NCBI RefSeq assembly: GCF_900105765.1
Contig: NZ_FNTX01000002.1
Location: 620,001-684,000 of the forward strand
DNA: 64,000 nucleotides
DNA from: Ruania alba
Lineage (GTDB): Bacteria; Actinomycetota; Actinomycetes; Actinomycetales; Beutenbergiaceae
Direction: 5' to 3'
How positions within the stretch are numbered: the stretch's first letter is position 1; each line of letters starts with the position of its first letter. The position numbers and the translations under genes were made by a program. This document shows positions 1 to 64,000 of this stretch, piece after piece. The notes below the pieces were generated by a model. It had not been told where the DNA came from, did no database searches, and worked only from the letters and a program-made list of their open reading frames with translations.

Positions 1-865
1 CGGCTCGCCCGGTCTGGAAGCCTTCGATGTAGATCTGGTACATCAGCGTCGTGGTGGAGCCCAGTGGCCCGCCGTCCGTCATCGCCTTGATCAGGTCGAA
101 GGACTGCAGCGAGCTCAGGATCGTCGTGATCAGCAGGAAGAACGTCACCGGGCCGAGTAGCGGTAGCACGACCGAACCGAACGTCCGCAGTTTGGTGGCG
201 CCGTCCAGCGATGCGGCGTCACGTAGGTCCTGCGGGATCCCCTGCAACCCGGCGAGATAGATGAGCGCCACATACCCGATGTGCTTCCACAGGTACACGA
301 TGATGATCATGATCAGCGCCCAGGGTGAGGACGTGTACCACTGCGGTGAGTCCAGTCCGATCGCGCCGAGCAGCGTCGACAACAACCCGTAGCGGGGGTC
401 GAAGATGTACAGCCAGAGCATGCCGACTGCGATCCCGGACAGGACGTAGGGCGCGAACACCACGGTGCGGGCGACCCCTCGTCCCCAGAGTTTGCGATTC
501 AACAGCAGAGCGAGTGCGAGGCCGAGGACCAGCGCGCCGCCCACGGTGGCCACAGCGAAGATGAGCGTGGTGCCCATCACCATGGGGGTATCCGGATCGG
601 TGAACCACGCAATGTAGTTGTCGAATCCGATGAACCGGGCCACGGACGAGCCCATGTTCCACTGCAGCATCGAGTAGTAGAAGCTCAGCAGCAGCGGCCG
701 GTAGACGAAGATCAGCAGCAGGGCCACATTGGGGCCGGCGAGCAGGGCGAAGATCCCGAGGTTCTTCAGCCGGCGTCGCTTGATCGCGGCGTGGCGCACC
801 TTCGACGTGCCCGAGCGAGCCAGGGGCGGCGCGGTTGGTGCCTGCGACGTCACGAGCGGCACCAT
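1..865 (-). CDS. Sugar ABC transporter permease, MalF/UgpA type (3' end outside window)
   Basis: Inner-membrane subunit of a carbohydrate importer. Reading the minus strand from the ATG at 865 gives about 288 residues without a stop, beginning MVPLVTSQAP. A basic cytoplasmic stretch is followed by about six hydrophobic segments, and the EAA-type loop that contacts the ATPase is visible near residue 215 (DLRDAASLDGA). Family members are usually 290-320 aa, so only a few C-terminal residues should be missing. The start is the first in-frame ATG; its ribosome site is weak. A second permease would be expected beyond the window edge. The nearest upstream gene on the same strand is an AraC regulator 507 bp away, a common arrangement for sugar-uptake operons. 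The substrate cannot be read from the sequence. Confidence 0.9.
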   Translation of the reverse strand, partial: MVPLVTSQAPTAPPLARSGTSKVRHAAIKRRRLKNLGIFALLAGPNVALLLIFVYRPLLLSFYYSMLQWNMGSSVARFIGFDNYIAWFTDPDTPMVMGTTLIFAVATVGGALVLGLALALLLNRKLWGRGVARTVVFAPYVLSGIAVGMLWLYIFDPRYGLLSTLLGAIGLDSPQWYTSSPWALIMIIIVYLWKHIGYVALIYLAGLQGIPQDLRDAASLDGATKLRTFGSVVLPLLGPVTFFLLITTILSSLQSFDLIKAMTDGGPLGSTTTLMYQIYIEGFQTGRA

Positions 866-1372
866 GCGCTGGTTCCACCCAGCGCGGACGAATACGAAGC
901 AATCACAGTCTCTCCCTCGGGACCCGCGATCGGCCGATACCCCTCGGCGTCATCGATCTGCGTGGCGATCCGCTTGTCCGATCCTGGACGAAACGCTCAC
1001 CTTGCTTGCGGGCCACAACGTATCCAAACGACTCGAGATGTAGCAACCACCAACACCAGGTGACTGGAAGGTGAACTCACACCGATCCGCGGTGAGACTC
1101 ACGCCTGGAACTGTCTACATCTGTTGTATTTACAGGCATTCTGGCGCGCTGATCGACACGTCACCGATCCACGCATTTGAGCAATCGTGCTTGCTCGAAC
1201 GCCTGGGAACGAGCAAATGTGCCAGGGATCGCGGCGAGGTTAGCTCCGGTCGCAGCGATCGACCATGGATCATTCCATGAGAATACTTGGACTTTTCTGG
1301 GACAACAGAGCGGACAGCGACAACCCGCAACGGATTCTCGTCAGGCACTCAGTGCGCAGGGCAGCCCGGCCC
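866..1372. other. Intergenic region upstream of the sugar permease
   Basis: About 507 bp with no convincing gene. It separates the AraC regulator from the permease, both on the minus strand, and presumably holds the permease promoter. It is less GC-rich than its surroundings (for example 1108-1140). The only clear structure is the GAGCAA repeat cluster described separately. Confidence 0.6.
1179..1216. promoter_or_regulatory. GAGCAA repeat cluster, possible AraC operator
   Basis: GAGCAA occurs at 1179-1184, its complement TTGCTC at 1191-1196, and GAGCAA again at 1211-1216. The last two form a 7-bp perfect inverted repeat (TTGCTCG/CGAGCAA, 12-nt spacer), and the two forward copies lie 32 bp apart, close to three helical turns. 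AraC-family proteins often bind repeated half-sites of this kind. The link to the neighbouring AraC gene is inferred. Confidence 0.4.
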
Positions 1373-2224
1373 TCATTGACGGCGCGCGGCCTCCTGGCGC
1401 CGGAACTCACTCGGTGACATGCCCACCCGGCGGCGGAACAGCCGTGAGAAGTAGGCAGGATCGTCATATCCGACCTGGGTGCCGATGGCGCCGACGTCAC
1501 TGGAGGTGTCCGCGAGCAGGTGCTGGGCCCGGGTGATCCGGGCCTGGATGATGAACTCGTGCGGACTGAGCCCACTGGCTTCGCGTGCAGCGTCGTGCAG
1601 CGCATCAACCGTCAGCCCCAGCTCAGCAGCTCGTTCAGCCACGCTCAACGGCAGCGTGGCCGATTCCAGCAACGCGCCGGTCACCGAGGCCGCGCGCTGC
1701 CGTGGACCGCGAGTGGTCGCGTCCAGCGCGACCCCGATCAGTTGCGCGACGACGGTGGCCGCCACGAGCTGGGAGCGGCGGTTCGGCAGTTGGAGGGCGC
1801 GGCGCAGCCTGGAGAATGCTTCGGGCAGGCCGGTCAGGGCTGCTGGGTCGGCCGACCGGACCGCCTCGGTGGATGTCCAGTGGTCGGCGCCTTCGAGCAC
1901 GCGGGTCATCGTCCCCTCGAACAGCACCCAGTGCTCCTGCCACCCTTCCTGGCGTGGCCCGTAGGCGTGCCTGGCGCCGGGCGTCAGCCAGATCACCGAC
2001 GGCGCAGGTACCGGTAATCCTCGGCGTCGCCTGTCGTCGAAGTATTCCCCGCCACCGGCCGTGACGAACACCAGGGCGTGCGTGGACAACCGCCGAGATC
2101 GCAGCTCCGCCATCGGAGCCACATACTGCTCCCCGGCACCGCGGCAACTCAGCCCACTGTCTCGGAGCGAGCGATTCACGTTCAGGTACGCCGACCAGCG
2201 GTCCGCATCTTCGACCATCGGCAC
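1373..2224 (-). CDS. AraC-family transcriptional regulator
   Basis: A 283-aa DNA-binding regulator. The N-terminal half carries a cupin-like ligand domain (segments around VFVTAGGGEYF and TPGARHAYGP, residues 50-90). The C-terminal 90 residues hold the two helix-turn-helix motifs of the AraC family, ending in the typical GYDDPAYFSRLFRRRVGMSPSEFRR signature region. It is divergent from the dioxygenase-like gene at 2296 and lies upstream of the sugar permease on the same strand, so either could be its target. AraC regulators next to sugar ABC genes usually respond to the transported sugar. No effector can be assigned. Confidence 0.92.
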   Translation of the reverse strand: MPMVEDADRWSAYLNVNRSLRDSGLSCRGAGEQYVAPMAELRSRRLSTHALVFVTAGGGEYFDDRRRRGLPVPAPSVIWLTPGARHAYGPRQEGWQEHWVLFEGTMTRVLEGADHWTSTEAVRSADPAALTGLPEAFSRLRRALQLPNRRSQLVAATVVAQLIGVALDATTRGPRQRAASVTGALLESATLPLSVAERAAELGLTVDALHDAAREASGLSPHEFIIQARITRAQHLLADTSSDVGAIGTQVGYDDPAYFSRLFRRRVGMSPSEFRRQEAARRQ

Positions 2225-2295
2225 CCACGATAGTCCAATTGCTGCGTGACGATCCTCTATGTCCTGCCGCCGCCGCGCTGCCTACGCTCACCATC

Positions 2296-3147
2296 ATGCT
2301 GACGTCGAACGGCTACGTGCTGGACGAGCGAACCGACCGCCTCGGGTCGCTCGCCGAGACCCCGGAGACCGAGCGCCACGACCGGGAGGCGCTCTGGGAA
2401 CGACTGCGCGCCCAGGGGTATCTGCTGCTGCGACAGCAGCTGCCGCGGGATCAGGTTCTCGCTTTCCGCGACTTCTACTTCAGCGCGCTTGCCGGGACAG
2501 GACTCCTGGATGACCGCACCCATCCCAGCGAGGGGATCGCCGGGACAGGCCCGAGCGATACCGCGACCTACCGGCAGGTCCTCTTCGACGAAATTGTCCC
2601 ATCGAGGGAGTACCAGGAGTTCTGCACCTCGCCTGCGATCGGGGGGTGGTTCCGCTGGTTGCTGGACGCTGACGTGCACCTGCACCGCCGCAAGATCCTC
2701 CGGCACACCAGACCTGGCGAGAATGGGATCGGCACGGCCACCCAGGCCCATTACGACCTCGTCTATCTCCGCGAGGGAACGGACCGGGTGCTGTCGATGT
2801 GGATACCGCTCGGCGACTGTCCCACCACACTGGGTGGTCTGACCTACCTGGAGGGCACGCATCACGCAGTGATGGCGGCCGAGCGGGAGGGACGGCTGAA
2901 GCGACCGGCGGCCTCGATCACCGCAGACCTGCCCTCGCTGGCGGACGAGTACGACTCCCGGTGGCTGGTGGCTGACTACGGGATCGGCGATGTGATGGTG
3001 CACTCCGCGCACCTGATCCACGCTGCCCTGGACAACGTCGACGCCGGCGGCCGGATGCGGCTGTCCACCGATATCCGGTACCAGCGGATCTCCGAGCCGA
3101 TCGACTGGCGGTGGCAGGAGCATTGGCACGATCGCGACGGGTTGTAG
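2296..3147 (+). CDS. Phytanoyl-CoA dioxygenase (PhyH) family Fe(II)/2-oxoglutarate oxygenase
   Basis: A 283-aa soluble oxygenase of the PhyH family. The expected iron ligands are visible: an H-x-D pair at H152/D154 (AHYDLVY) and a distal histidine near 242 (LIHAALDN), followed by an arginine near 253 that would bind 2-oxoglutarate. The substrate is unknown; most bacterial relatives are uncharacterised. The start at 2296 (MLTSNGYVLDE) is preferred because the 19 residues of the longer frame from 2239 look non-coding, although no good ribosome site precedes either start. It is transcribed divergently from the AraC regulator, which suggests local control. A role in modifying a sugar-related or small-molecule substrate is only a guess. 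Confidence 0.82.
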   Translation: MLTSNGYVLDERTDRLGSLAETPETERHDREALWERLRAQGYLLLRQQLPRDQVLAFRDFYFSALAGTGLLDDRTHPSEGIAGTGPSDTATYRQVLFDEIVPSREYQEFCTSPAIGGWFRWLLDADVHLHRRKILRHTRPGENGIGTATQAHYDLVYLREGTDRVLSMWIPLGDCPTTLGGLTYLEGTHHAVMAAEREGRLKRPAASITADLPSLADEYDSRWLVADYGIGDVMVHSAHLIHAALDNVDAGGRMRLSTDIRYQRISEPIDWRWQEHWHDRDGL

Positions 3148-3167
3148 GCCAGGGAGGAGGCCCGCCG

Positions 3168-3446
3168 TCAGCTCAGCCGCTCAGTCAGGTGCACGGTGAT
3201 CTCCTCCCCCACCTTCTTGCCGAGGGAACGCAGCAGCGCCGCCTTCACGGGCAGTTTGTGGGTGCCGTCGCCGAGCGCCATGAAGGAGCTGGTGAACGCC
3301 TGCCCGTCCATGGTGCCGCGCACCTTCACCAGGCCCCGGGTCCCGAAGAATTCAGCTGAGCCGGGCATCACCAGGTAGGTCCAGCCGCCGGCGGCGGGGC
3401 TCTTCACCAGCGGCGCGGTGAACGTGTGGTCCAGGGGTGTACTCAT
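3168..3446 (-). CDS. DUF1905 domain protein
   Basis: A 92-aa protein that is essentially one DUF1905 domain: a small beta-rich fold with the characteristic core [19 protein letters not shown] in the middle and [13 protein letters not shown] near the end. Function is unknown; in other bacteria the domain is often fused to or found beside bacteriocin-protection (YdeI/OmpD-type) domains, but here it stands alone. A good GGAGG ribosome site lies 7-8 nt before the ATG at 3446. It is convergent with the dioxygenase-like gene and divergent from the CMD-sigma factor pair. Confidence 0.85.
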
Positions 3447-3510
3447 GTCGTTGCCTCCGCCTCGTCGTCACATGGTTCGACCTGCCCGGACCGAGGAATT
3501 CATCGGTCGG

Positions 3511-3537
3511 TGTCACATCTGACCCTCCGGCGGTGTC
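3511..3537 (+). promoter_or_regulatory. Candidate ECF41-type promoter
   Basis: TGTCACA at 3511-3517 is followed after 16 nt by TGTC at 3534-3537. ECF41 sigma factors are known to recognise a TGTCACA -35 element with a CGTC -10 element, so this is one base from the expected pair. It lies about 40 nt before the start of the CMD gene that overlaps the ECF41 gene. A second TGTCACA at 3542-3548 lacks a matching -10 at the same spacing. The pattern fits positive autoregulation. Confidence 0.7.
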
Positions 3538-3579
3538 TTCATGTCACAAGGACGCACGCACAACCGAGAAGGAGCAACG

Positions 3580-4179
3580 ATGTCCACGACCATGAGGATC
3601 CAGCCGACCGAGATCACCGGCCTATCCGGTGCGGTGGTGAAGAGGTTCGCCATGAAGATGCTCGGTCAGGTGCCCGAGCCGCTCGGGGTGTACTGGCACA
3701 ACCGCGCGGTGCTCAAGAGCTACATGGCGATCGGTTCCAAGGTGCCGAAGTGGAGCTCGTGCGATCAGAGCCTGAAGTCGTTCGCGCACATGGCGGTCGC
3801 ATCCCTGGTGGGGTGCACCTGGTGTCTGGACTTCGGCTACTTCCAGGCGCAGAACGAGAACCTGGACGTCGCCAAGGCCCAGCAGGTGCCGCGGTGGCGT
3901 GAATCAGACGTGTTCACACCCCTGGAGCGGGAGGTGATGGGGTACGCGGAGGCGATGAGTCAGACCCCGCCCACGGTCACCGACGAGATGTCGGCTTCCC
4001 TCCTGGACCAGCTCGGCGAGGCGGCCCTGGTGGAGCTCACGGCCTTCATCGCGATGGCCAACTTCTACACCCGCTCGAACGTAGCCTTCGGGATCGAGTC
4101 CGACGGGTTCGCCGCTGCCTGCGGCCTGGCCCCACTGGCCGAACGGCCGGCGAGCCGCGGAGTAACGTCCGACGCATGA
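3580..4179 (+). CDS. Carboxymuconolactone decarboxylase (CMD/AhpD-like) family protein
   Basis: A 199-aa cytoplasmic protein with the CMD/AhpD all-alpha fold. The redox-active C-x-x-C pair is C79/C82 in GCTWCLDFGYF, so a peroxidase- or thiol-linked activity is more likely than true carboxymuconolactone decarboxylation. The start at 3580 is set by an AAGGAG ribosome site at 3569-3574; an upstream in-frame ATG at 3541 has none. Its stop overlaps the sigma-factor start by 4 nt (ATGA), so the two are translationally coupled. CMD proteins are one of the typical partners encoded beside ECF41 sigma factors and are a known regulatory target of them. The physiological substrate is not known. Confidence 0.9.
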   Translation: MSTTMRIQPTEITGLSGAVVKRFAMKMLGQVPEPLGVYWHNRAVLKSYMAIGSKVPKWSSCDQSLKSFAHMAVASLVGCTWCLDFGYFQAQNENLDVAKAQQVPRWRESDVFTPLEREVMGYAEAMSQTPPTVTDEMSASLLDQLGEAALVELTAFIAMANFYTRSNVAFGIESDGFAAACGLAPLAERPASRGVTSDA

Positions 4180-5060
4180 GCACCGTCAGCGATGCGTTCG
4201 TGCGCCACCGCAGCCTGCTCTTCACCGTCGCCTACGAGATGCTCGGCTCAGCCGCCGACGCCGAGGACGTGGTGCAGGAGACCTGGCTGCGGTGGGACGC
4301 CGTCGGGCCGGACGGGCGCGCGGAGATCCGGCACCCGCGCGCCTATCTGGTGCGCATGGTGACCCGGCAGGCACTGAACCGGATGCGCACGATCTCCCGC
4401 CAACGGGAGGACTACGTGGGCGAGTGGTTGCCGGAACCGCTGCTGACCACCCCAGATGTGGCCGACGACGTGGAGCTGGCGGAGAGCGTCTCGATCGCGA
4501 TGCTCACCGTGCTGGAGACGCTGGCCCCGGCGGAACGGGCGGTCTTCGTGCTCCGGGAGGTGTTCGAGGTGCCGCACGCCGAGATCGCCGAGGCGCTCGG
4601 GAAGACGCCGGCTGCGGTGCGGCAGATCGCCCGGCGCGCTCGCGCGCACGTGGACGCGCGGCGGCCGCTGATGCAGCCGGACACCACCGGGCAGCGTGAG
4701 CTGCTGGAACGGACCGTCGCGGCGATGCGCGCCGGCGATGCGGATGCGTTGGTGGAGCTGCTCGCCCCGGACGTGGTGATGATTGCCGACGGCGGAGGTA
4801 TCGCCTCCGCACGGCTGACACCCGTGCACGGGGCCAAGACGGCGGCCAAGCTGCTCTCGAAGCTCAGCCAGTACACGCCGGACTTCATCACGCGGTTGAC
4901 CACCATCAATGGCAGCCCCGCGCTGGTGCTCGAGGTGGAGGGTGAGTGGCCCACCGTGATGACGGTGGCCGTGCACGAGGGAAAGATCACGCGTATCTAC
5001 GGTATGCGGAACCCGGAGAAGCTCACCCGGGTCGAGCGGGAGACGCCGCTGAGTCGGTGA
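4176..5060 (+). CDS. ECF41-family RNA polymerase sigma factor (SigJ-like)
   Basis: A 294-aa extracytoplasmic-function sigma factor. Sigma region 2 lies near residues 5-75 and region 4 near 110-160, followed by a SnoaL-like C-terminal domain of about 120 aa. Three ECF41 hallmarks can be read: the WLPEP motif in the linker at 84-88, DGGG at 205-208, and an NPDKL-type motif (NPEKL) at 279-283. In this group the C-terminal extension replaces a separate anti-sigma factor and tunes activity. The gene overlaps the CMD gene by 4 nt and is probably transcribed from the ECF41-type promoter at 3511. The inducing signal is unknown, as for most of the family. Confidence 0.93.
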   Translation: MSTVSDAFVRHRSLLFTVAYEMLGSAADAEDVVQETWLRWDAVGPDGRAEIRHPRAYLVRMVTRQALNRMRTISRQREDYVGEWLPEPLLTTPDVADDVELAESVSIAMLTVLETLAPAERAVFVLREVFEVPHAEIAEALGKTPAAVRQIARRARAHVDARRPLMQPDTTGQRELLERTVAAMRAGDADALVELLAPDVVMIADGGGIASARLTPVHGAKTAAKLLSKLSQYTPDFITRLTTINGSPALVLEVEGEWPTVMTVAVHEGKITRIYGMRNPEKLTRVERETPLSR

Positions 5061-5102
5061 GGGCGACACTGCACGACTTCGTGCTGCCAGGCACCGAAGC
5101 AG

Positions 5103-5480
5103 TCACCGGTCCGAGTCCGGTCGATGCTGGATCTCGTCGTCGATCACGGCCTCCAACTCGGCCGCGGTCGGGAGGACGTCCCGTACGTCGGCAGGCAGGC
5201 CGTGATAGTCCGCGACAGTCTCGGAGTTCGCGGGTGGCAAGACGGTCCAGGAGCACCGTGACGTGACCCCAGGGCAATCGTCCAACAGCCTGTTGGACGA
5301 ACTCCTCCTCGGACGGCCATGCCTCTGCCACCCGGCGCATAGAGCAGGTTGGAGCGGGACCAGCCGCGCTGGTCCGGGAACGCCGTCGTCATCGCAGCAC
5401 GGTCTCAGTCGGCACCGACAGCGGAGGTCACGAGACGTTATCCACAACCCCGGGCTCGCGGCCTGCAGGCAGAGATGCGT
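5103..5480 (-). pseudogene. Decayed DUF1016 (YhcG-like PDDEXK nuclease) relic
   Basis: Minus-strand fragments of a DUF1016 protein remain in different frames: VVDNVS near 5430-5460, FPDQRGWSRSNLLY near 5345-5385, then MRRVAEAWPSEEEFVQQ and LPWGHVTVLLDRLATRELRD at 5220-5340. A tail resembling the family's C-terminus (LPADVRDVLPTAAELEAVIDDE) follows at 5110-5195. The step between NLLY and MRR is best explained by a 2-nt deletion at about 5341-5345, and the nuclease domain between the two halves is missing. No intact frame exists, so this is a broken remnant. It lies just upstream of an intact Uma2-family gene. The family resemblance is recognised from memory of conserved DUF1016 segments. Confidence 0.72.
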
Positions 5481-5517
5481 TGCGCTTCCCTGGTGAACAT
5501 GACCACGAGGAGGCACC

Positions 5518-6099
5518 ATGGACGTCATGACAGCGACGCACCCGGCGCACGGTCACCCCGAGGTGATCGTGCGCGAGGGTCCTTACACAGTCGCCGAGAG
5601 AGATGCTGTCCCCGACGACGGGCTGCGCCATGAGCTGCTCGACGGGGTGCTCGTCATGAGCCCGGCGCCCACGCCCCGTCACCAGCGAGCCGTGCGCAAC
5701 CTCACGGTGGCGATGGACCGGGCGCTCCCCGGCGAGCTGGAGGTGTTCGGCTCGCCGATCGACGTGCGGCTAGGGCGTTCCACGGTCCTCCAACCAGATG
5801 TGGTGGTCGTGCATCGCGACGACGTCGGAGAACTGGGCATCGTCGGCGTCCCCGTCCTGGCGATCGAAGTTCTCTCCCCCTCGACCCAGCTCTTCGATCT
5901 GCACCGGAAGAAGCAGCTCTTGGAGCAAGCCGGCTGTCCGTCGTACTGGGTTCTCGACCCACACCTCAGCGAGCTCACGGCGTGGCAGCGCAGCGGTGGT
6001 CGATACCGGGAGGTGGCCCGGGTCAGCGGGACGGAGTCGTGGACAGCGACCCAACCGTGCACAGTCTCGCTCGAGCCATCCCTGCTGCTCGAGGACTGA
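5518..6099 (+). CDS. Uma2-family (DUF820) PD-(D/E)XK nuclease-like protein
   Basis: A 193-aa protein with the restriction-endonuclease-like fold of the Uma2/DUF820 family. Likely active-site residues are E39 (HELLDG), D94 (LQPDVVVV), E117 (LAIEVLSPST) and the lysine pair near 131-132 (RKKQLL), in the family's usual order. The length matches the family norm of about 190 aa. A GGAGG ribosome site lies 4 nt before the ATG at 5518. Members are often found in many copies in mobile or multicellular-lineage genomes, and no biological role is established. Here it sits between a nuclease relic and an HNH endonuclease gene. Confidence 0.88.
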   Translation: MDVMTATHPAHGHPEVIVREGPYTVAERDAVPDDGLRHELLDGVLVMSPAPTPRHQRAVRNLTVAMDRALPGELEVFGSPIDVRLGRSTVLQPDVVVVHRDDVGELGIVGVPVLAIEVLSPSTQLFDLHRKKQLLEQAGCPSYWVLDPHLSELTAWQRSGGRYREVARVSGTESWTATQPCTVSLEPSLLLED

Positions 6100-6169
6100 A
6101 GCGCGGATCCCGGCATATTCGCACCGCACCGGGCTTGCGCCGCTGCCCACCCTCTGCTGAGCTCAGCAC

Positions 6170-7060
6170 GTGGAGTCATCGATGGAGCGGGCGCTCCGGG
6201 AGCACATCATCGGCTGGGTGGTCGAGCGGGCCGAGGCGAACGGCGGGTTCGTGTTCCGCGAGGAGTTGCTCTCGTTCCGCCACAACGGCGAGAAGCTCCC
6301 GGTGATCGACTACTCGCGTGGTATCCGCAATCCTCGGGCGCTGTCCGCCACGCTCTCGATCGTCAGCTCCGCCTCCGGTCCGTACGACGACGTCGAGTCC
6401 GAGGACGGCCTCCTCCACTATGCCTACCGCTCCGGGGACCCGTGGTCCGGGGACAACCGCAAGCTCCGGGTCGCCTACGAGACCGGTATGCCGTTGCTGC
6501 TGTTCCGCAAGGAAGTGCCGAACGTCTACACGCCGGTCGCTCCGGTGTACGTGGTGGACGACCGCCCGGACGAGCGCGCCTTCGTGATCGCGCTGGACGA
6601 GTCGTTCCGCTTCTTCGGTAACCTCGACACCCTCTCGGAAGAGAAGCGCCGCTACGCCCAGCGCCTGGCCCGTCAGCGCCTGCACCAGCCGGCTTTCCGC
6701 ACCCGGGTGCTGCTCGCCTACGAGACGCGCTGCACGGTCTGCCGGCTGCACCATGGCTCGTTGCTGGACGCCGCGCACATCCTCCCGGACGGCCACCCCG
6801 ACGGCGCCCCGACCGTGGACAACGGCCTGGCGATGTGCAAGATCCACCACGCCGCCTACGACCAGGACATGCTCGGCGTGACCCCGGACTACCGGGTGCA
6901 GATCGCCTGGCGTCTGCTGGAGGAGAAGGACGGGCCGATGCTCCGGCACGGGCTGCAGGAGATGCACGGGCAGACGCTGCACCTGCCGCGCCGCCCTCGA
7001 GACCGCCCGCACCGCGACCATCTCGCCCACCGGTACGAGACGTTCCTGCAGGGCGTCTGA
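6170..7060 (+). CDS. HNH endonuclease (putative restriction endonuclease, COG3440-like)
   Basis: A 296-aa protein with a C-terminal HNH nuclease domain. The zinc-knuckle C188-x2-C191 is followed by the catalytic-type A-A-H203, N218 and the closing C223/H226-H227 cluster (AMCKIHHAAYD). The N-terminal 170 residues resemble the recognition region of stand-alone restriction-type HNH proteins but show no motif I can name. The start is GTG at 6170 or ATG at 6182; neither has a strong ribosome site. No methyltransferase gene adjoins it, so a classical restriction-modification pair is not supported. Modification-dependent cleavage is possible but unproven. Confidence 0.85.
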   Translation: MESSMERALREHIIGWVVERAEANGGFVFREELLSFRHNGEKLPVIDYSRGIRNPRALSATLSIVSSASGPYDDVESEDGLLHYAYRSGDPWSGDNRKLRVAYETGMPLLLFRKEVPNVYTPVAPVYVVDDRPDERAFVIALDESFRFFGNLDTLSEEKRRYAQRLARQRLHQPAFRTRVLLAYETRCTVCRLHHGSLLDAAHILPDGHPDGAPTVDNGLAMCKIHHAAYDQDMLGVTPDYRVQIAWRLLEEKDGPMLRHGLQEMHGQTLHLPRRPRDRPHRDHLAHRYETFLQGV

Positions 7061-7117
7061 CTCCCGCGCCATCGGGCCGTGTTGACACACCACCCGCGCC
7101 GGTGGTCGGCTCACCCC

Positions 7118-8311
7118 GTGACCATCTCACCGTCAACGGCCGAGGCGAGGGTCGCCGTCATCGGCTGCGGAGCACGCGCGGGTATCGCCGCGCACGTGGC
7201 CAGCACCGGTGTCGGCATCGTGACCGCGCTGGTCGACCCCGACCCTGCCGCCCGCGAGCGCACGGCGGCCCGCCTCGCCGAGACGCCCGCCCAGTTCGCC
7301 GGGGTCGGTGAGCTGCTGCAATCCGGCACCGACGTCACTGCCGCACTCGTCCTCACCCCGGACGACACCCACGCCGAGGTGGCGATCCCGCTGCTGGAGG
7401 CCGGCATCGCGGTCTTCTGCGAGAAGCCGATCACCATCACGACGGCGGACGCGGACCGGATGCTGGCCGCCGCCGCCCGGAGCGGCACACCGCTGTACGT
7501 GGGCCACAACATGCGGCACATGAGCGTGGTCACGACGATGCGCGACATCATCAGCCGCGGGGAGATCGGCGCAGTGAAGGCCATCTGGTGCCGCCACTTC
7601 GTGGGCCACGGCGGCGACTACTACTTCAAGGACTGGCACGCCGAGCGCGCCCGCGGCACCGGGCTGCTGCTGCAGAAGGGCGCGCACGACATCGACGTGA
7701 TCCACTGGCTCGCCGGTGCCTCCACCACCCGGGTGACCGGGATGGGCGGGCTCACCGTGTACGACCAGGTCACCGATCGCCGAGACAACTCCGACCGCAC
7801 CATGGCCGACTGGTTCTCCGAGGACAACTGGCCGCCGCTGGCCCAGCGGGAGCTGAACCCGGTGATCGACGTGGAGGACCTGTCGATGGTGCAGATGCAG
7901 CTCGAGGGCGGGATCTTCGCCTCGTACCAGCAGTGCCATTACACCCCGGACTACTGGCGCAACTACACGGTGATCGGCACCGAGGGCCGGTTGGAGAACT
8001 TCGGCGATTCTGCCGGTGGCGTCGTGCGCGTGTGGAACCGCCGCTCCGGATATCGCGCCGAGGGCGATGCCGAGTACCCGATCGTCGGCGACGCGGGCGG
8101 CCACGGGGATGCCGACCAACGCACGATCGCGGAGTTCCTCGACTTCGCCGCCCACGGGGGCGCCACTGCCACGTCCCCGGTGGCCGCGCGGAACGCCGTG
8201 GCCACCGCGGTGGCTGCGACCGAGTCGCTCCGCGCCGGTTCCGTCCCGCGGGACGTGCCACCCCTGGATCCGGCCATCGCCTCCTGCTTCGACGGAAAGG
8301 CCACCTCGTGA
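7118..8311 (+). CDS. Gfo/Idh/MocA family oxidoreductase (first of three)
   Basis: A 397-aa NAD(P)-dependent sugar oxidoreductase. The Rossmann motif VAVIGCGARAG lies at the N-terminus and the conserved cofactor/substrate motif CEKPITIT about 105 residues in. The C-terminal beta-sheet domain carries GAHDIDVIHWLAG, which holds the family's catalytic histidine region. The start is GTG at 7118; the upstream 13 codons of the open frame look non-coding. It overlaps the next oxidoreductase by 4 nt (GTGA). It is the longest and most divergent of the three tandem paralogues. The substrate (an inositol, hexose or sugar acid are typical) cannot be read from sequence. Confidence 0.92.
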   Translation: MTISPSTAEARVAVIGCGARAGIAAHVASTGVGIVTALVDPDPAARERTAARLAETPAQFAGVGELLQSGTDVTAALVLTPDDTHAEVAIPLLEAGIAVFCEKPITITTADADRMLAAAARSGTPLYVGHNMRHMSVVTTMRDIISRGEIGAVKAIWCRHFVGHGGDYYFKDWHAERARGTGLLLQKGAHDIDVIHWLAGASTTRVTGMGGLTVYDQVTDRRDNSDRTMADWFSEDNWPPLAQRELNPVIDVEDLSMVQMQLEGGIFASYQQCHYTPDYWRNYTVIGTEGRLENFGDSAGGVVRVWNRRSGYRAEGDAEYPIVGDAGGHGDADQRTIAEFLDFAAHGGATATSPVAARNAVATAVAATESLRAGSVPRDVPPLDPAIASCFDGKATS

Positions 8312-9303
8312 ACCACCCCGACCCGCTGCGCGTGGGCCTGATCGGCGCCGGCGGTATCGCCGGCGTGCACGCCCCCGCATGGCGCAGCCTCGGCGCCGAG
8401 CTGGTGGTGCACTCCCTGCACGGAGCGACTGAGCTCGCAGACCGGTACGGCGCTGCCACCGCCGATTCCCTCGACGATCTGCTCGCGCGGGTGGACGTGG
8501 TGGGCATCCTCACCCCCACCGCCACCCACGCCGAGATCGCCCTGGCCGCGATCGCCGCAGGCAAGCACGTGGTCTGCGAGAAGCCGCTGGCCCGCACCGC
8601 CGATCAGGCGCAGCAGATCGTCGACGCCGCCGAGCATGCCGGTGTGCGGCTGTTCCCGGCGCACGTAGTGCGGTACTTCCCCGCCTACGCCGCGGCCCAT
8701 GCGTCCGTGACGGCGGGTCGGATCGGGCAGCTGGCGGTGAGCCGATTCCGCCGCGCGAGCGCGGCACCTGCCTCGCCGTGGTTCTTCGACGAGGCCGCCT
8801 CGGGTGGGATCGTGATGGATCAGATGATCCACGATCTCGATCAGGCGGTCTGGTTCGCCGGCACAGTCACCCGGGTCTTTGCCCGCTCGGTCACGCGTAC
8901 CGACGACGGCGTCCGCACCGCGAGCGCGACCGTCACCCTCACGCATGGTTCCGGTGCGATCAGCCATGTGCACGGGGTGTGGGGGCATGCGCACCTGCCG
9001 TTCTCCTCCTCGTTCGAGATCGCCGGCAGTGACGGTGTGCTCCGGCACGACTCGGCCCGCGAGGATGCCGTGCGGCTGCACCTGCCGCCGACTCCGGGGG
9101 GCGGGTATCTGCCGGAGGTGGATGTGACGGACAGCCCGTACACCGCGGAGATCGTGGATTTCGCGGCGGCGCTGCGGGAGGGCCGGGAGGCGACGGTGAC
9201 CGGTGCGGACGGAGTGCAGGCCGTCCGGTTGGCGGAGGCGGCGAACGAGTCGATCCGCACCGGCGCAGTGGTCGAGATCGAGACGCAGGAGGCCCACCGA
9301 TGA
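8308..9303 (+). CDS. Gfo/Idh/MocA family oxidoreductase (second of three)
   Basis: A 331-aa enzyme of the same superfamily, starting at a GTG that overlaps the previous stop. It has the N-terminal dinucleotide-binding motif VGLIGAGGIAG and the CEKPLART motif near residue 90. A DQMIHDLDQAVWF segment near 170 holds the catalytic histidine. Its stop overlaps the next start by 4 nt, so all three oxidoreductases should be made from one message in fixed order. Sequence is clearly different from both neighbours, which argues for a separate reaction and not a recent duplication. Confidence 0.92.
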   Translation: MNHPDPLRVGLIGAGGIAGVHAPAWRSLGAELVVHSLHGATELADRYGAATADSLDDLLARVDVVGILTPTATHAEIALAAIAAGKHVVCEKPLARTADQAQQIVDAAEHAGVRLFPAHVVRYFPAYAAAHASVTAGRIGQLAVSRFRRASAAPASPWFFDEAASGGIVMDQMIHDLDQAVWFAGTVTRVFARSVTRTDDGVRTASATVTLTHGSGAISHVHGVWGHAHLPFSSSFEIAGSDGVLRHDSAREDAVRLHLPPTPGGGYLPEVDVTDSPYTAEIVDFAAALREGREATVTGADGVQAVRLAEAANESIRTGAVVEIETQEAHR

Positions 9304-10301
9304 CGCTCACCGTGGGACTCCTCTCCTTCGCCCACCCGCACGTCTACGGTTACGCTGCCGCGCTCGCCGATCAGGGCGTGCGGGTGATCGGCACCGACAC
9401 CGGCACGCCGGACCCGGGCACCGTGCGAGGTGCGGACCTGGCCGCGCAGCTCGGGATCACCTACGCCGAGGACGTGGCGAGCGTGCTGGCCGAGGCGCCG
9501 GACGCCGTCGTGATCTGCTCGGAGAACTCACGCCATCGCGAGCTCACCGAACAGGCCCTGGCAGCCGGAGTGCATGTGCTGTGCGAGAAGCCGCTGGCCA
9601 CCTCCGACGAGGACGCGGCGGCGATGGTGGCCGCGGCCGAGCGGGCCGGGCGGATCCTGATGACGGCCTACCCGGTGCGGTTCGCACCGGCGTTCGCCGA
9701 CCTGGTGGCGCGGGCGCGGGCGGGGCAGCTCGGGCAGATCCTGGCGGTCCACGGCACGAACAACGGGAAGATGCCCCGGCCCAGCGAACGGTCCTGGTTC
9801 ACCGACCCGGCCCGGTCCGGTGGTGGGGCGCTGATGGACCACGTGGTGCACCTGGCCGACCTGCTGGACGAGCTGCTCGGCGAACCGGCCGAGAACGTGC
9901 ACGCGGTGACCAACCAGATCCTGCACGCCGACGCCGGGGTGGAGACCGGTGGGGTGGTGTCGGTGGCCTACCCCAGCGGGGTGATCGCGCAGATCGACTG
10001 TTCCTGGTCGGTGCCGGACTCGGCACCCACCTGGGGTGGTCTCACGCTTGAGGTGCACGGCACGCGAGGCTCGATGCGGATCGACCCGTTCGCCGAGCAC
10101 GTGCACGGGTATGACGCCAGCGGAGCCGTATGGCAGCCGTATGGGACCGACTTGGACGCGCGGATGATCGCGACGTTCCTGGACGCGGTGCGCAGCGGGA
10201 CCCGGCCCCAGCCGGACGGCGGGGTCGGGGCTCGAACGCTCGCGATCGTGACGGCGGCGCAGCGGTCGGTCGCGTCCGGACGCCCCGAAACCACCCTTTG
10301 A
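9300..10301 (+). CDS. Gfo/Idh/MocA family oxidoreductase (third of three)
   Basis: A 333-aa Gfo/Idh/MocA protein beginning at the ATG of an ATGA overlap. The Rossmann motif is unusual: the N-terminus reads VGLLSFAHPHVYGYAAAL, with the usual G-x-G-x-x-G loop replaced by SFAHPH, as in a subgroup of the family. CEKPLATS near residue 95 and ALMDHVVHLADLLDELLG near 175 are intact. The altered loop may change cofactor use. It ends the operon; two hairpins at 10331-10351 and 10376-10397 follow. Confidence 0.88.
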   Translation: MTLTVGLLSFAHPHVYGYAAALADQGVRVIGTDTGTPDPGTVRGADLAAQLGITYAEDVASVLAEAPDAVVICSENSRHRELTEQALAAGVHVLCEKPLATSDEDAAAMVAAAERAGRILMTAYPVRFAPAFADLVARARAGQLGQILAVHGTNNGKMPRPSERSWFTDPARSGGGALMDHVVHLADLLDELLGEPAENVHAVTNQILHADAGVETGGVVSVAYPSGVIAQIDCSWSVPDSAPTWGGLTLEVHGTRGSMRIDPFAEHVHGYDASGAVWQPYGTDLDARMIATFLDAVRSGTRPQPDGGVGARTLAIVTAAQRSVASGRPETTL

Positions 10302-10375
10302 AATCACACATCGAATCGGTTGCTGGGAGCACCGGCTTGGCCCGTGCCGGTAGCCAGATCGACGTCTGATTTCGG

Positions 10376-10397
10376 CAGCACCGGCGGGTCGGTGCTG
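10376..10397. terminator. Hairpin between convergent genes
   Basis: CAGCACCG at 10376-10383 pairs perfectly with CGGTGCTG at 10390-10397 around a 6-nt loop. A smaller hairpin (ACCGGC/GCCGGT) precedes it at 10331-10351. They separate the rightward oxidoreductase operon from the leftward binding-protein gene, so a bidirectional terminator is likely. No U-tract is present, as is common in actinobacteria. Confidence 0.6.
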
Positions 10398-11699
10398 TCA
10401 CCAGCCGTCGAGATCAAGCTGGCGAGCCTGGTTCTCCACATCACGGTCATAGTTCGCTGCGGCCTCCTCCGCGCTCCGAATCCCGGAACCCACCTCGACC
10501 GTGATGTTGGCCAGATTGGGGCCCTTGATCGGGGAGAGAAACTCCAGCGCAGGGGCCGTGTTGCCCTCATCGACGTACGCCTGGACGTCCTGCAGCAACG
10601 GGGTGACGTCGTCAGGCAGCTCGCAGGAGTTGGCATACGGTCCGCTCGGCGCCCCGGTTTCGTTGACGATGTCGCACGCGTCGGAGGAGTTGAGGAAGGT
10701 CAGCAACTGTAGAGCAGCCGCACGCTCCTCCCCCTCCGCGGTGGCCGCCACATAGGTCGCATCCGGCTGCCAGATCGTCGCCGACGTGTGCTGCGCACTG
10801 TCAGCCGGGATGGCCATGAACCGCAGATCCTCGACGGCGTCCGGTGAGTTGGCCGTGATGGTGTCCAGGACCGTGGTCAGGATCGGATAGTGAGCACCGG
10901 TGCCGTCAGCCACCATCATGGCGCCATCTTCGAACGTGGCCGAGGGGAAGTCGACGTTGAAGTAGCCCGCCTCGTATGCCTCCTGGAGATGCCGGAATCC
11001 GGCGAGGGCGGGCTCTTCGGCGTAGAACCTGGAGTGCGCGGTGTACTCCTGTGCCCACTCCGAATCCTGCGCGTGGACATTCGCGAAATCGCCGAGGACG
11101 AACAGCTGGCTGGTCCACGGGTCGGCGTAAGTCTGGATGATCGGGACATACCCAGCAGCGGCGATCTGCTCGTTGTTCGCCATGAAGGCGTCCCACGACT
11201 GCGGTACCTCCAGGCCCAGCTCGTCGTAGACCGGCTGGCTGTAGACGATGCCACCGGCGAGGGAGGTGCCGAACGGGGTTCCGTAAACACCACTCTCGGT
11301 ACTGACAACGGATCGGAAATCCTCGGTCAGATTGTCGATCCAGGCTTCCTCGGACAGGTCGACCAGCGTGGCGTCCGGGTTGAGCGCCTGCAGCAGCGAA
11401 CCTGAGTTGTAGGTGAACACTTCGGCCATCTCCCCGGTGGCGAGGCGGGTCTTGACGACGTTGACCCCGTCGTCGCCGCTGGGCCGGGTGTCATGGTTGA
11501 CGACGATCCCGGAGTGCGTCGCCTCGAACTCCTCGATCAGGGCGGCGGCCATCTCCGACGTCTGCTCGTCACTGCTGGTCAGCCAGGTGATCTCGATGGT
11601 GCCGTCCTCACCTTCATCGGAGGAACAGGCGGCCACGGCAGCCAGGCTGACGGCACCTATGAGAGCCACGAGGGGTTTCGGCGTGAGGATCCTGGTCAT
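10398..11699 (-). CDS. Carbohydrate ABC transporter substrate-binding lipoprotein
   Basis: A 433-aa family-1 extracellular solute-binding protein. A lipoprotein signal ends at the lipobox AVAAC (Cys near residue 25), so it should be anchored outside the membrane. The mature part has the periplasmic-binding-protein layout, with typical TRLATGEMAEVF and GVYGTPFGTS segments. It is the last gene of a leftward operon: the upstream sulfatase stop overlaps its ATG by 4 nt. No permease or ATPase follows; the next gene is convergent. The partner permease must lie elsewhere, and the permease at the left edge of the window is one untested candidate. Coupling to a sulfatase suggests uptake of desulfated sugar fragments. 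Confidence 0.9.
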   Translation of the reverse strand: MTRILTPKPLVALIGAVSLAAVAACSSDEGEDGTIEITWLTSSDEQTSEMAAALIEEFEATHSGIVVNHDTRPSGDDGVNVVKTRLATGEMAEVFTYNSGSLLQALNPDATLVDLSEEAWIDNLTEDFRSVVSTESGVYGTPFGTSLAGGIVYSQPVYDELGLEVPQSWDAFMANNEQIAAAGYVPIIQTYADPWTSQLFVLGDFANVHAQDSEWAQEYTAHSRFYAEEPALAGFRHLQEAYEAGYFNVDFPSATFEDGAMMVADGTGAHYPILTTVLDTITANSPDAVEDLRFMAIPADSAQHTSATIWQPDATYVAATAEGEERAAALQLLTFLNSSDACDIVNETGAPSGPYANSCELPDDVTPLLQDVQAYVDEGNTAPALEFLSPIKGPNLANITVEVGSGIRSAEEAAANYDRDVENQARQLDLDGW

Positions 11700-13165
11700 C
11701 GGTGACCCTTCCTGTCGATAGCGGAGGACGGCGGGCCGTCGTGGTGCCGGGGCTGAGAGTCGTGCGCGCTTGCCGCGAGCTTGCGTCCGTCGAGCAGTTG
11801 CGAGCGAACCCAGTCGTTGTCGACGGTGCGGTCCCCGTCGGCCAGCAAGTCGTCGTACAGCTGACGCCGCAGACCGGCCAGGACGGTGCTGACGGAACTG
11901 TCACCGATACGGTTGTCGAGCTCGTCGGGATCGCCGTGAAGGTCGTACAGCTCGTCGACATCCGTCGGATTCCAGATGTACTTCCACCGTCGGTCCCGGA
12001 TCATCCGCTGGACGTAGAGGCCGAACTGCTGCCCGTTGTAGGTGCTCACCACGTGATCTCGCGCGGAGAGAGCGTCGTTGACGTGCCATCGGCCGCCGTC
12101 GGGTTCGACCAGAGGTGAGCCATGGGTGGGCGTACCGTCATCGCCGAGCGCGCGATAGAGCAATGTGGCCAGATCGAGCGTGTTGTGCACGAACGCGTCG
12201 CTGATCTCCCCGGCGGGCACTGTGCCCGGCCAGGAGAGCACGAGTGGAACTCGAACGACGTCGTCGTACATCACGTGATGCTTGTCGATCATCCGATGGG
12301 AGCCGCACATGTCTCCGTGGTCACTGGTGTAGATCACGAGCGTGTCCTCGAGCTGACCCGCCTCGTCGATCGTGGTCATGATGCGGCCGATGGCGGCATC
12401 CATCTGGGTGATGCTCGCGTAATAACGCGACACCATCGGCGCCCAGTCCTCCCAGGTAAAGTCCTCCACGCCCCAGCTGTGGAGCTGCTGACGCTGGATG
12501 TAGGGCTTGCCGGCAAACGACTCCTCAAAGCTCCCCCACGGCGGGATCTCACGAGCCGGGTACTGATCGGCGAACTCGGCCGTCGGCTGGCACGGCAGAT
12601 GCGGCTCGACGAAGTCCACCCGGACGTGCCACGGCTGGTGAGTACTGCGGGTGATGAACTCCGCGGCACGCTCTGCCGACCAGTGCGTCCTGCTGTCCTC
12701 GGTCGGCACGGGGTCGATACCGCCGAACCACCCGCCGTCGACGTGCGCCTCGGGGTGACGATGCGCCCGCCACTGGTCATAGGCCCCCAGCGGGACGTAC
12801 TCGTCGTACCCGAAGTCCCGCGGATCGGCATCGGGGTGCACGTGCCATTTTCCGATGTACCTGCTCCGGTATCCACGGGATGCGAGGAGGCGGGTCCAGG
12901 TCGTCGCGTCAGGGTCGAGCACCGTGCCCTTCGGGCCGAGGTCGTAGTTCCACAGACCGCCGGCGCACTCCGGCCGAAGTCCGGTCAGGAGCGACTGTCG
13001 GGCCGGCACGCACAGAGGAATCGGGGTAAAGGCACTGTCGAACCGGGTGCCGGATCGGGCCAGAGCATCGAGGGTGGGAGTGCGCACCGGGCAGCGTTGC
13101 GCGTACCCAGCGCAGTCCCACCGGTGCTGGTCAGAGACGATGAGCAGGATGTTCGGGGAGGTCAC
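11696..13165 (-). CDS. Sulfatase (type I, formylglycine-dependent)
   Basis: A 489-aa arylsulfatase-superfamily enzyme that hydrolyses sulfate esters. The metal-binding start is SDQH (D12, Q13) and the active-site signature is C52-V-P-A-R, whose cysteine is converted to formylglycine in this family. A DHGD metal motif lies near residue 300 and a conserved GKWH near 105. The GTG at 13165 is chosen because homology begins there (TSPNILLIVSD); the frame is open for 122 more codons upstream but that part is non-coding in character. No signal peptide is seen, so the enzyme appears cytoplasmic. It is translationally coupled to the binding-protein gene downstream and follows the Tat-exported proteins. 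The sugar substrate is unknown. Confidence 0.92.
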   Translation of the reverse strand: MTSPNILLIVSDQHRWDCAGYAQRCPVRTPTLDALARSGTRFDSAFTPIPLCVPARQSLLTGLRPECAGGLWNYDLGPKGTVLDPDATTWTRLLASRGYRSRYIGKWHVHPDADPRDFGYDEYVPLGAYDQWRAHRHPEAHVDGGWFGGIDPVPTEDSRTHWSAERAAEFITRSTHQPWHVRVDFVEPHLPCQPTAEFADQYPAREIPPWGSFEESFAGKPYIQRQQLHSWGVEDFTWEDWAPMVSRYYASITQMDAAIGRIMTTIDEAGQLEDTLVIYTSDHGDMCGSHRMIDKHHVMYDDVVRVPLVLSWPGTVPAGEISDAFVHNTLDLATLLYRALGDDGTPTHGSPLVEPDGGRWHVNDALSARDHVVSTYNGQQFGLYVQRMIRDRRWKYIWNPTDVDELYDLHGDPDELDNRIGDSSVSTVLAGLRRQLYDDLLADGDRTVDNDWVRSQLLDGRKLAASAHDSQPRHHDGPPSSAIDRKGHR

Positions 13166-13184
13166 GGTGTCCTTCGCTATGGAT

Positions 13185-13223
13185 GGCGTGGCCCCAGGAA
13201 CTATGCATTCCTGGGGCCACGCC
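13185..13223. terminator. Perfect 16-bp hairpin between Tat-protein and sulfatase genes
   Basis: The 16 bases at 13185-13200 are perfectly complementary to 13208-13223 around a 7-nt loop. It lies 8 nt past the end of the Tat-protein gene and 20 nt before the sulfatase start, within what otherwise looks like one leftward operon. It could be a terminator or attenuator, or an mRNA-processing/stability element that gives different levels of the exported and cytoplasmic products. Confidence 0.65.
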
Positions 13224-13230
13224 CCGGTCT

Positions 13231-14364
13231 CTAGTGGCGACGGGCGGCCGCGCCCCGAGCCATCTCGCGGAAGATCCGCATCTGGCTGGCTCCCTCCGGC
13301 GGCAGCTCGCCGAGTGTGTCCGGAGTCGAGTGGTCCGGGTACGGGTGGAACGGCCAAAGGATGTACCGGTCGGCCGCGCCACCGTGATCGACGTAGGTCG
13401 CAATGCCCTCCAGGACCCGCCGCCGGAATGCGTTGTTGCTCTGCCGTCCGGCGCGTCCGTCGGTGCACTGGAGTCCGAAGGTGACGCCGAGCCCCTTGAT
13501 GAACCGTTCGACCTCGACCATCCGGTCCCACGTCATCGGCCCGCTCGGGCGTTCGATCTCCAGACGCGGGTGCTCGAACGGTTTGTCGAAGTGGATGAAG
13601 TCCAACTCGTGCCCGCTGGACCGCAGCTCACTCTGCAGCGAGGTGAGGACCTCTCGCCAGGGTGGATAGATGCCCGGCTTGTCGTTCAGGGGGTAGATCA
13701 CACCGATCTGAACATCCGGGAACTCACCTCGGACCTGGTCGTTGAACTCCACCACGTCCTGGATGCGGCGCTCCATCGAATAGCCCAGGAATCGGCCCGG
13801 ACCGGGCTTGCTGAGCACACTCTGCAGCAAGATGTTGGTGAGGTTGAACCCAGCCGCCCGGAGCTGGCGCAGGTTGTTGATGGTCGCGGTGAAGTCCGGC
13901 GGGCCCTCGGGGATCTCGCCGGTCTCCTGAAACTTGTGCCACCACCAGGTGGTTGCCTGGGTGACGTTGAAGGCGAAGTTCATGTCGGCGTGGGCGGACG
14001 CCATTGTGTCGAGCAGTTCCGGTTCGTACTTCACCACGTCCGCATAGTTGTCGCCGGCGCCGACCTGACCGAAGCTGAACGTATGCATGGCACGGCGCGC
14101 GTGTCGCCAGGTGTCGAGGTTGTCGTAGCGGGACTCGAGGTCCGGTGGGGCTCCTCGACCGCCCTGACCCAGATTGTTGTCCTGGTACCAGAACTCCGGC
14201 AGTCGCGCCGCCGCGTCAGCCGCTGTGCCGTCAACCGCGGCCGCTGGTGTCGCACTCAGGGAACCGGCGGCCACGGCACCGGCCACGGCGGCACCACCCG
14301 TCGCCAGAACCTGACGGCGGGTTGGTCCCTCGTCGTTGATCATCGCTCGTGACGTCGTCGTCAT
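13231..14364 (-). CDS. Tat-exported protein of unknown function (copy 1)
   Basis: A 377-aa protein I cannot assign to a known family. A twin-arginine signal (R16-R17 in TRRQVLATGG, then a hydrophobic Ala-rich stretch to about residue 43) predicts folded export. The mature part starts with PEFWYQDNNLGQGG and is rich in aromatic residues. Segments shared with the neighbouring copy include QATTWWW, RRIQDVVEFNDQVR, IHFDKPFEHPRLEI, GLQCTDGR and ILWPFHPYPDHS. Alternating strand/helix character and buried acidic and His residues would fit a TIM-barrel carbohydrate-active enzyme, but this is inference. A GAGGAGAAGAG ribosome site precedes the ATG. It lies between its paralogue and a sulfatase in one leftward operon. 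Confidence 0.85.
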   Translation of the reverse strand: MTTTSRAMINDEGPTRRQVLATGGAAVAGAVAAGSLSATPAAAVDGTAADAAARLPEFWYQDNNLGQGGRGAPPDLESRYDNLDTWRHARRAMHTFSFGQVGAGDNYADVVKYEPELLDTMASAHADMNFAFNVTQATTWWWHKFQETGEIPEGPPDFTATINNLRQLRAAGFNLTNILLQSVLSKPGPGRFLGYSMERRIQDVVEFNDQVRGEFPDVQIGVIYPLNDKPGIYPPWREVLTSLQSELRSSGHELDFIHFDKPFEHPRLEIERPSGPMTWDRMVEVERFIKGLGVTFGLQCTDGRAGRQSNNAFRRRVLEGIATYVDHGGAADRYILWPFHPYPDHSTPDTLGELPPEGASQMRIFREMARGAAARRH

Positions 14365-14385
14365 CTCTTCTCCTCGGGTTGGGGT

Positions 14386-15501
14386 TTATCGCGTCTGGTT
14401 GGATCGGGGCGCGTGTTGCTCGGCGGCGCCGGCGGCGAGCTCGCGGAAGAGACGCAGCTGGCTGGCGCCTTCGGGCGGGAGAGGCCCGAGGTCGTCGGGC
14501 AGTGAGTGGTCCGGGTAGGGGTGGAACGGCCAGAGGATGTACCGGTCGGCTGCGCCTCCGTGGGCGATATACGTCGCGAGCCCGTCAAGCACCAGCTCAC
14601 GGAACTCGTTGTTGCTCGCTCGGCCGCCGCGCCCGTCGGTGCATTGGAGCCCGAAGGTGACGCCCAGGCTCTTCACGAACTGTTCGACCTCGACCATCCG
14701 GTCCCACGTCATCGGCCCGCTCGAGTCTTCGATCTCCAGGCGAGGGTGCTCGAAGGGCTTGTCGAAGTGGATGAAGTCCAGCTCGTGCCCACTGGACTGC
14801 AGCTCGCTCTGCAGCACGGTGAGCGCCTCTCGCCAGGGCAGATAGATGCCCGGCTTGTTGGTGAGCGGGTAGATCACGCCAATACGAACGCCCGGGAACT
14901 CGGCGCGGACCTGATCGTTGAACTCCACCACGTCCTGGATACGGCGCTCCGTCGAGTAGCCCAGGAATCCACCCGGTCCAGGTTTGGTGAGCACACTCTG
15001 CAACATGATGTCGGTGATGTGGAGGCCGGCATCTGCCAGGTCATGCAGTTCATTGATCGTTCTGGTGAAGTTCGCAGGCCCGGACGGAATCTCTCCCGTT
15101 CGGCGGTAGTACCCCCACCACCACGTGGTGGCCTGCGTCACGTTGTAGGCGACATGGTGATCAGCGTGTGCGGCAGCCATCGAGGCAAGGAATGCCGGAT
15201 CGTCCCGGAGCCCTTGTTTGACGAGTGCGTTCTGGCCCAGGACGAAGGTGTGCATCACGGCTCGGGCCTTGTCCCAGGCGGCCAGGTCGTCGTAGCGAGA
15301 CCGGAAATCGGGCGGAACTCCGCCGCCCTGACCGAGGTTGTTGTCCTGATACCAAAACTCCGGCACGTTGTCGGTCTGCGAGGCTGCGCGTGCAGGCGTC
15401 GCCACGGACGGGGGTGCCGCGGCCATACCGACAGCCGCCGCCCCTATCGTTGCGCTGGCGGTCGCAATGACCTGCCGCCTGCTGATGGCATGAGTGTTCA
15501 T
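14386..15501 (-). CDS. Tat-exported protein of unknown function (copy 2)
   Basis: A 371-aa paralogue of the next gene, about 70% identical over the mature region by eye and higher in the C-terminal two thirds. The start at 15501 is fixed by an AGGAGG ribosome site at 15508-15513. The Tat motif is SRRQVIATAS, and a cleavage site is likely near residue 40 (PARAAS). The two copies differ most just after HTF (residues 100-120), where the downstream copy carries a short insertion, and in the C-terminal tail. Conservation of the aromatic and acidic motifs in both copies argues that both are functional. It is the first gene of the leftward sulfatase operon. Function unknown; an extracellular hydrolase or lyase on a sulfated glycan is the leading guess. 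Confidence 0.85.
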   Translation of the reverse strand: MNTHAISRRQVIATASATIGAAAVGMAAAPPSVATPARAASQTDNVPEFWYQDNNLGQGGGVPPDFRSRYDDLAAWDKARAVMHTFVLGQNALVKQGLRDDPAFLASMAAAHADHHVAYNVTQATTWWWGYYRRTGEIPSGPANFTRTINELHDLADAGLHITDIMLQSVLTKPGPGGFLGYSTERRIQDVVEFNDQVRAEFPGVRIGVIYPLTNKPGIYLPWREALTVLQSELQSSGHELDFIHFDKPFEHPRLEIEDSSGPMTWDRMVEVEQFVKSLGVTFGLQCTDGRGGRASNNEFRELVLDGLATYIAHGGAADRYILWPFHPYPDHSLPDDLGPLPPEGASQLRLFRELAAGAAEQHAPRSNQTR

Positions 15502-16201
15502 TCGATTCCTCCTGTGTCGTCGTTGATCAGGCAGGTGCCGTGCTAGGTGAGCACGGGGTCGTGGCACACGACGGCTGGGGCCTCAGGAGATCCGATGATC
15601 CGCGGCCCGCCGTGGTCACCGATCGGCCGACGGCGTCCCTCACCCCTCCCCAGCAGCGTGCCCAGGACGTCATGCCTCAGACAACCGTATCGATACGTTC
15701 CAATCTTGTTGCATGAAACCCGTTCGCACTTCTTTGCACGACCAGGCTGTAGCCGCACAGTTCGGCGCTTTGATCCGCCCAATCGGCTGCAACCAACGTC
15801 GAACCAGTGGCAATGAAAGTACACTGATACGATACAACCCGCAACCATCTATCGAGCGAGGTGGTGCTCGCCAGAGATCGACTCCACGCGGAAGGTCCGG
15901 TGCGTCGGTCCCATCGCTCCTGTGGAATGTGGGTAGCACGGTAGGCACGGAGGTGCTCGCCAGACGGCACGGCGGAGTCGGCAGTCAGGAAGGTTCCGAC
16001 GAACCACAGGCACTCCTCTGCGTCAAAGTTCTTTGATACGATTCATGACCAGAGAAGAAGCCAGTGGAGAAGGCCCAGTATTCTGCGGTTGACGTTCTGT
16101 GATCAGAGCGACCAGCCCTCTTGTTGCGGCCACGTGGGCTCTCAATCGTGCCAATGTAGGTACGGGCTGAGCCGATCAGCTCGGAAGGACGAGGAAAGGG
16201 T
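15502..16201. promoter_or_regulatory. Divergent control region of the sulfatase locus with repeated CG-centred near-palindromes
   Basis: A 700-bp region of lower GC without a convincing gene. It separates the Tat-protein operon from the LacI gene. Related 12-mers occur at 15686-15697 (CGTATCGATACG, a perfect palindrome), 15825-15836 (TGATACGATACA) and 16034-16045 (TGATACGATTCA). A weaker match overlaps the start codon of the Tat gene at 15498-15509. A similar site, TGAATCGAATCA, lies before the first rightward sulfatase. Central-CG near-palindromes of this kind are typical LacI-family operators. A 7-bp hairpin (CCGTGCT/AGCACGG) at 15538-15556 lies in the presumed leader of the leftward operon. 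Confidence 0.6.
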
Positions 16202-17254
16202 GTGCAGCGAGCCGTGAACCTTCCCACCGGGCCGAATCACCGTCCGACCAGTCGCGACGTTGCACGCCTGGCGCGCGTGTCCGTGAGCACTGTCTCGAAC
16301 GTGCTGAACAGACCCGATCTGGTGACCGATAGCACCCGTGAACGTGTCGAGCACGCGATGCAAGAACTCCGCTTCGTCCGAAACCGCTCGGCTCGAGAAC
16401 TCCGGATGGGGAAGGGGCGGACCATCGGTCTCCTCGTCTACGACATCTCCGGCCCCTATTCCATCGCGGTGGCTCGTGCCGCGGAGCGCCACTTGACCGA
16501 GGCCGGATACATGGTCATGTTGTGCAGTTCTGACGGGCAGCCCGACCGCGAACGGCGCCAGTTGTTGGAGCTCGAGGAGCACGGCGTCAGCGGAATCGTG
16601 ATCGGCCCCACCAGCCACGACCTCGCCACCGTCGACGAGATCCGTGAGCGCGGAACGCCGGTCGTGCTGCTGGACCGCGCGAGTCCGGACGGTGAGCACT
16701 GCTCGGTCGCGGTCGACGACGTCAAGGGCGCAGAGCAGGCCGGACGGCACCTCCTTGCGCTGGGTCACCGTCGGATCGGTCTGGTGAACGGGCCGCACGA
16801 CCGTCGGCAATGCCTCGACCGTCGCGGCGGACTGCACCAGGCTGTCGAGGAAGCAGGGCTCAAGGTCGACGCGGCTGTTGTCGAGGTGGTCGTGCCGGAG
16901 CCGGACGCCGCTGCCGGGGAGGGGGCAGTCGGGGAGATCATGAAGGGACGTCGGCCACCGACGGCCGTCATGTGCATCAACGACCGGCTCGCGCTTGGTG
17001 TCCTCCGCGGATTGCAGGAGCGAGGCCTTCGGTCGCCGGAGGATGTCGCCGTCGTGGGGTATGACGACCTCGAGTTCGCGACCATGCTGTCACCTCGCCT
17101 GACCTCCATCCGTCGCCCGAAAGAGGAGTACGGCCGTCGAGTCGCCGAGCTGCTCCTCGACGAGATCGAGAACGCGGCCACGCACGTGCACCAGCAGATG
17201 GTCTTCCAGACCGGACTGGCCGTCCGGGAGTCGAGCGACCTCCCTCGCCCCTAG
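16202..17254 (+). CDS. LacI-family transcriptional regulator
   Basis: A 350-aa repressor-type regulator. The N-terminal helix-turn-helix and hinge are clear at residues 15-65 (SRDVARLARVSVSTVSNVLNRP and the following helix). The rest is a periplasmic-binding-like effector domain ending in DLEFATMLSPRLTSIRRP. The start is GTG at 16202 behind an AGGAAAGG ribosome site. It is immediately upstream of, and co-directional with, two sulfatase genes, and divergent from the Tat-protein/sulfatase operon. Local control of both arms through the near-palindromes at 15686-16045 and 17294 is likely. The effector is probably a sugar released from the target glycan. Confidence 0.94.
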   Translation: MQRAVNLPTGPNHRPTSRDVARLARVSVSTVSNVLNRPDLVTDSTRERVEHAMQELRFVRNRSARELRMGKGRTIGLLVYDISGPYSIAVARAAERHLTEAGYMVMLCSSDGQPDRERRQLLELEEHGVSGIVIGPTSHDLATVDEIRERGTPVVLLDRASPDGEHCSVAVDDVKGAEQAGRHLLALGHRRIGLVNGPHDRRQCLDRRGGLHQAVEEAGLKVDAAVVEVVVPEPDAAAGEGAVGEIMKGRRPPTAVMCINDRLALGVLRGLQERGLRSPEDVAVVGYDDLEFATMLSPRLTSIRRPKEEYGRRVAELLLDEIENAATHVHQQMVFQTGLAVRESSDLPRP

Positions 17255-17293
17255 CGCAAGCGCGCCGAGGCGCCCCTGTCTCCGGCGCGAGAT

Positions 17294-17305
17294 TGAATCG
17301 AATCA
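17294..17305. promoter_or_regulatory. Candidate LacI-type operator before the sulfatase pair
   Basis: TGAATCGAATCA at 17294-17305 has the same TGA-N2-CG-N2-TCA-like layout as the sites in the divergent control region. It lies 16 nt before the ATG of the sulfatase gene and 39 nt after the LacI stop, overlapping the start of the ribosome-binding region. Confidence 0.5.
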
Positions 17306-17320
17306 GAGAGGACGGATCGG

Positions 17321-18760
17321 ATGTCCAGGCCCAATGTCGTGTTCATCATGAGCGACGATCATGCGGCACACGCGATCTCTGCCTATGGCAGTCGCATCAA
17401 CCAGACCCCGCACCTGGATCGGCTCGCTCAGGACGGGATGCGCTTCGATGCCGCCTTCTGCACGAACTCGATCTGCACCCCGAGCCGTGCAGCCGTCCTG
17501 ACCGGCCAGCACAGCCATGTCAACGGTGTGCGAAGTCAAGGGGACCGGTTGGACGGACGGCGTCAGACCTTCCCGCAACTGTTGCAGGGGTCCGACTATC
17601 AGACGGCACTGTTCGGCAAGTGGCACCTGGGGCACGGAGGGAACGCCGATCCGACCGGGTTCGACACGTGGAGCATCCTTCCCGGCCAAGGGGACTACGT
17701 CGACCCGGTGCTGATCGAGAACGGGACCGAGCGCCAGCACACCGGCTACGTGACCGACCTGCTCACCGACATGAGCCTGGAGTGGCTCGACCAGCGAGAT
17801 CAGGATCGACCCTTCCTGCTCTGCCTGCACCACAAGGCACCACACCGCTGGTGGGTGCCCGCCGATCGGCACGCCGACCTGTACTCCGAGGATCGAGAAG
17901 AACCGGAGACGCTGGACGACGACTACAGCACACGCGCCAGCGCCGCCCGCCGGGCACGGATGCGCATCGATCGGGACCTGACGGCGAAGGATGTCAAGGC
18001 CGAACCACCTGCCGACCTCGACGGTGAGGACCGCCGTCGGTGGTTCTACCAGCGGTACATCAAGGACTACTTGCGGTGCGTGGCAGCGGTGGACGACAGC
18101 GTGGGACGGGTGCTCGACTACCTCGACGCCCATGACCTGACCGAGGACACGATCGTCGTCTACACCTCCGATCAGGGCTTCTTCCTGGGCGATCACGGCT
18201 GGTATGACAAGCGATTCATGTACGACGAGTCGCTGCGGATCCCGCTGCTGATGCGCTATCCGGCCCGTATCGCCGCGGGCAGCACCAGCGACGCGCTCGT
18301 GCAGAACATCGACTTCGCGCCCACGTTCGCCGAGCTCGCCGGCCTGCAGCCCGTCGAGCCGATGAACGGTGCGAGCCTGACCCCGATCTTCGACCAGGCT
18401 GAGCCTGCCGACTGGCGCGCAGCCGCGTACTACCGCTACTGGGAGCACGACTCCATCCCGCACCGCGTCGCGGCCCATTGCGGCATCCGCACCCGGACGC
18501 ACAAGCTCGTCCACTACTACGGCCGGGGACTCGGGGTTCCGCGAGCATCGGACACCCCCACCGACCCCGAGTGGGAACTCTTCGACCTGATCGCCGATCC
18601 GCACGAGCTGCACAACCTCTACGACCGACCTGGCCATGAGGAACTCACCGAGGAGCTCACGCGCACCCTGAGCGAGGTCCGTGCGGAGATCGGCGACGAC
18701 AGCCTGACCCGCCCGATCCCCGATGCCGCCGACACCTCACCTCTGGAGGCCCAGCGATGA
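17321..18760 (+). CDS. Sulfatase (type I, formylglycine-dependent)
   Basis: A 479-aa arylsulfatase-superfamily enzyme. Metal ligands D12-D13 (MSDDHA) precede the active-site signature C52-T-P-S-R, and GKWHLG near residue 100 and a DQGFFLGDHGWYDKR segment near 290 complete the family core. No signal peptide is present. An AGAGAGG ribosome site precedes the ATG. It overlaps the next sulfatase gene by 4 nt, so the two are coupled. The layout resembles sulfatases acting on algal or host glycans, but the exact subfamily and linkage cannot be told from sequence alone. Confidence 0.93.
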   Translation: MSRPNVVFIMSDDHAAHAISAYGSRINQTPHLDRLAQDGMRFDAAFCTNSICTPSRAAVLTGQHSHVNGVRSQGDRLDGRRQTFPQLLQGSDYQTALFGKWHLGHGGNADPTGFDTWSILPGQGDYVDPVLIENGTERQHTGYVTDLLTDMSLEWLDQRDQDRPFLLCLHHKAPHRWWVPADRHADLYSEDREEPETLDDDYSTRASAARRARMRIDRDLTAKDVKAEPPADLDGEDRRRWFYQRYIKDYLRCVAAVDDSVGRVLDYLDAHDLTEDTIVVYTSDQGFFLGDHGWYDKRFMYDESLRIPLLMRYPARIAAGSTSDALVQNIDFAPTFAELAGLQPVEPMNGASLTPIFDQAEPADWRAAAYYRYWEHDSIPHRVAAHCGIRTRTHKLVHYYGRGLGVPRASDTPTDPEWELFDLIADPHELHNLYDRPGHEELTEELTRTLSEVRAEIGDDSLTRPIPDAADTSPLEAQR

Positions 18761-20115
18761 CGCGTCCCAACATTCTTCTCATCACCGCCGACGACCTGGC
18801 GGGTGATACTCCGGGTTCGTTCGGTGGTCGGCCTGATGTGATGCCGGTCCTGGATCGGCTGGCAGCTGAGGGGATGCGTTTCGGTCGGGCGCATGTGCCG
18901 GCGCCGGTGTGTCAGCCGAGTCGATCGGCGTTGATGACGGGGCGGTGGCCGCACCGCAATGGTGCGGAGGGATTCGAGCCGATCGATGAGGGGGTGCCGT
19001 TGCTGACCGAGGCGATCGGCGCCGTCGGGTATCGCAGCGGGATCCTCGGCAAGGTGAACCACCTGCAGCCGGAGGACCGGTTCGGGTGGTCGTTCGTGCG
19101 GCAGCAGGCCGAACTGGGCATGGGACGAAACCCGCAGGCGTATGGCGACGCGACGGCGGAGTTCATCGCGGCGTCCGAGGGAGAGTCATGGTTCCTGATG
19201 GCGAACGCGCACGACCCACATCGCCCGTTCCACGGCAGTGCGGCTGAACGGGAGGGATACACCGAGGAGCAGCAGGCCTCCTACCCGGACCCGAGCCGCG
19301 TGTTCACGGCGCAGGAGGCGGATCCGCCCGGCTTCCTGCCGGATCTGCCGCAGGTCCGCCAGGAGTATGCCCAGTATCTGAGCTCGGCGCGCCGATGTGA
19401 CGATGTGATCGCGGCGATCCTGGCCGCCCTGGAGGACTCGGGGCAGGCGGAGCGCACGGTGGTGGTGTTCTTCTCCGACAACGGCATGGCGTTCCCGTTC
19501 GCGAAGGCGAACTGTTATCTGGCGGGAACGCGCACGCCGCTGGTGGTGCGCTGGCCGGACCAGGTGCCCCCGGGCGGGGTGAACGACGACCATTTCGTCT
19601 CCACCCTGGACCTGTTCGCCACCTTCTGCGAGATGGCCGGGGCCGAGATTCCCGACGGCGTAGACGGACGCAGCGTGGTCGGGCTGCTGCAGGGGCGTGG
19701 GGAACCGGGGCGTGACCATGTGGTCACCGTGTTCCACGAGACGAACGCGGGGAACAGGTATGAGATGCGGTCGGTGCAGGACGGCGAGTGGGGCTATATC
19801 TGGAACGCCTGGTCCGATGGGGAGACCGCGTATCGGGCGGAGAACATGGCTGGTCTGACGTGGCCGGCGATGACGGACGCGGCCGAGACCGACACGGCCC
19901 TGAAGGAGCGCACCGACTTCTACCAGCGCCGTGCCCCCGAGGAGCTGTATCGGCTCACCACCGACCCCCACGCGCTGCACAACCTCGTCGAGTCCCACGG
20001 CCGCACGGGCGACCCCGACTCCGCACAGGCACTCGCCCGCGCACGGGCCCACCTCCGGGATTGGATGGACGCGACCGAGGATCCGCTGCGGGAGCGATAT
20101 CCCGCGTCCAGGTGA
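18757..20115 (+). CDS. Sulfatase (N-sulfoglucosamine sulfohydrolase-like)
   Basis: A 452-aa sulfatase with D12-D13 (TADDLAGDTPG) and the signature C52-Q-P-S-R. It is shorter than the preceding enzyme and has the GKVNHLQPEDRFGW and NAHDPHRPFHG segments typical of the group that includes heparan N-sulfatases and related exo-sulfatases. This subgroup placement is tentative. The gene starts in the ATGA overlap with the upstream sulfatase, has no signal peptide, and ends the rightward arm of the locus. All three sulfatases have the cysteine-type active site, so the cell needs a formylglycine-generating enzyme, which is not encoded in this window. Confidence 0.9.
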   Translation: MTRPNILLITADDLAGDTPGSFGGRPDVMPVLDRLAAEGMRFGRAHVPAPVCQPSRSALMTGRWPHRNGAEGFEPIDEGVPLLTEAIGAVGYRSGILGKVNHLQPEDRFGWSFVRQQAELGMGRNPQAYGDATAEFIAASEGESWFLMANAHDPHRPFHGSAAEREGYTEEQQASYPDPSRVFTAQEADPPGFLPDLPQVRQEYAQYLSSARRCDDVIAAILAALEDSGQAERTVVVFFSDNGMAFPFAKANCYLAGTRTPLVVRWPDQVPPGGVNDDHFVSTLDLFATFCEMAGAEIPDGVDGRSVVGLLQGRGEPGRDHVVTVFHETNAGNRYEMRSVQDGEWGYIWNAWSDGETAYRAENMAGLTWPAMTDAAETDTALKERTDFYQRRAPEELYRLTTDPHALHNLVESHGRTGDPDSAQALARARAHLRDWMDATEDPLRERYPASR

Positions 20116-20177
20116 TGAGCGACCTCGGGTCGAACCACACGGGAGGGATGTCAGTCTCTGGCACGCCGCCGGCGATG

Positions 20178-20205
20178 TGACACCTGTCATCCGGAGGTCG
20201 TGACA
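20178..20205. promoter_or_regulatory. TGACA repeats upstream of the exporter/two-component operon
   Basis: TGACA-CC-TGTCA forms an inverted repeat at 20178-20189, and a further TGACA follows at 20201-20205. They lie 45-70 nt before the ABC gene at 20250. NarL-type response regulators, like the one at the end of this operon, often bind such short inverted and direct repeats. Function is inferred. Confidence 0.35.
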
Positions 20206-20249
20206 GCACCCCCTCGTGCCTCCACCCGCCCCGCCGCCAGTGTGGAGGG

Positions 20250-21182
20250 ATGAGAACACCTCCCCCCGCAGGCGGCGCGCCCGCCGTCCACCTCGACCAG
20301 GTCGTCAAGGAGTTCCGCGGTGCCACCGGACCCGTGCGTGCTGTCGACGGCATCGACCTGACCATCGGCTCCGGTGAGATCGTGGCCTTCCTCGGCCCCA
20401 ACGGCGCCGGGAAGACCACGTCGCTCGACATGGTCCTCGGCCTGACGACCCCCACCTCCGGCACCATCAGTGTGCACGGACATGCGCCCCGCCGCGCCGT
20501 CGCCGCCGGCCGGGTCTCGGCCGTGCTGCAGACCGGGGGCCTGCTCCGGGACCTCACCGTGCGCGAGACCGTCACCATGATCGCCTCCACGTTCGCCGAC
20601 CACGCCGGGGTCGAGACGGTGATCGACCGCGCCGGGCTGACCAGTCTCGCCGGCCGGAAGGTCTCGAAGTGCTCCGGCGGTGAGCAGCAACGGCTCCGGT
20701 TCGCCCTCGCCCTGCTCCCCGACCCGGACCTGCTCATTCTCGACGAACCCACCGCGGGGATGGATGTGACGGCCCGGCGCGACTTCTGGGAGACCATGCG
20801 CGCCGAGGCCGCGACCGGCCGCACCGTCGTCTTCGCCACCCATTACCTGGAAGAGGCCGACTCCTTCGCCCAGCGAATCGTGATGGTGGCCGGTGGGAAG
20901 GTCGTTGCTGACGGCACCACCGAGGAGATCCGCGCCCAGGCCACCGGCCGGCGGGTATCCGCCAACTTCTCCCCCGACACCCGGCCCACCGCACTGGCCC
21001 ACCTAGAGACCCTCGAGATCGTCCACGCGATCCGCCCCGAAGGTGACCGACTGCACCTGCGCGCCACCGACTCCGACGCGGTCGCCCGCGCCGTACTCGA
21101 CCTCGGCGGCACGGATCTGCTCGTGACCTCCGGCTCACTCGACGACGCCTTCACCTCCCTGACCCAAGGAGCCACCCGATGA
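20250..21182 (+). CDS. ABC-2 type exporter ATP-binding protein
   Basis: A 310-aa ATPase of the drug/lipid exporter (ABC-2) group. Walker A GPNGAGKT lies at 49-56 and Walker B is LLILDEPTAGMD. The signature is CSGGEQQR in place of the usual LSGGQ, a mild deviation. The C-terminal ~90 residues form the extension seen in DrrA/YvfR-like proteins. GGAGG lies only about 1 nt from the ATG, a close spacing. It is the first gene of a four-gene operon with 4-nt overlaps: ATPase, permease, histidine kinase and response regulator. Such sets usually sense and export membrane-active compounds or adjust the membrane. Confidence 0.92.
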   Translation: MRTPPPAGGAPAVHLDQVVKEFRGATGPVRAVDGIDLTIGSGEIVAFLGPNGAGKTTSLDMVLGLTTPTSGTISVHGHAPRRAVAAGRVSAVLQTGGLLRDLTVRETVTMIASTFADHAGVETVIDRAGLTSLAGRKVSKCSGGEQQRLRFALALLPDPDLLILDEPTAGMDVTARRDFWETMRAEAATGRTVVFATHYLEEADSFAQRIVMVAGGKVVADGTTEEIRAQATGRRVSANFSPDTRPTALAHLETLEIVHAIRPEGDRLHLRATDSDAVARAVLDLGGTDLLVTSGSLDDAFTSLTQGATR

Positions 21183-21937
21183 ACACCACCTATCTGCGCA
21201 TCGAACTGGCCAGGGTCGGCCGCGACCTGGTCAGTCTCTTCTTCATCGCCGTGCTCCCGGCGTTCTTCTTCGTGATCTTCGGGGTCTCGATGGGCTACGG
21301 CGCCGCCGCGATCGGCAACGGCAACGCCTCGATGTACACGATGATCTCGATGGCGGCCTTCGGTGCCGTCACGGCGACCACCGGTGTGGGCGGGATGGCC
21401 GCCGTCGAACGCATGCAGGGCTGGGGTCGCCAGCTCGGCCTCACCCCGATGTCGGACACGCGGTACGTGAGTGTGAAGGCCACGGTGGCGTTCACCATCT
21501 CGCTGATCCCGATCGCCCTGATCTACCTGATCGGCGCGTTCACTCAGGCCTCTGCGCCGGGGTGGGTGTGGCTCGCGAGCGCCGCCATCGTGATGCTCGG
21601 CGCGGCGGTGTTCTCCCTGTACGGCCTGATCGTGGGGCTGCTGTTCCGGAGCGAGGCCGCGGTGGGCGCAGCAAGCGGCGCCCTGGTGGTCCTGGCGTTC
21701 CTCGGCAACATCTTCATCCCACTCAGTGGCGCGATGCTGGAGATCGCCCGGTTCACCCCGCTCTACGGGATCGTCGGCCTTGCCCGATACCCCCTGACCG
21801 ACGGCGCCCTGGTGTCCATGGAGGGCGTCGGTGGAAACGATCCCCTGTGGGCCCTGCTGCTGAACGTCGGGGTGTGGACCGCGATCTTCGCCGTCGGCGC
21901 CGTGCTGCTGGTGCGGCGGGGCCGCAGCCGGCAATGA
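21179..21937 (+). CDS. ABC-2 type transporter permease
   Basis: A 252-aa membrane protein with six predicted transmembrane segments, the usual size for ABC-2 permeases that pair with the preceding ATPase. A conserved stretch, GNIFIPLSGAMLEIARFTPLYGIVGLARYPL, lies near residues 180-210, as in YvfS/DesABC-linked permeases. It overlaps the ATPase gene and the downstream kinase gene by 4 nt each, so the three products should be made together. Substrate unknown. Confidence 0.9.
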   Translation: MNTTYLRIELARVGRDLVSLFFIAVLPAFFFVIFGVSMGYGAAAIGNGNASMYTMISMAAFGAVTATTGVGGMAAVERMQGWGRQLGLTPMSDTRYVSVKATVAFTISLIPIALIYLIGAFTQASAPGWVWLASAAIVMLGAAVFSLYGLIVGLLFRSEAAVGAASGALVVLAFLGNIFIPLSGAMLEIARFTPLYGIVGLARYPLTDGALVSMEGVGGNDPLWALLLNVGVWTAIFAVGAVLLVRRGRSRQ

Positions 21938-23085
21938 CCTCGGCAGGGGTAGCGATCGAACAGACGCCAGCTCCCGCCTGGCAGCACAATGGTCAGACCA
22001 TGACACTCTCCGAGGACGGCACCACCCTCGCCCCGGACCCCTGGGCGAAGTTCAGCTGGCTACTGGCCACCCCGTGGCTGGCGTTCCTGACCTTCCCGGT
22101 GGTGGGGATCGTCCAGTCCCCCGTTCCGGTGGCCGCCCAGGCGGGGGCCCTGACGGCGGTCGCGGCCTTCGTGGGCGCGTATCTGTACGGCTTCATCACC
22201 AACGAGCGCACCTGGGTGCGGCCACGGCGCGGGTGGATCCTCCTGACGGTGATGGCGGCGCTGACGGTGCCGGTGCTCCTGACGATCGGCCTGGACGTCT
22301 TCGGGATGTCGACGTTCTTGGCCGTCTACGCGATCTTCAGCCAGCCGTTGCGGCGGGCGGTGTGGGTCGTCGCCGGCCTGGTGGTGCTCATCTTGGTCTC
22401 GGTGTTGCTGATCGGTGAGCCCTATCAGTTCATGTTCGCCGGCATCACCGCCGGCACAGCACTGTTCGTCGGGCTGATCCGCTGGATCGACGGCCGTCAG
22501 CAGCAGCGTGACGTGCTGGAGAAGCAGTTGGCGATGACGAGCGAGCGGGAGCGAGTGGCACGCGACGTGCACGACGTGCTCGGGCACAGCCTCACCGTGG
22601 TGACCGTGAAGGCCGAGCTCGCCGAGCGGCTCGTTGACGCCGATCCGGCGGCTGCGAAGGCAGAGATCGCGGCGATCCGCTCCCTCACCCGGGAGGCGCT
22701 CGGGGAGGTGCGCGCCACCGTGGCGGGCCTACGAGTGGCGCGGTTGGCGGACGAGCTGACCGCCGCACGGGCCGCACTCACCGATGCCGGGGTTGCCGCC
22801 GAGGTGCCCGAGGACCCGGCGGTGGTGGATCCGCGGCACCGGATCGTGATCGCCTGGGTGCTGCGGGAGGCGGTCACGAACGTGGTGCGGCACTCCCGCG
22901 CCACCCGGTGCGAGGTCAGCCTGAGCACGGACTCGCTGGTGGTGGCCGACGACGGCGTGGGGCCGGGTGGCGCTGCCGAGTCCGGTGGGCTACGGGGTGC
23001 CCGGGAGCGGGTGGCCGATGCCGGGGGCACGTTGACCGTGCGCCCGAGCGAGACAGGTGGAACACGCGTGGAGGTGCACTGGTGA
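21934..23085 (+). CDS. Sensor histidine kinase (DesK-like, HisKA_3)
   Basis: A 383-aa membrane sensor kinase. The N-terminal 165 residues contain about five hydrophobic segments and no large outer domain, so it may sense a signal within the membrane. The phosphoacceptor histidine lies in ARDVHDVLGHSL, the HisKA_3 motif. The ATPase domain has REAVTNVVRHSRA (N box) and DDGVGPG (G1). The ATG at 21934 overlaps the permease stop; a second ATG at 22000 is possible. It should phosphorylate the response regulator encoded immediately downstream. Confidence 0.92.
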   Translation: MTSAGVAIEQTPAPAWQHNGQTMTLSEDGTTLAPDPWAKFSWLLATPWLAFLTFPVVGIVQSPVPVAAQAGALTAVAAFVGAYLYGFITNERTWVRPRRGWILLTVMAALTVPVLLTIGLDVFGMSTFLAVYAIFSQPLRRAVWVVAGLVVLILVSVLLIGEPYQFMFAGITAGTALFVGLIRWIDGRQQQRDVLEKQLAMTSERERVARDVHDVLGHSLTVVTVKAELAERLVDADPAAAKAEIAAIRSLTREALGEVRATVAGLRVARLADELTAARAALTDAGVAAEVPEDPAVVDPRHRIVIAWVLREAVTNVVRHSRATRCEVSLSTDSLVVADDGVGPGGAAESGGLRGARERVADAGGTLTVRPSETGGTRVEVHW

Positions 23086-23696
23086 CCGATCCGATCAGGG
23101 TGCTGCTGGCCGACGACCAGGCACTGGTGCGCGGGGCGCTCGCCGCCCTGCTCCGCCTGGAGGACGACATCGACGTGGTGGCGGAAGTGGGCAACGGGAC
23201 GGACGTCGTCGGGGCGGCCGCCGAACACGGCGCCCAGGTGTGCCTGCTGGACATCGAGATGCCCGGGATGGACGGGATCGCGGTGGCGCAGCAGCTGCGG
23301 GTGGAGCTGCGCCAGGTGCGCTCGTTGATGGTGACGACCTTCGGGCGCCCCGGATACCTGCGCCGGGCGCTCGAGGCCGGTGCGAGCGGTTTCGTCGTGA
23401 AGGACACGCCTGCCACCGAGCTCGCCGAGGCCATCCGGTCCGTGCATGCCGGGCGGCGGGTGGTTGACCCGGCACTTGCCACCGAATCCCTGGCCGGCGG
23501 GCCGAACCCGTTGAACGACCGGGAGCGGCAGATCCTGCGCGAGTGCCTGGACGGAGAACCGTTGAGCGCGATCGCGGCGCGGATCCACCTCAGCCCTGGC
23601 ACGGTCCGTAACTACGTCTCCTCCGCGATCGGCAAGGTCGGGGCGGCCAACCGGATCGAGGCGGCGCGGGTGGCCGATCGGAACGGCTGGTTGTAA
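23082..23696 (+). CDS. LuxR/NarL-type response regulator (DesR-like)
   Basis: A 204-aa two-component regulator starting at a GTG that overlaps the kinase stop. The receiver domain has the acidic pocket LLADDQA and the phosphorylation-site aspartate in CLLDIEMPGMDG. The C-terminal LuxR helix-turn-helix is complete (LNDRERQILREC and LSPGTVRNYVSSAIGKVG). It ends the operon and is followed by a strong hairpin. Likely targets include its own operon through the TGACA repeats at 20178-20205. Confidence 0.93.
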   Translation: MTDPIRVLLADDQALVRGALAALLRLEDDIDVVAEVGNGTDVVGAAAEHGAQVCLLDIEMPGMDGIAVAQQLRVELRQVRSLMVTTFGRPGYLRRALEAGASGFVVKDTPATELAEAIRSVHAGRRVVDPALATESLAGGPNPLNDRERQILRECLDGEPLSAIAARIHLSPGTVRNYVSSAIGKVGAANRIEAARVADRNGWL

Positions 23697-23717
23697 GAAT
23701 CGACTGGCCTCAGCGTC

Positions 23718-23739
23718 TTGCTGCCAGATATGGCAGCAA
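23718..23739. terminator. Bidirectional terminator hairpin
   Basis: TTGCTGCCA at 23718-23726 pairs perfectly with TGGCAGCAA at 23731-23739 around a 4-nt loop. It lies between the convergent response-regulator and FetB-like genes and can act on both strands. Confidence 0.75.
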
Positions 23740-23758
23740 TGTGCTCAGCACCGGAAGT

Positions 23759-24517
23759 TCACGGGCGCAGGCGCTCCCGCAGGTCGGCCGGCAGCAACCG
23801 GCCGGACCGGATCAGCAGGTGTGCCACCACCACCGTCACCGTCTGCGCGGCGACCAGGCCGAGCAGCACCAGCACCTGAGCGGCCCCGGCCTGCAGGGCG
23901 CTGCCGCCGCCGAGCAGCACACCGATGTAGGCACCCGGCAGGGTGACCAGGCCGACCGTGCGGGTCTGGTCCTGGCCGGGGACCAGTGCCTCGGGAAGGA
24001 CGTCGGCCACCACCTCGCTGATGGCCTCCGCACGACTCATGCCCAGGCTGAGGGCCGCTTCGTAGGCGCCGTGCCGTTCCCGCAGGGTCCCGAAGGCGCG
24101 CATCCCGACGAGCGTATGCGCCATCATGGCGCCGCCGATGATGATGCCGACCACCGGCACCAGGGCCGCACCGGTGAACGGGACCGCACCGGAGACGAAG
24201 ATGACGGTCAGGGTCGGGGTCAGGCCGGCAGCCATCGCGAGCGCCACCCAGGGCCAGCGCCGCAACGCCCCCACCCGGTGGGCGGAGGTGAGGGCCGCCA
24301 CCAGGAACATCACGACCACCACCACGGCCGACCAGAGCAGGGAGCTCAGGGCGGCGGCGATCACCAGGGAGACGGCGGCCAACTGCACCACCGCGCGCAG
24401 GGCGGCGACCCCGATCGCCCGCTCCTGCCGCAGGTGGCCGATCGCCGACGCTGCGATCGCCACCCCGACCAGCAGGACGATCGCGATCGCGAGCCCAGGT
24501 CCCGGCGCGATGGTCAC
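23759..24517 (-). CDS. UPF0014/FetB-like ABC metal exporter permease
   Basis: A 252-aa membrane protein of the UPF0014 family, to which E. coli FetB (iron efflux) belongs. Six to seven hydrophobic segments are visible, and the family core SLGMSRAEAISEVVADVLPEAL followed by GLVTLPGAYIGVLLGG is intact near residues 150-210. The GTG at 24517 begins the conserved region. No FetA-type ATPase gene adjoins it, unlike in enterobacteria. The TerC-like gene lies 28 bp upstream on the same strand, so the two may be cotranscribed as a metal-homeostasis pair. Confidence 0.85.
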   Translation of the reverse strand: MTIAPGPGLAIAIVLLVGVAIAASAIGHLRQERAIGVAALRAVVQLAAVSLVIAAALSSLLWSAVVVVVMFLVAALTSAHRVGALRRWPWVALAMAAGLTPTLTVIFVSGAVPFTGAALVPVVGIIIGGAMMAHTLVGMRAFGTLRERHGAYEAALSLGMSRAEAISEVVADVLPEALVPGQDQTRTVGLVTLPGAYIGVLLGGGSALQAGAAQVLVLLGLVAAQTVTVVVAHLLIRSGRLLPADLRERLRP

Positions 24518-24545
24518 GCGTCCATCTTGGCACCCGTCGGTGAGC

Positions 24546-25382
24546 TCAACCCTGAGAGCCGGACACCCCTGCCTTCTGCTCGGGGTACTTGGCCTTGAGG
24601 TGGACCGGCTTCGTCACCTTGCCGGCCTTCTTCGCGGACCGGTTGCGGTAGATGAGGTTGAGCACCTCCACGCCGATGGCGAAGGCGATCGGGCCGTAGA
24701 TCATGCCCTTGCTGACGTGCACGTCGAAGCCCTCGGCCAGCAGGGTGGCGCCGATGAGCACGAGGAAGGCCAGGCAGAGCATCTTCACGGTCGGGTGCCG
24801 ATCGACGAAGTCGCCGATGGTCTTGGCCATGAACATCATCACGACGATGGCCACCACCACGGCGGTCACCATCACCCAGAGCTGGTCGACCATCCCGACG
24901 GCGGTGATCACCGAGTCGAGGGAGAACACGGCGTCGATGAGCACGATCTGCAGGATCACGCGGCCGAACGTGACGGCAGCTTGGGAGACCTTCCCCTCCG
25001 ATTCGCCGTCGGCGCCCTCCAGCTTGTGGTGGATCTCGGTGACGGCCTTGTAGATGAGGAAGGCACCACCGGCGATCAGGATCAGGTCTCGACCGGAGAA
25101 CGCGAGCGCCTCGATCCCGCCGATCGTGAAGAACGGGTCGGTCAGTCCCACGATCCAGGAGGCGAACAACAGCAGGATGATGCGCAGCACGAGGGCAAGT
25201 GCGAGCCCCACGATGCGGGCCTTCTGGCGCTGCTCGGCCGGGAGCCGGTTGGCGAGGATGGAGATGAATACGACGTTGTCCACGCCGAGCACCAGCTCGA
25301 GAGCGAGCAGAGTGGCGAGGGCGATCCAGACGTCAGGGCTGGCGAGAGATTCCACGAGTGCAGCGTACTGGTCCGACCGCAC
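24546..25382 (-). CDS. TerC-family integral membrane protein
   Basis: A 278-aa membrane protein of the TerC family, several members of which export manganese, in some cases supporting metalation of exported enzymes. About seven transmembrane segments are present with the family's acidic motifs ELVLGVDNVVFISI near residue 30 and DAVFSLDSVITAVGM near residue 150. A hydrophilic loop lies near residues 118-130 and the C-terminus is basic. The start is GTG at 25382, with a second GTG at 25355 equally possible. It is followed by the FetB-like gene. The manganese role is inferred from the family. Confidence 0.9.
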   Translation of the reverse strand: MRSDQYAALVESLASPDVWIALATLLALELVLGVDNVVFISILANRLPAEQRQKARIVGLALALVLRIILLLFASWIVGLTDPFFTIGGIEALAFSGRDLILIAGGAFLIYKAVTEIHHKLEGADGESEGKVSQAAVTFGRVILQIVLIDAVFSLDSVITAVGMVDQLWVMVTAVVVAIVVMMFMAKTIGDFVDRHPTVKMLCLAFLVLIGATLLAEGFDVHVSKGMIYGPIAFAIGVEVLNLIYRNRSAKKAGKVTKPVHLKAKYPEQKAGVSGSQG

Positions 25383-25440
25383 AAACGGAGGTCATGGCGC
25401 ACACTGTGCCGATGGGGCGAATGACCGTCGGCTCGCCGGT

Positions 25441-27777
25441 TCAACCACCGTAGTGCTGCACCAGCTCGGCCAGGCGCTCCTGGGTGAGCTCCTCTGACAT
25501 CCGCATCACCGGCACCTTCTTGACCGGCATCGACCCGAGGAAGGCCGCCATCGCCTGGTCCGGGCTGTCCGGGCCGAACATGGCGCCGAAGTCACCCATC
25601 GCGGCGAGCAGTTCGGGACCGGCCTGCGGGTGCTCCAGCCATTCACTGATGGTGGCGTCCTCGCTGAGTGGCCGGCGCAGCGCCGGTGCCACCAGTTCGG
25701 TGACCTGCTCCAGCGGGAGGTCGCGCGAGGAGGCCCCGACGGCCACGCGCAGCGGCCCGGGCTCCACGGCCCACCCGTGGGCGTGCACGTCCCAGTGGCT
25801 CAGCTCGCGCCGGGTGACGGTGAGCTCGATCCGCTGCTCCTGACCCGGCGCGAGGTACACACGGGCGAAACCCTTGAGCTCGCGCGGCGGGCGCGCCACG
25901 GCCGATCCGGGCCGGCCGAGGTACAGCTGCGGCACCGCCACGCCCGCACGGTCGCCCGTATTGCGTACGGTCACGCCCGCGCGCACGACGACGTCCCCCG
26001 CCCCGGTCTGGTCGGTCACCTCAGCTACGTCCACAGTCAGGTCGGCGTAGTCGAAGGTGGTGTAGGTCAGGCCGTGCCCGAACGGGTAGGAGACCTCCCG
26101 CCCGGGGGCGTCCAGGCCGCGGTAGCCGATGAAGATGCCCTCGCCGTAGCGGACCGTGCCGTTCTCGCCGGGGAAGTTCAGCTGCGCGGGCACATCGGCC
26201 AGGCGTACCGGGATGGACTCGGCGAGCCGGCCGGACGGAGCAGCATCCCCGAGCAGCAGGTCCGCCGCGGCGCTGCCGCCGGCCTGTCCGCCCAGCCACA
26301 GCTCGAGCAGAGCGTCCACGCGGTGCTCCCACTCGGAGACGGCCACCGCGGATCCATTCGCGAGCAGCACCACGGTGCGCTGAGCGACCGCGGAGATCTC
26401 ACGCAGCAGGTCCAGGTGGCTGGCCGGGATGTCCAAGTGCTCGCGGTCGTATCCCTCGGACTCGTCGGCCGCAGGTAACCCGAGCACCAGGACGGCCGTC
26501 TTGCCGGTGGCGGCGAAGACGGCCTCGGCTCGCAGGGCGGCATCGTCGCGGGTCTCACTCTCGGCCGCGCCCCCGGGCTTCTCGGCCTCGGCCAGCCGGT
26601 ACCCGGCCGCGAACGGCAGGTCCAGGCCACGCTCGGCGAAGGCTCCGAGGATGGTCTCCAGCCGGGTCGGGTTCACCTGCGAGGATCCGGCGCCCTGGTA
26701 GCGGGGGGTGCGGGCGAGCTCCCCGATCAGTACCGCAGACCCTGCCAGACCGTCTGCGGCCAACGGCAGGACGCCGTCGGGGTTCTTGAGCAGCACGGCC
26801 GAGCGGGTGGCGACCTCACGGGCCAGGGCGTGGTGCGCCGTCAGGTCGGCCGTGCCCGGCTCGGCGAGGGCCGGCTGGGCCCTGGCGACCATGGTGAGCA
26901 CGCGGGTGACGGCGGTGTCGAGGTCGGCCTCGGCGAGGCGCCCCTCCCGGACGGCGGTCACGATCGCGGCGTCGTTGATGCCGTGGGAGGAGGGCATCTC
27001 CAGGTCGAGACCGGCGGCGACCCCGGCGGCGCGGTCGTCCACGGCGCCCCAGTCGGAGACCACGAGGCCCTCGAAGCCCCACTCGTCGCGGAGCACCTCG
27101 GTGAGCAGCCACGGGTCCTGCGAGGCGTAGGTTCCGTTGACCTTGTTGTAGGCACACATCACGGTCCACGGCTGGGCGCGGGTGACGACCTTCTCGAAGG
27201 CCGGCAGGTAGATCTCCCGGAGGGTGCGCTCGTCGATCTCCGCGGAGATCCGCATCCGGTCGGTCTCCTGGTTGTTCGCGGCGAAGTGCTTCAGCGAGGT
27301 GCCCACGCCGCGGGACTGGATGCCCTGGACCAGCTCGGTGGCAAGCTCACCAGCGAGGTACGGGTCTTCGGAGACGTACTCGAAGTTGCGCCCGCACAAG
27401 GGGCTGCGCTTCATGTTCACACCGGGGCCGAGCAGCACGGCGACGTCGTTCGCGCGCGTCTCGGCGCCGAGCGCCGCGCCCACGTGGTGCAGCAGGTCGC
27501 GGTCCCAGGTGGAGCCGAGGCCGGCGGCGGAGGGGAAGCAGGTCGCAGGCACCGAATCGTTCAGGCCGACGTGGTCGGTGGCCCCAGCCTGCTTGCGCAG
27601 CCCGTGCGGACCGTCGGTGACCATCACGGCGGGGATGCCGAGACGCTCGATCGCCTGGGTATGCCAGAAGTCCTGCCCGGAGCACAGCGAGGCCTTCTCC
27701 TCCAGGGTGAGCTCGCCGAGCAGACGGGGGATGTCCGCCTCGGCGAGGGTGGGCGAGGCCTGGGTCGGGGTGCTCAT
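25441..27777 (-). CDS. Glycoside hydrolase family 3 beta-glucosidase
   Basis: A 778-aa exo-acting glycosidase. The N-terminal TIM barrel carries KHFAANNQETDR (substrate-binding Lys-His) and the nucleophile aspartate in VVSDWGAV near residue 245. The alpha/beta sandwich domain follows, and a C-terminal fibronectin-III-like domain spans roughly residues 570-690. No signal peptide is seen, so it should act on imported oligosaccharides in the cytoplasm. An AGGAG ribosome site precedes the ATG. It is divergent from a TetR regulator, and the ACCGTACGGT palindrome lies between them. Beta-glucosidase activity is likely, though xylosidase or related activities occur in GH3. Confidence 0.93.
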   Translation of the reverse strand: MSTPTQASPTLAEADIPRLLGELTLEEKASLCSGQDFWHTQAIERLGIPAVMVTDGPHGLRKQAGATDHVGLNDSVPATCFPSAAGLGSTWDRDLLHHVGAALGAETRANDVAVLLGPGVNMKRSPLCGRNFEYVSEDPYLAGELATELVQGIQSRGVGTSLKHFAANNQETDRMRISAEIDERTLREIYLPAFEKVVTRAQPWTVMCAYNKVNGTYASQDPWLLTEVLRDEWGFEGLVVSDWGAVDDRAAGVAAGLDLEMPSSHGINDAAIVTAVREGRLAEADLDTAVTRVLTMVARAQPALAEPGTADLTAHHALAREVATRSAVLLKNPDGVLPLAADGLAGSAVLIGELARTPRYQGAGSSQVNPTRLETILGAFAERGLDLPFAAGYRLAEAEKPGGAAESETRDDAALRAEAVFAATGKTAVLVLGLPAADESEGYDREHLDIPASHLDLLREISAVAQRTVVLLANGSAVAVSEWEHRVDALLELWLGGQAGGSAAADLLLGDAAPSGRLAESIPVRLADVPAQLNFPGENGTVRYGEGIFIGYRGLDAPGREVSYPFGHGLTYTTFDYADLTVDVAEVTDQTGAGDVVVRAGVTVRNTGDRAGVAVPQLYLGRPGSAVARPPRELKGFARVYLAPGQEQRIELTVTRRELSHWDVHAHGWAVEPGPLRVAVGASSRDLPLEQVTELVAPALRRPLSEDATISEWLEHPQAGPELLAAMGDFGAMFGPDSPDQAMAAFLGSMPVKKVPVMRMSEELTQERLAELVQHYGG

Positions 27778-27814
27778 GAACGCTCCTGGTGAAGTGACGA
27801 CGTCGTCCGGACAT

Positions 27815-27845
27815 ACCGTACGAGCTAATTAACCGTACGGTCAAT
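27815..27845. promoter_or_regulatory. TetR operator between GH3 and TetR genes
   Basis: A perfect 10-bp palindrome ACCGTACGGT lies at 27832-27841, extending to an 18-bp imperfect palindrome at 27828-27845. A second copy, ACCGTACG, lies at 27815-27822. The AT-rich segment between them (27823-27832) probably holds promoter elements. The position between divergent genes suggests that TetR represses both the beta-glucosidase and itself. Confidence 0.75.
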
Positions 27846-27864
27846 AAATAGGAGCACCTAGGCT

Positions 27865-28491
27865 GTGCTGGTGGCCGACGCACAGACACGACGCCCCGGG
27901 CGCCCCCGGGCAGGGGGTGAGGACAAGCGCGAACGCATCCTCGCCGAGGCGATCGCACTGTTCGCGCGCAAGGGCTATGCGGCCACGTCCGTGGCCGATA
28001 TCGCAGCCGCGGCCCAGATCTCCAAGGCGGGCCTGCTGCACCATTTCGGCTCCAAGGAGGGGCTGTACTCGGCCGTGCTGGAGCACCGGGACGCCGTCGA
28101 CGTGCTGGCGCTGGAGTCCGGCAGCGTGTGGGACCTGCTCGAGGGTTTTGCGGACCTGATGGACCGGAACAGCCGGACCCCGTCGATGGTGGGGTTGTAC
28201 ATGGCGATGGCGGTGGACGGCACCGCCGCCGACCACCCCGCGCACCGGTGGCTAGTGCAGCACTTCGAGAACGCAGTGCTGACCCTGGAGCGCGCGTTCG
28301 AGCAGGGGAAGACCGTCGGCATCGTCCACCCGGACGCGCCCTCGCTCGCGCTGGCTCGCTCCGTGGTGGCGATCGCCGACGGCATCCAGCTGCAGTGGCT
28401 CTGCGAGGACGTGCCTGGCGGGAAGCCGGTGCGGATGGGCGATCAGATGCGGCAGCTGGCGGACCTGATCCAGGCGCGGTGGGCCACCTGA
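27865..28491 (+). CDS. TetR-family transcriptional regulator
   Basis: A 208-aa repressor. The N-terminal helix-turn-helix is typical (residues 22-70: RERILAEAIALFARKGYAA, then VADIAAAAQISKAGLLHHFGSKEGLY). The C-terminal ligand domain is unassigned but has a conserved WLVQHFENAVLTLERAFEQG helix. The start is GTG at 27865 or GTG at 27871, after an AGGAG site at 27850-27854. It is divergent from the GH3 gene with a palindromic operator between, so it most likely senses a sugar or glycoside released by or for that enzyme. Confidence 0.92.
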   Translation: MLVADAQTRRPGRPRAGGEDKRERILAEAIALFARKGYAATSVADIAAAAQISKAGLLHHFGSKEGLYSAVLEHRDAVDVLALESGSVWDLLEGFADLMDRNSRTPSMVGLYMAMAVDGTAADHPAHRWLVQHFENAVLTLERAFEQGKTVGIVHPDAPSLALARSVVAIADGIQLQWLCEDVPGGKPVRMGDQMRQLADLIQARWAT

Positions 28492-28504
28492 TAGTGGCAC
28501 CGCG

Positions 28505-29977
28505 TCAGGCACGCCATGCAGAGAGCAGGTCCGCAGCCCCGAAGACGAGGTCAGCCCCCACCGTGGGGCCCACTTCCGGACTGACTGCCGCGAGCACCGC
28601 ATGGGCGCTTCGGGGAACGAACGCGGTCGCAGCACGCAGCTGATCGATCTCGCGCCTGGTGACCGTCCCATCAGGGCGCCATTTGATGGTGCCCACGACG
28701 GCGGTCCGCTCAGCTGTCGTTGCGACGACATCGACCTCTGCCCGGCCGTCGCGCGCCCACCAGGCGTGGACCGCCTCGACCCCGTCGAGGCGGTCATCGT
28801 CGATCGCCAGGCGCAGGATCGCCTCACGCACGACGGGCTCGATGCTGCGGCCGCGCCACGACGACCAGTCGCGGTCGAACCGTTGAGCGACCAGATCGCC
28901 GCGACCACGGGCGATTCGCTCGACATCACGGCCGATGTAGCGAAACCAGAAGCGCAAGTAGGGGTCGGCGACCCGGTATCGCCGAAGCCGACCCTTGTCC
29001 GATGCCCACGCCGGCACGTCCCGCTCGACGAGGCGCTTCTCATCGATGAGCGTCCGGAGCGCACGCGTCGTCGCGGTCTGCAGACGAGTGCGCTCGGTGG
29101 CGTCTACACCCGCGGGAATCAAGTCATTGAACCGGGGCGTCGTCGTCTCGTCGGAGCCGATCGCCGCGAGTACCCGCTCCGCGGCCTGCCCGTCCGGAAA
29201 CTCGGCATCCAGGGTGAACCGCGCCGTCGAGACGAGGGGGCTGTAGAGGTCGCGCATCGCCTCCCGGACATAGGCGGCCGGGTCCTGCCCACTGTCTCCG
29301 AGGTCGGCCACGAGCCGCGGGTATCCGCCGGTGATCAGATAGGCATCGAAGACATCGGTCGGAGTGGCTGCGGTGAGGGCGTGCCCAACCTCTGCCGGAT
29401 TCAGCGGTTCGATGCGGAAAGGGCGGATCCTGCCGAAGAGCGGACGTCCATACTCTCCGAGGCGTTCCATCATCGTCACGTCAGAACCGATCAGGACCAG
29501 CAGGACAGGGAGGCGCTCCAGACGGCGATCCCACACGTTCTGCAGTGTTCCCTCGAGCGAGGGATCCGCATCGGCGGCCCATGGGAACTCGTCGACAACA
29601 GCGATCACCGGACCGGATTCGGCGGCCTGCTCGATGGCACCCAGCCACTCGCGCCACCCAGGCACACGTGCTCCGGCCAGGGCGCCAGTACCGGGGAGAG
29701 GGCGTGTGGACTCCGCCAGCGCCCGGGTCGCGTCGTCGACCTGGGCCCGGCTCGACGCACCCAACGTGCCGACCGCGAAGACGTAGGGAACCCCGGCGCT
29801 CTGGACAAACCGTTCGACCGCCGTGGACTTGCCCACCTGGCGCCGGCCGCGCACGCCGACGATGCGACCGGCACCAGTGCGCTGAACGGAATCCAGCTGC
29901 GCCCTCAACCGCGCGATGACGTCAGAGCGACCGTAGAACTCCCTACCCGGGCTATCAGTCATCTCCGTATCATACAT
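28505..29977 (-). CDS. AAA ATPase with C-terminal DUF234 domain
   Basis: A 490-aa protein. The ATPase_2 domain has Walker A GRRQVGKST (44-52), Walker B VIAVVDEFPW near 128, and an arginine-rich LFGRIRPFRIEPL segment. A winged-helix region near 270-345 is followed by a DUF234 domain, which carries a PD-(D/E)XK-like arrangement (AEVDVVATTAE, then GTIKWR). Function of this group is unknown; the members are widespread in archaea and some bacteria and are suspected to act on DNA. The ATG at 29977 lies within an ATACA/TGTAT inverted repeat (29972-29985), and another ATG at 29962 follows. It is a single-gene unit, possibly autoregulated. Confidence 0.85.
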   Translation of the reverse strand: MYDTEMTDSPGREFYGRSDVIARLRAQLDSVQRTGAGRIVGVRGRRQVGKSTAVERFVQSAGVPYVFAVGTLGASSRAQVDDATRALAESTRPLPGTGALAGARVPGWREWLGAIEQAAESGPVIAVVDEFPWAADADPSLEGTLQNVWDRRLERLPVLLVLIGSDVTMMERLGEYGRPLFGRIRPFRIEPLNPAEVGHALTAATPTDVFDAYLITGGYPRLVADLGDSGQDPAAYVREAMRDLYSPLVSTARFTLDAEFPDGQAAERVLAAIGSDETTTPRFNDLIPAGVDATERTRLQTATTRALRTLIDEKRLVERDVPAWASDKGRLRRYRVADPYLRFWFRYIGRDVERIARGRGDLVAQRFDRDWSSWRGRSIEPVVREAILRLAIDDDRLDGVEAVHAWWARDGRAEVDVVATTAERTAVVGTIKWRPDGTVTRREIDQLRAATAFVPRSAHAVLAAVSPEVGPTVGADLVFGAADLLSAWRA

Positions 29978-30148
29978 CGCTGTATCTTAAGTGTTGAGGT
30001 GTGCGATCCAGATGTACGCCCCGGCATGAGGGCCGCACGCGTTACCTGGTCCGATCGACAGGCATACGTCGAGCCGTGCACCATGCTGCCGCGCAGGGAC
30101 GCATCCATGTCGCTCCGGTCAGCGGCAACTGCGATCAGGGCAGCGACG

Positions 30149-31615
30149 TCAGCTCGCGGACGAGCGACCGCCACATCGGCGTGTGATTCCTGGGAGACGA
30201 GCCGGCCGGTCCTTCGGCATCAGCGCCACGGCGACCAGCAGCACCACGGTCACCGCGAGCGCACCGATGAAGACCAGGTGCATCGCCGCGGCCAGGCCGG
30301 GCCCCTCGGGCAAGCCGTCCACGCCGAGTACGGTCCGTGCGTTCACCACCCCGCCGAAGACGGCCACTCCGGCCGCCGATCCGAGCGAGCGGGCGAACAT
30401 GTTCGTGCCGGTGACGGCGCCACGCTGTGCCCAGTCGGCACTGGTCTGCGCAGCGATCAGGGTGGGGGACGCCGTCAGGCCCATCCCGATCCCGATCACG
30501 AAGCAGCACGCCGCCACGTGCCAGAGCTCGCTGCCCTCCCCCAGCAGCAACGTGAGCGCCGCACCGGTGAGCGCAATGGTCGACCCGAGCAGCCCGGTAA
30601 GCCGGAACCCGAACCGTAGGTAGACGCGCCCGGAGAGCGTGGCGGCGATCGGCCAGCCGAGGGTGAGCGCGGCGAGGGCGAACCCGGAGAGCAACGGCCC
30701 GTACCCGAGCACCCCTTGGGCGTAGATCGGCACGTATGTCGACAGCCCCAGCACGAGCACGCCGACCATCAGCGAGGCAAGCGTGGAGGCGCCGATGATC
30801 CGCCGGCGCAGCACACGCACGTCGAAGATCGGGTGCACCGCTCGCCGCGCGTACAGTCCGAACGCCGTCAGGAGCGCCAGCGCAATGCCGAACAGACCAA
30901 CGGTGAGCGGCGAGCCCCACCCCCAGGTGCCACCCTCCAGCAGCACGCCCACGAGCAGCGCACTCCCCAGGGTGAGCAGCACCGCACCGCGCACGTCGAT
31001 CGGTTCCCGCGGGCCGGAGCGTTCCGGCTCGCGGAAGTGGCGCCAGAGCAACGCCGCAGCGGCCACCGCGAAGGGCACGTTGATCCAGAAGATCCATCGC
31101 CAGCTCACGAACTGCGCGAAGACGCCTCCGAAGGTGGGGCCGGCCACCGAGGAGATCGCCCACACGCTGGCGAGGTACCCCTGGGTCTTGGCACGCTCGG
31201 CCAGGGTGTAGATGTCGCTGGCGATGGTCATCGACATCGGCATGATCGCGCCGGCACCGATGCCCTGGATCACCCGGAAGGCGATCAGGGCCGGCATCGT
31301 CCAGGCGATCGCGCACAGCACCGACCCGAGCAGGAACAGCCCGATCCCCGCCAGCATCACGCGCTTGCGCCCCAGCACGTCGGCGAGCCGCCCGTAGACG
31401 GGCACCGTGACCGCCTGGGCCAGGGTGTAGCTGGAGAACAGCCAGGGCACCTGGTCGAAGGCCCCGAGCTCACCGGCGATCGTGGTGGAGGCGGTCGCCA
31501 GGATCGTGGCGTCCAAGGCCACCAAGGCCGACGCCAGCATCAGTGCACCCAGGATCGGCCCGCGCTCGGACCGCAGACCGATGCCGACAGCGGCCGGGGT
31601 GCGGGCAGCGCTCAT
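30149..31615 (-). CDS. MFS multidrug transporter, DHA2 (14-TMS) family
   Basis: A 488-aa drug/proton antiporter-type exporter. About 14 hydrophobic segments are present. The motif-A loop GRLADVLGRKRVM lies near residue 75, and the exporter motif C region GYLASVWAISSVAGPTFGG near residue 145 marks it as an antiporter. The C-terminus is cytoplasmic and basic. It lies 69 bp downstream of a DgoD-like gene on the same strand and could be cotranscribed, in which case sugar-acid transport is an alternative, but the sequence favours drug export. The substrate is unknown. Confidence 0.92.
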   Translation of the reverse strand: MSAARTPAAVGIGLRSERGPILGALMLASALVALDATILATASTTIAGELGAFDQVPWLFSSYTLAQAVTVPVYGRLADVLGRKRVMLAGIGLFLLGSVLCAIAWTMPALIAFRVIQGIGAGAIMPMSMTIASDIYTLAERAKTQGYLASVWAISSVAGPTFGGVFAQFVSWRWIFWINVPFAVAAAALLWRHFREPERSGPREPIDVRGAVLLTLGSALLVGVLLEGGTWGWGSPLTVGLFGIALALLTAFGLYARRAVHPIFDVRVLRRRIIGASTLASLMVGVLVLGLSTYVPIYAQGVLGYGPLLSGFALAALTLGWPIAATLSGRVYLRFGFRLTGLLGSTIALTGAALTLLLGEGSELWHVAACCFVIGIGMGLTASPTLIAAQTSADWAQRGAVTGTNMFARSLGSAAGVAVFGGVVNARTVLGVDGLPEGPGLAAAMHLVFIGALAVTVVLLVAVALMPKDRPARLPGITRRCGGRSSAS

Positions 31616-31684
31616 CGGGCACCTGAGAGAACGGTCACGGTCAGGTCAAGGCTGTCAGTCACCGTGATTGTTCCCGGGCGGTGA

Positions 31685-32845
31685 TCACCACTCCGCGAGG
31701 CTGCCGTCGGCGTGGTTCCAGGTGGGCGTAGCCCAGTCGTGCCCGCGGGCGGCCGCCTTGCGCACCTCGGCCTCGTCGATCTCGACACCCAGGCCCGGGC
31801 CGGTGAGGCGATCGATGTGCCCGTCGCGCACCTCGAACGGGCTGGTGTCGACCAAGTAGTCGAGCAGGTCCCAGCCCTCGTTGTAGTGGATGCCGAGGCT
31901 GGACTCCTGGATCACCGTGTTCGGTGAGGCCAGGTCCACCTGCAGGCAGGAGGCGAGCGCGATCGGGCCGAGCGGGCAGTGCGGTGCCAGGCCCACGCCG
32001 TAGGTCTCCGCCATGGCAGCGATTCGGCGGGTCTCGGAGATCCCGCCGGCGTGGGAGATGTCCGGCTGCGCCACCGCGATCCCGGCCTCGAGCAACGGCA
32101 TGAAGTCCCACCGGGAGAACGCCCGCTCCCCGGTGGCGATCGGGATGGAGCTCCGCTGCACCAGTCGGGGCAGGTGCTCGGCCGACAGCTCAGGAACCAC
32201 CGGCTCCTCCACCCACATCGGCATCAGCTCTTCCAAGAGCGGCAGCAGCCGGTGCGCCATCGCCGGGGAGACGCGGCCGTGGAAGTCCAGGGCGAAGTCA
32301 CCAGTGTCGCCGAGCGTCTCGCGGGCAGCGCGGGCACGGGCTACTACATCGGCGATGGCGGCGGGTGAGTCGATGTGCCGCAAGGCTCCCGAGGCATTCA
32401 TCTTCACCGCCGTGAACCCCTGGTCCAGGCGGGCCTGGATGTGCTCGCGCACGCCGGCCGGGTCGTCCCCGCCCACCCAGGAGTAGGTGCGCACTCGGTC
32501 CCGCACCGCGCCGCCGAGCAGGTCGTGCACGGGCACGCCGAGCCGCTTGCCGGCGATGTCCCACAGGGCCTGGTCATACCCGGCGATCGCACTGTTCAGC
32601 ACGGGCCCGTGCCGGTAGAACGCCGACCGGGTGAGCCGCTGCCAGGTGTCCTCGATCCGGCTCGGGTCGCTGCCCATCACCTGCGGCGCCATCTCGTGCA
32701 CGGCGGCCTCGACGGTGGCGGCACGACCCTCCAGCACGGGCTCACCCCACCCGACGATCCCGTCAGAGGTCTCCACCCGCAGGAACAGCCACCGCGGCGG
32801 CACTCGGAACGTCTCGATCTTGGTGATGGTCGTCGATGAACTCAC
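31685..32845 (-). CDS. dgoD: D-galactonate dehydratase-like enzyme of the enolase superfamily
   Basis: A 386-aa mandelate racemase/muconate lactonising-type enzyme. Conserved residues of the galactonate dehydratase group are visible: TAVKMNASG near residue 145, metal ligands in FALDFHGR, MWVEEPV and IATGERAFS, the catalytic histidine in LAPHCPLGP, and QESSLGIHYNEG near 320. The length matches DgoD (about 382 aa). It would remove water from D-galactonate to give 2-keto-3-deoxygalactonate. No DgoK or DgoA homologue lies nearby, so the pathway is not complete in this window. The GTG start at 32845 lacks a strong ribosome site. Confidence 0.82.
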   Translation of the reverse strand: MSSSTTITKIETFRVPPRWLFLRVETSDGIVGWGEPVLEGRAATVEAAVHEMAPQVMGSDPSRIEDTWQRLTRSAFYRHGPVLNSAIAGYDQALWDIAGKRLGVPVHDLLGGAVRDRVRTYSWVGGDDPAGVREHIQARLDQGFTAVKMNASGALRHIDSPAAIADVVARARAARETLGDTGDFALDFHGRVSPAMAHRLLPLLEELMPMWVEEPVVPELSAEHLPRLVQRSSIPIATGERAFSRWDFMPLLEAGIAVAQPDISHAGGISETRRIAAMAETYGVGLAPHCPLGPIALASCLQVDLASPNTVIQESSLGIHYNEGWDLLDYLVDTSPFEVRDGHIDRLTGPGLGVEIDEAEVRKAAARGHDWATPTWNHADGSLAEW

Positions 32846-32870
32846 CCGAGCAACCTACCGTCACCGGCGT

Positions 32871-32920
32871 GGGGTGCGTTGTCGTCGTCAGAAGGCGAGA
32901 TCACGACGCGAACGCACCCC
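32871..32920. repeat. Long near-perfect inverted repeat in a divergent promoter region
   Basis: GGGGTGCGTT at 32871-32880 and AACGCACCCC at 32911-32920 are perfect complements, and pairing continues inward (GTCGTCGT with ACGACGCG) to about 16 of 18 positions. The loop is about 14 nt. It lies between the divergent dgoD-like and prolyl iminopeptidase genes and ends one base before a possible -10 box (TAGGCT at 32921). It could be an operator or a repeated structural element. Confidence 0.65.
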
Positions 32921-32933
32921 TAGGCTCGCTGTT

Positions 32934-33923
32934 GTGTACCCACGCACCGAGCCTCGCGAGCATGGACTGCTGACTGCCTCCGACGGCCAGTCGGTCTACT
33001 GGGAGGAGTCGGGCAGCCCCGACGGCGTCCCTGCCGTGTTCCTGCACGGCGGCCCGGGGGGTGGGTTGGGAAACCGTGGGTATGTCACGAAGTTCGACCC
33101 GGCCCGGTACCGCATCATCGGGCTCGACCAGCGCGGCTGCGGGCGGTCGGTTCCGCTCGCGCACGATCCCGCGCACGATCTGGCCGCCAACACCACCCCG
33201 CGTCTGATCGCGGATCTGGAGGAGCTGCGCGAGCATCTGGGAATCAGAGCCTGGGTGCTCAATGGCGTCTCCTGGGGCAGCACCCTGGCCATCGCCTATG
33301 CCGAGGCGCACCCGGACCGCGTGCTCGGGATCGTGCTGATGGCCGTCACGACGACGTCCCGCACCGAGGTGGACTGGATCACCGAAGGGGTGGGGATGGT
33401 GTTCCCCGAGGAGTGGGAGCGCTACGCAGCCTTCGCCGAGGCACACGACCCGGCCTACCGCCGTCGGGAATCGCGCCTGGTGGAGGCCTACGCACGGCTG
33501 CTGCGCGATCCGGCCACCCGGGAGGAGGCCTCGCAGGCGTGGGCACGCTGGGAGGACGTGCACATCTCGATCGGGGCCGGCGGGTTCGCACGGGACCCGC
33601 GCTGGGAGGACGAGAGCTTCCGGCACGCGTTCACGATGCTGGCCACGCACTACTGGGCACACGACGGTTTCGCCGACCCACCGCTGCTGGAGCAAGTCGA
33701 TCGCATCGGGCACATCCCCGCCGTCCTCATCCACGGGCGGCGGGACATCAGCGGCCCGGTGATCACGCCCTGGGAGCTGCACCGGCGGTGGCCGGCGAGC
33801 CGGTTGGTAATCGACGAGGGTGACGGGCACGGCGGCACCGGGATGGTCGCCGAGTGGGTACGGGCGAACGACGAGCTCGCGACCGGAGTGCATTCGAACG
33901 ACGACAGTGAGGGCGTTCACTGA
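32934..33923 (+). CDS. pip: Proline iminopeptidase (alpha/beta hydrolase)
   Basis: A 329-aa enzyme that releases N-terminal proline from peptides. The oxyanion motif HGGPGGG, DQRGCGRS, the family-specific NTTPRLIADLEELREHLGI-type segment and the nucleophile elbow G-V-S-W-G-S near residue 108 are all present. The catalytic aspartate (HGRRDISGP) and histidine (DGHGG) follow near 270 and 300. The GTG at 32934 lies about 8 nt after a TAGGCT box, so the message may be leaderless; the longer open frame upstream is non-coding. It is followed after 33 bp by a GntR regulator. Confidence 0.87.
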   Translation: MYPRTEPREHGLLTASDGQSVYWEESGSPDGVPAVFLHGGPGGGLGNRGYVTKFDPARYRIIGLDQRGCGRSVPLAHDPAHDLAANTTPRLIADLEELREHLGIRAWVLNGVSWGSTLAIAYAEAHPDRVLGIVLMAVTTTSRTEVDWITEGVGMVFPEEWERYAAFAEAHDPAYRRRESRLVEAYARLLRDPATREEASQAWARWEDVHISIGAGGFARDPRWEDESFRHAFTMLATHYWAHDGFADPPLLEQVDRIGHIPAVLIHGRRDISGPVITPWELHRRWPASRLVIDEGDGHGGTGMVAEWVRANDELATGVHSNDDSEGVH

Positions 33924-33956
33924 ACGTTCCTCGCATATCCGATAGATTCTGGATCC

Positions 33957-34658
33957 ATGATCCGAAATGCAGACGCGGCGTCGGGCGACCTCGAGGAGCT
34001 CGCCGCCCGTCATCAGACCGCCTACCGTTCCGTGGGCGCCATGGTGTACGGGCTCCTGCAGGAAGCGATCCTGAACGGCACGCTCCGGCCCGGGCAGAAG
34101 CTCCGCCAGGAGACCCTTGCCGAGCAGATCGGCGTCTCCCGGCTGCCGGTGCGCTCGGCATTGATCCAGCTCGAGTCGGATGGCCTGGTGGAGTTCCACG
34201 ACCGCCGCGGCGCCACGGTACGCGCGATCTCGCCGGAGCAGGCGAAGGAGGTGTACCGCATTCGCGCGTTGCTCGAGGTGGACGCGCTGAAGCAATCGAT
34301 GAAGCGGTCCACGCCCGAACGGATCGAACAGCTGCGCGAGTTGGCCAAGTCCGCCGACGAGCAAAATGAGGGCGCCGATTTCGTGGAGGCGCGGACCAAG
34401 TTCTACTCCGAGCTCTACGACGCCGCGCAGAACCCGATCACCTGGGAGATGATCGAGCAGCTCCGTCTGAAGATGGGCCGCTACGTACTGGGATGGCGGC
34501 TGGTAGGCGGTTCGCACACGCACTCCCACGAGGATCTCGTTGACGCATTCGCCTCCGGCGATGCCACCAAGGCGAGCGCCATGCTGCGCAAGCACCTGGC
34601 CGAGGTGCTCAAGGGTGTTCTGAGCTGGCTCGACGCCGAGGCCACCGGCACAGACTGA
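33957..34658 (+). CDS. GntR-family transcriptional regulator (FCD type)
   Basis: A 233-aa regulator with an N-terminal winged helix (AILNGTLRPGQKLRQETLAEQIGVSRLPVRSAL region, residues 38-75). The all-helical FCD ligand domain ends in HEDLVDAFASGDATKASAMLRKHL, including metal-binding His residues. FadR-type FCD regulators often respond to sugar acids or carboxylates. The ATG at 33957 follows a TAGATT -10-like box by 8 nt, suggesting a leaderless transcript separate from the peptidase gene. Its target is unclear; the dgoD-like gene is a candidate because galactonate operons are often under FCD-type control. Confidence 0.9.
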   Translation: MIRNADAASGDLEELAARHQTAYRSVGAMVYGLLQEAILNGTLRPGQKLRQETLAEQIGVSRLPVRSALIQLESDGLVEFHDRRGATVRAISPEQAKEVYRIRALLEVDALKQSMKRSTPERIEQLRELAKSADEQNEGADFVEARTKFYSELYDAAQNPITWEMIEQLRLKMGRYVLGWRLVGGSHTHSHEDLVDAFASGDATKASAMLRKHLAEVLKGVLSWLDAEATGTD

Positions 34659-34712
34659 CGGCCGCCAGCATCCATCGGTCAACCATCCACCGGGGCGCCG
34701 ATCCCGGCCGCC

Positions 34713-34905
34713 GTCCCGGGCACAACTCTTTCATCATCCCGCGCCGACGCAGTAGTACTGTTGCGCGACGTCCGGGCGGTCTGCGTCGTCCACGCCGCGA
34801 CAGCCCTCGGGACGGGATTCACCGAGATCGTCACAGTGGACACCGATTTCGACCATGTGCCCGGGCTGGCGCGACGCAACCCGGCCGACGTCGGATCCGA
34901 GGAGG
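34713..34905 (+). pseudogene. VapC-type PIN-domain toxin remnant
   Basis: The region encodes only the C-terminal third of a PIN domain: VVHAATALGTGF followed by EIVTVDTDFDHVPGLARRNPAD. These match the helix and acidic strand (T-x-D-x-D-F) at the end of VapC ribonucleases. The N-terminal catalytic part and any antitoxin gene are absent, and the frame runs on into the next gene without its own stop. It is best read as a relic of a lost toxin-antitoxin locus. Confidence 0.65.
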
Positions 34906-34967
34906 TCGTGGCACGCGTCACGTCGCCGAATGTTGTTCATACGAGTGAGCCTCATACGATCGACTCC

Positions 34968-36197
34968 ATGCCCTCGCTGCGACGTCGTCGCTACTCCTTG
35001 TTCGCCCTCATCCTGGTCGTCGGGATCGGACTGTCCTCCTGGGTGACGCGCACGCCCGCCGTCCGGGACGCCGTCGAGGCCTCCACGGCACAGATGGGGT
35101 TGATCCTGTTCGGCCTCAGCGTGGGCTCGATGGCGGGCGTAGTCAGTTCGGGCTGGTTCGTCCGCCGGTGGGGAACGCGACCGGTCATCGCGGTCGGGAC
35201 GGTGTGCGTGATCGCCGGGACGGCGCTGGTCGGCCTGGGAGCCCTCTGGTCGTCCGCGCCGGTCGTCTTCGCTGGCCTGCTGGTCTTCGGGATCGGCGGC
35301 GGACTCGGGGAGATCGGTTTAAACATCTCCGGTGCCGAGCTGGAGCGACTGATCGGCCGGCCGGTACTGCCGATCCTGCACGGCAGCTTCAGCCTGGGTA
35401 CGGTGATCGGCGCACTGGTGGGCATCGGCCTGACCGCGATCGACTTCTCCCCCGCCTGGCACCTGCTCCTGGCCGCACTGATTATGACCGGCCTGACGCT
35501 CTGGGCGCTCCCAGGAGTGGTGGCCGGCACCGGGATCGAGGTCTCCGTCCGGGCCCGGTCGGCCACCCCGACGGCGCAGCCTCGCCCGAGCGTGTGGCGT
35601 GACCGTCGACTGGTGCTGATCGGGGTGGTCGTGCTCGCCATGGCGTTCGCCGAGGGTTCCGCGAACGACTGGTTGCCGCTGCTGATGGTGGACGGTCACG
35701 ACGTCTCCGCCACGAGCGGTTCGCTCGTCTTCGCCGGATTCGCGGCTGCGATGACGGTGGGCCGCTTCCTGGGTGGTCCGGTGGTCGAACGGTTCGGCCG
35801 GCCCGTGGTGTTGCGGCTCAGTGCAGTGTGCGCCATCGCCGGGATCGCCGTAGTGGTGTTCTCGCCGAACGCCGCCGTGGCCGGGGTGGCGGTGGTGCTG
35901 TGGGGGCTGGGGGCGTCTCTCGGGTTCCCAGTGGCGATATCGGCGGCCGGTGACGATCCGGATCGTGCGTCCGAGCGGGTCAGCGCGGTGGCCACGATCG
36001 GCTACCTGGCCTTTCTGGTGGGCCCACCGCTGCTGGGCTTCGTGGGCGAGGAAGTCGGACTCCGGCTGGCGATGATGATTGTGGTCGGATTCCTGGTGGT
36101 CGCTGCATTCGCCGCCGGGGCGGCCCGGCCGCGTGGGAGCGAGCTGCCCGTCCCTACTCCGGACCGCTCGGGAGCGTCTCGCGGAACCACCGCGTGA
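34968..36197 (+). CDS. MFS transporter (YbjJ/FHS-like, 12 TMS)
   Basis: A 409-aa transporter with 12 hydrophobic segments. The start at 34968 (MPSLRRRRYSLF) is preferred over the upstream frame, which is a PIN-domain relic. Features include RTPAVRDAVEASTAQMGLILFGLSVGSMAG near residues 25-55 and RRWGTRPVIAVG, as in the YbjJ/fucose-permease-like group, which tends to carry sugars or sugar-like compounds. Its last 44 bp overlap the end of the opposite-strand nanE gene. A role in amino-sugar uptake is possible by context only. Confidence 0.85.
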   Translation: MPSLRRRRYSLFALILVVGIGLSSWVTRTPAVRDAVEASTAQMGLILFGLSVGSMAGVVSSGWFVRRWGTRPVIAVGTVCVIAGTALVGLGALWSSAPVVFAGLLVFGIGGGLGEIGLNISGAELERLIGRPVLPILHGSFSLGTVIGALVGIGLTAIDFSPAWHLLLAALIMTGLTLWALPGVVAGTGIEVSVRARSATPTAQPRPSVWRDRRLVLIGVVVLAMAFAEGSANDWLPLLMVDGHDVSATSGSLVFAGFAAAMTVGRFLGGPVVERFGRPVVLRLSAVCAIAGIAVVVFSPNAAVAGVAVVLWGLGASLGFPVAISAAGDDPDRASERVSAVATIGYLAFLVGPPLLGFVGEEVGLRLAMMIVVGFLVVAAFAAGAARPRGSELPVPTPDRSGASRGTTA

Positions 36198-36834
36198 TGG
36201 ACGCCGGGTGCGTGATCGCGGTACCCACGCACACCGCGAAGGCACCACGCTCGAGCGCCACTGCGGCCTGCTCCGGGGTACGGATCCGCCCCTCCGCCAC
36301 CACCGGCACGCTCACCTCCCCGGCGATGGCCGCCACCAGCTCCAGGTCCGGGCCGTCCCGCATCGGCCGTTCGCCGCTGTAGCCGGACAGCGTGGTGCTC
36401 AGCAGGTCCGCACCGGCCTCCTGCGCCGCCAGCGCATCGGCGACCGACCCACAGTCGGCCATCACCAGCGCCTCGGTGGCCTCCCGCAGCCCGGCGATCG
36501 TCTCGGCCAGGGTGCGCCCGTCCGGACGCGGCCGACGGGTGCCGTCCAGGGCGACCACGTGCGCCCCGGCCTCCGCTACCGCGAGCGCGTGGCGGAGGGT
36601 GGGCGTGATGAACACCCCGTCGGTGCCGTCTTTCCACAGCCCGACGACCGGGACGGGCACCTGAGCGGACACCGCACGGACGTCGTCGGGGCCTTCCACC
36701 CGGACCGCGACGGCGCCGCCGGCGACCACGGACAGTGCCACCTGTGTCATCGTGCGCGGGTCCCGCATCGGCTCCCCGGGATAGGCCTGGCAGGAGACGA
36801 TCAGTCCGCCGCGCATGGTCTTGATCAGGTTCAC
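36154..36834 (-). CDS. nanE: N-acylmannosamine-6-phosphate 2-epimerase
   Basis: A 226-aa TIM-barrel epimerase converting ManNAc-6-P to GlcNAc-6-P. Typical motifs are visible: GGLIVSCQAYPGEPM at the N-terminus, a catalytic lysine in VVGLWKDG, ADCGS near the middle, TTLSGYSG, and the catalytic glutamate in VVAEGRI. The length matches NanE (about 225-230 aa). The GTG start overlaps the stop of the Gfo/Idh/MocA gene by 4 nt, so it is the last gene of the leftward uptake operon. Together with the ROK kinase it forms the ManNAc to GlcNAc-6-P branch of sialic-acid catabolism. Confidence 0.9.
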   Translation of the reverse strand: MNLIKTMRGGLIVSCQAYPGEPMRDPRTMTQVALSVVAGGAVAVRVEGPDDVRAVSAQVPVPVVGLWKDGTDGVFITPTLRHALAVAEAGAHVVALDGTRRPRPDGRTLAETIAGLREATEALVMADCGSVADALAAQEAGADLLSTTLSGYSGERPMRDGPDLELVAAIAGEVSVPVVAEGRIRTPEQAAVALERGAFAVCVGTAITHPASITRWFRETLPSGPE

Positions 36835-37871
36835 GCGCCGGCACCCGCTGCCGCGACCGGTGCCACGGCCACCGTGAGTCCGCTGGCGACGGCCTCCTCC
36901 AGGGCGATGACCACCTTGACCGCGGACGCCGCCTGCCGCATCGTGACCGGCGGCACGGCGTCGTCGAGGCAGCACCGCAGGAACGTTCCGAGCTCGAGCG
37001 CCAACGGCCCTTGTGCAGCGCCGTACAGCGACGCCCCCGCAGTCATGGGAAGGGTGAACCCACCGCCGGCGACGTGCATCCCGGCATCAAAGGAGTGCAC
37101 AGACAGCGCGGCCTCGTTGCCGACCAGGCGGAAGGCTGCGTCCAGATCGGTCGGATAGTCCTCTGGCAGGTTCCAGGCCGACTCGATCTGCACCACGGCC
37201 CCGTCGGCGAGCCGCAGCGTGCCCAGCACGGCCATCGCCTGCTGCCCGGTGCGCTCGGTCGCACCCGTGGCCAGCGCCTGCACTTCGGTGACCTGCTGGT
37301 CGGTGATCCACTGCAGGGCGTCAATGTCGTGGATGCCGAGGAAGAACGCCACCGATGTGCGGCCCGCGGCCCGGTCGGCCACCGAGACCTTGTTGTCACG
37401 GCGCAGGTACCCGTGCTGGACCTGCCCGAGCCGCCCGTCCGCCACGGCCTGGCGCGCTGCCGCGTAGCGCGGCTCGAATCGGAGCGTGTGGCCCGGCATC
37501 ACGACGACGTCGCTCGCCTCGGCGATCTGCGTGAGCGCATCCGCTTCGGCCGGGTCGGTGGTGATCGGTTTCTCCAGCAGCAGGTGCACACCGGCCGCGA
37601 TGATCGATGTCGCGTCCTCGAAATGCAGGTGGTCGGGCGTACACAGGCTGATCGCGTCCGCGGCCCCCTCCGCGAGCAGGTCGGCCAGCGTCGCATACGC
37701 TGCTACGCCGGTGCGGGTCGCCACCTCCTCGCGCACATCGGCGCGCGGGTCCACCACGGCCACCAGCTCCGCCTCCGGTGCTGCCCGGTAGATATCGACG
37801 TGCTCCTGGCCGATGGCGCCCAGGCCCACGACGGCGACCTTCACGTGCGAGCGGTCGGGGTTGGCGTTCAT
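36831..37871 (-). CDS. Gfo/Idh/MocA family oxidoreductase in the amino-sugar operon
   Basis: A 346-aa NAD(P)-dependent enzyme. The Rossmann motif VAVVGLGAIGQEHV lies near residue 12 and the LEKPITTD motif near residue 98. FFLGIHDIDALQWIT near 185 contains the catalytic-site histidine. It overlaps the permease gene upstream and nanE downstream by 4 nt each. In gut bacteria, enzymes of this superfamily (NanOx/YjhC) convert 2,7-anhydro-sialic acid to sialic acid, so a similar role is an attractive but unproven possibility. Oxidation of another amino sugar is the alternative. Confidence 0.88.
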   Translation of the reverse strand: MNANPDRSHVKVAVVGLGAIGQEHVDIYRAAPEAELVAVVDPRADVREEVATRTGVAAYATLADLLAEGAADAISLCTPDHLHFEDATSIIAAGVHLLLEKPITTDPAEADALTQIAEASDVVVMPGHTLRFEPRYAAARQAVADGRLGQVQHGYLRRDNKVSVADRAAGRTSVAFFLGIHDIDALQWITDQQVTEVQALATGATERTGQQAMAVLGTLRLADGAVVQIESAWNLPEDYPTDLDAAFRLVGNEAALSVHSFDAGMHVAGGGFTLPMTAGASLYGAAQGPLALELGTFLRCCLDDAVPPVTMRQAASAVKVVIALEEAVASGLTVAVAPVAAAGAGA

Positions 37872-38689
37872 TTCACTCCTCCGTAGGACAACCCGCGCGC
37901 CATGTGCTTGCGGGCGAGAATGGCAAAGACGACGATCGGCAGCGTCCCGATGACGCCGGCCGCAGTCAGGGTGGACCAGTTGGTGCCGACGAACGTGAAG
38001 AAGCTGGAGACCCGGACCGGGACCGTCTGGGAGTCACCGCCGGTGAGTACCAGGGCGTAGAGGTACTCGTTCCAGGACTGGATCAGCGCGAGCACCAACG
38101 TGGCGAACATCGCGCCGACCATGTTCGGTGCGATGCACCCGAGCATGGTGCGCCACTCACCGGCGCCGTCCACGAGCGCAGCCTCCCGGATCTCACGGGG
38201 GAAGGCCGTGAGGAAGGAGCGCAGGATCAGGAATGCCAGCAGCACCGCGTAATAGGCGTGCACCGCGGTGATGCCCACGGGTCCGCGGCCGAGACCGAGA
38301 TCGTCGAAGGTACGGAACAGTGGGGTGAGCCCGAGCACCGGCGGCACCGTGGTGAGCAGCAGCACCGTGAGCGTGACGCGACGGCCACTGGCTGCGCCCT
38401 CCGGGAGCACCTGTGTGACCAGGTACGCGAGCGGCAGACCGGCGATGATCCCGATCACGCTGGACAAACCCGCCACGACGGCGCTGGCTGTCATCGCCTC
38501 AGCCATGAATCCTTCGGTCCAGGCCCGCAGGTAGTTGTCCCACTGGGGCGTGAAGAACCAGACAGGCTCGGAACTGAAGGCGTCTACGTCGGACTTCAGC
38601 GAGGTACTCACCAGCCACAGCACCGGCGCGAGGCACCAGGCGAGGAATAGATAGACCAGCGCGACCCGTACGAACGACCGGACCCTCAT
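37868..38689 (-). CDS. Sugar ABC transporter permease, MalG type
   Basis: A 273-aa inner-membrane subunit with six transmembrane segments. The EAA loop REIREAALVDGAGEWRTM lies near residue 185 and the C-terminus ends in the usual KHMARGLSYGGVK. The ATG at 38689 overlaps the stop of the MalF-type gene by 4 nt; the longer open frame upstream is non-coding. It pairs with the preceding permease and the lipoprotein encoded first in the operon. No ATPase gene is present, as is usual when a shared MsiK-type ATPase serves several importers. Confidence 0.92.
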   Translation of the reverse strand: MRVRSFVRVALVYLFLAWCLAPVLWLVSTSLKSDVDAFSSEPVWFFTPQWDNYLRAWTEGFMAEAMTASAVVAGLSSVIGIIAGLPLAYLVTQVLPEGAASGRRVTLTVLLLTTVPPVLGLTPLFRTFDDLGLGRGPVGITAVHAYYAVLLAFLILRSFLTAFPREIREAALVDGAGEWRTMLGCIAPNMVGAMFATLVLALIQSWNEYLYALVLTGGDSQTVPVRVSSFFTFVGTNWSTLTAAGVIGTLPIVVFAILARKHMARGLSYGGVK

Positions 38690-39639
38690 CGTGCGCCCCC
38701 CTTCTGCAGTCCCAGGAGGCGTTTCGCCGTCGGGAAGATCACCAGGATCAGGGCCACGGAGGTGAGGAAGGCCAACGCGGTGGAGTAGCCGATGTCGAAC
38801 ACCTCGAAACCTGTGCGGTAGACGTAGTTGCTGATCGCCATGGACGAGGTGCCCGGCCCACCCCGGGTCATGGTCTGCACGAGCGCGAAGGTCTTGGCAG
38901 CATCGATGATCCGCAGCAGCACCACGATCGCGAGCACCGGAGCGAGCATCGGGACGGTGACGTGCCGGACCAGCCGCCATCCGTGCGCACCGTCCAGGGA
39001 GGCCGCCTCGAAGGGCGCCGGATCGAGTGCCTCCAGCCCGGCCAGGGCGATCACCACCACGTACGGGGTGTTCTGCCAGACCTCCACCAGGATCACCGCG
39101 TACAGCGCGGTGGACGGGTCGGCGAGGAAGGCATGGTTCGCCCCGAGCCCGATCTGCCCGAGCAGCCAGTTCACGGTGCCGGAGGAGGGATCCATCAGCA
39201 GGCGCCAGGTGAGTGCGGCGACCACGGGCGTCAGGACCATCGGGACGAGGATCAGTGCCCGGACGATGCCCTTGCCGGGGAGTCGCCGGTGCATGAGCAG
39301 CGCCACGCTGACGCCGATGATCACCTGGCCGAGCACAGCGACCACCACGTAGGTCAGGGTGATCAGGACCGACTGCCGCAGGGTCGGGTCACCGAACGCG
39401 CGCAGAAAGTTCTCCAGGCCGACGAAGTCGTCCGCGCTCCCGGGCTGGGTGAGCTGCTCGCCGTGGGTGGACATCCACAGTCCGCGGGCGAGGATCACCG
39501 CGAGGAACGGGATTAGGACAGCAGCCGCCGGGATCGCCAGGGTCCACGGGGTCCGCCGTCGGCGGCGGGACGCGGTGCCACCGGGCGCGGTCGGGGCGGA
39601 CTGCCCCGGCCGCACCGGTGGTGGGGTGGTGGCCGTCAT
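38686..39639 (-). CDS. Sugar ABC transporter permease, MalF type
   Basis: A 317-aa permease. A basic N-terminal region rich in Pro and Arg precedes the first membrane segment, and six hydrophobic segments follow. The EAA motif FEAASLDGAHGWRLVRHV lies near residue 215. It begins 1 nt after the stop of the solute-binding protein and overlaps the MalG-type gene, so the whole leftward operon is translationally coupled. Substrate inferred to be an amino sugar from nanE and the kinase. Confidence 0.93.
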   Translation of the reverse strand: MTATTPPPVRPGQSAPTAPGGTASRRRRRTPWTLAIPAAAVLIPFLAVILARGLWMSTHGEQLTQPGSADDFVGLENFLRAFGDPTLRQSVLITLTYVVVAVLGQVIIGVSVALLMHRRLPGKGIVRALILVPMVLTPVVAALTWRLLMDPSSGTVNWLLGQIGLGANHAFLADPSTALYAVILVEVWQNTPYVVVIALAGLEALDPAPFEAASLDGAHGWRLVRHVTVPMLAPVLAIVVLLRIIDAAKTFALVQTMTRGGPGTSSMAISNYVYRTGFEVFDIGYSTALAFLTSVALILVIFPTAKRLLGLQKGGAR

Positions 39640-39640
39640 C

Positions 39641-40948
39641 TCAGCCGAGTTGGGTGGAGATGGACTCGGCCGCCGCAGCGAGCGCCTCCTCGGCGGACTG
39701 TTGCCCGGAGAGCGCGTTCGAGAGCGCCTGACCGGTCTCCACGATCACCGTGTTCGCGGACTGGCCGGAGGGCAGGTAACTGAGATTGCCGGTGGCGAGC
39801 TGGTCGAGGACGGCTTCCTGGAAGGCGCCGTAGCGCTCGGCATAGGCGTCGCCATTCAGGACCGCCTCATTGGTCACACCGACCGCCTCGACCGAGGCGA
39901 CCGCACCCTCCTGGACCTCCTGACTGGTGGCCCAGGCCATGAACGACCACGCAGCTTCCGGATTGCTGCTGTTGGCGTTCAGGTAGAGCGAGTGCACCGC
40001 GAGGGAGTTGTTCGTGTTCTCCCCCGGCTCCACGCCCGGCGCGTACGGGATGGGGGCGTAGCCCACGTTCCCGGCCACCGTGGACGACTCGGCGTCCTCG
40101 TTGTAGGGACCGTTGGCGGTGGCGTCGATGGTCATCGCCGCCTGGCCCTGGGTGAACGCGATCCGGTTCTGCTCCCAGTCGAAGTTCGCCACACCGGCGG
40201 GGCCGTACTCGCTGAGCAAGTTCGCCCAGTACTCGGTGGCCTCGACGGCCTCCGGGCTGTCCACGGCGATCTGGCCGTCGGCGTCGAAGAAGTCGCCGCC
40301 GAAGCTGCGCAGCAGGCCCGCCCACGGGTAGAGGGCGTGGATCCCGGCGGTACCGCGCATGGTGATACCGGCGACCTCCCCGTTCGTGCCCTCGGAGATC
40401 GTGCGGGCGGCTTCCTCGAGCTCGGCGGTGGTCTGCGGCGGGCCGTCGATACCGTGCTCGGCGAAGAGGTCGGTCCGGTACATCAGGAAGGTGCTCTCGC
40501 CGTAGACGGGCACCCCGTAGACGGCGCCGTCCTCGGTGGTCATCGGCGCGAGGTAGGGATCGTAGAACTCGTCCAGGGTGCCGAACTCGTCTTCGCCGGT
40601 GGCGTACTCGGTCACGTCGAGCACGTATCCGGACTCGAAGTACCCGCTGCCGTAGACGTTGTCGTTGAAGACCACGTCGTAGGTGTCCGAGCCCTGAGCG
40701 AACTCCTGCAGGATGCGGGAGGCCTGGTCCGCGTACGGCACGGTCTCGAGGTCGACGGTGATGCCGGTGGCCGCCTCGAACTCCGGCAGCATCTCGCGGA
40801 TGTTGTCTGTGTAGGAGATCTCCTCCATCAGCACGGTCAGGTGCGGTGCGTCGTCCGAACCGTCAGTGCCGCCGCAGGCGGCCAGCAGGACAGCGGATGC
40901 GGCCAGGGCGGCCACACCCACGTGGGTGCGTTTGCGGTGCAACGTCAT
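39641..40948 (-). CDS. Sugar ABC transporter substrate-binding lipoprotein
   Basis: A 435-aa family-1 extracellular binding protein. The lipoprotein signal ends in LLAACGG (Cys near residue 25). The mature protein has the expected two-lobed layout, with EFEAATGITVDLETVPY, GVPVYGESTFLMYRTDLF and YPWAGLLRSFGGDFF segments. It is the first gene of the leftward operon and lies just downstream of two ACCCTAGGGT operators. The cargo is probably ManNAc, a sialic acid or a related amino sugar. Confidence 0.92.
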   Translation of the reverse strand: MTLHRKRTHVGVAALAASAVLLAACGGTDGSDDAPHLTVLMEEISYTDNIREMLPEFEAATGITVDLETVPYADQASRILQEFAQGSDTYDVVFNDNVYGSGYFESGYVLDVTEYATGEDEFGTLDEFYDPYLAPMTTEDGAVYGVPVYGESTFLMYRTDLFAEHGIDGPPQTTAELEEAARTISEGTNGEVAGITMRGTAGIHALYPWAGLLRSFGGDFFDADGQIAVDSPEAVEATEYWANLLSEYGPAGVANFDWEQNRIAFTQGQAAMTIDATANGPYNEDAESSTVAGNVGYAPIPYAPGVEPGENTNNSLAVHSLYLNANSSNPEAAWSFMAWATSQEVQEGAVASVEAVGVTNEAVLNGDAYAERYGAFQEAVLDQLATGNLSYLPSGQSANTVIVETGQALSNALSGQQSAEEALAAAAESISTQLG

Positions 40949-41014
40949 CGGTGGCTCCGTTCGGGAAGGCGGAAGGGGGAGTCAGGGCGCGGCGCGGGAA
41001 CAGCTGCGACAAGC

Positions 41015-41043
41015 ACCCTAGGGTTTTTAGATTACCCTAGGGT
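41015..41043. promoter_or_regulatory. Paired ACCCTAGGGT operators (GntR/UTRA candidate sites)
   Basis: The same perfect palindrome ACCCTAGGGT occurs at 41015-41024 and 41034-41043, 19 bp apart. The AT-rich stretch between them (41024-41033) offers a -10 element for the leftward operon. They sit between the binding-protein gene and the ROK kinase-regulator operon, so one repressor could control both directions. HutC-type GntR regulators bind palindromes of this size, and one is encoded at 42091. Confidence 0.75.
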
Positions 41044-41125
41044 TATGGATGATAGGGACCAAGGACGGTCGATGGCAAGCGACCGTCGCCGGTCGGTCCA
41101 CACACAGACCACGGGGATGGGCAGA

Positions 41126-42094
41126 ATGTCGCGGGTGAGATCGGTGATCGGTGTTGACGTCGGCGGAACGAAGACTGCTGCGGCGGTGGTCGGCCCGGAC
41201 GGTCGCCTCGGACCGGTGCACAGCGCGCCGACCCGGGCGGCAGCGGGGCCGGAGGCGGTGCTCGAGGTCATCCGGTCCCTCGTCACCGACGTCCGGGCCG
41301 AGGCAAGGCTGGATGGCTGGGGCGAGCCGGCCGCCGTCGGGATCGCGACAGCGGGCATGGTCGACACCACGACCGGTGTGATCGTGGCTGCGAACGACAC
41401 CTTCCCGGGCTGGCCGGGCACCCCCGTCCAGGCGAGGCTGACCGAACAGCTCGGGATCGCCGTCACCGTACAGAACGACGTGCGTGCCCACGCGATCGGA
41501 GAGGCGTGGGCCGGGGCGGCCGCAGACGTGCGCAGCGCCCTCGTGGTGGCGGTCGGCACCGGGGTGGGTGGGACCGTGGTGATCGATGGCCGGGCGGCGG
41601 GAGGCGCGCACCATGCGGGCGGCGAGATCGGGCACATGCCCTCCGCCGGCGCGGGCGGGCTCCGCTGCCCGTGCGGTCGCATCGGACATCTGGAAGCGGT
41701 GGCCTGCGGGCCGGCGATCGCCGAGCAGTTCCGGCGCCGGGACCCGGACCAGCACGCGGGGACCCCTGACGTACTCCGACTGGCCGACGCGGGGGACGAG
41801 ATCGCCGGTGACGTGGTGCATCGGGCGGGCGTCGCGCTCGGGCAGGCGATCGCCGGGGTGGTCACCGTGATCGATCCGCACGTGGTGGTGCTCGGCGGCG
41901 GTGTAGCCGGCGCTTCGACGGTGTGGTGGGACGCCGTCTGCGAGACTCTGCGCACGGAACTAGTCGATCCCCTGCGGGACATCCCGGTACGGCTGTCCAC
42001 GCTGGGAGGCAGCGCTCCCTTGATCGGCGCCGCCCGCTCGGCTTGGGGCGTCGTCGACAGGGCCGGGGACCGTGGCAGCAGGGAGGACCGATGA
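41126..42094 (+). CDS. ROK-family sugar kinase, probable N-acetylmannosamine kinase
   Basis: A roughly 322-aa ROK kinase. The phosphate-binding motif GVDVGGTKTAAA lies at the N-terminus, a second ATP-site motif is VAVGTGVGGTVVIDG, and the zinc site CPCGRIGHLE follows. The third zinc cysteine of the classical C-x-C-G-x-x-G-C motif is histidine here, a known variant. In-frame ATGs occur at 41045, 41072, 41117 and 41126; 41126 is chosen because GGGGATGG lies 5 nt upstream and the family homology begins there. It overlaps the GntR gene by 4 nt. Phosphorylating ManNAc would feed NanE; glucose or GlcNAc are alternatives. Confidence 0.85.
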   Translation: MSRVRSVIGVDVGGTKTAAAVVGPDGRLGPVHSAPTRAAAGPEAVLEVIRSLVTDVRAEARLDGWGEPAAVGIATAGMVDTTTGVIVAANDTFPGWPGTPVQARLTEQLGIAVTVQNDVRAHAIGEAWAGAAADVRSALVVAVGTGVGGTVVIDGRAAGGAHHAGGEIGHMPSAGAGGLRCPCGRIGHLEAVACGPAIAEQFRRRDPDQHAGTPDVLRLADAGDEIAGDVVHRAGVALGQAIAGVVTVIDPHVVVLGGGVAGASTVWWDAVCETLRTELVDPLRDIPVRLSTLGGSAPLIGAARSAWGVVDRAGDRGSREDR

Positions 42095-42789
42095 AGAAGT
42101 ACGACGCCATCGCGCGCGACCTGTCCACGATGATCGACGCCAAGCAGGCAGGCGATCGGATCCCCAGCGAGCAGGAGCTCGCGGCCAGCTACGGGGTCTC
42201 CGCGATGACCGTGCGGCGGGCCCTGCAGATCCTCACCGAGGGCGGACGGATCGAGGGGATCCCGGGCCGTGGGACCTTCGTGCGCGAGCCGACGGTCCGC
42301 AAGGCGCTGACCTCCACCTCGTTCAGCGAGACGATGCGGGCGACGGGCCGGGTGCCCTCGAGCCGGCTACTCGAGGCATCGATCACGGGCGCGACGGAGG
42401 CCGAGCGGCGTGAGCTCGACCTGGGCGGCCAGGATGCGGTGCTGCACATCCGCCGGGTCCGCTACGGCGACGACGTGCCCCTGTGCGTGGAGCACTCCCG
42501 GCTGGCCGCCGACCGCTTCCCCGGCCTGCTCGGCCACGACCTGGAAGCCTCGCTGTACGCACTCCTGCGCACGAAGTACCACACCCAGATCCGGCGCGCC
42601 CGGTTCGAGGTGGCCGCCACGTTGGCTGATCCCGCGAGCGCCGAGCACCTCTCGATCGGGGTCGATGTCCCCTGCCTGCTCACCACCACCGTCGGGCACG
42701 ACCAGCACGGCGACCATGTGGAGCTGACCACGTCGCTGTACCGCGGGGACGTGTACCGGCTCACCCTGGAGGCCGGCGACGACGCCTGA
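42091..42789 (+). CDS. GntR-family regulator with UTRA domain (HutC type)
   Basis: A 232-aa regulator. The winged helix occupies residues 1-70 (SEQELAASYGVSAMTVRRALQIL and GIPGRGTFV), and the UTRA ligand domain the rest (HIRRVRYGDDVPLCVEHSRLA is characteristic). HutC-type regulators of amino-sugar operons sense phosphorylated amino sugars. It is coupled to the kinase gene and is the obvious candidate to bind the paired ACCCTAGGGT sites 1 kb upstream and so control both arms of the cluster. Confidence 0.93.
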   Translation: MKKYDAIARDLSTMIDAKQAGDRIPSEQELAASYGVSAMTVRRALQILTEGGRIEGIPGRGTFVREPTVRKALTSTSFSETMRATGRVPSSRLLEASITGATEAERRELDLGGQDAVLHIRRVRYGDDVPLCVEHSRLAADRFPGLLGHDLEASLYALLRTKYHTQIRRARFEVAATLADPASAEHLSIGVDVPCLLTTTVGHDQHGDHVELTTSLYRGDVYRLTLEAGDDA

Positions 42790-42790
42790 C

Positions 42791-42866
42791 CCTGCAAGTT
42801 TCGACTGTCCCCAACGCACAGCTACCACTATCGACACCAGATTGCTGAGCACCGTCGATACTTTCC
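42791..42866. repeat. Dispersed palindromic repeat, copy A
   Basis: A 76-bp element beginning one base after the GntR stop codon. It starts CCTGCAA and shares TCGAC, CCACTAT, GCTGAG and CCGTCGA at matching positions with the copy at 45951. An internal TATCGAC/GTCGATA inverted repeat at about 42829-42860 can form a stem. It may act as a transcription terminator between the regulator and the oxidase gene, or be a small mobile palindrome. Confidence 0.55.
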
Positions 42867-42890
42867 ACTCTTCGGCGTAGCGTCGGAGCC

Positions 42891-44633
42891 ATGAACGTCG
42901 CCGAACAACTCGTCAGTCAGCTCCAGGCCGCAGGAGTCCGCCGGATCTACGGCATCGTCGGAGACAGCCTGAACCCCATCGTCGATGCGGTGCGCCGCAC
43001 CGGAGGTTCCGCCGAAGGCGGCATCGACTGGGTCCATGTCCGTCACGAGGAATCCGCCGCGTTCGCCGCCGCGGCCGATGCCCAGCTCACCGGGGAACTC
43101 GCCGTGTGCGCGGGCTCCTGCGGGCCAGGGAACCTGCACCTCATCAACGGCCTCTACGACGCGAACCGCACCGGCGCGCCCGTGGTGGCGATCGCCAGCC
43201 ACATCCCGTCCGCACAGATCGGGCAGGGCTTCTTCCAAGAGACTCACCCGGACCGCCTGTTCACCGAGTGCTCGGTCTACTCCGAGCTGGTCAGCACCAC
43301 CGACCAGGCGCCCCGGGTGGTGCACGCGGCCATCTCGCACGCCCTCGCCAAGCGAGGGGTCGCCGTCGTGACACTGCCCGGTGACGTGGCGGATGAGGAG
43401 ACTTCAGCAGAAGCGCCCGCGTACACGCCGGTACCGCATGGCGTCCTGACGCCGGACCCCACCTCCCTGCAGAGCCTCGCCGATGCGATCGATGAGGCGA
43501 AGAACGTGGCCCTGTTCGTCGGCTACGGCGCCATGGGGGCCCACGAGCTGGTGGTGGATCTCGCCGAGAAGATCAAGGCCCCGGTGGGGCACTCGCTCCG
43601 CGGCAAGGACCTCATCCAGTACGACAATCCCTATGACGTCGGAATGACCGGGCTGCTCGGCTACGGCGCCGCAGCCGCGGGGCTCGAAGGGGCCGACCTG
43701 ATCGTGCTGCTCGGCACCGACTTCCCCTACGACCAGTTCCTCCCCGATGTGCCGACTGCGCAGGTCGATGTCGATGCCGCCGTGATCGGACGACGCACCG
43801 CCGTGCAGTACCCCGTGCACGGCGACGTGGCGGCCACCCTCGAGGCGCTGCTGCCGAAGATCGCAGCGAAGAAGAGCCACCGGTTCCTGGACAAGATGCT
43901 CGACAAGCACGATCGACTGATGAACAAGGCGGTGGGTGCCTACACCAAGGACGTCGAGCACATGCGCCCGATCCACCCCGAGTACGCCGCCTCCATCCTG
44001 GATCAGGTGGCCGCTGAGGACGCGGTCGTCACCGCGGACACCGGGATGGGGAACGTGTGGACCGCGCGCTACCTGAACCCGAACGGCAAGCGCCGCCTGA
44101 TCGGATCGTTCAAGCACGGGTCGATGGCGAACGCGATGCCGCAGGCGCTCGGCGCTCAGTTGGCCTACCCCGATCGGCAGGTGATCGCGCTCTCCGGTGA
44201 CGGCGGGCTGTCGATGCTGCTCGGAGACCTGCTCACCGCGGTGATGTACGACCTGCCGATCACAGTGGTGGTGTTCAACAACTCGAGCCTGGGCATGGTC
44301 AAGCTCGAGATGCTGGTGGACAAGCTGCCCGACCACGGCGTGGACGTGCCCGGGGTGGACTACGCGGCGATCGGTGCCGCGATGGGCCTACAGACGCAGC
44401 GCGTGGAGGACCCCGTGGAGTTGCACAGCGCCTTCGAGACGGCGCTCGCCCACCGCGGTCCCTCGCTGGTGGACGTAGTGACGGACCCGAACGCCCTCTC
44501 CATCCCCCCGAAGATCACCAAGGACCAGGTGTTCGGGTTCGCAACGGCGTTGAGCAAGATCGTGCTCAACGGCGGCGCTGGGGAGGCGGTGTCGATGGCG
44601 CGATCGAACCTGCGGAACATTCCGCGGGGCTGA
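42891..44633 (+). CDS. poxB: Pyruvate oxidase / pyruvate:quinone oxidoreductase
   Basis: A 580-aa thiamine-diphosphate enzyme that oxidatively decarboxylates pyruvate to acetate at the membrane. The activating glutamate lies in HVRHEESAAF near residue 52. The central domain spans about 190-340, and the ThDP-binding GDG...NN motif (SGDGGLSMLLGDL...NNSSLG) near 440-465 is intact. The length equals that of E. coli PoxB, although the C-terminal membrane-binding helix cannot be confirmed. A GGAG ribosome site precedes the ATG. It is a single-gene unit after the dispersed repeat. A flavin site is expected from the family. Confidence 0.9.
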   Translation: MNVAEQLVSQLQAAGVRRIYGIVGDSLNPIVDAVRRTGGSAEGGIDWVHVRHEESAAFAAAADAQLTGELAVCAGSCGPGNLHLINGLYDANRTGAPVVAIASHIPSAQIGQGFFQETHPDRLFTECSVYSELVSTTDQAPRVVHAAISHALAKRGVAVVTLPGDVADEETSAEAPAYTPVPHGVLTPDPTSLQSLADAIDEAKNVALFVGYGAMGAHELVVDLAEKIKAPVGHSLRGKDLIQYDNPYDVGMTGLLGYGAAAAGLEGADLIVLLGTDFPYDQFLPDVPTAQVDVDAAVIGRRTAVQYPVHGDVAATLEALLPKIAAKKSHRFLDKMLDKHDRLMNKAVGAYTKDVEHMRPIHPEYAASILDQVAAEDAVVTADTGMGNVWTARYLNPNGKRRLIGSFKHGSMANAMPQALGAQLAYPDRQVIALSGDGGLSMLLGDLLTAVMYDLPITVVVFNNSSLGMVKLEMLVDKLPDHGVDVPGVDYAAIGAAMGLQTQRVEDPVELHSAFETALAHRGPSLVDVVTDPNALSIPPKITKDQVFGFATALSKIVLNGGAGEAVSMARSNLRNIPRG

Positions 44634-44640
44634 GGCGCCC

Positions 44641-44652
44641 TCGTCGCGACGA
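44641..44652. promoter_or_regulatory. Palindrome upstream of ECF sigma gene
   Basis: TCGTCGCGACGA at 44641-44652 is a perfect 12-bp palindrome 38 nt before the ATG of the ECF sigma factor. It may be a regulator site or part of the promoter. It is not matched elsewhere that I noticed. Confidence 0.35.
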
Positions 44653-44690
44653 TACTGCAACACCACGGCTCTGCCCGGACACTACGGGGT

Positions 44691-45230
44691 ATGGAGGAGT
44701 CGGAGGCCTGGCAGCAGGCCCTGCGCGGTGACGGCGAGGCATTCGGCCACGTCTTCGACCAGCACAGTGACCGGGTGTATCGGCACGCGTGCCGCCTGGT
44801 GGACTCCAGGAGCGACGCCGAGGACGTGACCGCTGCGGCCTTCCTCGAGCTGTGGCGACTCCGTCGCCGGGTGCGTCTGGTGAACGGGTCGGTGCTGCCG
44901 TGGCTGTTGGTCACCGCCTCGAACGTGGCGCGCAACCAGCGCCGCGCGACCCGGCGGTATCGCGCACTGCTGGACCGGCTACCCCGCTCCCCCGAGAGCA
45001 TCCAGCCCGACGACGGCATCAGTGAGGACCTGCTGGAGGGCCTGCGGTCTCTGTCCACGCCCGACCTGCACCTGCTCTGCCTCGTCGTGCTCGAGGGCTA
45101 CCAAGTCGCCGAGGCGGCTGAACTCCTCGGCCTGAGCGCCACGGCCGCCCGCAGCAGGCTGCACCGCGCCCGAGCACGGGTACGCGAGGTCGCGCACGCG
45201 ACCCAGGTCGCAATCGAGGAGGGGTCATGA
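44691..45230 (+). CDS. ECF sigma factor (sigma-70 family)
   Basis: A 179-aa sigma factor with region 2 near residues 20-90 (FGHVFDQHSDRVYRHACRLV and AEDVTAAAFLELWRLR) and region 4 near 120-165 (VLEGYQVAEAAELLGLSATAARSRLHRAR). The length is normal for the family. It overlaps the next gene, a single-pass membrane protein, by 4 nt, the usual place for an anti-sigma factor. The signal and regulon are unknown. The start has only a weak ribosome site. Confidence 0.92.
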   Translation: MEESEAWQQALRGDGEAFGHVFDQHSDRVYRHACRLVDSRSDAEDVTAAAFLELWRLRRRVRLVNGSVLPWLLVTASNVARNQRRATRRYRALLDRLPRSPESIQPDDGISEDLLEGLRSLSTPDLHLLCLVVLEGYQVAEAAELLGLSATAARSRLHRARARVREVAHATQVAIEEGS

Positions 45231-45949
45231 AGCCATCGATGGATCGGGAGTTCGGTACGGCGCTGCGTGCGGAGCTGGTCCGCCGAGCGGCCACAGCACG
45301 CCGACGGCGGTGGCTCGCCCTGGGTGGAGGGCTCACCCTGGCCGCGGGGATCCCCACCGCCGCCTACGCGGTGCATCAGTTGCAGGCCGGGGTGAACGAG
45401 CTCGTTGTGAGCCCCCCGGTCACCGAGGTGCACACCGGACCTGCGGAGGTCGACCTCGGTCCGGTGCCGGAGGGCGCAGATCAGGTGTGGTTCGATCTCA
45501 CCTGCCTGGATGGTGGCGAGGTGAACCTCCCGGATGGGGCGGCCGTGACGTGCTCGGCGGGCGAGCGCTCGTCCGGGCCGCTGCCACTGTGGAAGGGGAG
45601 GGACGCGCCGATCGGGGACGACGGGGTGCTCACCGTAGACGCGCCTGCGGACATGGCCTGGCAGATCTCCCTCTGGTACCAGGAGGTCGTCGTCGAACCC
45701 TTCGCGGTGAACGAGAACGGCCAGACCTACGGAACGCCGAACGAGGTCTACGGCGAACCCGACCTGATCCTCGCGGCCGCCACCAACGGCGAGGTCGGCT
45801 ATGTCTACGCCGAGGACCTGAACCACGCGTTCGGCCCGGAGCCGACTTCACCCACCGAAGCGGTCGAATACACCGAACGGACCGCGGGGCTGGTCCCCGT
45901 GTACGAGGTGGACGGCGAGACCCAGATCGGGCAGTTCTGCATCGGCTGA
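45227..45949 (+). CDS. Single-pass membrane protein coupled to ECF sigma factor
   Basis: A 240-aa protein I do not recognise. A short basic N-terminus (residues 1-29) precedes one hydrophobic segment (about 30-50, ALGGGLTLAAGIPTAAYAV) and an acidic extracellular domain of about 190 aa. That domain has two spaced cysteines near residues 90 and 105 and a third near the C-terminus (FCIG). The arrangement and translational coupling suggest a signal partner of the sigma factor, but the N-terminal part is too short for a typical zinc-binding anti-sigma domain. A 75-bp palindromic repeat begins one base after the stop. Confidence 0.8.
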   Translation: MKPSMDREFGTALRAELVRRAATARRRRWLALGGGLTLAAGIPTAAYAVHQLQAGVNELVVSPPVTEVHTGPAEVDLGPVPEGADQVWFDLTCLDGGEVNLPDGAAVTCSAGERSSGPLPLWKGRDAPIGDDGVLTVDAPADMAWQISLWYQEVVVEPFAVNENGQTYGTPNEVYGEPDLILAAATNGEVGYVYAEDLNHAFGPEPTSPTEAVEYTERTAGLVPVYEVDGETQIGQFCIG

Positions 45950-45950
45950 G

Positions 45951-46025
45951 CCTGCAACTATCGACGGACCTGAGCACACTCACGCCACTATTCGTCGCTG
46001 GTCGCTGAGGTCCGTCGACACTTCC
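45951..46025. repeat. Dispersed palindromic repeat, copy B
   Basis: A 75-bp element one base after the stop of the membrane-protein gene. TCGACGGACCT at 45961-45971 is perfectly complementary to AGGTCCGTCGA at about 46008-46018, giving an 11-bp stem with a long loop. Its ends and internal blocks match the copy at 42791. It probably terminates the sigma-factor operon and may be a mobile repeat. Confidence 0.6.
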
Positions 46026-46069
46026 GGGCGCCGCGCGCCCACTTGCCACATAGCCGCTGCCAGGTTATA

Positions 46070-46087
46070 ACTTCGGTACGACGAACA
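46070..46087. promoter_or_regulatory. Candidate MntR-type box before the metal ABC operon
   Basis: ACTTCGGTACGACGAACA at 46070-46087 contains TTCG/CGAA arms and matches, in the opposite orientation, a box upstream of the DtxR-type regulator gene (50495-50513). The common core is TGTTCGTC(A)GTRCCGAAGT. It directly follows a TATAAC -10-like element (46066-46071), a good place for a repressor. Confidence 0.65.
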
Positions 46088-46124
46088 TTTGAGTTCATGC
46101 GACCGATGGAGGGCGGTGAGGCCG

Positions 46125-47093
46125 GTGGCCATCACCCTGCGGCGTCCACGCACGCGGCCGCTCGCTGCCCTCGCGGCCGGGGCCGCAGCGCTCACGCTCG
46201 CGCTCTCCGGCTGCGGTGGCACCTCCGACGCGACCAGCCCTGGCGACCCCCTCACCGTCTACGCCACCACCGGGTACCTGGCGGACGCCGTCGGGAACAT
46301 CGCCCCCGACGCCGAGGTGACCACGATGGTGGGCCCAGGCGGGGACCCACACACCTACCAGCCGTCCACCCGGGACATCCAGACGATCCAGTCGGCCGAC
46401 GTGGTGCTCTGGAACGGCCTGTACCTCGAGGCCCAGATGATCGACCAGCTCACCAGCCTCGGGGATCGGCAGCTCGCCGTCGGGGAGCTCCTCCCCGAGG
46501 GCCTGTTGCTCTCCTGGCCGGACACCGACGCCGAGGGCAACCCGCTGCACGACCCGCACGTGTGGAACAGCCCGGACGCCTGGATCCTGGTGGTGGGTTA
46601 CGTGGCGGACAAGCTCGCCGAGATCGACCCCGAGCACGCCCCGCAGTATCAGGCGAACGCCGAGGAGTACGCGGGCCAGATCGAGGCGGCCGCCGCGGAG
46701 GTGGATGGCCTTCTGGCCGGCGTTCCCGAGCCCCGCATCCTGATCACCGGGCACGACGCATTCGCCTACTTCGGGTACGTCTACGACCTGGAGGTGCTCG
46801 CCACGGACTTCATCTCCACCACCGCCCGGCTCAGCCCCGAGGAGCTCAGCGACCTCGCCCACCTCATCGCCGAGAACGAGGTGCCGGTGATCTTCCAGGA
46901 CAACCAGGCCAACCCCCAGGCGATCACCAGCCTGCAGGAAGCCACCGCATCCCTCGGGTGGCAGGTGCGCATCTCCGACGCCGAGTTGTATGCGGACTCC
47001 CTCGGCGCCGAGGAGGAGGTGGATACCTACCTGGAGGTGTTCACCCACAACGCCCGCGCCGTGGCCGACGCCCTCGCCGAGGAGACCTCATGA
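46125..47093 (+). CDS. Metal ABC transporter substrate-binding lipoprotein (Mn/Zn)
   Basis: A 322-aa cluster-9 metal-binding lipoprotein (TroA/MntC-like). The signal ends at LALSGCGG (Cys near residue 29). Metal ligands of the family are visible: His in GPGGDPHTYQP, His in HDPHVWNSP, His in ITGHDAFAYFGYVY, and an acidic ligand in FQDNQANP. The short loop before the second His, not a long His-rich loop, fits manganese better than zinc uptake. The start is GTG at 46125 behind GGTGAGG, with other in-frame starts upstream. It overlaps the ATPase gene by 4 nt. The MntR-type regulator downstream supports manganese. Confidence 0.9.
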   Translation: MAITLRRPRTRPLAALAAGAAALTLALSGCGGTSDATSPGDPLTVYATTGYLADAVGNIAPDAEVTTMVGPGGDPHTYQPSTRDIQTIQSADVVLWNGLYLEAQMIDQLTSLGDRQLAVGELLPEGLLLSWPDTDAEGNPLHDPHVWNSPDAWILVVGYVADKLAEIDPEHAPQYQANAEEYAGQIEAAAAEVDGLLAGVPEPRILITGHDAFAYFGYVYDLEVLATDFISTTARLSPEELSDLAHLIAENEVPVIFQDNQANPQAITSLQEATASLGWQVRISDAELYADSLGAEEEVDTYLEVFTHNARAVADALAEETS

Positions 47094-47842
47094 CCCAGCC
47101 CATGACGGCGTGCCGCACCAAGGGCCTGAGCGTCGCCTACCGCACCGAACCGGTCCTGCGGAATGTGGACCTGGAGGTTCCCACCGGTGTCGTGATGGGC
47201 ATCGTCGGCCCGAACGGGGCCGGCAAGTCCACCCTGATCAAGGCGATGCTCGGCCTGGTCCGCCCGCTCACCGGCCGCGCCGAGTTCTTCGACCGGCCGC
47301 TGGCACGGGTGCGCCGCCGGGTGGGTTACATGCCGCAGTCCACCAGTGTGGACTGGGACTTCCCGACGACGGTGCTGGACGTGGTCACGATGGGCACCTA
47401 CGGCCGGCTCGGCTGGCTGCGCCGCCCCGGCCACGACGAACGTGACCAGGCCCGTGCCGCCCTGGAGCAGACCGGGATCGCCGACCTCGCCGACCGGCAG
47501 ATCGGTGAGCTCTCCGGCGGGCAACGCCAACGCACCTTCCTGGCACGGGCCCTGGTGCAGGCACCGGACCTGTTCTTCATGGACGAGCCGTTCCAGGGCA
47601 TCGACGCCCGGAGTCAGCAGGCGATCGTGGCGGTGCTGCACACGCTGCGAGCGCAGGGCCGCACCGTGGTGCTGGTGCACCACGACTTGGCCACGGTGCG
47701 CGACCACTGCGACCACGTCACCCTGCTGAACGGGCGCGTCGTCGCTTCCGGCCCGGCCGAGGAGTCCTTCACCCGGGAGAACGTGCGCACCGCGTACGAA
47801 GTGACTGGCGCCAACGACCATTTCGACCAGCTGATCAGATGA
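47090..47842 (+). CDS. Metal ABC transporter ATP-binding protein
   Basis: A 250-aa ATPase. Walker A GPNGAGKST lies near residues 41-49, a Q-loop follows, the signature is LSGGQRQR, and Walker B LFFMDEPFQGID follows, as in MntB/ZnuC/TroB proteins. The family segment VGYMPQSTSVDWDFPTTVLDVV is typical. It is coupled to both neighbours by 4-nt overlaps. It would drive import of Mn(II) or a similar cation. Confidence 0.93.
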   Translation: MTQPMTACRTKGLSVAYRTEPVLRNVDLEVPTGVVMGIVGPNGAGKSTLIKAMLGLVRPLTGRAEFFDRPLARVRRRVGYMPQSTSVDWDFPTTVLDVVTMGTYGRLGWLRRPGHDERDQARAALEQTGIADLADRQIGELSGGQRQRTFLARALVQAPDLFFMDEPFQGIDARSQQAIVAVLHTLRAQGRTVVLVHHDLATVRDHCDHVTLLNGRVVASGPAEESFTRENVRTAYEVTGANDHFDQLIR

Positions 47843-48792
47843 GCCTTCTCGAGTTCTTCGCCGACCACACCTACCGGATGGTGTTCCTCGGTACCGCCGT
47901 GATCGGCCTGGTGGCCGGGGCACTCGGTGCGTTCGCCTACCTACGCAAGCAGTCCCTGATCAGCGACGTGATCTCCCACGCCGCACTCCCCGGAACGCTC
48001 GTGGCCTTCTTGACCTCCGTCGTCGTGCTCGGCGCCGACGGGCGGAACATGATCGGCCTGATCATCGGGGCCGTGGTGGTGGGCACGCTGGCGGTGCTGG
48101 CCGCGAACGGCATCGCCCGCACCACGAAGATCCGGATCGACACCGCGATGGCCATCTCGCTGACAGTCTTCTTCGGGATCGGGATGCTGCTGCTGCGGGT
48201 GATCGCGAACGGCACCTACCCGGGCAAGGGCGGCATCCAGGACTACCTGTTCGGCAACGCCTCGGTGATCACCAACGCCGACCTGCTCACCAGCGTGACC
48301 GTGGGCGCGATCGCCCTGGCGCTGATGGGACTGTTCTGGAAGGAGTTCGCACTCCGGACCTTCGACCCGGACCACGCCAGTGTGCTCGGGTTCCGCGGGC
48401 GCACCATCGACATCCTGATGTTCACCACGATCGTGATCGCCACGGTGATCGGGGTGAAGGCGGTGGGCCTGGTGCTGATGGTCGCCTTCGTGATCACTCC
48501 CCCGGCCGCCGCCCGGCAGTGGACCCGCACCCTGCCGAGCATGGTGGCGCTCTCGGCCGCGATCGGCGGAGTGGGCAGCGGGCTCGGGGCGTACCTGTCC
48601 ATCGCACTCGGGAGCGTGCCGACCGGGCCACTGATCGTGCTCACCCTGTTCGCGATCTTCGCCGTCTCGATCCTGGCCGCCCCGCGTCGCAGCGTGGTGA
48701 TGCGCGCCCTGGCACGGACGCGCGCGCGGGCGGCGCTACGGCGAGAACTGCTGGCTGAGAGTCACGCAGCGGAGCAGGGGGCGCACACATGA
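47839..48792 (+). CDS. Metal ABC transporter permease (first)
   Basis: A 317-aa cluster-9 permease with eight to nine hydrophobic segments. It begins with a YRMVFLGTAVIGLVAGALGAF segment and has DVISHAALPGT, typical of the family, near residue 43. The C-terminal tail is basic and cytoplasmic. It overlaps the second permease gene by 4 nt. Systems with two different permease genes (MntC/MntD-like) are characteristic of actinobacterial and Gram-positive manganese importers. Confidence 0.92.
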   Translation: MSLLEFFADHTYRMVFLGTAVIGLVAGALGAFAYLRKQSLISDVISHAALPGTLVAFLTSVVVLGADGRNMIGLIIGAVVVGTLAVLAANGIARTTKIRIDTAMAISLTVFFGIGMLLLRVIANGTYPGKGGIQDYLFGNASVITNADLLTSVTVGAIALALMGLFWKEFALRTFDPDHASVLGFRGRTIDILMFTTIVIATVIGVKAVGLVLMVAFVITPPAAARQWTRTLPSMVALSAAIGGVGSGLGAYLSIALGSVPTGPLIVLTLFAIFAVSILAAPRRSVVMRALARTRARAALRRELLAESHAAEQGAHT

Positions 48793-49724
48793 GCTTTGCG
48801 CTCGGCGTGCTGCTGTTGGCGGTCGTCACCGCGGTGGCGTGCGGCCTACCCGGGGCGTTCGTGGTGCTGCGGCGCAGCTCCATGCTGGTGGACGCGATCG
48901 GCCACGCGGTGCTGCCGGGGATCGTGCTCGGCTATGCGCTCACCCAGGACATGGGCTCGCCGCTGCTGATCCTCGGCGCCGCGCTCGCCGGCCTGCTGGT
49001 GGCTGGCGGGGCGGAGTGGCTCGGCCGCACCGGTTTGCTCACCGGCGATGCCCCGCAGGGCCTGATCTTCCCGGCCCTGTTCAGCGCGGGCGTCATCGGC
49101 GTCACGCTGAACTTCGGCAACGTGCACCTGGACACCCACGCGGTGCTGGTCGGGGACCTCAACCTGGCCGCGTTCGAGCGCCTCATCCTCGGTGGCGTCG
49201 ATCTCGGACCGTCCTACCTGTACGTGATGCTCGCGGTGTTGGCGGCCAACATCGCCTTCATCGCGGCCCTGTACCCCCAGCTGAAGGCCACCACCTTCGA
49301 CCCGCAGTTCGCCGCTTCGCTCGGGATCCGTACCCGGGCGGTGAGCACGGCGTTCATGTTTCTCGTCTCCCTCACCGTGACCGCGGCCTTTCATGCTGCG
49401 GGCGCGATCCTGGTGCTGGCGCTGATGATCATCCCGGCCGCCACCGCCCACCTGCTCGCTCGCCGCCTGCCGGTCACCCTCGCACTCACTGCGGCGTTCG
49501 CCGCCGGGGGCGCCGCGGCCGGTTTCGGCCTCGCCTACGTACTGGACGCGGCCACCAGCGCCGGGATGGCGGTCTTCTACGGAGCGATGTTCGCGCTCGT
49601 GCTGGGCCTCGTGAAGTGGCGGCAGCACCGCCGGCACAGGCAACGCCCGACGGCGTCCGGTCACCCCTCCCACCGACCCCACCCGGCACCGGGGGTGAGG
49701 TTGACGTCGGTGATGGGCCGATAA
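48789..49724 (+). CDS. Metal ABC transporter permease (second)
   Basis: A 311-aa paralogue of the preceding permease with eight to nine hydrophobic segments, including DAIGHAVLPGIVLGY near residue 35 and TTFDPQFAASLGI near 175. The last dozen codons are written by the left arm of a long palindrome that serves as the terminator, so the tail is probably not functionally important. It closes the four-gene importer operon. Confidence 0.92.
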   Translation: MSFALGVLLLAVVTAVACGLPGAFVVLRRSSMLVDAIGHAVLPGIVLGYALTQDMGSPLLILGAALAGLLVAGGAEWLGRTGLLTGDAPQGLIFPALFSAGVIGVTLNFGNVHLDTHAVLVGDLNLAAFERLILGGVDLGPSYLYVMLAVLAANIAFIAALYPQLKATTFDPQFAASLGIRTRAVSTAFMFLVSLTVTAAFHAAGAILVLALMIIPAATAHLLARRLPVTLALTAAFAAGGAAAGFGLAYVLDAATSAGMAVFYGAMFALVLGLVKWRQHRRHRQRPTASGHPSHRPHPAPGVRLTSVMGR

Positions 49725-49746
49725 TCGACGTCACCTTCACCCCCGG
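49689..49746. terminator. Long bidirectional terminator overlapping the permease 3' end
   Basis: The 21 bases at 49689-49709 pair with 49726-49746 at about 19 of 21 positions around a 16-nt loop. The left arm and loop lie inside the permease coding sequence and the right arm just after its stop. The convergent regulator gene ends at 49794. It should stop transcription from both sides. Confidence 0.8.
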
Positions 49747-49793
49747 CGGGTCTGGCAACGGTCGTTGCTGCGGCTTGGCCCGGCAGGGCCGGT

Positions 49794-50471
49794 TCAGCCG
49801 ACGGGCGTGACCCAGACGGCGTCCGTGGCGGAGCGTCCCAGCGGGACGGATGCTTCGCCGTCGGGCAGGCCGACCTCCATCGAATCCGAGTAGGGCGCCC
49901 CCGGGCGCACGTCCAGCACCGACCCGACGCGCACCTCGTGCTCGGCGAAGAACTGCAGCAGGGCAGGGTCGGCGTCGGAGATCCGTTCCACCTGCACCTG
50001 GGCGCCGGGTTCCACCCCGGAGAGCATGACGGCGTCCGGCATGTCGATCGTGCCGTCCGCAGTGGGAATGGGGTCGCCGTGGGGGTCCCGGGTGGGGTGG
50101 CCCAGGTGCGCATCGAGACGTTCCACCATGAAGTCGGAGACGGCGTGCTCAAGAGTCTCGGCCTCGTCGTGCACCTGGTCCCAGGTGTAGCCGAGCACCT
50201 GCACGAGGAAGGTCTCGATCAGACGATGGCGGCGCACCATGGCCAGTGCGTGGGTGCGCCCCTGCGCGGTGAGCGTGATCGCCCCGTACGGCGCGTGCTC
50301 CAACAAACCCTGGTCGGTGAGCTTGCGGACGGCGTCCGAGACCGTGGACAGCTTCACCCCGGCCCGCGCGGCGATGCGCGAGGGCGTGGTCGGCTCGTCG
50401 GACCACTCCTGCAGAGCCCAGATCGCCTTCAGATAGTTCTGCGCGCTCGCCGAGAGCTGGGAGACGGACAT
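49794..50471 (-). CDS. DtxR-family metal-dependent regulator, MntR-like
   Basis: A 225-aa metalloregulator. It has a winged helix (residues 1-70), a dimerisation domain with VHDEAETLEHAVSD, and a C-terminal FeoA/SH3-like domain. At the position of DtxR Cys102 this protein has glutamate (E-A-E-T-L-E-H), as in manganese sensors of the MntR type, which argues for Mn(II) over Fe(II). The start at 50471 is used because the 35 residues upstream in the frame are non-coding. A box matching that of the ABC importer lies at 50495-50513, so it probably represses both itself and the importer when manganese is ample. Confidence 0.92.
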   Translation of the reverse strand: MSVSQLSASAQNYLKAIWALQEWSDEPTTPSRIAARAGVKLSTVSDAVRKLTDQGLLEHAPYGAITLTAQGRTHALAMVRRHRLIETFLVQVLGYTWDQVHDEAETLEHAVSDFMVERLDAHLGHPTRDPHGDPIPTADGTIDMPDAVMLSGVEPGAQVQVERISDADPALLQFFAEHEVRVGSVLDVRPGAPYSDSMEVGLPDGEASVPLGRSATDAVWVTPVG

Positions 50472-50494
50472 GCGAAAACGGTAACAAACACGAT

Positions 50495-50513
50495 TGTTCG
50501 TCAGTGCCGAAGT
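50495..50513. promoter_or_regulatory. Candidate MntR-type box before the regulator gene
   Basis: TGTTCGTCAGTGCCGAAGT at 50495-50513 matches the importer box at 46070-46087 in reverse orientation, with one extra base in the centre. It is 24 nt upstream of the regulator start. An AACAA/TTGTT inverted repeat overlaps it at 50483-50498. Confidence 0.65.
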
Positions 50514-50656
50514 GCTGAGGTTGGAGAGGCCACAGGAGGTGGCGGCGCGGCGACAGACCAGAGCTGGCACTCCCAACCTTACTGTGTAAGACTAGAGGTG
50601 TACCTGGCCAGTTTCGCCCAGCAACCGCCGGGGCGCCCAGACGGAGGAGACCGCTC

Positions 50657-51028
50657 ATGCCGATGCCACTGTGGTGGGGTCACATCAACAAGCGCCTGTT
50701 CAACCGGCGCGCCGTCGCCGGCGGGAAGTGGCCGGTGCTGATCCATACCGGCCGCCGCTCCGGGACCACCTATCGCACGCCTCTCGGCGCGGTCGAGGTG
50801 AACGGTGGCTACCTGTTCATCCTGGTGTACGGGTCGGGGGCGGACTGGGTGCGCAATGTGCGCGCGTCCGGGACCGCTCGACTGCTGGTCGACGGCACCG
50901 AGCTGGAGCTCGATGCCCCACGCCTCGTCCCGGAGGAGGAAGCGCTCGAAGCAATCCCGGTATCGGAGCGCCCGCCCGGGTTCATGCGCATCACCGAGTT
51001 CCTGCGGATGGACCTGGCTGGCCACTGA
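50657..51028 (+). CDS. Nitroreductase/DDN-like flavin-dependent split-barrel protein (DUF385)
   Basis: A 123-aa protein of the deazaflavin/F420-dependent nitroreductase (FDOR-A, DUF385) family. The core features are LIHTGRRSGTTYRTPLGAVEVNG, GSGADWVRNVRASGTARL and a WP segment before them (GGKWPVLIHT). These proteins bind F420 or a related flavin and reduce quinones or similar compounds. The length is close to the compact family members (about 120-150 aa). A GGAGG-like site lies 10 nt upstream. Substrate unknown. Confidence 0.87.
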   Translation: MPMPLWWGHINKRLFNRRAVAGGKWPVLIHTGRRSGTTYRTPLGAVEVNGGYLFILVYGSGADWVRNVRASGTARLLVDGTELELDAPRLVPEEEALEAIPVSERPPGFMRITEFLRMDLAGH

Positions 51029-51039
51029 GGACACAGAAA

Positions 51040-51074
51040 CGGGGTCGGCCAACCGAAACGGTTGACCGACCCCG
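51040..51074. terminator. Strong bidirectional terminator hairpin
   Basis: The arms 51040-51055 and 51059-51074 pair at 15 of 16 positions around a 3-nt loop. It separates the convergent DDN-like gene and glycine-betaine system. Confidence 0.85.
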
Positions 51075-51091
51075 CATGGATCAGGTGGGGA

Positions 51092-52051
51092 TCACATCCC
51101 GGGGGAACCCACCAGGTCCGGGTACTGCTCGAGCCACGCGGACACGCCAGCGGCCGGGTCGTCCGGGTTGTCGTTCACCACGGAGCTCTCCAGGTCGCCG
51201 TATTGCGCGTCGTCCAGCGAAATGCCGCCGATCCACTCGGCTACGTCCGGGTACTCGTCCGAGAAGCCGTCCGTGGCAAGGAAGTGCAGCCCTTCGGACT
51301 CTCCCAGCGCACCCTCGGGGTCCTCGAGGTCACGAACGCCGTACTCGGCGTTGGCCCAGAACGGACGCCAGAGCGTCACGACGATCTCTTCCTCGGCATT
51401 GATCGCGCTCTCCAGCTCGGCGAGCATTGCGGTGGTGGAGGAAGTGGCGAGCTCGAAGCCCGCCTCGTCCAGGCCGTAGGCCGGAATGACACTGTCCTGG
51501 CTGGCGGCGGTCAGACCAGCACCCGGCTCGATCCCGATGATCTGGTTGTCGAGCTCGTCGGCGTAGTCCGGAATGTCGGCGATCGAGGTGATCTCGCTGT
51601 ACTCGGGCACTGCCCAGGTGAGCTTGGCGTTGCCGTAGTAGGTGCCCAGGTCCTCGATGCTGTCGCCGTACTCCTCCATGTACTGCGCGTGCGTGACCTC
51701 AGGCCACGCGGAGGGGTAGATGTCGACATCGCCGCCGGCGAGGGCGGTGTACAGGATGCCGGCCTCGGTGAGCTCTTCGTGCTCGACGGTGTAGCCGGCC
51801 TCCTCGAGCTTGTTCTCGAGCAGGTAGGCGGTGCTCAGACCGTCGGTCCAGGACGGGATGTAGCCCAGGGTGATGGTGCCCATGTCACCGTCACCGGCGC
51901 CTTCTCCCTCCGTCTCCTCTCCGGCGGTGTCCTCACCAGTGGTCTCCTCGGCGTCACCCGAGCCGTCGCCGCAGGCGGCGAGGGTCAGACCAACGGCGGC
52001 AGCCATCACGACGGCCGAGGCGCGGCCGCGGCGGGTATGTGCGATTCGCAT
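51092..52051 (-). CDS. Glycine betaine/choline ABC transporter substrate-binding lipoprotein
   Basis: A 319-aa OpuAC-type binding protein. The lipoprotein signal ends at LAACGDG (Cys near residue 27), followed by a very acidic linker of about 30 residues. Tryptophans that form the aromatic cage for quaternary ammonium are visible in IPSWTDG, YPSAWPEV and LWRPFWANAEY. An AAGGAG ribosome site precedes the ATG. It is the third gene of a leftward osmoprotectant operon. Confidence 0.9.
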   Translation of the reverse strand: MRIAHTRRGRASAVVMAAAVGLTLAACGDGSGDAEETTGEDTAGEETEGEGAGDGDMGTITLGYIPSWTDGLSTAYLLENKLEEAGYTVEHEELTEAGILYTALAGGDVDIYPSAWPEVTHAQYMEEYGDSIEDLGTYYGNAKLTWAVPEYSEITSIADIPDYADELDNQIIGIEPGAGLTAASQDSVIPAYGLDEAGFELATSSTTAMLAELESAINAEEEIVVTLWRPFWANAEYGVRDLEDPEGALGESEGLHFLATDGFSDEYPDVAEWIGGISLDDAQYGDLESSVVNDNPDDPAAGVSAWLEQYPDLVGSPGM

Positions 52052-52106
52052 GTGTTCTCCTTGTGTTGACGACTGTGAGTTTCGTAGTAGTTGCGTAGTG
52101 TCGGGC

Positions 52107-53027
52107 TCAGACCCCGGGTGCGGGTCGACGCGACTTCGCGTCGGCGAGTTCTGCCTTGGCCGACTGGCGACGGCGCCAGGCCGTGCCGATCGAACCGGGA
52201 GTCGGCTGACCGATGGCGCCGGTGAGGCGGTCGAGGAAGATCGCGAGGATCACGATGCCGAGACCGGCCTCGAATCCGACCGCGACATCAACGGTGGCCA
52301 GCGCACCCGTCACGATCTTCCCGAGGCCGGGCGCGCCGACGAATCCGGCCATGACGGCCATCGACAAGCCGAGCATGATCACCTGGTTCACGCCGGCCAT
52401 GATGGTCGGCAGCCCCAGCGGCAACTGGATGCCGCGCAGGATCTGACCAGAGGTCCCACCGAAGGCTTCGCCAGCCTCCACGGTCTCGGAGTCGACCTGG
52501 CGGATACCGAGCTCGGTGAGCCGCACACCGGGCGGCAACGAGAAGATGATGGTTGCGACCACACCGGGTGCGAAGCCGATGCTGAAGAAGATCACGACGG
52601 GCACCAGGTAGACCAGAGCAGGCATCGTCTGCATGAAGTCCAGGACTGGCCGGACGATCGCACTGACGGTCGCGCTCTTCGCGGCCAGAATCCCCACCGG
52701 GATGGAGATGATGACCGCGACCAACGTCGCCACGAGCACCATCGACAAGGTCTGCATCGCCGGTTCCCAGACCTCCATGCTGATGATCAGGGTCATGCCC
52801 AGCAGCACGAAGACGGCGAACTTCCACGACCGTACCCACGCGGCGAGCACAGCGAAGATCACCGCGAGCACGAGTGCGGGGAGCAACATCAGCAGGTCGG
52901 TGAGCTCACCAGCGAGGAAGTTGAACGAGTCACTGATGGCATCAAGCACCACCGGCAGGTTGAGCTTGATCCAATCGACAGCAGCCTCGGCGCCTGCACC
53001 CAGCGGAATTTGGGGGATGAAACTCAT
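52107..53027 (-). CDS. Glycine betaine ABC transporter permease
   Basis: A 306-aa OpuAB/ProW-like permease with about six to seven transmembrane segments and the conserved loop VDSETVEAGEAFGGTSGQILRGIQLPLGLPTIMAGVNQ near residues 185-220. Its ATG overlaps the ATPase stop by 4 nt and the binding protein follows after 55 bp. It forms the membrane channel for osmoprotectant uptake. Confidence 0.93.
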   Translation of the reverse strand: MSFIPQIPLGAGAEAAVDWIKLNLPVVLDAISDSFNFLAGELTDLLMLLPALVLAVIFAVLAAWVRSWKFAVFVLLGMTLIISMEVWEPAMQTLSMVLVATLVAVIISIPVGILAAKSATVSAIVRPVLDFMQTMPALVYLVPVVIFFSIGFAPGVVATIIFSLPPGVRLTELGIRQVDSETVEAGEAFGGTSGQILRGIQLPLGLPTIMAGVNQVIMLGLSMAVMAGFVGAPGLGKIVTGALATVDVAVGFEAGLGIVILAIFLDRLTGAIGQPTPGSIGTAWRRRQSAKAELADAKSRRPAPGV

Positions 53028-54259
53028 CGGTCACCTCCAGCTGCGGCATCGACCTCGGAGTCGGTGCTGGTCTCGTTCTCGCTGCCGTTCGGCACAGCGA
53101 GTGCGCTCAGGAGAGTCACCCGCGGGATCACGCCGACCAGCGCACCCTTCTCGTTCACGACGGCGAGCGGGCTCCGGTTCTCGGCCGCGTCACCGAACAG
53201 TTCTGCCAGCGGGGTGTCCGGGCTCACCTGTGCCACTGCGCGGGAGGGGCGCGGCAGGTTGTCACTGCCCTGACGGATCGCCTCAGCCACGTCGTCCTCC
53301 CAGACCACGCCGACGACCTTGCGGTCACGCCCGACCACCAGTAGCGCGCTGGTCTGGTGCTCGCTCATGAGCTTGCGCGCAGCGCGCGGTCCGGACTCGC
53401 TGCCGATCACGGCCACTGGGCGCTCCATGACAGCGCCGGCCGTGAGCACACGGGTGCGGTCGACGTCGGCGACGAACTGGGAGACGTATTCAGTGGCAGG
53501 CTCGTTCAGGATCTGCTCGGCCGTGCCGATCTGCACGATCTTGCCATCGCGCATCATCGCGATCCGGTCGCCGAGGCGCATCGCCTCGTTCAGGTCGTGG
53601 GTGATGAACAGAATCGTCTTGCCCAGCTCGGCCTGAAGCTCGAGCAGCTGATCCTGCATCTCCTTGCGAATCAGCGGGTCGAGGGCGCTGAAAGCCTCAT
53701 CCATGAGCATGATCTCGGTCCCGGCCGCAAGCGCCCGGGCAAGCCCTACGCGTTGACGCATCCCACCGGAGAGCTCCGAAGGCAGATGCCCGCCCCAGCC
53801 GTCGAGACCGACCATCCCGAGCGCCTCGTTAGCGGCCTTCTCCCGGTCCGACCTCGAAAAGCCCCTCAGCTCCAGTGCATAGGCCGCGTTCTCACCGACC
53901 GTACGGTGCGGCAGCAAGGCGAAGTGCTGGAACACCATGCTGACCTTGTCCCGCCGCAGCGCGCGCAACCCTGCCGGAGGCAGGTGCGTGACGTCGTCGC
54001 CGTCAACGAGCAGCGTGCCCGCTGTCGGTTCCAGCAGTCCATTGACGTTACGGATCAGCGTGGACTTCCCGGAGCCGGAGAGGCCCATGACCACGAAGAT
54101 CTCACCGGGCTGCACCTCGAAGGTTGCATCGATCACCGCCGCCGTCAGCCCTTCCTTCATGAGCTGCTGACGGGTGGCGCCCTCGCGCAACATCTTCACG
54201 CCCCGCTGTGGACGGCGGCCGAAGATCTTGGTCAAACCGGTGGCCTGAATGGCTGACAC
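53024..54259 (-). CDS. Glycine betaine ABC transporter ATP-binding protein with CBS domains
   Basis: A 411-aa ATPase of the OpuAA/ProV type. An N-terminal helical extension of about 50 residues precedes Walker A GLSGSGKST near residue 70. The signature is LSGGMRQR and Walker B IMLMDEAFSALD. Two C-terminal CBS motifs (about residues 280-395) sense ionic strength in this family, so activity should be controlled by osmolarity. The GTG at 54259 has a GGGAG ribosome site; the longer open frame from 54304 does not. It is the first gene of the operon. Confidence 0.93.
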   Translation of the reverse strand: MSAIQATGLTKIFGRRPQRGVKMLREGATRQQLMKEGLTAAVIDATFEVQPGEIFVVMGLSGSGKSTLIRNVNGLLEPTAGTLLVDGDDVTHLPPAGLRALRRDKVSMVFQHFALLPHRTVGENAAYALELRGFSRSDREKAANEALGMVGLDGWGGHLPSELSGGMRQRVGLARALAAGTEIMLMDEAFSALDPLIRKEMQDQLLELQAELGKTILFITHDLNEAMRLGDRIAMMRDGKIVQIGTAEQILNEPATEYVSQFVADVDRTRVLTAGAVMERPVAVIGSESGPRAARKLMSEHQTSALLVVGRDRKVVGVVWEDDVAEAIRQGSDNLPRPSRAVAQVSPDTPLAELFGDAAENRSPLAVVNEKGALVGVIPRVTLLSALAVPNGSENETSTDSEVDAAAGGDR

Positions 54260-54510
54260 GGATGCTCCCAGGTAGGGGTCATGGGCACTCACCAGGTAAC
54301 CCACGGGCTCCCAGCGGCATGTCGGTCGGAGCCCAGCACGGGCTTCACGTCTTCATACGACAGTGATTCAGTCTGCCCTACGCCTATCAGCACCGCACAC
54401 GGAGTTACCGAATCGATACTCCATGGCGGGATACGTGTGGGTGGCATCACGATCTGACGCTCGGTATGCATCGGGAGCGTGCCCGGGACGGGTTCGATAC
54501 GTTCACCAGC

Positions 54511-55443
54511 ATGACGATTCCTGCCTCCGGAGTGATGCTTCCCCGCGACCTGAACGCCGATGCCGTACGAGCCTTCGCCAGGCGCGCCGAGGAGCTCGGC
54601 TTCGCCGAGTTGTGGGTGGTGGAGGATCTCGGCTTCCGCGGTGGGATTGCGCAGGCCACCCTCGCGCTCTCGGTGACCGGGACGATCCGTGTGGGCCTGG
54701 GGATCCTGCCGGTCGGGGCACGCAACGTGGCGTTCACGGCGATGGAGCTGGCCAGCATCGCCCAACTCTTCCCCGGTCGGCTCGATGCCGGGATCGGGCA
54801 CGGCATGCCGGGATGGATGCGATCAGTAGGCGCGTGGCCGGACCGCCCTCTGACGGCGTTGCGCGAGTACACCTGTGCGTTGCGCGAGCTGCTGCACGGG
54901 CGCGCCCTGCCCGGTAGTGACGTGACCCTGGATCCCAGTGCCGTGCCGGCCGAGGCGCCGGACCTGCTGCTCGGGGTGCGCGGGCCAAGGTCGCTCGCGG
55001 TCAGCGGACGCATCGCCGACGGGACCGTGCTGGCCGAGCCCTGCGCACCCGCCTACGTTCGCGCCGCTGTGGACCAGATCGCCGCGCCAGGGCCGCACCG
55101 GGTGGTGGCCTACAACATCGCGAGCGTGCACGAGGACTCCGCGACCGCCGTCGAGAACGCCCGACCCGCCCTGAGCGTGGTGGGCGAACCGGACTGGGCG
55201 CCGCACATCGCCCCGCTGGACATCGCCGCGGAGCTCACGCAGCTGCGGGCACGCAGTGCCTCCCCCGAGGAGTTCGCCCGCTCTCTGCCGAACGCATGGG
55301 TCCGCCAGCTCGCCCTGGCGGGCACGCCGGACGAGGTGCGTGCCCGGATGGCCGAGCTCGGCGAGGCCGGGGTGAGGAGCAACGTGCTCATCCCCGTCGG
55401 CGAGCCGGTCGAGGCGCTGGAGTTGCTCGCGCAGGTGCTGTGA
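54511..55443 (+). CDS. LLM-class flavin-dependent oxidoreductase
   Basis: A 310-aa luciferase-like monooxygenase-superfamily protein. The (beta/alpha)8-type repeats include AEELGFAELWVVEDLGFRGG, RVGLGILPVGARNVAFTAMELASIAQLFPGRLDAGIGHG and DLLLGVRGPRSLAVSG, all typical. It may use FMN or F420; F420 is plausible in actinobacteria. The ATG at 54511 is chosen because similarity starts there. It stands alone, divergent from the osmoprotectant operon. Confidence 0.87.
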   Translation: MTIPASGVMLPRDLNADAVRAFARRAEELGFAELWVVEDLGFRGGIAQATLALSVTGTIRVGLGILPVGARNVAFTAMELASIAQLFPGRLDAGIGHGMPGWMRSVGAWPDRPLTALREYTCALRELLHGRALPGSDVTLDPSAVPAEAPDLLLGVRGPRSLAVSGRIADGTVLAEPCAPAYVRAAVDQIAAPGPHRVVAYNIASVHEDSATAVENARPALSVVGEPDWAPHIAPLDIAAELTQLRARSASPEEFARSLPNAWVRQLALAGTPDEVRARMAELGEAGVRSNVLIPVGEPVEALELLAQVL

Positions 55444-55533
55444 GCACGGCGCCTGCGGACCGGTCACAGCAGGCCCGGGCACAAGTCCGCTGCCGTCAGG
55501 TCCCGCGCGTCCGCATCGACCGGATATCGCACG

Positions 55534-57660
55534 TCAGGGGTGCGGGCACTCCGGAATCCGCACCCGTCCGCGGACAGGCCCGTCGACCAGGACGTGCTCG
55601 CCGCACTGCACCCGGGCCGAGCGACCGTCGCCGCGCCCGGTCAGCTCGATCGTCAACCGATGCGACCCGACCGGCAACTCCGCGAGGCGCAGCTGTCCCA
55701 GGCCTATCTCCAACGGCTCCAGGAAGAGACCGTCATCCTCGACCCGGAGGCCCGCGACATAGCGCACGATCACGTCGATCAGAAAGGAGTGGTTGTAGTC
55801 CGGCTCATCACTGATCGGCTCGCCGGTGAGCCCGTCGTAGTGCTCGACGAGATACGGCACGGCAACATCGCCGTCACGGAAGTGCTGGCGCGCGAGCGCC
55901 CAGAACCCGGAGGCGAACTCGTCGACGAGATCCGCATCGTCCGCACTGGCGGTCCGTGCGATGGCGTCCAGGGTGATGGCGGTGGTGTACGGCCAGCTCG
56001 GGCCGTTCCACATGCAGCCATTGCGCCCCTTGATGAAGTTGCCCAGCCAGCCCCCGGCAGGCCGGAACGCCGGGCAGTCCTGAGCGACGGACGGGTACGG
56101 CTCCGCGCCGCCGAAGTAGCCCGGCGCCAGCGCCCGGCGCAGGCCGGCGGTGTGGCGTTCGTCGGTCAGGCCGGCCCACCAGGGGTAGAAGCCGACGACG
56201 TTGCGCACCATGGCCCGCTCATCCGTGCGGTGGTGCAGGTCGTAGAAGAACTCCGTGCCCGGGTCCCACTGCTTGGCGAGGATCGAGGCAGCGAGCCGCC
56301 GGGCCAGATCACGGAACTCCTGCTCGTCCGGGTCCTGCCGTGCCGCGCACAGCGCCACCACACCCTTCGCGTTCAGGTACTGGTAGACCGCCCGATCGAC
56401 GCGCTTCAACGGAGTGAAGGTGGTCTTGTCCTTGGGGTCGGCCGGATAGTCGTGGAAGTACCAGTAGCTCGGCTGGTACTCCTTGCCGGTTCGCTTGTGG
56501 TCGTGCACGACGGAGAGCTCATCGTCGGAGGTGACCATCTCCCGGTGCTCGCCGCGGACCTGCTCCTTCGCCGCGACCAGCACGGCATCCGGCACCGATG
56601 CGGCGCCGTGCAGCTGCGCGAACAGCGCCATCGCCCAGCCGAAGTAGTTGGCGTACGGCTTCATCTGCTCGCGGACCGTGTGTGAGTAGAGCTGCCCGTC
56701 CGTGCCCTGCAGCCGGGCCGCCGAGGACAACACCTCGATGGTGTCGGCCGGATCGGCCCGCCAGCGCAGATCCTGCACGTGCAGCGAGGTGGAGAGCGGG
56801 ATGACCTTGCTGAACTCCCAGCCCGTGGGCCGCCAGGGCGCCTTGGTCATCTTGTGCGACCTGCCCTCGTACATAACCGTCCCGGGCAGGTGGCCCAAGC
56901 CAGGCTCACTCATCGAGTTGCGCAGGATGTACCAGCGATAGGCCCACAGCCGGTTCAGCAGCTCGTTGTCGGAGACCAGGGTCGGCACCGAGGCGTACCA
57001 GTGCTGATACTCGCGCCGGTGCGCCGCCAGCAGCTCCACACCGCTCTCCTCAGCGACTGGGACGGTTCCGGTGGCCGGGCCTTCCGGCAGGGTTGGGTCC
57101 GTTGCCGAGGCCTTACCGGGCAGGTGGCGCACGGTCGCCACGATGGTCAGGTGGCACTCCTGACCTGCCTCGAGCTGGATCCCGGCCCAGAGGTCCGCAC
57201 GCGAGGCCTCGAGATGGACCAGCAGCGTGAAGTCGTGCTGGTCGATGTAGCGCCGGCCGCGAAGGTCGGCAGTGTCGGAGATCAGGTCCCGGTCGTAGTC
57301 GGCGCGCAATGTGATCGGCGCACTGCCCTGGTTGCGCCAGTGCTGGATCGAGACGGCGCAGTCGTCCCACGTGATGAACCGCGTCTCGGTCAGCTGAGCA
57401 TCGCCGAACCGTTGCGTGGTGCGTAGGCGCGAGGGCAGCCACTGGCCGTCGCTGCGCTGCGGATCAGGTGCGCAGTTCGGCCTCACGGTGAACAGCAGCG
57501 GCATGTTGAGCTTATGGATGTAGTCGATCCGACCGGCGAACCCGGGCTGATCATCGAGGTAGTCCACCCACAACCGGCGACCGGCCGGGCCGAGCAGCAG
57601 GGTGCCCGGACGGGTGCGGAGCCCGCGATGCGGTCCCGTCAGCGACGCATCGATGTCCAT
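55534..57660 (-). CDS. Large glycoside hydrolase-like protein (MGH1/GH63-type (alpha/alpha)6 barrel)
   Basis: A 708-aa protein with an N-terminal beta-sandwich (about 1-230) and a C-terminal (alpha/alpha)6 barrel typical of the mannosylglycerate-hydrolase/GH63-like group. Possible catalytic carboxylates lie in MYEGRSHKM, near the start of the barrel, and in SDEPDYNHSFLIDV near the end. WNGPSWPYTTAITLDA is a family-type motif. No signal peptide is present. The ATG at 57660 is preceded by GAGG and starts just after the aldo/keto reductase stop. The substrate (an alpha-glucoside or mannosylglycerate-like compound) is uncertain. Confidence 0.82.
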   Translation of the reverse strand: MDIDASLTGPHRGLRTRPGTLLLGPAGRRLWVDYLDDQPGFAGRIDYIHKLNMPLLFTVRPNCAPDPQRSDGQWLPSRLRTTQRFGDAQLTETRFITWDDCAVSIQHWRNQGSAPITLRADYDRDLISDTADLRGRRYIDQHDFTLLVHLEASRADLWAGIQLEAGQECHLTIVATVRHLPGKASATDPTLPEGPATGTVPVAEESGVELLAAHRREYQHWYASVPTLVSDNELLNRLWAYRWYILRNSMSEPGLGHLPGTVMYEGRSHKMTKAPWRPTGWEFSKVIPLSTSLHVQDLRWRADPADTIEVLSSAARLQGTDGQLYSHTVREQMKPYANYFGWAMALFAQLHGAASVPDAVLVAAKEQVRGEHREMVTSDDELSVVHDHKRTGKEYQPSYWYFHDYPADPKDKTTFTPLKRVDRAVYQYLNAKGVVALCAARQDPDEQEFRDLARRLAASILAKQWDPGTEFFYDLHHRTDERAMVRNVVGFYPWWAGLTDERHTAGLRRALAPGYFGGAEPYPSVAQDCPAFRPAGGWLGNFIKGRNGCMWNGPSWPYTTAITLDAIARTASADDADLVDEFASGFWALARQHFRDGDVAVPYLVEHYDGLTGEPISDEPDYNHSFLIDVIVRYVAGLRVEDDGLFLEPLEIGLGQLRLAELPVGSHRLTIELTGRGDGRSARVQCGEHVLVDGPVRGRVRIPECPHP

Positions 57661-57703
57661 ATCCTCAACCCAGGTGTCGGTGGTTCGGTCCCGCAGGTGC
57701 GGC

Positions 57704-58681
57704 TCAACGGGCGTACTGCGGCGAGGTGGACAGCAGCACTCCGGTGGCGGCGTCGATCGCGGCACGTACCTCGGCATCCAGCCCGCCGCGACCGAGCGCT
57801 TCGATGTTCGCCCTCAGCTGTTCCGGTGTGGAGGCGCCTATCAGGATGGCGCTCACGCCCGGGGTGCCGATCAGCCATCGCAACGCCAGCTCGGCCATAG
57901 GCACTGCGGCCTGCGCGGCGATCGCCCGCAGTTCCTCCAGCGCCGTGAACTGGGCGTGGTTCCAATACCGCTTCCGGTACATCGCCGCCAGTGCGGAGGT
58001 GCCAAAGCGCCCCGACTCGGGCTCGTCGTCGTGTCGGTACCGGCCGGTGAGCAAGCCACCGGCCAGCGGGTTGTACACGACCGTCTCGATGTCACGGTCG
58101 ACGGCGTAGGGCAGGAACTCGAGTTCAAGTCGCCGGGCGAGGGCGCTGTAGAGCTGTTGGGCACGCCGCGGCTCCGGCAGGCCGAGGCGCGCGCTCAGCG
58201 CCTGGATCTCCACCATCTCCCAGGCGGAGTAGTTCGAGAGACCGAAGCGCGCGGCCAGCCCCCGGTCCAGCACCTCGGCAACGCCGGTGAGTGTGTCCTC
58301 CAGCTCGGTGCTGCGATCGGGCTGGTGCAGGTAGAGGGTATCGAGGGCACGGCCCACGCGTTCCACACTCGCCTCCGCCGAGGCGACGATCGCCGCGCTG
58401 CTCAACGGACCACGGTCCGGCGCGGTGGCCGGCTGCATCCCCACCTTGGAGGACACCGCCACACCCTCGCCACCCTCGGCGAGCACCCGGCCGACGATCG
58501 GTTCACCGGCACCTCCCGCATAGGTGTTCGCGGTATCGATCTCCTCGATCCCCGCTGCGACCGCTGCCTCGACGATGGCCCGTGCCCTCACTTCCGGCAC
58601 CGTGTCCCCGAACGGCATCGTGCCGAGCACCAGTCGGGTGGGCTCGGATCGCAGCCCTGCGCCGGATTCCACGTCGACCAT
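57704..58681 (-). CDS. Aldo/keto reductase
   Basis: A 325-aa NADPH-dependent reductase with the TIM-barrel tetrad D49, Y54, K79 and H119 in order (IDTANTYAG, SSKVG, LYLHQPD). The C-terminal cofactor segment ILIGASTPEQLRANIEAL is complete. The GH-like gene downstream starts 44 bp after its stop, so the two are probably cotranscribed. It is divergent from the DeoR-kinase-PdxA2 operon. A role in sugar or sugar-acid reduction is likely but unspecified. Confidence 0.92.
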   Translation of the reverse strand: MVDVESGAGLRSEPTRLVLGTMPFGDTVPEVRARAIVEAAVAAGIEEIDTANTYAGGAGEPIVGRVLAEGGEGVAVSSKVGMQPATAPDRGPLSSAAIVASAEASVERVGRALDTLYLHQPDRSTELEDTLTGVAEVLDRGLAARFGLSNYSAWEMVEIQALSARLGLPEPRRAQQLYSALARRLELEFLPYAVDRDIETVVYNPLAGGLLTGRYRHDDEPESGRFGTSALAAMYRKRYWNHAQFTALEELRAIAAQAAVPMAELALRWLIGTPGVSAILIGASTPEQLRANIEALGRGGLDAEVRAAIDAATGVLLSTSPQYAR

Positions 58682-58700
58682 GACTCCTCCGTCGAAGTAT

Positions 58701-58757
58701 CGCGCACTTTGCGCAACGAAACTAGCACAGAACGCGCACTACGTGAGAAGATCGCAC
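58701..58757. promoter_or_regulatory. CGCGCACT direct repeats, candidate DeoR sites
   Basis: CGCGCACT occurs at 58701-58708 and again at 58733-58740, 32 bp apart (about three helical turns). A related CGCACT lies at 58752-58757. They sit between the divergent aldo/keto reductase gene and the DeoR gene. DeoR-family proteins often bind direct repeats, so this may be the shared operator. Confidence 0.5.
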
Positions 58758-58799
58758 TGCCACAACGGCTTCGGCTCACTCGAACGGAAGGGCACGCGG

Positions 58800-59588
58800 A
58801 TGGCCAGCAAGACAGAACGGCGCCGCGAGGAGATCGTCGCGCGGGCCGCCGCGATGGGCCTGGCCAACGTGGACGATCTTGCCGCGCGCTTCGACGTCAC
58901 CGCCTCCACGATCCGCCGGGACCTCGCCCTGCTGAGCCGGTCCGGCCGACTTGCCCGCACCTACGGCGGCGCGATCGCCCCGAGTGACCGAGCGGAAACC
59001 TCATTGCTGCAGCGTGAGCGCGAGGGGTTCGACGCGAAATCGGCGATCGCGCGCTGGGCAGCAGCCCAGGTCCAGGCCAAGGAGTCGATCCTGCTCGACG
59101 CCGGCTCCACGGTCGCCCTGCTCGCCCGCCAGCTGCCCACTCTGGATGCCGTCACGGTCACTACGGCCAGCGTCCCGGTGATCAGCCTGCTGCGCTCGCG
59201 TCCCGACCTGAACCTGGTATCCCTCGGTGGGCGCCTGCGCGAGCTGTCCGATGCGTTCGTCGGGCCATTGACCGAACAGAATCTGGAGCGGCTGACATTC
59301 GACCGTCTCTTCCTCGGCACCGACGGCGTCAGCACGGACGGGGCGATCTGCGAGGCAGAACTCGATCAGACCCGGCTGAAGGAACTGATGGCTCGGCAGT
59401 CCCGGCACGTCTACGTACTGGCGCACTCGGCCAAGCTCGGCCGGGCGCCGTTCCACAGCTGGGCGAGGATCGAACAGCCATGGACCCTCGTCACCGATGA
59501 CGGCGCAGATCCGGACTTCCTCAAGGCGTTCCGGTCCGACGAGCGGGAGGTCGTCCTCACCTCGGCGGTCGACGCGGCACAGCAATGA
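58800..59588 (+). CDS. DeoR-family transcriptional regulator
   Basis: A 262-aa sugar-responsive repressor. The N-terminal winged helix (about residues 5-58, VDDLAARFDVTASTIRRDLALLSRSG) and the phosphosugar-sensing C-terminal domain are both complete. The latter holds DAGSTVALLARQL and FLGTDGVSTDGAICEAELDQTRLKELM. A GGAAGG ribosome site precedes the ATG at 58800. It overlaps the DUF1537 kinase gene by 4 nt, so it heads and probably autoregulates the sugar-acid operon. Confidence 0.93.
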   Translation: MASKTERRREEIVARAAAMGLANVDDLAARFDVTASTIRRDLALLSRSGRLARTYGGAIAPSDRAETSLLQREREGFDAKSAIARWAAAQVQAKESILLDAGSTVALLARQLPTLDAVTVTTASVPVISLLRSRPDLNLVSLGGRLRELSDAFVGPLTEQNLERLTFDRLFLGTDGVSTDGAICEAELDQTRLKELMARQSRHVYVLAHSAKLGRAPFHSWARIEQPWTLVTDDGADPDFLKAFRSDEREVVLTSAVDAAQQ

Positions 59589-60781
59589 CAGTGGCGCAGG
59601 TCTGGGCGGACGACCTCACCGGCGCGGCCGAGGCTGCACACACCTGGCAGAACGCATCGGGCGGCGACATCCGGATCCTGCTCGGGATACCGGAACGGCC
59701 CACACCGGAGTCCAGGACGGTCTGCGACCTGGACCTGCGGCACAGCACCGACGCCGAGGTGCGGGCACGACTCGAGCCCGCAGCCGACCAGCTGGACGGG
59801 CACACGTCACTATTCTTCAAGGTGGACTCCCAGCTCCGTGGCCCGGTACGCACCTACCTGGAGGTGCTCCTGGACACCGGCCGACCGGTGGTGCTCTCCG
59901 CGGCCAACCCCGCTCTGGGCCGGATCACTGCCGACGGCCGCCATCACGTTCCGGACGCGGCCGGCGGGGGCCCGCCAGCCGAGCTGCGCTCAGTATTCGC
60001 CGGTCTGCCACACCACCATCTCGGTGCCGCCGAGTACGACCAGATCCCCAGCCTCCTCACCGGGGATACGCCCACCCTGGTGACCGCCGACGTGTCCAGC
60101 GGTGCGGACCTGGCCCGGCTGGCCCGGTCCTGCCGCAGCGGCCCCCGGCTGCACGCCGCCGGATCCGCACCATTCCTCGACGCGCTGGCCCGGAGCGAGG
60201 TGAGCGGGCGCGGACCGGCCGCAGGAACCGGCGTGCCGTCGCGCCCGGTGCAACAACTGTTCGCTGTGCTCGGCACCACAGAACCGACCGGCCATGCTCA
60301 GGTGCAGGCGCTGCGTGAGCGTGACCCGCGGACCGCCCTGGTCACGGCACCGGCCACCGAGGACACCCGTGCGATAGCGGAGTCCGCTCGCCACGTGCGG
60401 GCTGCCCTGGCACGCGGCGTACACGCCGTACTGACGCCGCCACCGGACCACACCGCCGCCGGCCACCGCACGGCTGAGGCCATGGCCGCGCTGGCCGCCA
60501 CGTGTCGCGCAGCGCTGCCCGGTGCGGGAGCCGACGTCTGCCTCTACCTCAGCGGTGGGTACACCGCGCGCCGGGTACTGGACCGGCTCGGCTTCACCGA
60601 ACTACGCCTCATCCCCGGCACGCACGACGTCGTGGCCCACCTGGTGGCGCCGGATGGCAGGACCGTCCTGACCAAGCCGGGCAGTTACGGCGACCGGAAC
60701 ACCCTGATCGACCTGACCCGACCTGCACCCTCCTGCGACACACCGACCCCTGACAAGGAGACCTCTGGTGGACTCACCTGA
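59585..60781 (+). CDS. DUF1537 four-carbon sugar-acid kinase (DtnK/OtnK-like)
   Basis: A 398-aa ATP-dependent kinase of the DUF1537 family. The N-terminal motif WADDLTGAAEAA and the SLFFKVDSQLRGPVRT segment near residue 80 are typical of the substrate domain. The C-terminal nucleotide domain has LYLSGGYTARRVLDRLG, where family members usually have GG(D/E)TA, a small deviation. The next gene, pdxA2-like, overlaps by 14 nt. The DUF1537-PdxA2 pair is the known D-threonate route, in which the kinase makes D-threonate 4-phosphate. Confidence 0.87.
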   Translation: MTVAQVWADDLTGAAEAAHTWQNASGGDIRILLGIPERPTPESRTVCDLDLRHSTDAEVRARLEPAADQLDGHTSLFFKVDSQLRGPVRTYLEVLLDTGRPVVLSAANPALGRITADGRHHVPDAAGGGPPAELRSVFAGLPHHHLGAAEYDQIPSLLTGDTPTLVTADVSSGADLARLARSCRSGPRLHAAGSAPFLDALARSEVSGRGPAAGTGVPSRPVQQLFAVLGTTEPTGHAQVQALRERDPRTALVTAPATEDTRAIAESARHVRAALARGVHAVLTPPPDHTAAGHRTAEAMAALAATCRAALPGAGADVCLYLSGGYTARRVLDRLGFTELRLIPGTHDVVAHLVAPDGRTVLTKPGSYGDRNTLIDLTRPAPSCDTPTPDKETSGGLT

Positions 60782-61793
60782 CCGCACCCCGTCCCTGCCC
60801 GTGATCGCCGTGACGATGGGCGATCCGGCCGGCGTCGGACCCGAGATCTGCGCGAGCGCTCTCACCAGCACCGAGGTACTGGCAGTGTGCCGCCCCGTGC
60901 TGATCGGGGACATCCCACGGATGATCCACGCCGCGAGGTTGATGGGCGTCACCCAACCGATCCGGGAGGTCCAGCACCCGAGCGAGACCGTCGGCCACGA
61001 CAACGCCCTCCACGTGATTCAGGTAGGTGAGCTGCCCGCTGACCTGCCGTTCGGCGAGGTCAGCCCGGTGGCCGGTCATGCGGCCTACACCTACATCGAG
61101 CGCGCCGCCCGCTACGCCACGGACCACGACGTGGCCGCGATCGCCACGGCGCCGCTCAACAAGGCTGCTCTGCACGCAGGCGGCCACGTGTTCCCAGGGC
61201 ACACGGAACTGCTCGCGCACCTGACCGGGGCACCGGAGGTGTCGATGATGCTGAGCACGCCGACCCTGAACGTCATTCACGTGACCACGCACATCGGTCT
61301 GGTCGATGCGGTCCACCGGATCGATCCGCCGCTGGTGCAGCGCACCATCAGCCGCGGTATCGATGCGCTGGAACGGGCCGGGATCGCGCGCCCGAAGGTC
61401 GGCGTGTGTGGGATCAACCCGCACGCGGGTGAGGACGGGCTGTTCGGCTACGGCGAAGAAGCGGAGAAGATCCAGCCCGCGATCGACGAGCTCCTCGCCC
61501 TCGGCCATGACGTGCACGGCCCGCTGCCCGCTGACACCGCCTTCTTCCTGGCCACCCGGGGAGACTTCGACCTGATCGTGGCGATGTACCACGACCAGGG
61601 TCACGGTCCGGTGAAGGTGCTCGGCATCGACGACGGCGTGAACATCACCGTCGGCCTGCCGGTGATCCGCACCTCGGTGGACCACGGCACCGCCTTCGAC
61701 ATCGCCGGCACCGGCACCGTCACGACCGCCAGCATGGCCGAAGCACTGCGTCAGGCGGCAACGCTGGCCGAGCGAACTCCCGGCAGCGCCTGA
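60768..61793 (+). CDS. PdxA2-like 4-phospho-sugar-acid dehydrogenase
   Basis: A 341-aa homologue of 4-hydroxythreonine-4-phosphate dehydrogenase. The metal-binding histidines are in FPGHTELLAH, INPHAGEDGLFG and MYHDQGHGPVKVLG, and the N-terminus has VTMGDPAGVGPEI. The GTG start overlaps the kinase gene. In operons with a DUF1537 kinase this enzyme oxidatively decarboxylates 4-phospho-D-threonate to dihydroxyacetone phosphate, which would join glycolysis. True PdxA of vitamin B6 synthesis is less likely given the neighbour. Confidence 0.88.
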   Translation: MDSPDRTPSLPVIAVTMGDPAGVGPEICASALTSTEVLAVCRPVLIGDIPRMIHAARLMGVTQPIREVQHPSETVGHDNALHVIQVGELPADLPFGEVSPVAGHAAYTYIERAARYATDHDVAAIATAPLNKAALHAGGHVFPGHTELLAHLTGAPEVSMMLSTPTLNVIHVTTHIGLVDAVHRIDPPLVQRTISRGIDALERAGIARPKVGVCGINPHAGEDGLFGYGEEAEKIQPAIDELLALGHDVHGPLPADTAFFLATRGDFDLIVAMYHDQGHGPVKVLGIDDGVNITVGLPVIRTSVDHGTAFDIAGTGTVTTASMAEALRQAATLAERTPGSA

Positions 61794-61807
61794 GCAGACA
61801 CACCAAT

Positions 61808-61837
61808 GGCGCCGCGCAGGAGGACCTGCGCGGCGCC
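61808..61837. terminator. Perfect 13-bp bidirectional terminator hairpin
   Basis: The 13 bases at 61808-61820 are perfectly complementary to 61825-61837 around a 4-nt loop. It lies between the convergent PdxA2-like and binding-protein genes. Confidence 0.85.
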
Positions 61838-61853
61838 GTCGACGGGCGGACCC

Positions 61854-63872
61854 TCAGTCGGTGAAGAAGTACTGCTCCGGGTTGGTCGGGCCGGGCGGCT
61901 GGTAGCCGACGTCACCCGGGATCGCATCCGGCACGTTGGTCCCCATGTTGTTCTTCACGATCCCGTAGCCGTCCGGCTGCGTGCAGATCCCGATGTAGAA
62001 GAACTGGTCCTTGGCGATGTCCAGGATCTCCCGCGCCAGCTCGATCGCCCGGTCGGCGTCATAGGTCGTGCGCATCTCGTCGAACAACGCCAACTGGTGC
62101 TGGATGATCTCAGGCGGCTCCACGCTGCTCTCGCCGCGGTACCACTGGGCCCAGTCGTGACCGTAGCGCGAGGATCCTCGCGGGTTCGACGGCACGAAGT
62201 AGTGGTTCGAGCCCTGCGTGGCGCGGATCTCGAACCCGCCAGCCGTCCAGGTGGACAGCTCGGCCTGGTTCGCCTCAACCCGCTCCCAATACAGGGTCTC
62301 CGCCAGCGGGGTGACGTTGACCTCCACGCCGACCTCCGCCCAGTCCTCCTTGATCATCTCGAACGCATCGAGTTGGTCGGGCATGGTCGACGGCACCAGG
62401 ACCGTCATGGTGATCCGCTCGCCCTCGCTGAGCCGGAAGCCGTCGCCGTCCTTCTCGGTGTAGCCCGCGCGGTCCAACGCCTCGTTCGCCAGTTCCACCG
62501 AATACTCGGTGAACTGCGTACCGAACTCCTCGTCGAAGGCCGGGTGACCTTCCACCGGGGCGCACTGCCAGGGAATCGTCTGGCTGCCGTAGATGGTGTC
62601 GATGATGCGCTGCCGGTTGATGGCGTGGGACAGCCCGACCCGGAAGTCCTTGTTCGCGTAGATCTCTCGCTTGCGGTCGTCCTCCAGGTTCTGGTTGAAG
62701 CCGATCACCATGGCGTTCGGGCCCTGCGGAGACACGCTGAACAGCCGGTAGTCACCGCTCTCCTGGTTGTCCGAGACGACGGGTAGGTTTCGGATGCTGT
62801 CGAAGTTGCGCATCTGCATGTCGAGCTCACCGTTGGTGATCTTGAGCAGCTCGACCTCGATGTCCTGCAAGACCTCACAGCGGATCGAGTCGATGTAGGG
62901 CAGCTGGCTGCCGTCCGGATCGACCTTCCAGTAGTAGGGGTTGCGCTCCGCCTCGACATAGCTGCCATCGCCAAGCGCTGCGGTGAGCTTCCAGGCATGG
63001 AGGGTGGGCCGGTCCACGTCGGTGAACTCTTCGCTCTTGGATTCCCAGAGCTGAATCCAGTCGTCGAGGCTGTTCTCGGCGACGACGTCGTCGAGGTTGT
63101 CCGCGTACAGCTCGTGGAACTGCTCGAAATGGTGCTTGGGCAGCACCATCGGGGTTCCGGACGCGAGCTCCTCGAGGAAGCCCGGCTTCGGGTCGTCGAA
63201 GACGTACCGGATCACATTGCCATCGCTCTCGAAGGTGCCCGGCTTCTCCGGATCGTTCACATTCGTCCAGAGCGTGTAGATCCCGCCGGGGTGCAGTCCC
63301 TCGTAGATGTTGACGTCCTCGAAGGCGAACCTGAAGTCCTCAGCGGTGACCGGCTCACCGTCGGACCACTTCATCCCCTCTCGGAGCGTGAACTGAAACA
63401 CCCGGCCGCCCTCGAGCTCTTCGAAGCTCTCGCAGATGTTCGGGATGATCTCGCTGGTACCCGGCTGGTCTGTCCATCCCGGGATCCACCGGATCAGCGG
63501 CTCGTAGCCGATGCTCTGCGTGAGCCAGGTCCGGTCCTCCTCGGTGATGATTGCCGAGCGCCAGGTGCCGCCGTACTGGCCGATCTGGCTGTGCGGCTCA
63601 ACCACCAGCGGTGTGCTCGGCAGCCGCTCCTCGACCGGTGGCAGATCGCCGGCCTCCACCTGGGCAGCCAGTGACGGCGCCTCCGCGCCCTTCGGTCCGG
63701 CGTTGCCGCCGGCGTTCTCACCTTGCGCAGGGTCGGTGTCAAAGAACGAACAGCCGGCCAACGAGGCGCCGGCAGCAAGCCCGCCTCCGGTCAACAGCAG
63801 GGACCGGCGACTGACAGCACTCGACCAGAGGCGGTCTCGGGTTCCCGATTCAGCAGTGGGTGGAAACATCAT
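61854..63872 (-). CDS. ABC transporter substrate-binding lipoprotein, family 5 (peptide/oligosaccharide)
   Basis: A 672-aa SBP-bac-5 protein with a Tat-type signal (SRRSLLLTGGGLAAG) ending in a lipobox, LAGC. The mature part has TLREGMKWSDGEPVTAEDFRFAFEDV and an extended loop typical of the large oligosaccharide-binding subgroup, which explains its length above the 500-550 aa norm. The start is placed at 63872 because AGAGGAG lies 5 nt upstream; an ATG at 63887 has no site. Permease genes would be expected elsewhere, probably beyond the edge. The substrate is not determinable. Confidence 0.9.
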   Translation of the reverse strand: MMFPPTAESGTRDRLWSSAVSRRSLLLTGGGLAAGASLAGCSFFDTDPAQGENAGGNAGPKGAEAPSLAAQVEAGDLPPVEERLPSTPLVVEPHSQIGQYGGTWRSAIITEEDRTWLTQSIGYEPLIRWIPGWTDQPGTSEIIPNICESFEELEGGRVFQFTLREGMKWSDGEPVTAEDFRFAFEDVNIYEGLHPGGIYTLWTNVNDPEKPGTFESDGNVIRYVFDDPKPGFLEELASGTPMVLPKHHFEQFHELYADNLDDVVAENSLDDWIQLWESKSEEFTDVDRPTLHAWKLTAALGDGSYVEAERNPYYWKVDPDGSQLPYIDSIRCEVLQDIEVELLKITNGELDMQMRNFDSIRNLPVVSDNQESGDYRLFSVSPQGPNAMVIGFNQNLEDDRKREIYANKDFRVGLSHAINRQRIIDTIYGSQTIPWQCAPVEGHPAFDEEFGTQFTEYSVELANEALDRAGYTEKDGDGFRLSEGERITMTVLVPSTMPDQLDAFEMIKEDWAEVGVEVNVTPLAETLYWERVEANQAELSTWTAGGFEIRATQGSNHYFVPSNPRGSSRYGHDWAQWYRGESSVEPPEIIQHQLALFDEMRTTYDADRAIELAREILDIAKDQFFYIGICTQPDGYGIVKNNMGTNVPDAIPGDVGYQPPGPTNPEQYFFTD

Positions 63873-63920
63873 CGTTCTCCTCTTCATTGTGGGGACGGTA
63901 TGCCAGGGGGCGGGGTCGGT

Positions 63921-64000
63921 TCAGGTGCGGTCGCCAGTCGGACTCTCCAGCCGGTCAACGGCCGGGAGCACGTGCTCGTCCAGGTGCCGGCGGTTCTCGG
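63921..64000 (-). CDS. C-terminal fragment of an unidentified gene
   Basis: The minus strand is open from the window edge to a TGA at 63921-63923 and would encode about 25 residues ending PAVDRLESPTGDRT. It has normal codon character, a clean stop, and lies upstream of the solute-binding gene on the same strand. The fragment is too short to name. Confidence 0.4.
   Translation of the reverse strand, partial: ENRRHLDEHVLPAVDRLESPTGDRT

Follow-up and report, generated by a model that had tools for sequence, protein, structure and literature searches.

The locus analysed here, in a window of 64,000 nucleotides (the whole stretch of DNA that was read), raises the question of what two adjacent, closely similar proteins of no named family do at the head of an operon that also encodes a sulfatase and a sugar-binding lipoprotein. 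The two reading frames lie on the minus strand where they had been placed, with X2, the first gene of the operon, at 14386..15501 and X1 at 13231..14364, encoding proteins of 371 (counted from the ATG at 15501) and 377 amino acids, respectively. The proteins are 67% identical over 368 positions by BLASTP and 68% by MAFFT, in agreement with the ~70% given in the preliminary description, and the four motifs named there, including QATTWWW and ILWPFHPYPDH, occur in both translations. Against their counterparts in a second genome of the genus (G004), X1 and X2 have dN/dS ratios of 0.12 and 0.17, indicating purifying selection. Our reading, to which we give a probability of about 45%, is that X1 and X2 are exported, glycan-active barrels that cut a sulfated, perhaps rhamnose-containing glycan at the cell surface.

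No family in Pfam, NCBIfam or PHROGs matched X1 or X2 above its cut-off or with a convincing E-value (best 0.019), a phmmer search of X1 against the PDB sequences returned nothing below E 0.94, and profile searches of the PDB sequences gave E 0.018 at best. The statement that the proteins match no known family thus holds for Pfam, a search of which had been suggested and gave no confident match for either protein, and equally for NCBIfam, PHROGs and the PDB sequences. Judged by sequence comparison, X is a barrel family that is nameless in the libraries searched.

Both proteins begin with S/T-R-R-Q-V followed by a hydrophobic stretch, and an arginine pair with a hydrophobic stretch was seen by eye in all eight bacterial X-type proteins with an available N-terminus. 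Export by the Tat route, as originally described, is therefore backed by the motif in both proteins but not by the TAT profile, which scored X2 at 13 bits against a cut-off of 16.7 and did not list X1, and the X proteins are best regarded as candidate twin-arginine substrates on the strength of a leader motif seen by eye.

Leftward of X2 and X1 follow a sulfatase gene with a CVPAR motif (11696..13165, minus strand; PF00884, 1.9e-31 when first scanned as 11696-13015), whose GTG start was picked by codon score, and the gene for the sugar-binding lipoprotein of an ABC importer (SBP_bac_1; 10398..11699, minus strand; PF01547, 2.6e-18). The genes are separated by 21 bp, then by 65 bp, a gap that depends on the sulfatase start chosen by codon score, and finally overlap by 4 bp, so that the leftward operon led by the X genes, with its sulfatase and lipoprotein, is confirmed. 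Divergent from X2 is a LacI-family regulator (16202..17254, plus strand; PF00356, PF00532), with two further sulfatase genes beyond it on the plus strand (17321..18760, CTPSR motif; 18757..20115, CQPSR motif; both PF00884), and at the other end lie three plus-strand genes for Gfo/Idh/MocA oxidoreductases (7118..8311, scanned from 7079; 8308..9303; 9300..10301; all PF01408). The three window sulfatases all combine PF00884 with the C/S-x-P-x-R motif that marks S1 sulfatases, and by eye none has a leader, the proteins beginning directly at the catalytic domain, which suggests that desulfation probably takes place inside the cell after import, and not outside. Two other genes of the window may be recorded: a GH3-type glycosidase at 25441-27777, whose link to the X operon is not clear, and an SBP_bac_5 lipoprotein at 61854-63761, which by eye has a start similar to that of the importer proteins encoded in the X clusters (L052 408-2387, L055 3978-5861).

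The window's own genome (G000; 4.83 Mb in two contigs) holds five X genes, the window pair being joined by a second tandem pair, X3 and X4 (C2:1213.6-1215.8 kb), and a single gene, X5 (C2:1207.9 kb). A profile of the window pair, run against 99 genomes including its own, matched G000, G004 and one spurious sequence, and a search of the eight genomes of the genus with X5 returned the same two genomes as true holders, along with two chance matches, placing X-type genes in 2/8 genomes of the genus. A draw of 396 genomes from the phylum gave six with a match (G000, G225, G468, G208, G271 and G282). The proteins of G225 and G468, two of the 39 genomes of a distant class, are 28–31% identical to X1, and the weak matches in G208 and G271 led to a remote family that is discussed below. 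Draws of 396 genomes from the order and 394 from the class yielded no further X relatives. The draws overlap, and five candidates per genome were scored in the large ones, so that weak relatives may be missed. Scans of genome contigs with two alignments, which extended to other phyla, found no relative either; they may leave out the window's own or very near genomes. Several matches were dropped, namely those in G074 (52 residues, outside the reading frame of a likely gene), G282 (~60 residues with a stop) and G003 and G085 (leader region only), as well as two weak ones, at E 0.42 in G003 and E 0.64 in G005, which were taken as false.

A further relative, at 28% identity and E 2e-27, is encoded on a phage-like contig of 44.4 kb (IMG/VR, IMGVR_UViG_3300017598_000575). 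The protein (L061 4947-5897; 316 amino acids) has a Sec-like leader by eye, and its neighbours include one weak match to a tail tip family and one match to a tail assembly chaperone family, the latter being DUF1353 in Pfam. Two further scans returned the same contig and nothing else, whilst plasmid records held no match for X1, the G225 protein or the phage-like protein, and phage records none for the phage-like protein.

Sulfatase genes, as judged by position and the PF00884 profile, abut X in five of the six bacterial loci: the window pair, the second pair, the G004 pair, G225 (on both sides) and G468. Two of these five loci belong to the distant class, at the 28–31% identity given above. 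The nearest sulfatase to X5 is 3 kb away, and none was seen by eye beside the phage-like gene. The sulfatase next to X in G468 (L032 5386-6847), a draft genome, is split into two overlapping reading frames, which were searched apart. PF00884 matches number 57 in G000 and 32 in G004, against 5–25 in the other six genomes of the genus (ranks 1 and 2 of 8), and in the 39 genomes of the distant class G225 ranks first with 21 and G468 shares second place with 20, although these ranks are only suggestive because genome size and draft state differ and the X-bearing genomes are among the larger in their groups.

The cluster in G004 comprises three Gfo/Idh genes, a sugar-binding lipoprotein (SBP) gene, a sulfatase, two X genes, another sulfatase, an MGH1-like glycosidase, an SBP_bac_5 importer, a GH78 gene, more sulfatases and a LacI gene, of which the Gfo/Idh, SBP and LacI genes were assigned by likeness to those of the window. 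A gene set of this type is divided in G000 between the window and a second cluster at C2:1.207-1.23 Mb. The sulfatases and glycosidases of the G004 cluster show no leader in the called starts, of which two are uncertain. A gene at L053 6649-8928, some 2 kb away from a different sulfatase, encodes a 759-amino acid protein that has an RR leader as judged by eye, together with a FIMAH domain and a below-cut-off match to hypothetical glycosyl hydrolase 6. Loci for the utilisation of sulfated methyl-pentoses in Verrucomicrobiota and Bacteroidota have been described from genomes with many sulfatases and GH78/GH106 rhamnosidases, the sulfatases lying in glycosidase contexts (PMC8857213). G000 and G004 resemble them in their sulfatase-rich genomes, their rhamnosidase and their sulfatases near glycosidases, but differ in that the cluster here is actinobacterial and combines an ABC importer with the X family. 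The literature searched yielded no paper describing such a system in actinobacteria and no title naming the X family.

A regulatory link between the dispersed parts of this system is suggested by an operator-like pattern, YGATACGWTNCA. The intergenic region between X2 and the LacI gene (15502..16201) holds three sites, at 15691-15702, 15825-15836 and 16034-16045, and there are no others in the window; this compares with 0.03 expected and with 0/100 shuffles having three, counts that are partly circular because the pattern was built from six sites (three from the window, two from G004 and one from the second cluster). The whole G000 genome contains eight sites, and none when the pattern is read backwards. 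Three are those before X2, one lies between the SBP_bac_5 and permease genes of an importer/GH78 operon 585 kb away, one precedes a sulfatase of the second cluster and three are elsewhere. Four sites occur in the stretch of G004 that was read, two of them preceding the importer, a third where a sulfatase gene begins and the fourth inside the MGH1-like gene, and three of the four have flanking letters in common with the window sites. The second-cluster sulfatase site and two of the G004 sites played no part in building the pattern. We infer that the LacI protein would bind these operator-like sites.

AlphaFold2 models of X1 had a pLDDT of 74 and a pTM of 0.79 from 7 rows, and 78.7 and 0.85 from 15 rows, and show eight strands alternating with helices, the (beta/alpha)8 arrangement of a TIM barrel. 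The predicted fold class is clear, whereas the matches are generic and do not single out a family: Foldseek searches against the PDB returned glycosidases, isomerases, dihydropteroate synthases and carboxyltransferases alike, with TM scores by query length of 0.36–0.53 among the matches listed (best 50 of each search), and the viral fold library gave weak barrels. The fold comparison that had been proposed as a check gives X1 a barrel such as many glycosidases have, with generic barrels among the matches listed.

A search with a barrel profile of the G271 and G208 sequences found matches in 7 of 148 genomes of the class of G208, these two included. Six of the remote barrels (G271, G208, G395, G862, G853 and G842) were taken together as the A6 family, and G797 (L051), which is broken across frames, was excluded from every alignment and residue count. 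A6 is an actinobacterial lipoprotein-like family, also a barrel without a Pfam name, and its profile matches that of nine X proteins at 99.1% (E 2e-18, 251 columns). Like X, it keeps an Asp on strand 6 and W279; unlike X, it has Glu or Asp on strand 4 and Glu on strand 5, and its members are longer, with C-terminal extensions and a lipoprotein-like leader by eye. An F5/8 type C domain (E 1.2e-9) is present in one of the six, and no sulfatases were seen near the six genes, as inspected by eye after a crude gene call.

Residues were counted in an alignment of 16 rows, made up of ten X-type proteins (the phage-like one included) and the six A6 proteins, with strand ends taken from the secondary structure given with the model. 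The MAFFT alignments and hhalign agree on strands 4, 5 and 6 and disagree on strand 3, where a comparison of Asn in X with Asp/Glu in the relatives was dropped because the columns shift once the phage-like protein is added. Asp260 on strand 6 is Asp in 16/16 sequences. On strand 4, all six A6 proteins have Glu or Asp and all ten X proteins have Gln. On strand 5, Glu is found throughout A6 and Asp in six X proteins (the three other G000 copies, G225, G468 and the phage-like protein), the window pair having Tyr and the G004 pair Thr. Of the A6 carboxylates on strands 4, 5 and 6, the strand-6 Asp is thus the only one that all X members share, and Asp302 on strand 7 is found only in seven proteins of this genus. 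Twelve residues are identical in 10/10 X proteins (W59, Y60, N64, D75, Q181, S182, K186, R200, D203, H258, D260 and W279), and these fixed positions, none of them glycine or proline, together with the dN/dS of 0.12–0.17 between G000 and G004, argue against mere decay. Invariant residues are not significantly more frequent at the barrel mouth than at its bottom (9/40 against 6/40, Fisher p 0.57), the mouth set having excluded H258, D260 and K186 owing to the strand ends as placed by the model.

These columns were compared with those of named barrel families. Glycosidases of clan GH-A carry Glu where strands 4 and 7 end, a feature that X lacks, with Gln in the strand-4 column of all ten X proteins and a strand-7 column (D302) that is Asp in seven and Ser in three. 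Xylose-isomerase-like barrels (AP_endonuc_2) have the metal ligands Glu, Asp, His and Glu on strands 5–8; at the inspected columns X has Cys or Leu on strand 7 and Trp, Thr, Met or Ser on strand 8, and there was no PF01261 match. The top PDB fold match of the better X1 model was the GH18 chitinase 7xmh (E 9.5e-7, 9% identity), but the GH18 signature DxxDxDxE on strand 4 is present in 0/16 barrel sequences. The alpha-galactosaminidase-type barrels of GH114/GH135/GH166/GH191 (9euz, 2aam) were, besides a beta-amylase, the top-ranked named glycosidase family in the first fold search, with 9euz matching the first X1 model at E 4.3e-6, 14% identity and TM 0.50 by target length. They were not among the matches listed (best 50) with the better model, and Pfam scans of X1, X2 and a set of relatives brought up no Glyco_hydro_114 match at E 1. 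Their catalytic pair is an Asp nucleophile and a Glu acid/base (PMC12054363), as opposed to the Gln of the X strand-4 column.

This carboxylate loss is at its most advanced in the window pair, which disfavours a hydrolase of the ordinary two-acid type and points to either a rebuilt site or a role in binding. The main rival to our reading, and the less probable of the two, is that X1 and X2 are descendants of hydrolases whose present role is confined to binding the sulfated glycan outside the cell, so as to capture it or pass it on to the importer. Such a role would suit the disappearance of carboxylates from strands 4 and 5 while other polar residues stayed fixed, and a sugar-binding lipoprotein is encoded in the same operon; H258 and D260, however, are unchanged in 10/10 X proteins, including the phage-like one, and two released Tat proteins without a lipid anchor would be an odd means of holding a glycan at the cell. 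That X has no glycan activity and sits in the cluster for another reason, such as other surface or sulfate-related metabolism, appears quite improbable. Barrels do carry out many chemistries and no profile names the family, but the sulfatase neighbourhood recurs in distant genomes and the operator-like sites are shared.

Cleavage by elimination, either by a uronate lyase or by an eliminase whose substrate is a sugar that the neighbouring Gfo/Idh/MocA enzymes have oxidised beforehand, is in our view decidedly improbable. The conserved positions offer Asn, Gln, Lys, His and Tyr rather than two acids, three Gfo/Idh/MocA genes adjoin the operon, and the barrel of a C-glucosyl deglycosidase (8qrz, 14% identity) was the eighth fold match of the better model. 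The oxidoreductases, by contrast, have no leader by eye whilst X has one, and the metal ligands of isomerase-type barrels are missing at the inspected columns. Moreover, GH88/GH105 enzymes serve to clear unsaturated uronates, and PF07470, which represents them, was not found in G000 or G004, the two X-bearing genomes of the genus, although it is present in 3/8 genomes of the genus, which weakens the lyase reading. Ulvan was considered as the exact substrate and, GH88/105 being missing, is not claimed. Of the hydrolase or lyase posed in the preliminary description, an ordinary two-acid hydrolase is weakened by the loss of two of three strand-end carboxylates in the window pair, and a lyase by the missing GH88/GH105 matches. 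Its wider proposal of a new carbohydrate-active enzyme family, in which X is a candidate enzyme, is partly supported, by the nameless family, the export-type leader, the predicted barrel, the sulfatase neighbours in 5/6 loci and the operator-like sites shared with the importer/GH78 operon.

The tandem pairs are mosaic in sequence. Nucleotide identity within a pair is 64% in the N-half and 82% in the C-half for X1/X2, 68% and 83% for X3/X4, and 69% and 99% for the G004 pair, in which nine consecutive bins of 20 codon columns are 100% identical. Trees of the C-half prefer grouping by locus, with two alternatives rejected (AU 4e-49 and 7e-18). For the N-half, a tree with all pairs by locus is rejected (AU 4e-52) and, of the three trees tried, the one arranged by gene position is preferred, X1 grouping with the second G004 copy and X2 with the first; a tree with only the second pair (X3/X4) by locus is not rejected (0.156). 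The N-half of X4 was at first read as being of the X2 type, which the trees do not settle (p 0.375, against 0.668 for a place beside X5), whilst an exchange of X3 and X4 is rejected (0.005). It is nevertheless likely, from these sequences, that the same two N-half types occur in all three pairs. The homogenisation of C-halves within each pair, but not of N-halves, points to repeated gene conversion of the C-half. The G004 tandem genes (L008 344-2610) contain a recent conversion tract, with ~180 codon columns 100% identical between diverged ends. Near-common C-terminal half-barrels with more differing N-halves suggest that X1 and X2 would be two specificities of one activity. A more detailed history is that the X lineage shed its carboxylates stepwise (strand 4 from Glu/Asp to Gln; strand 5 from Glu to Asp to Tyr/Thr) and cuts sulfated glycans with Gln181, Ser182, Lys186, His258 and Asp260, its tandem pairs having the C-half recopied by gene conversion whilst the N-half diverged; in this full form we hold it to be rather improbable.

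Under our preferred reading, that of exported glycan-active barrels, X1 and X2 would leave the cell by the Tat route and act on a sulfated glycan at the cell surface, where they would most likely cut the polymer, hydrolysis being more probable than elimination. The candidate site is Asp260 on strand 6 with His258, Lys186, Gln181 and, in this genus only, Asp302. The ABC importer would take up the pieces, and sulfatases, an alpha-L-rhamnosidase (GH78) and another glycosidase would finish the breakdown inside the cell, the GH78 gene being the one pointer to rhamnose in the glycan. Algal carbon turnover is limited by the enzymes that break open sulfated polysaccharides, and the X family, a nameless barrel that is sulfatase-adjacent in two distant lineages and present on a phage-like contig, offers a concrete target. 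Glycan cleavage by X in the absence of the customary pair of acids would constitute an additional mechanism, and a purely binding role would make X an example of a hydrolase turned glycan-capture protein.
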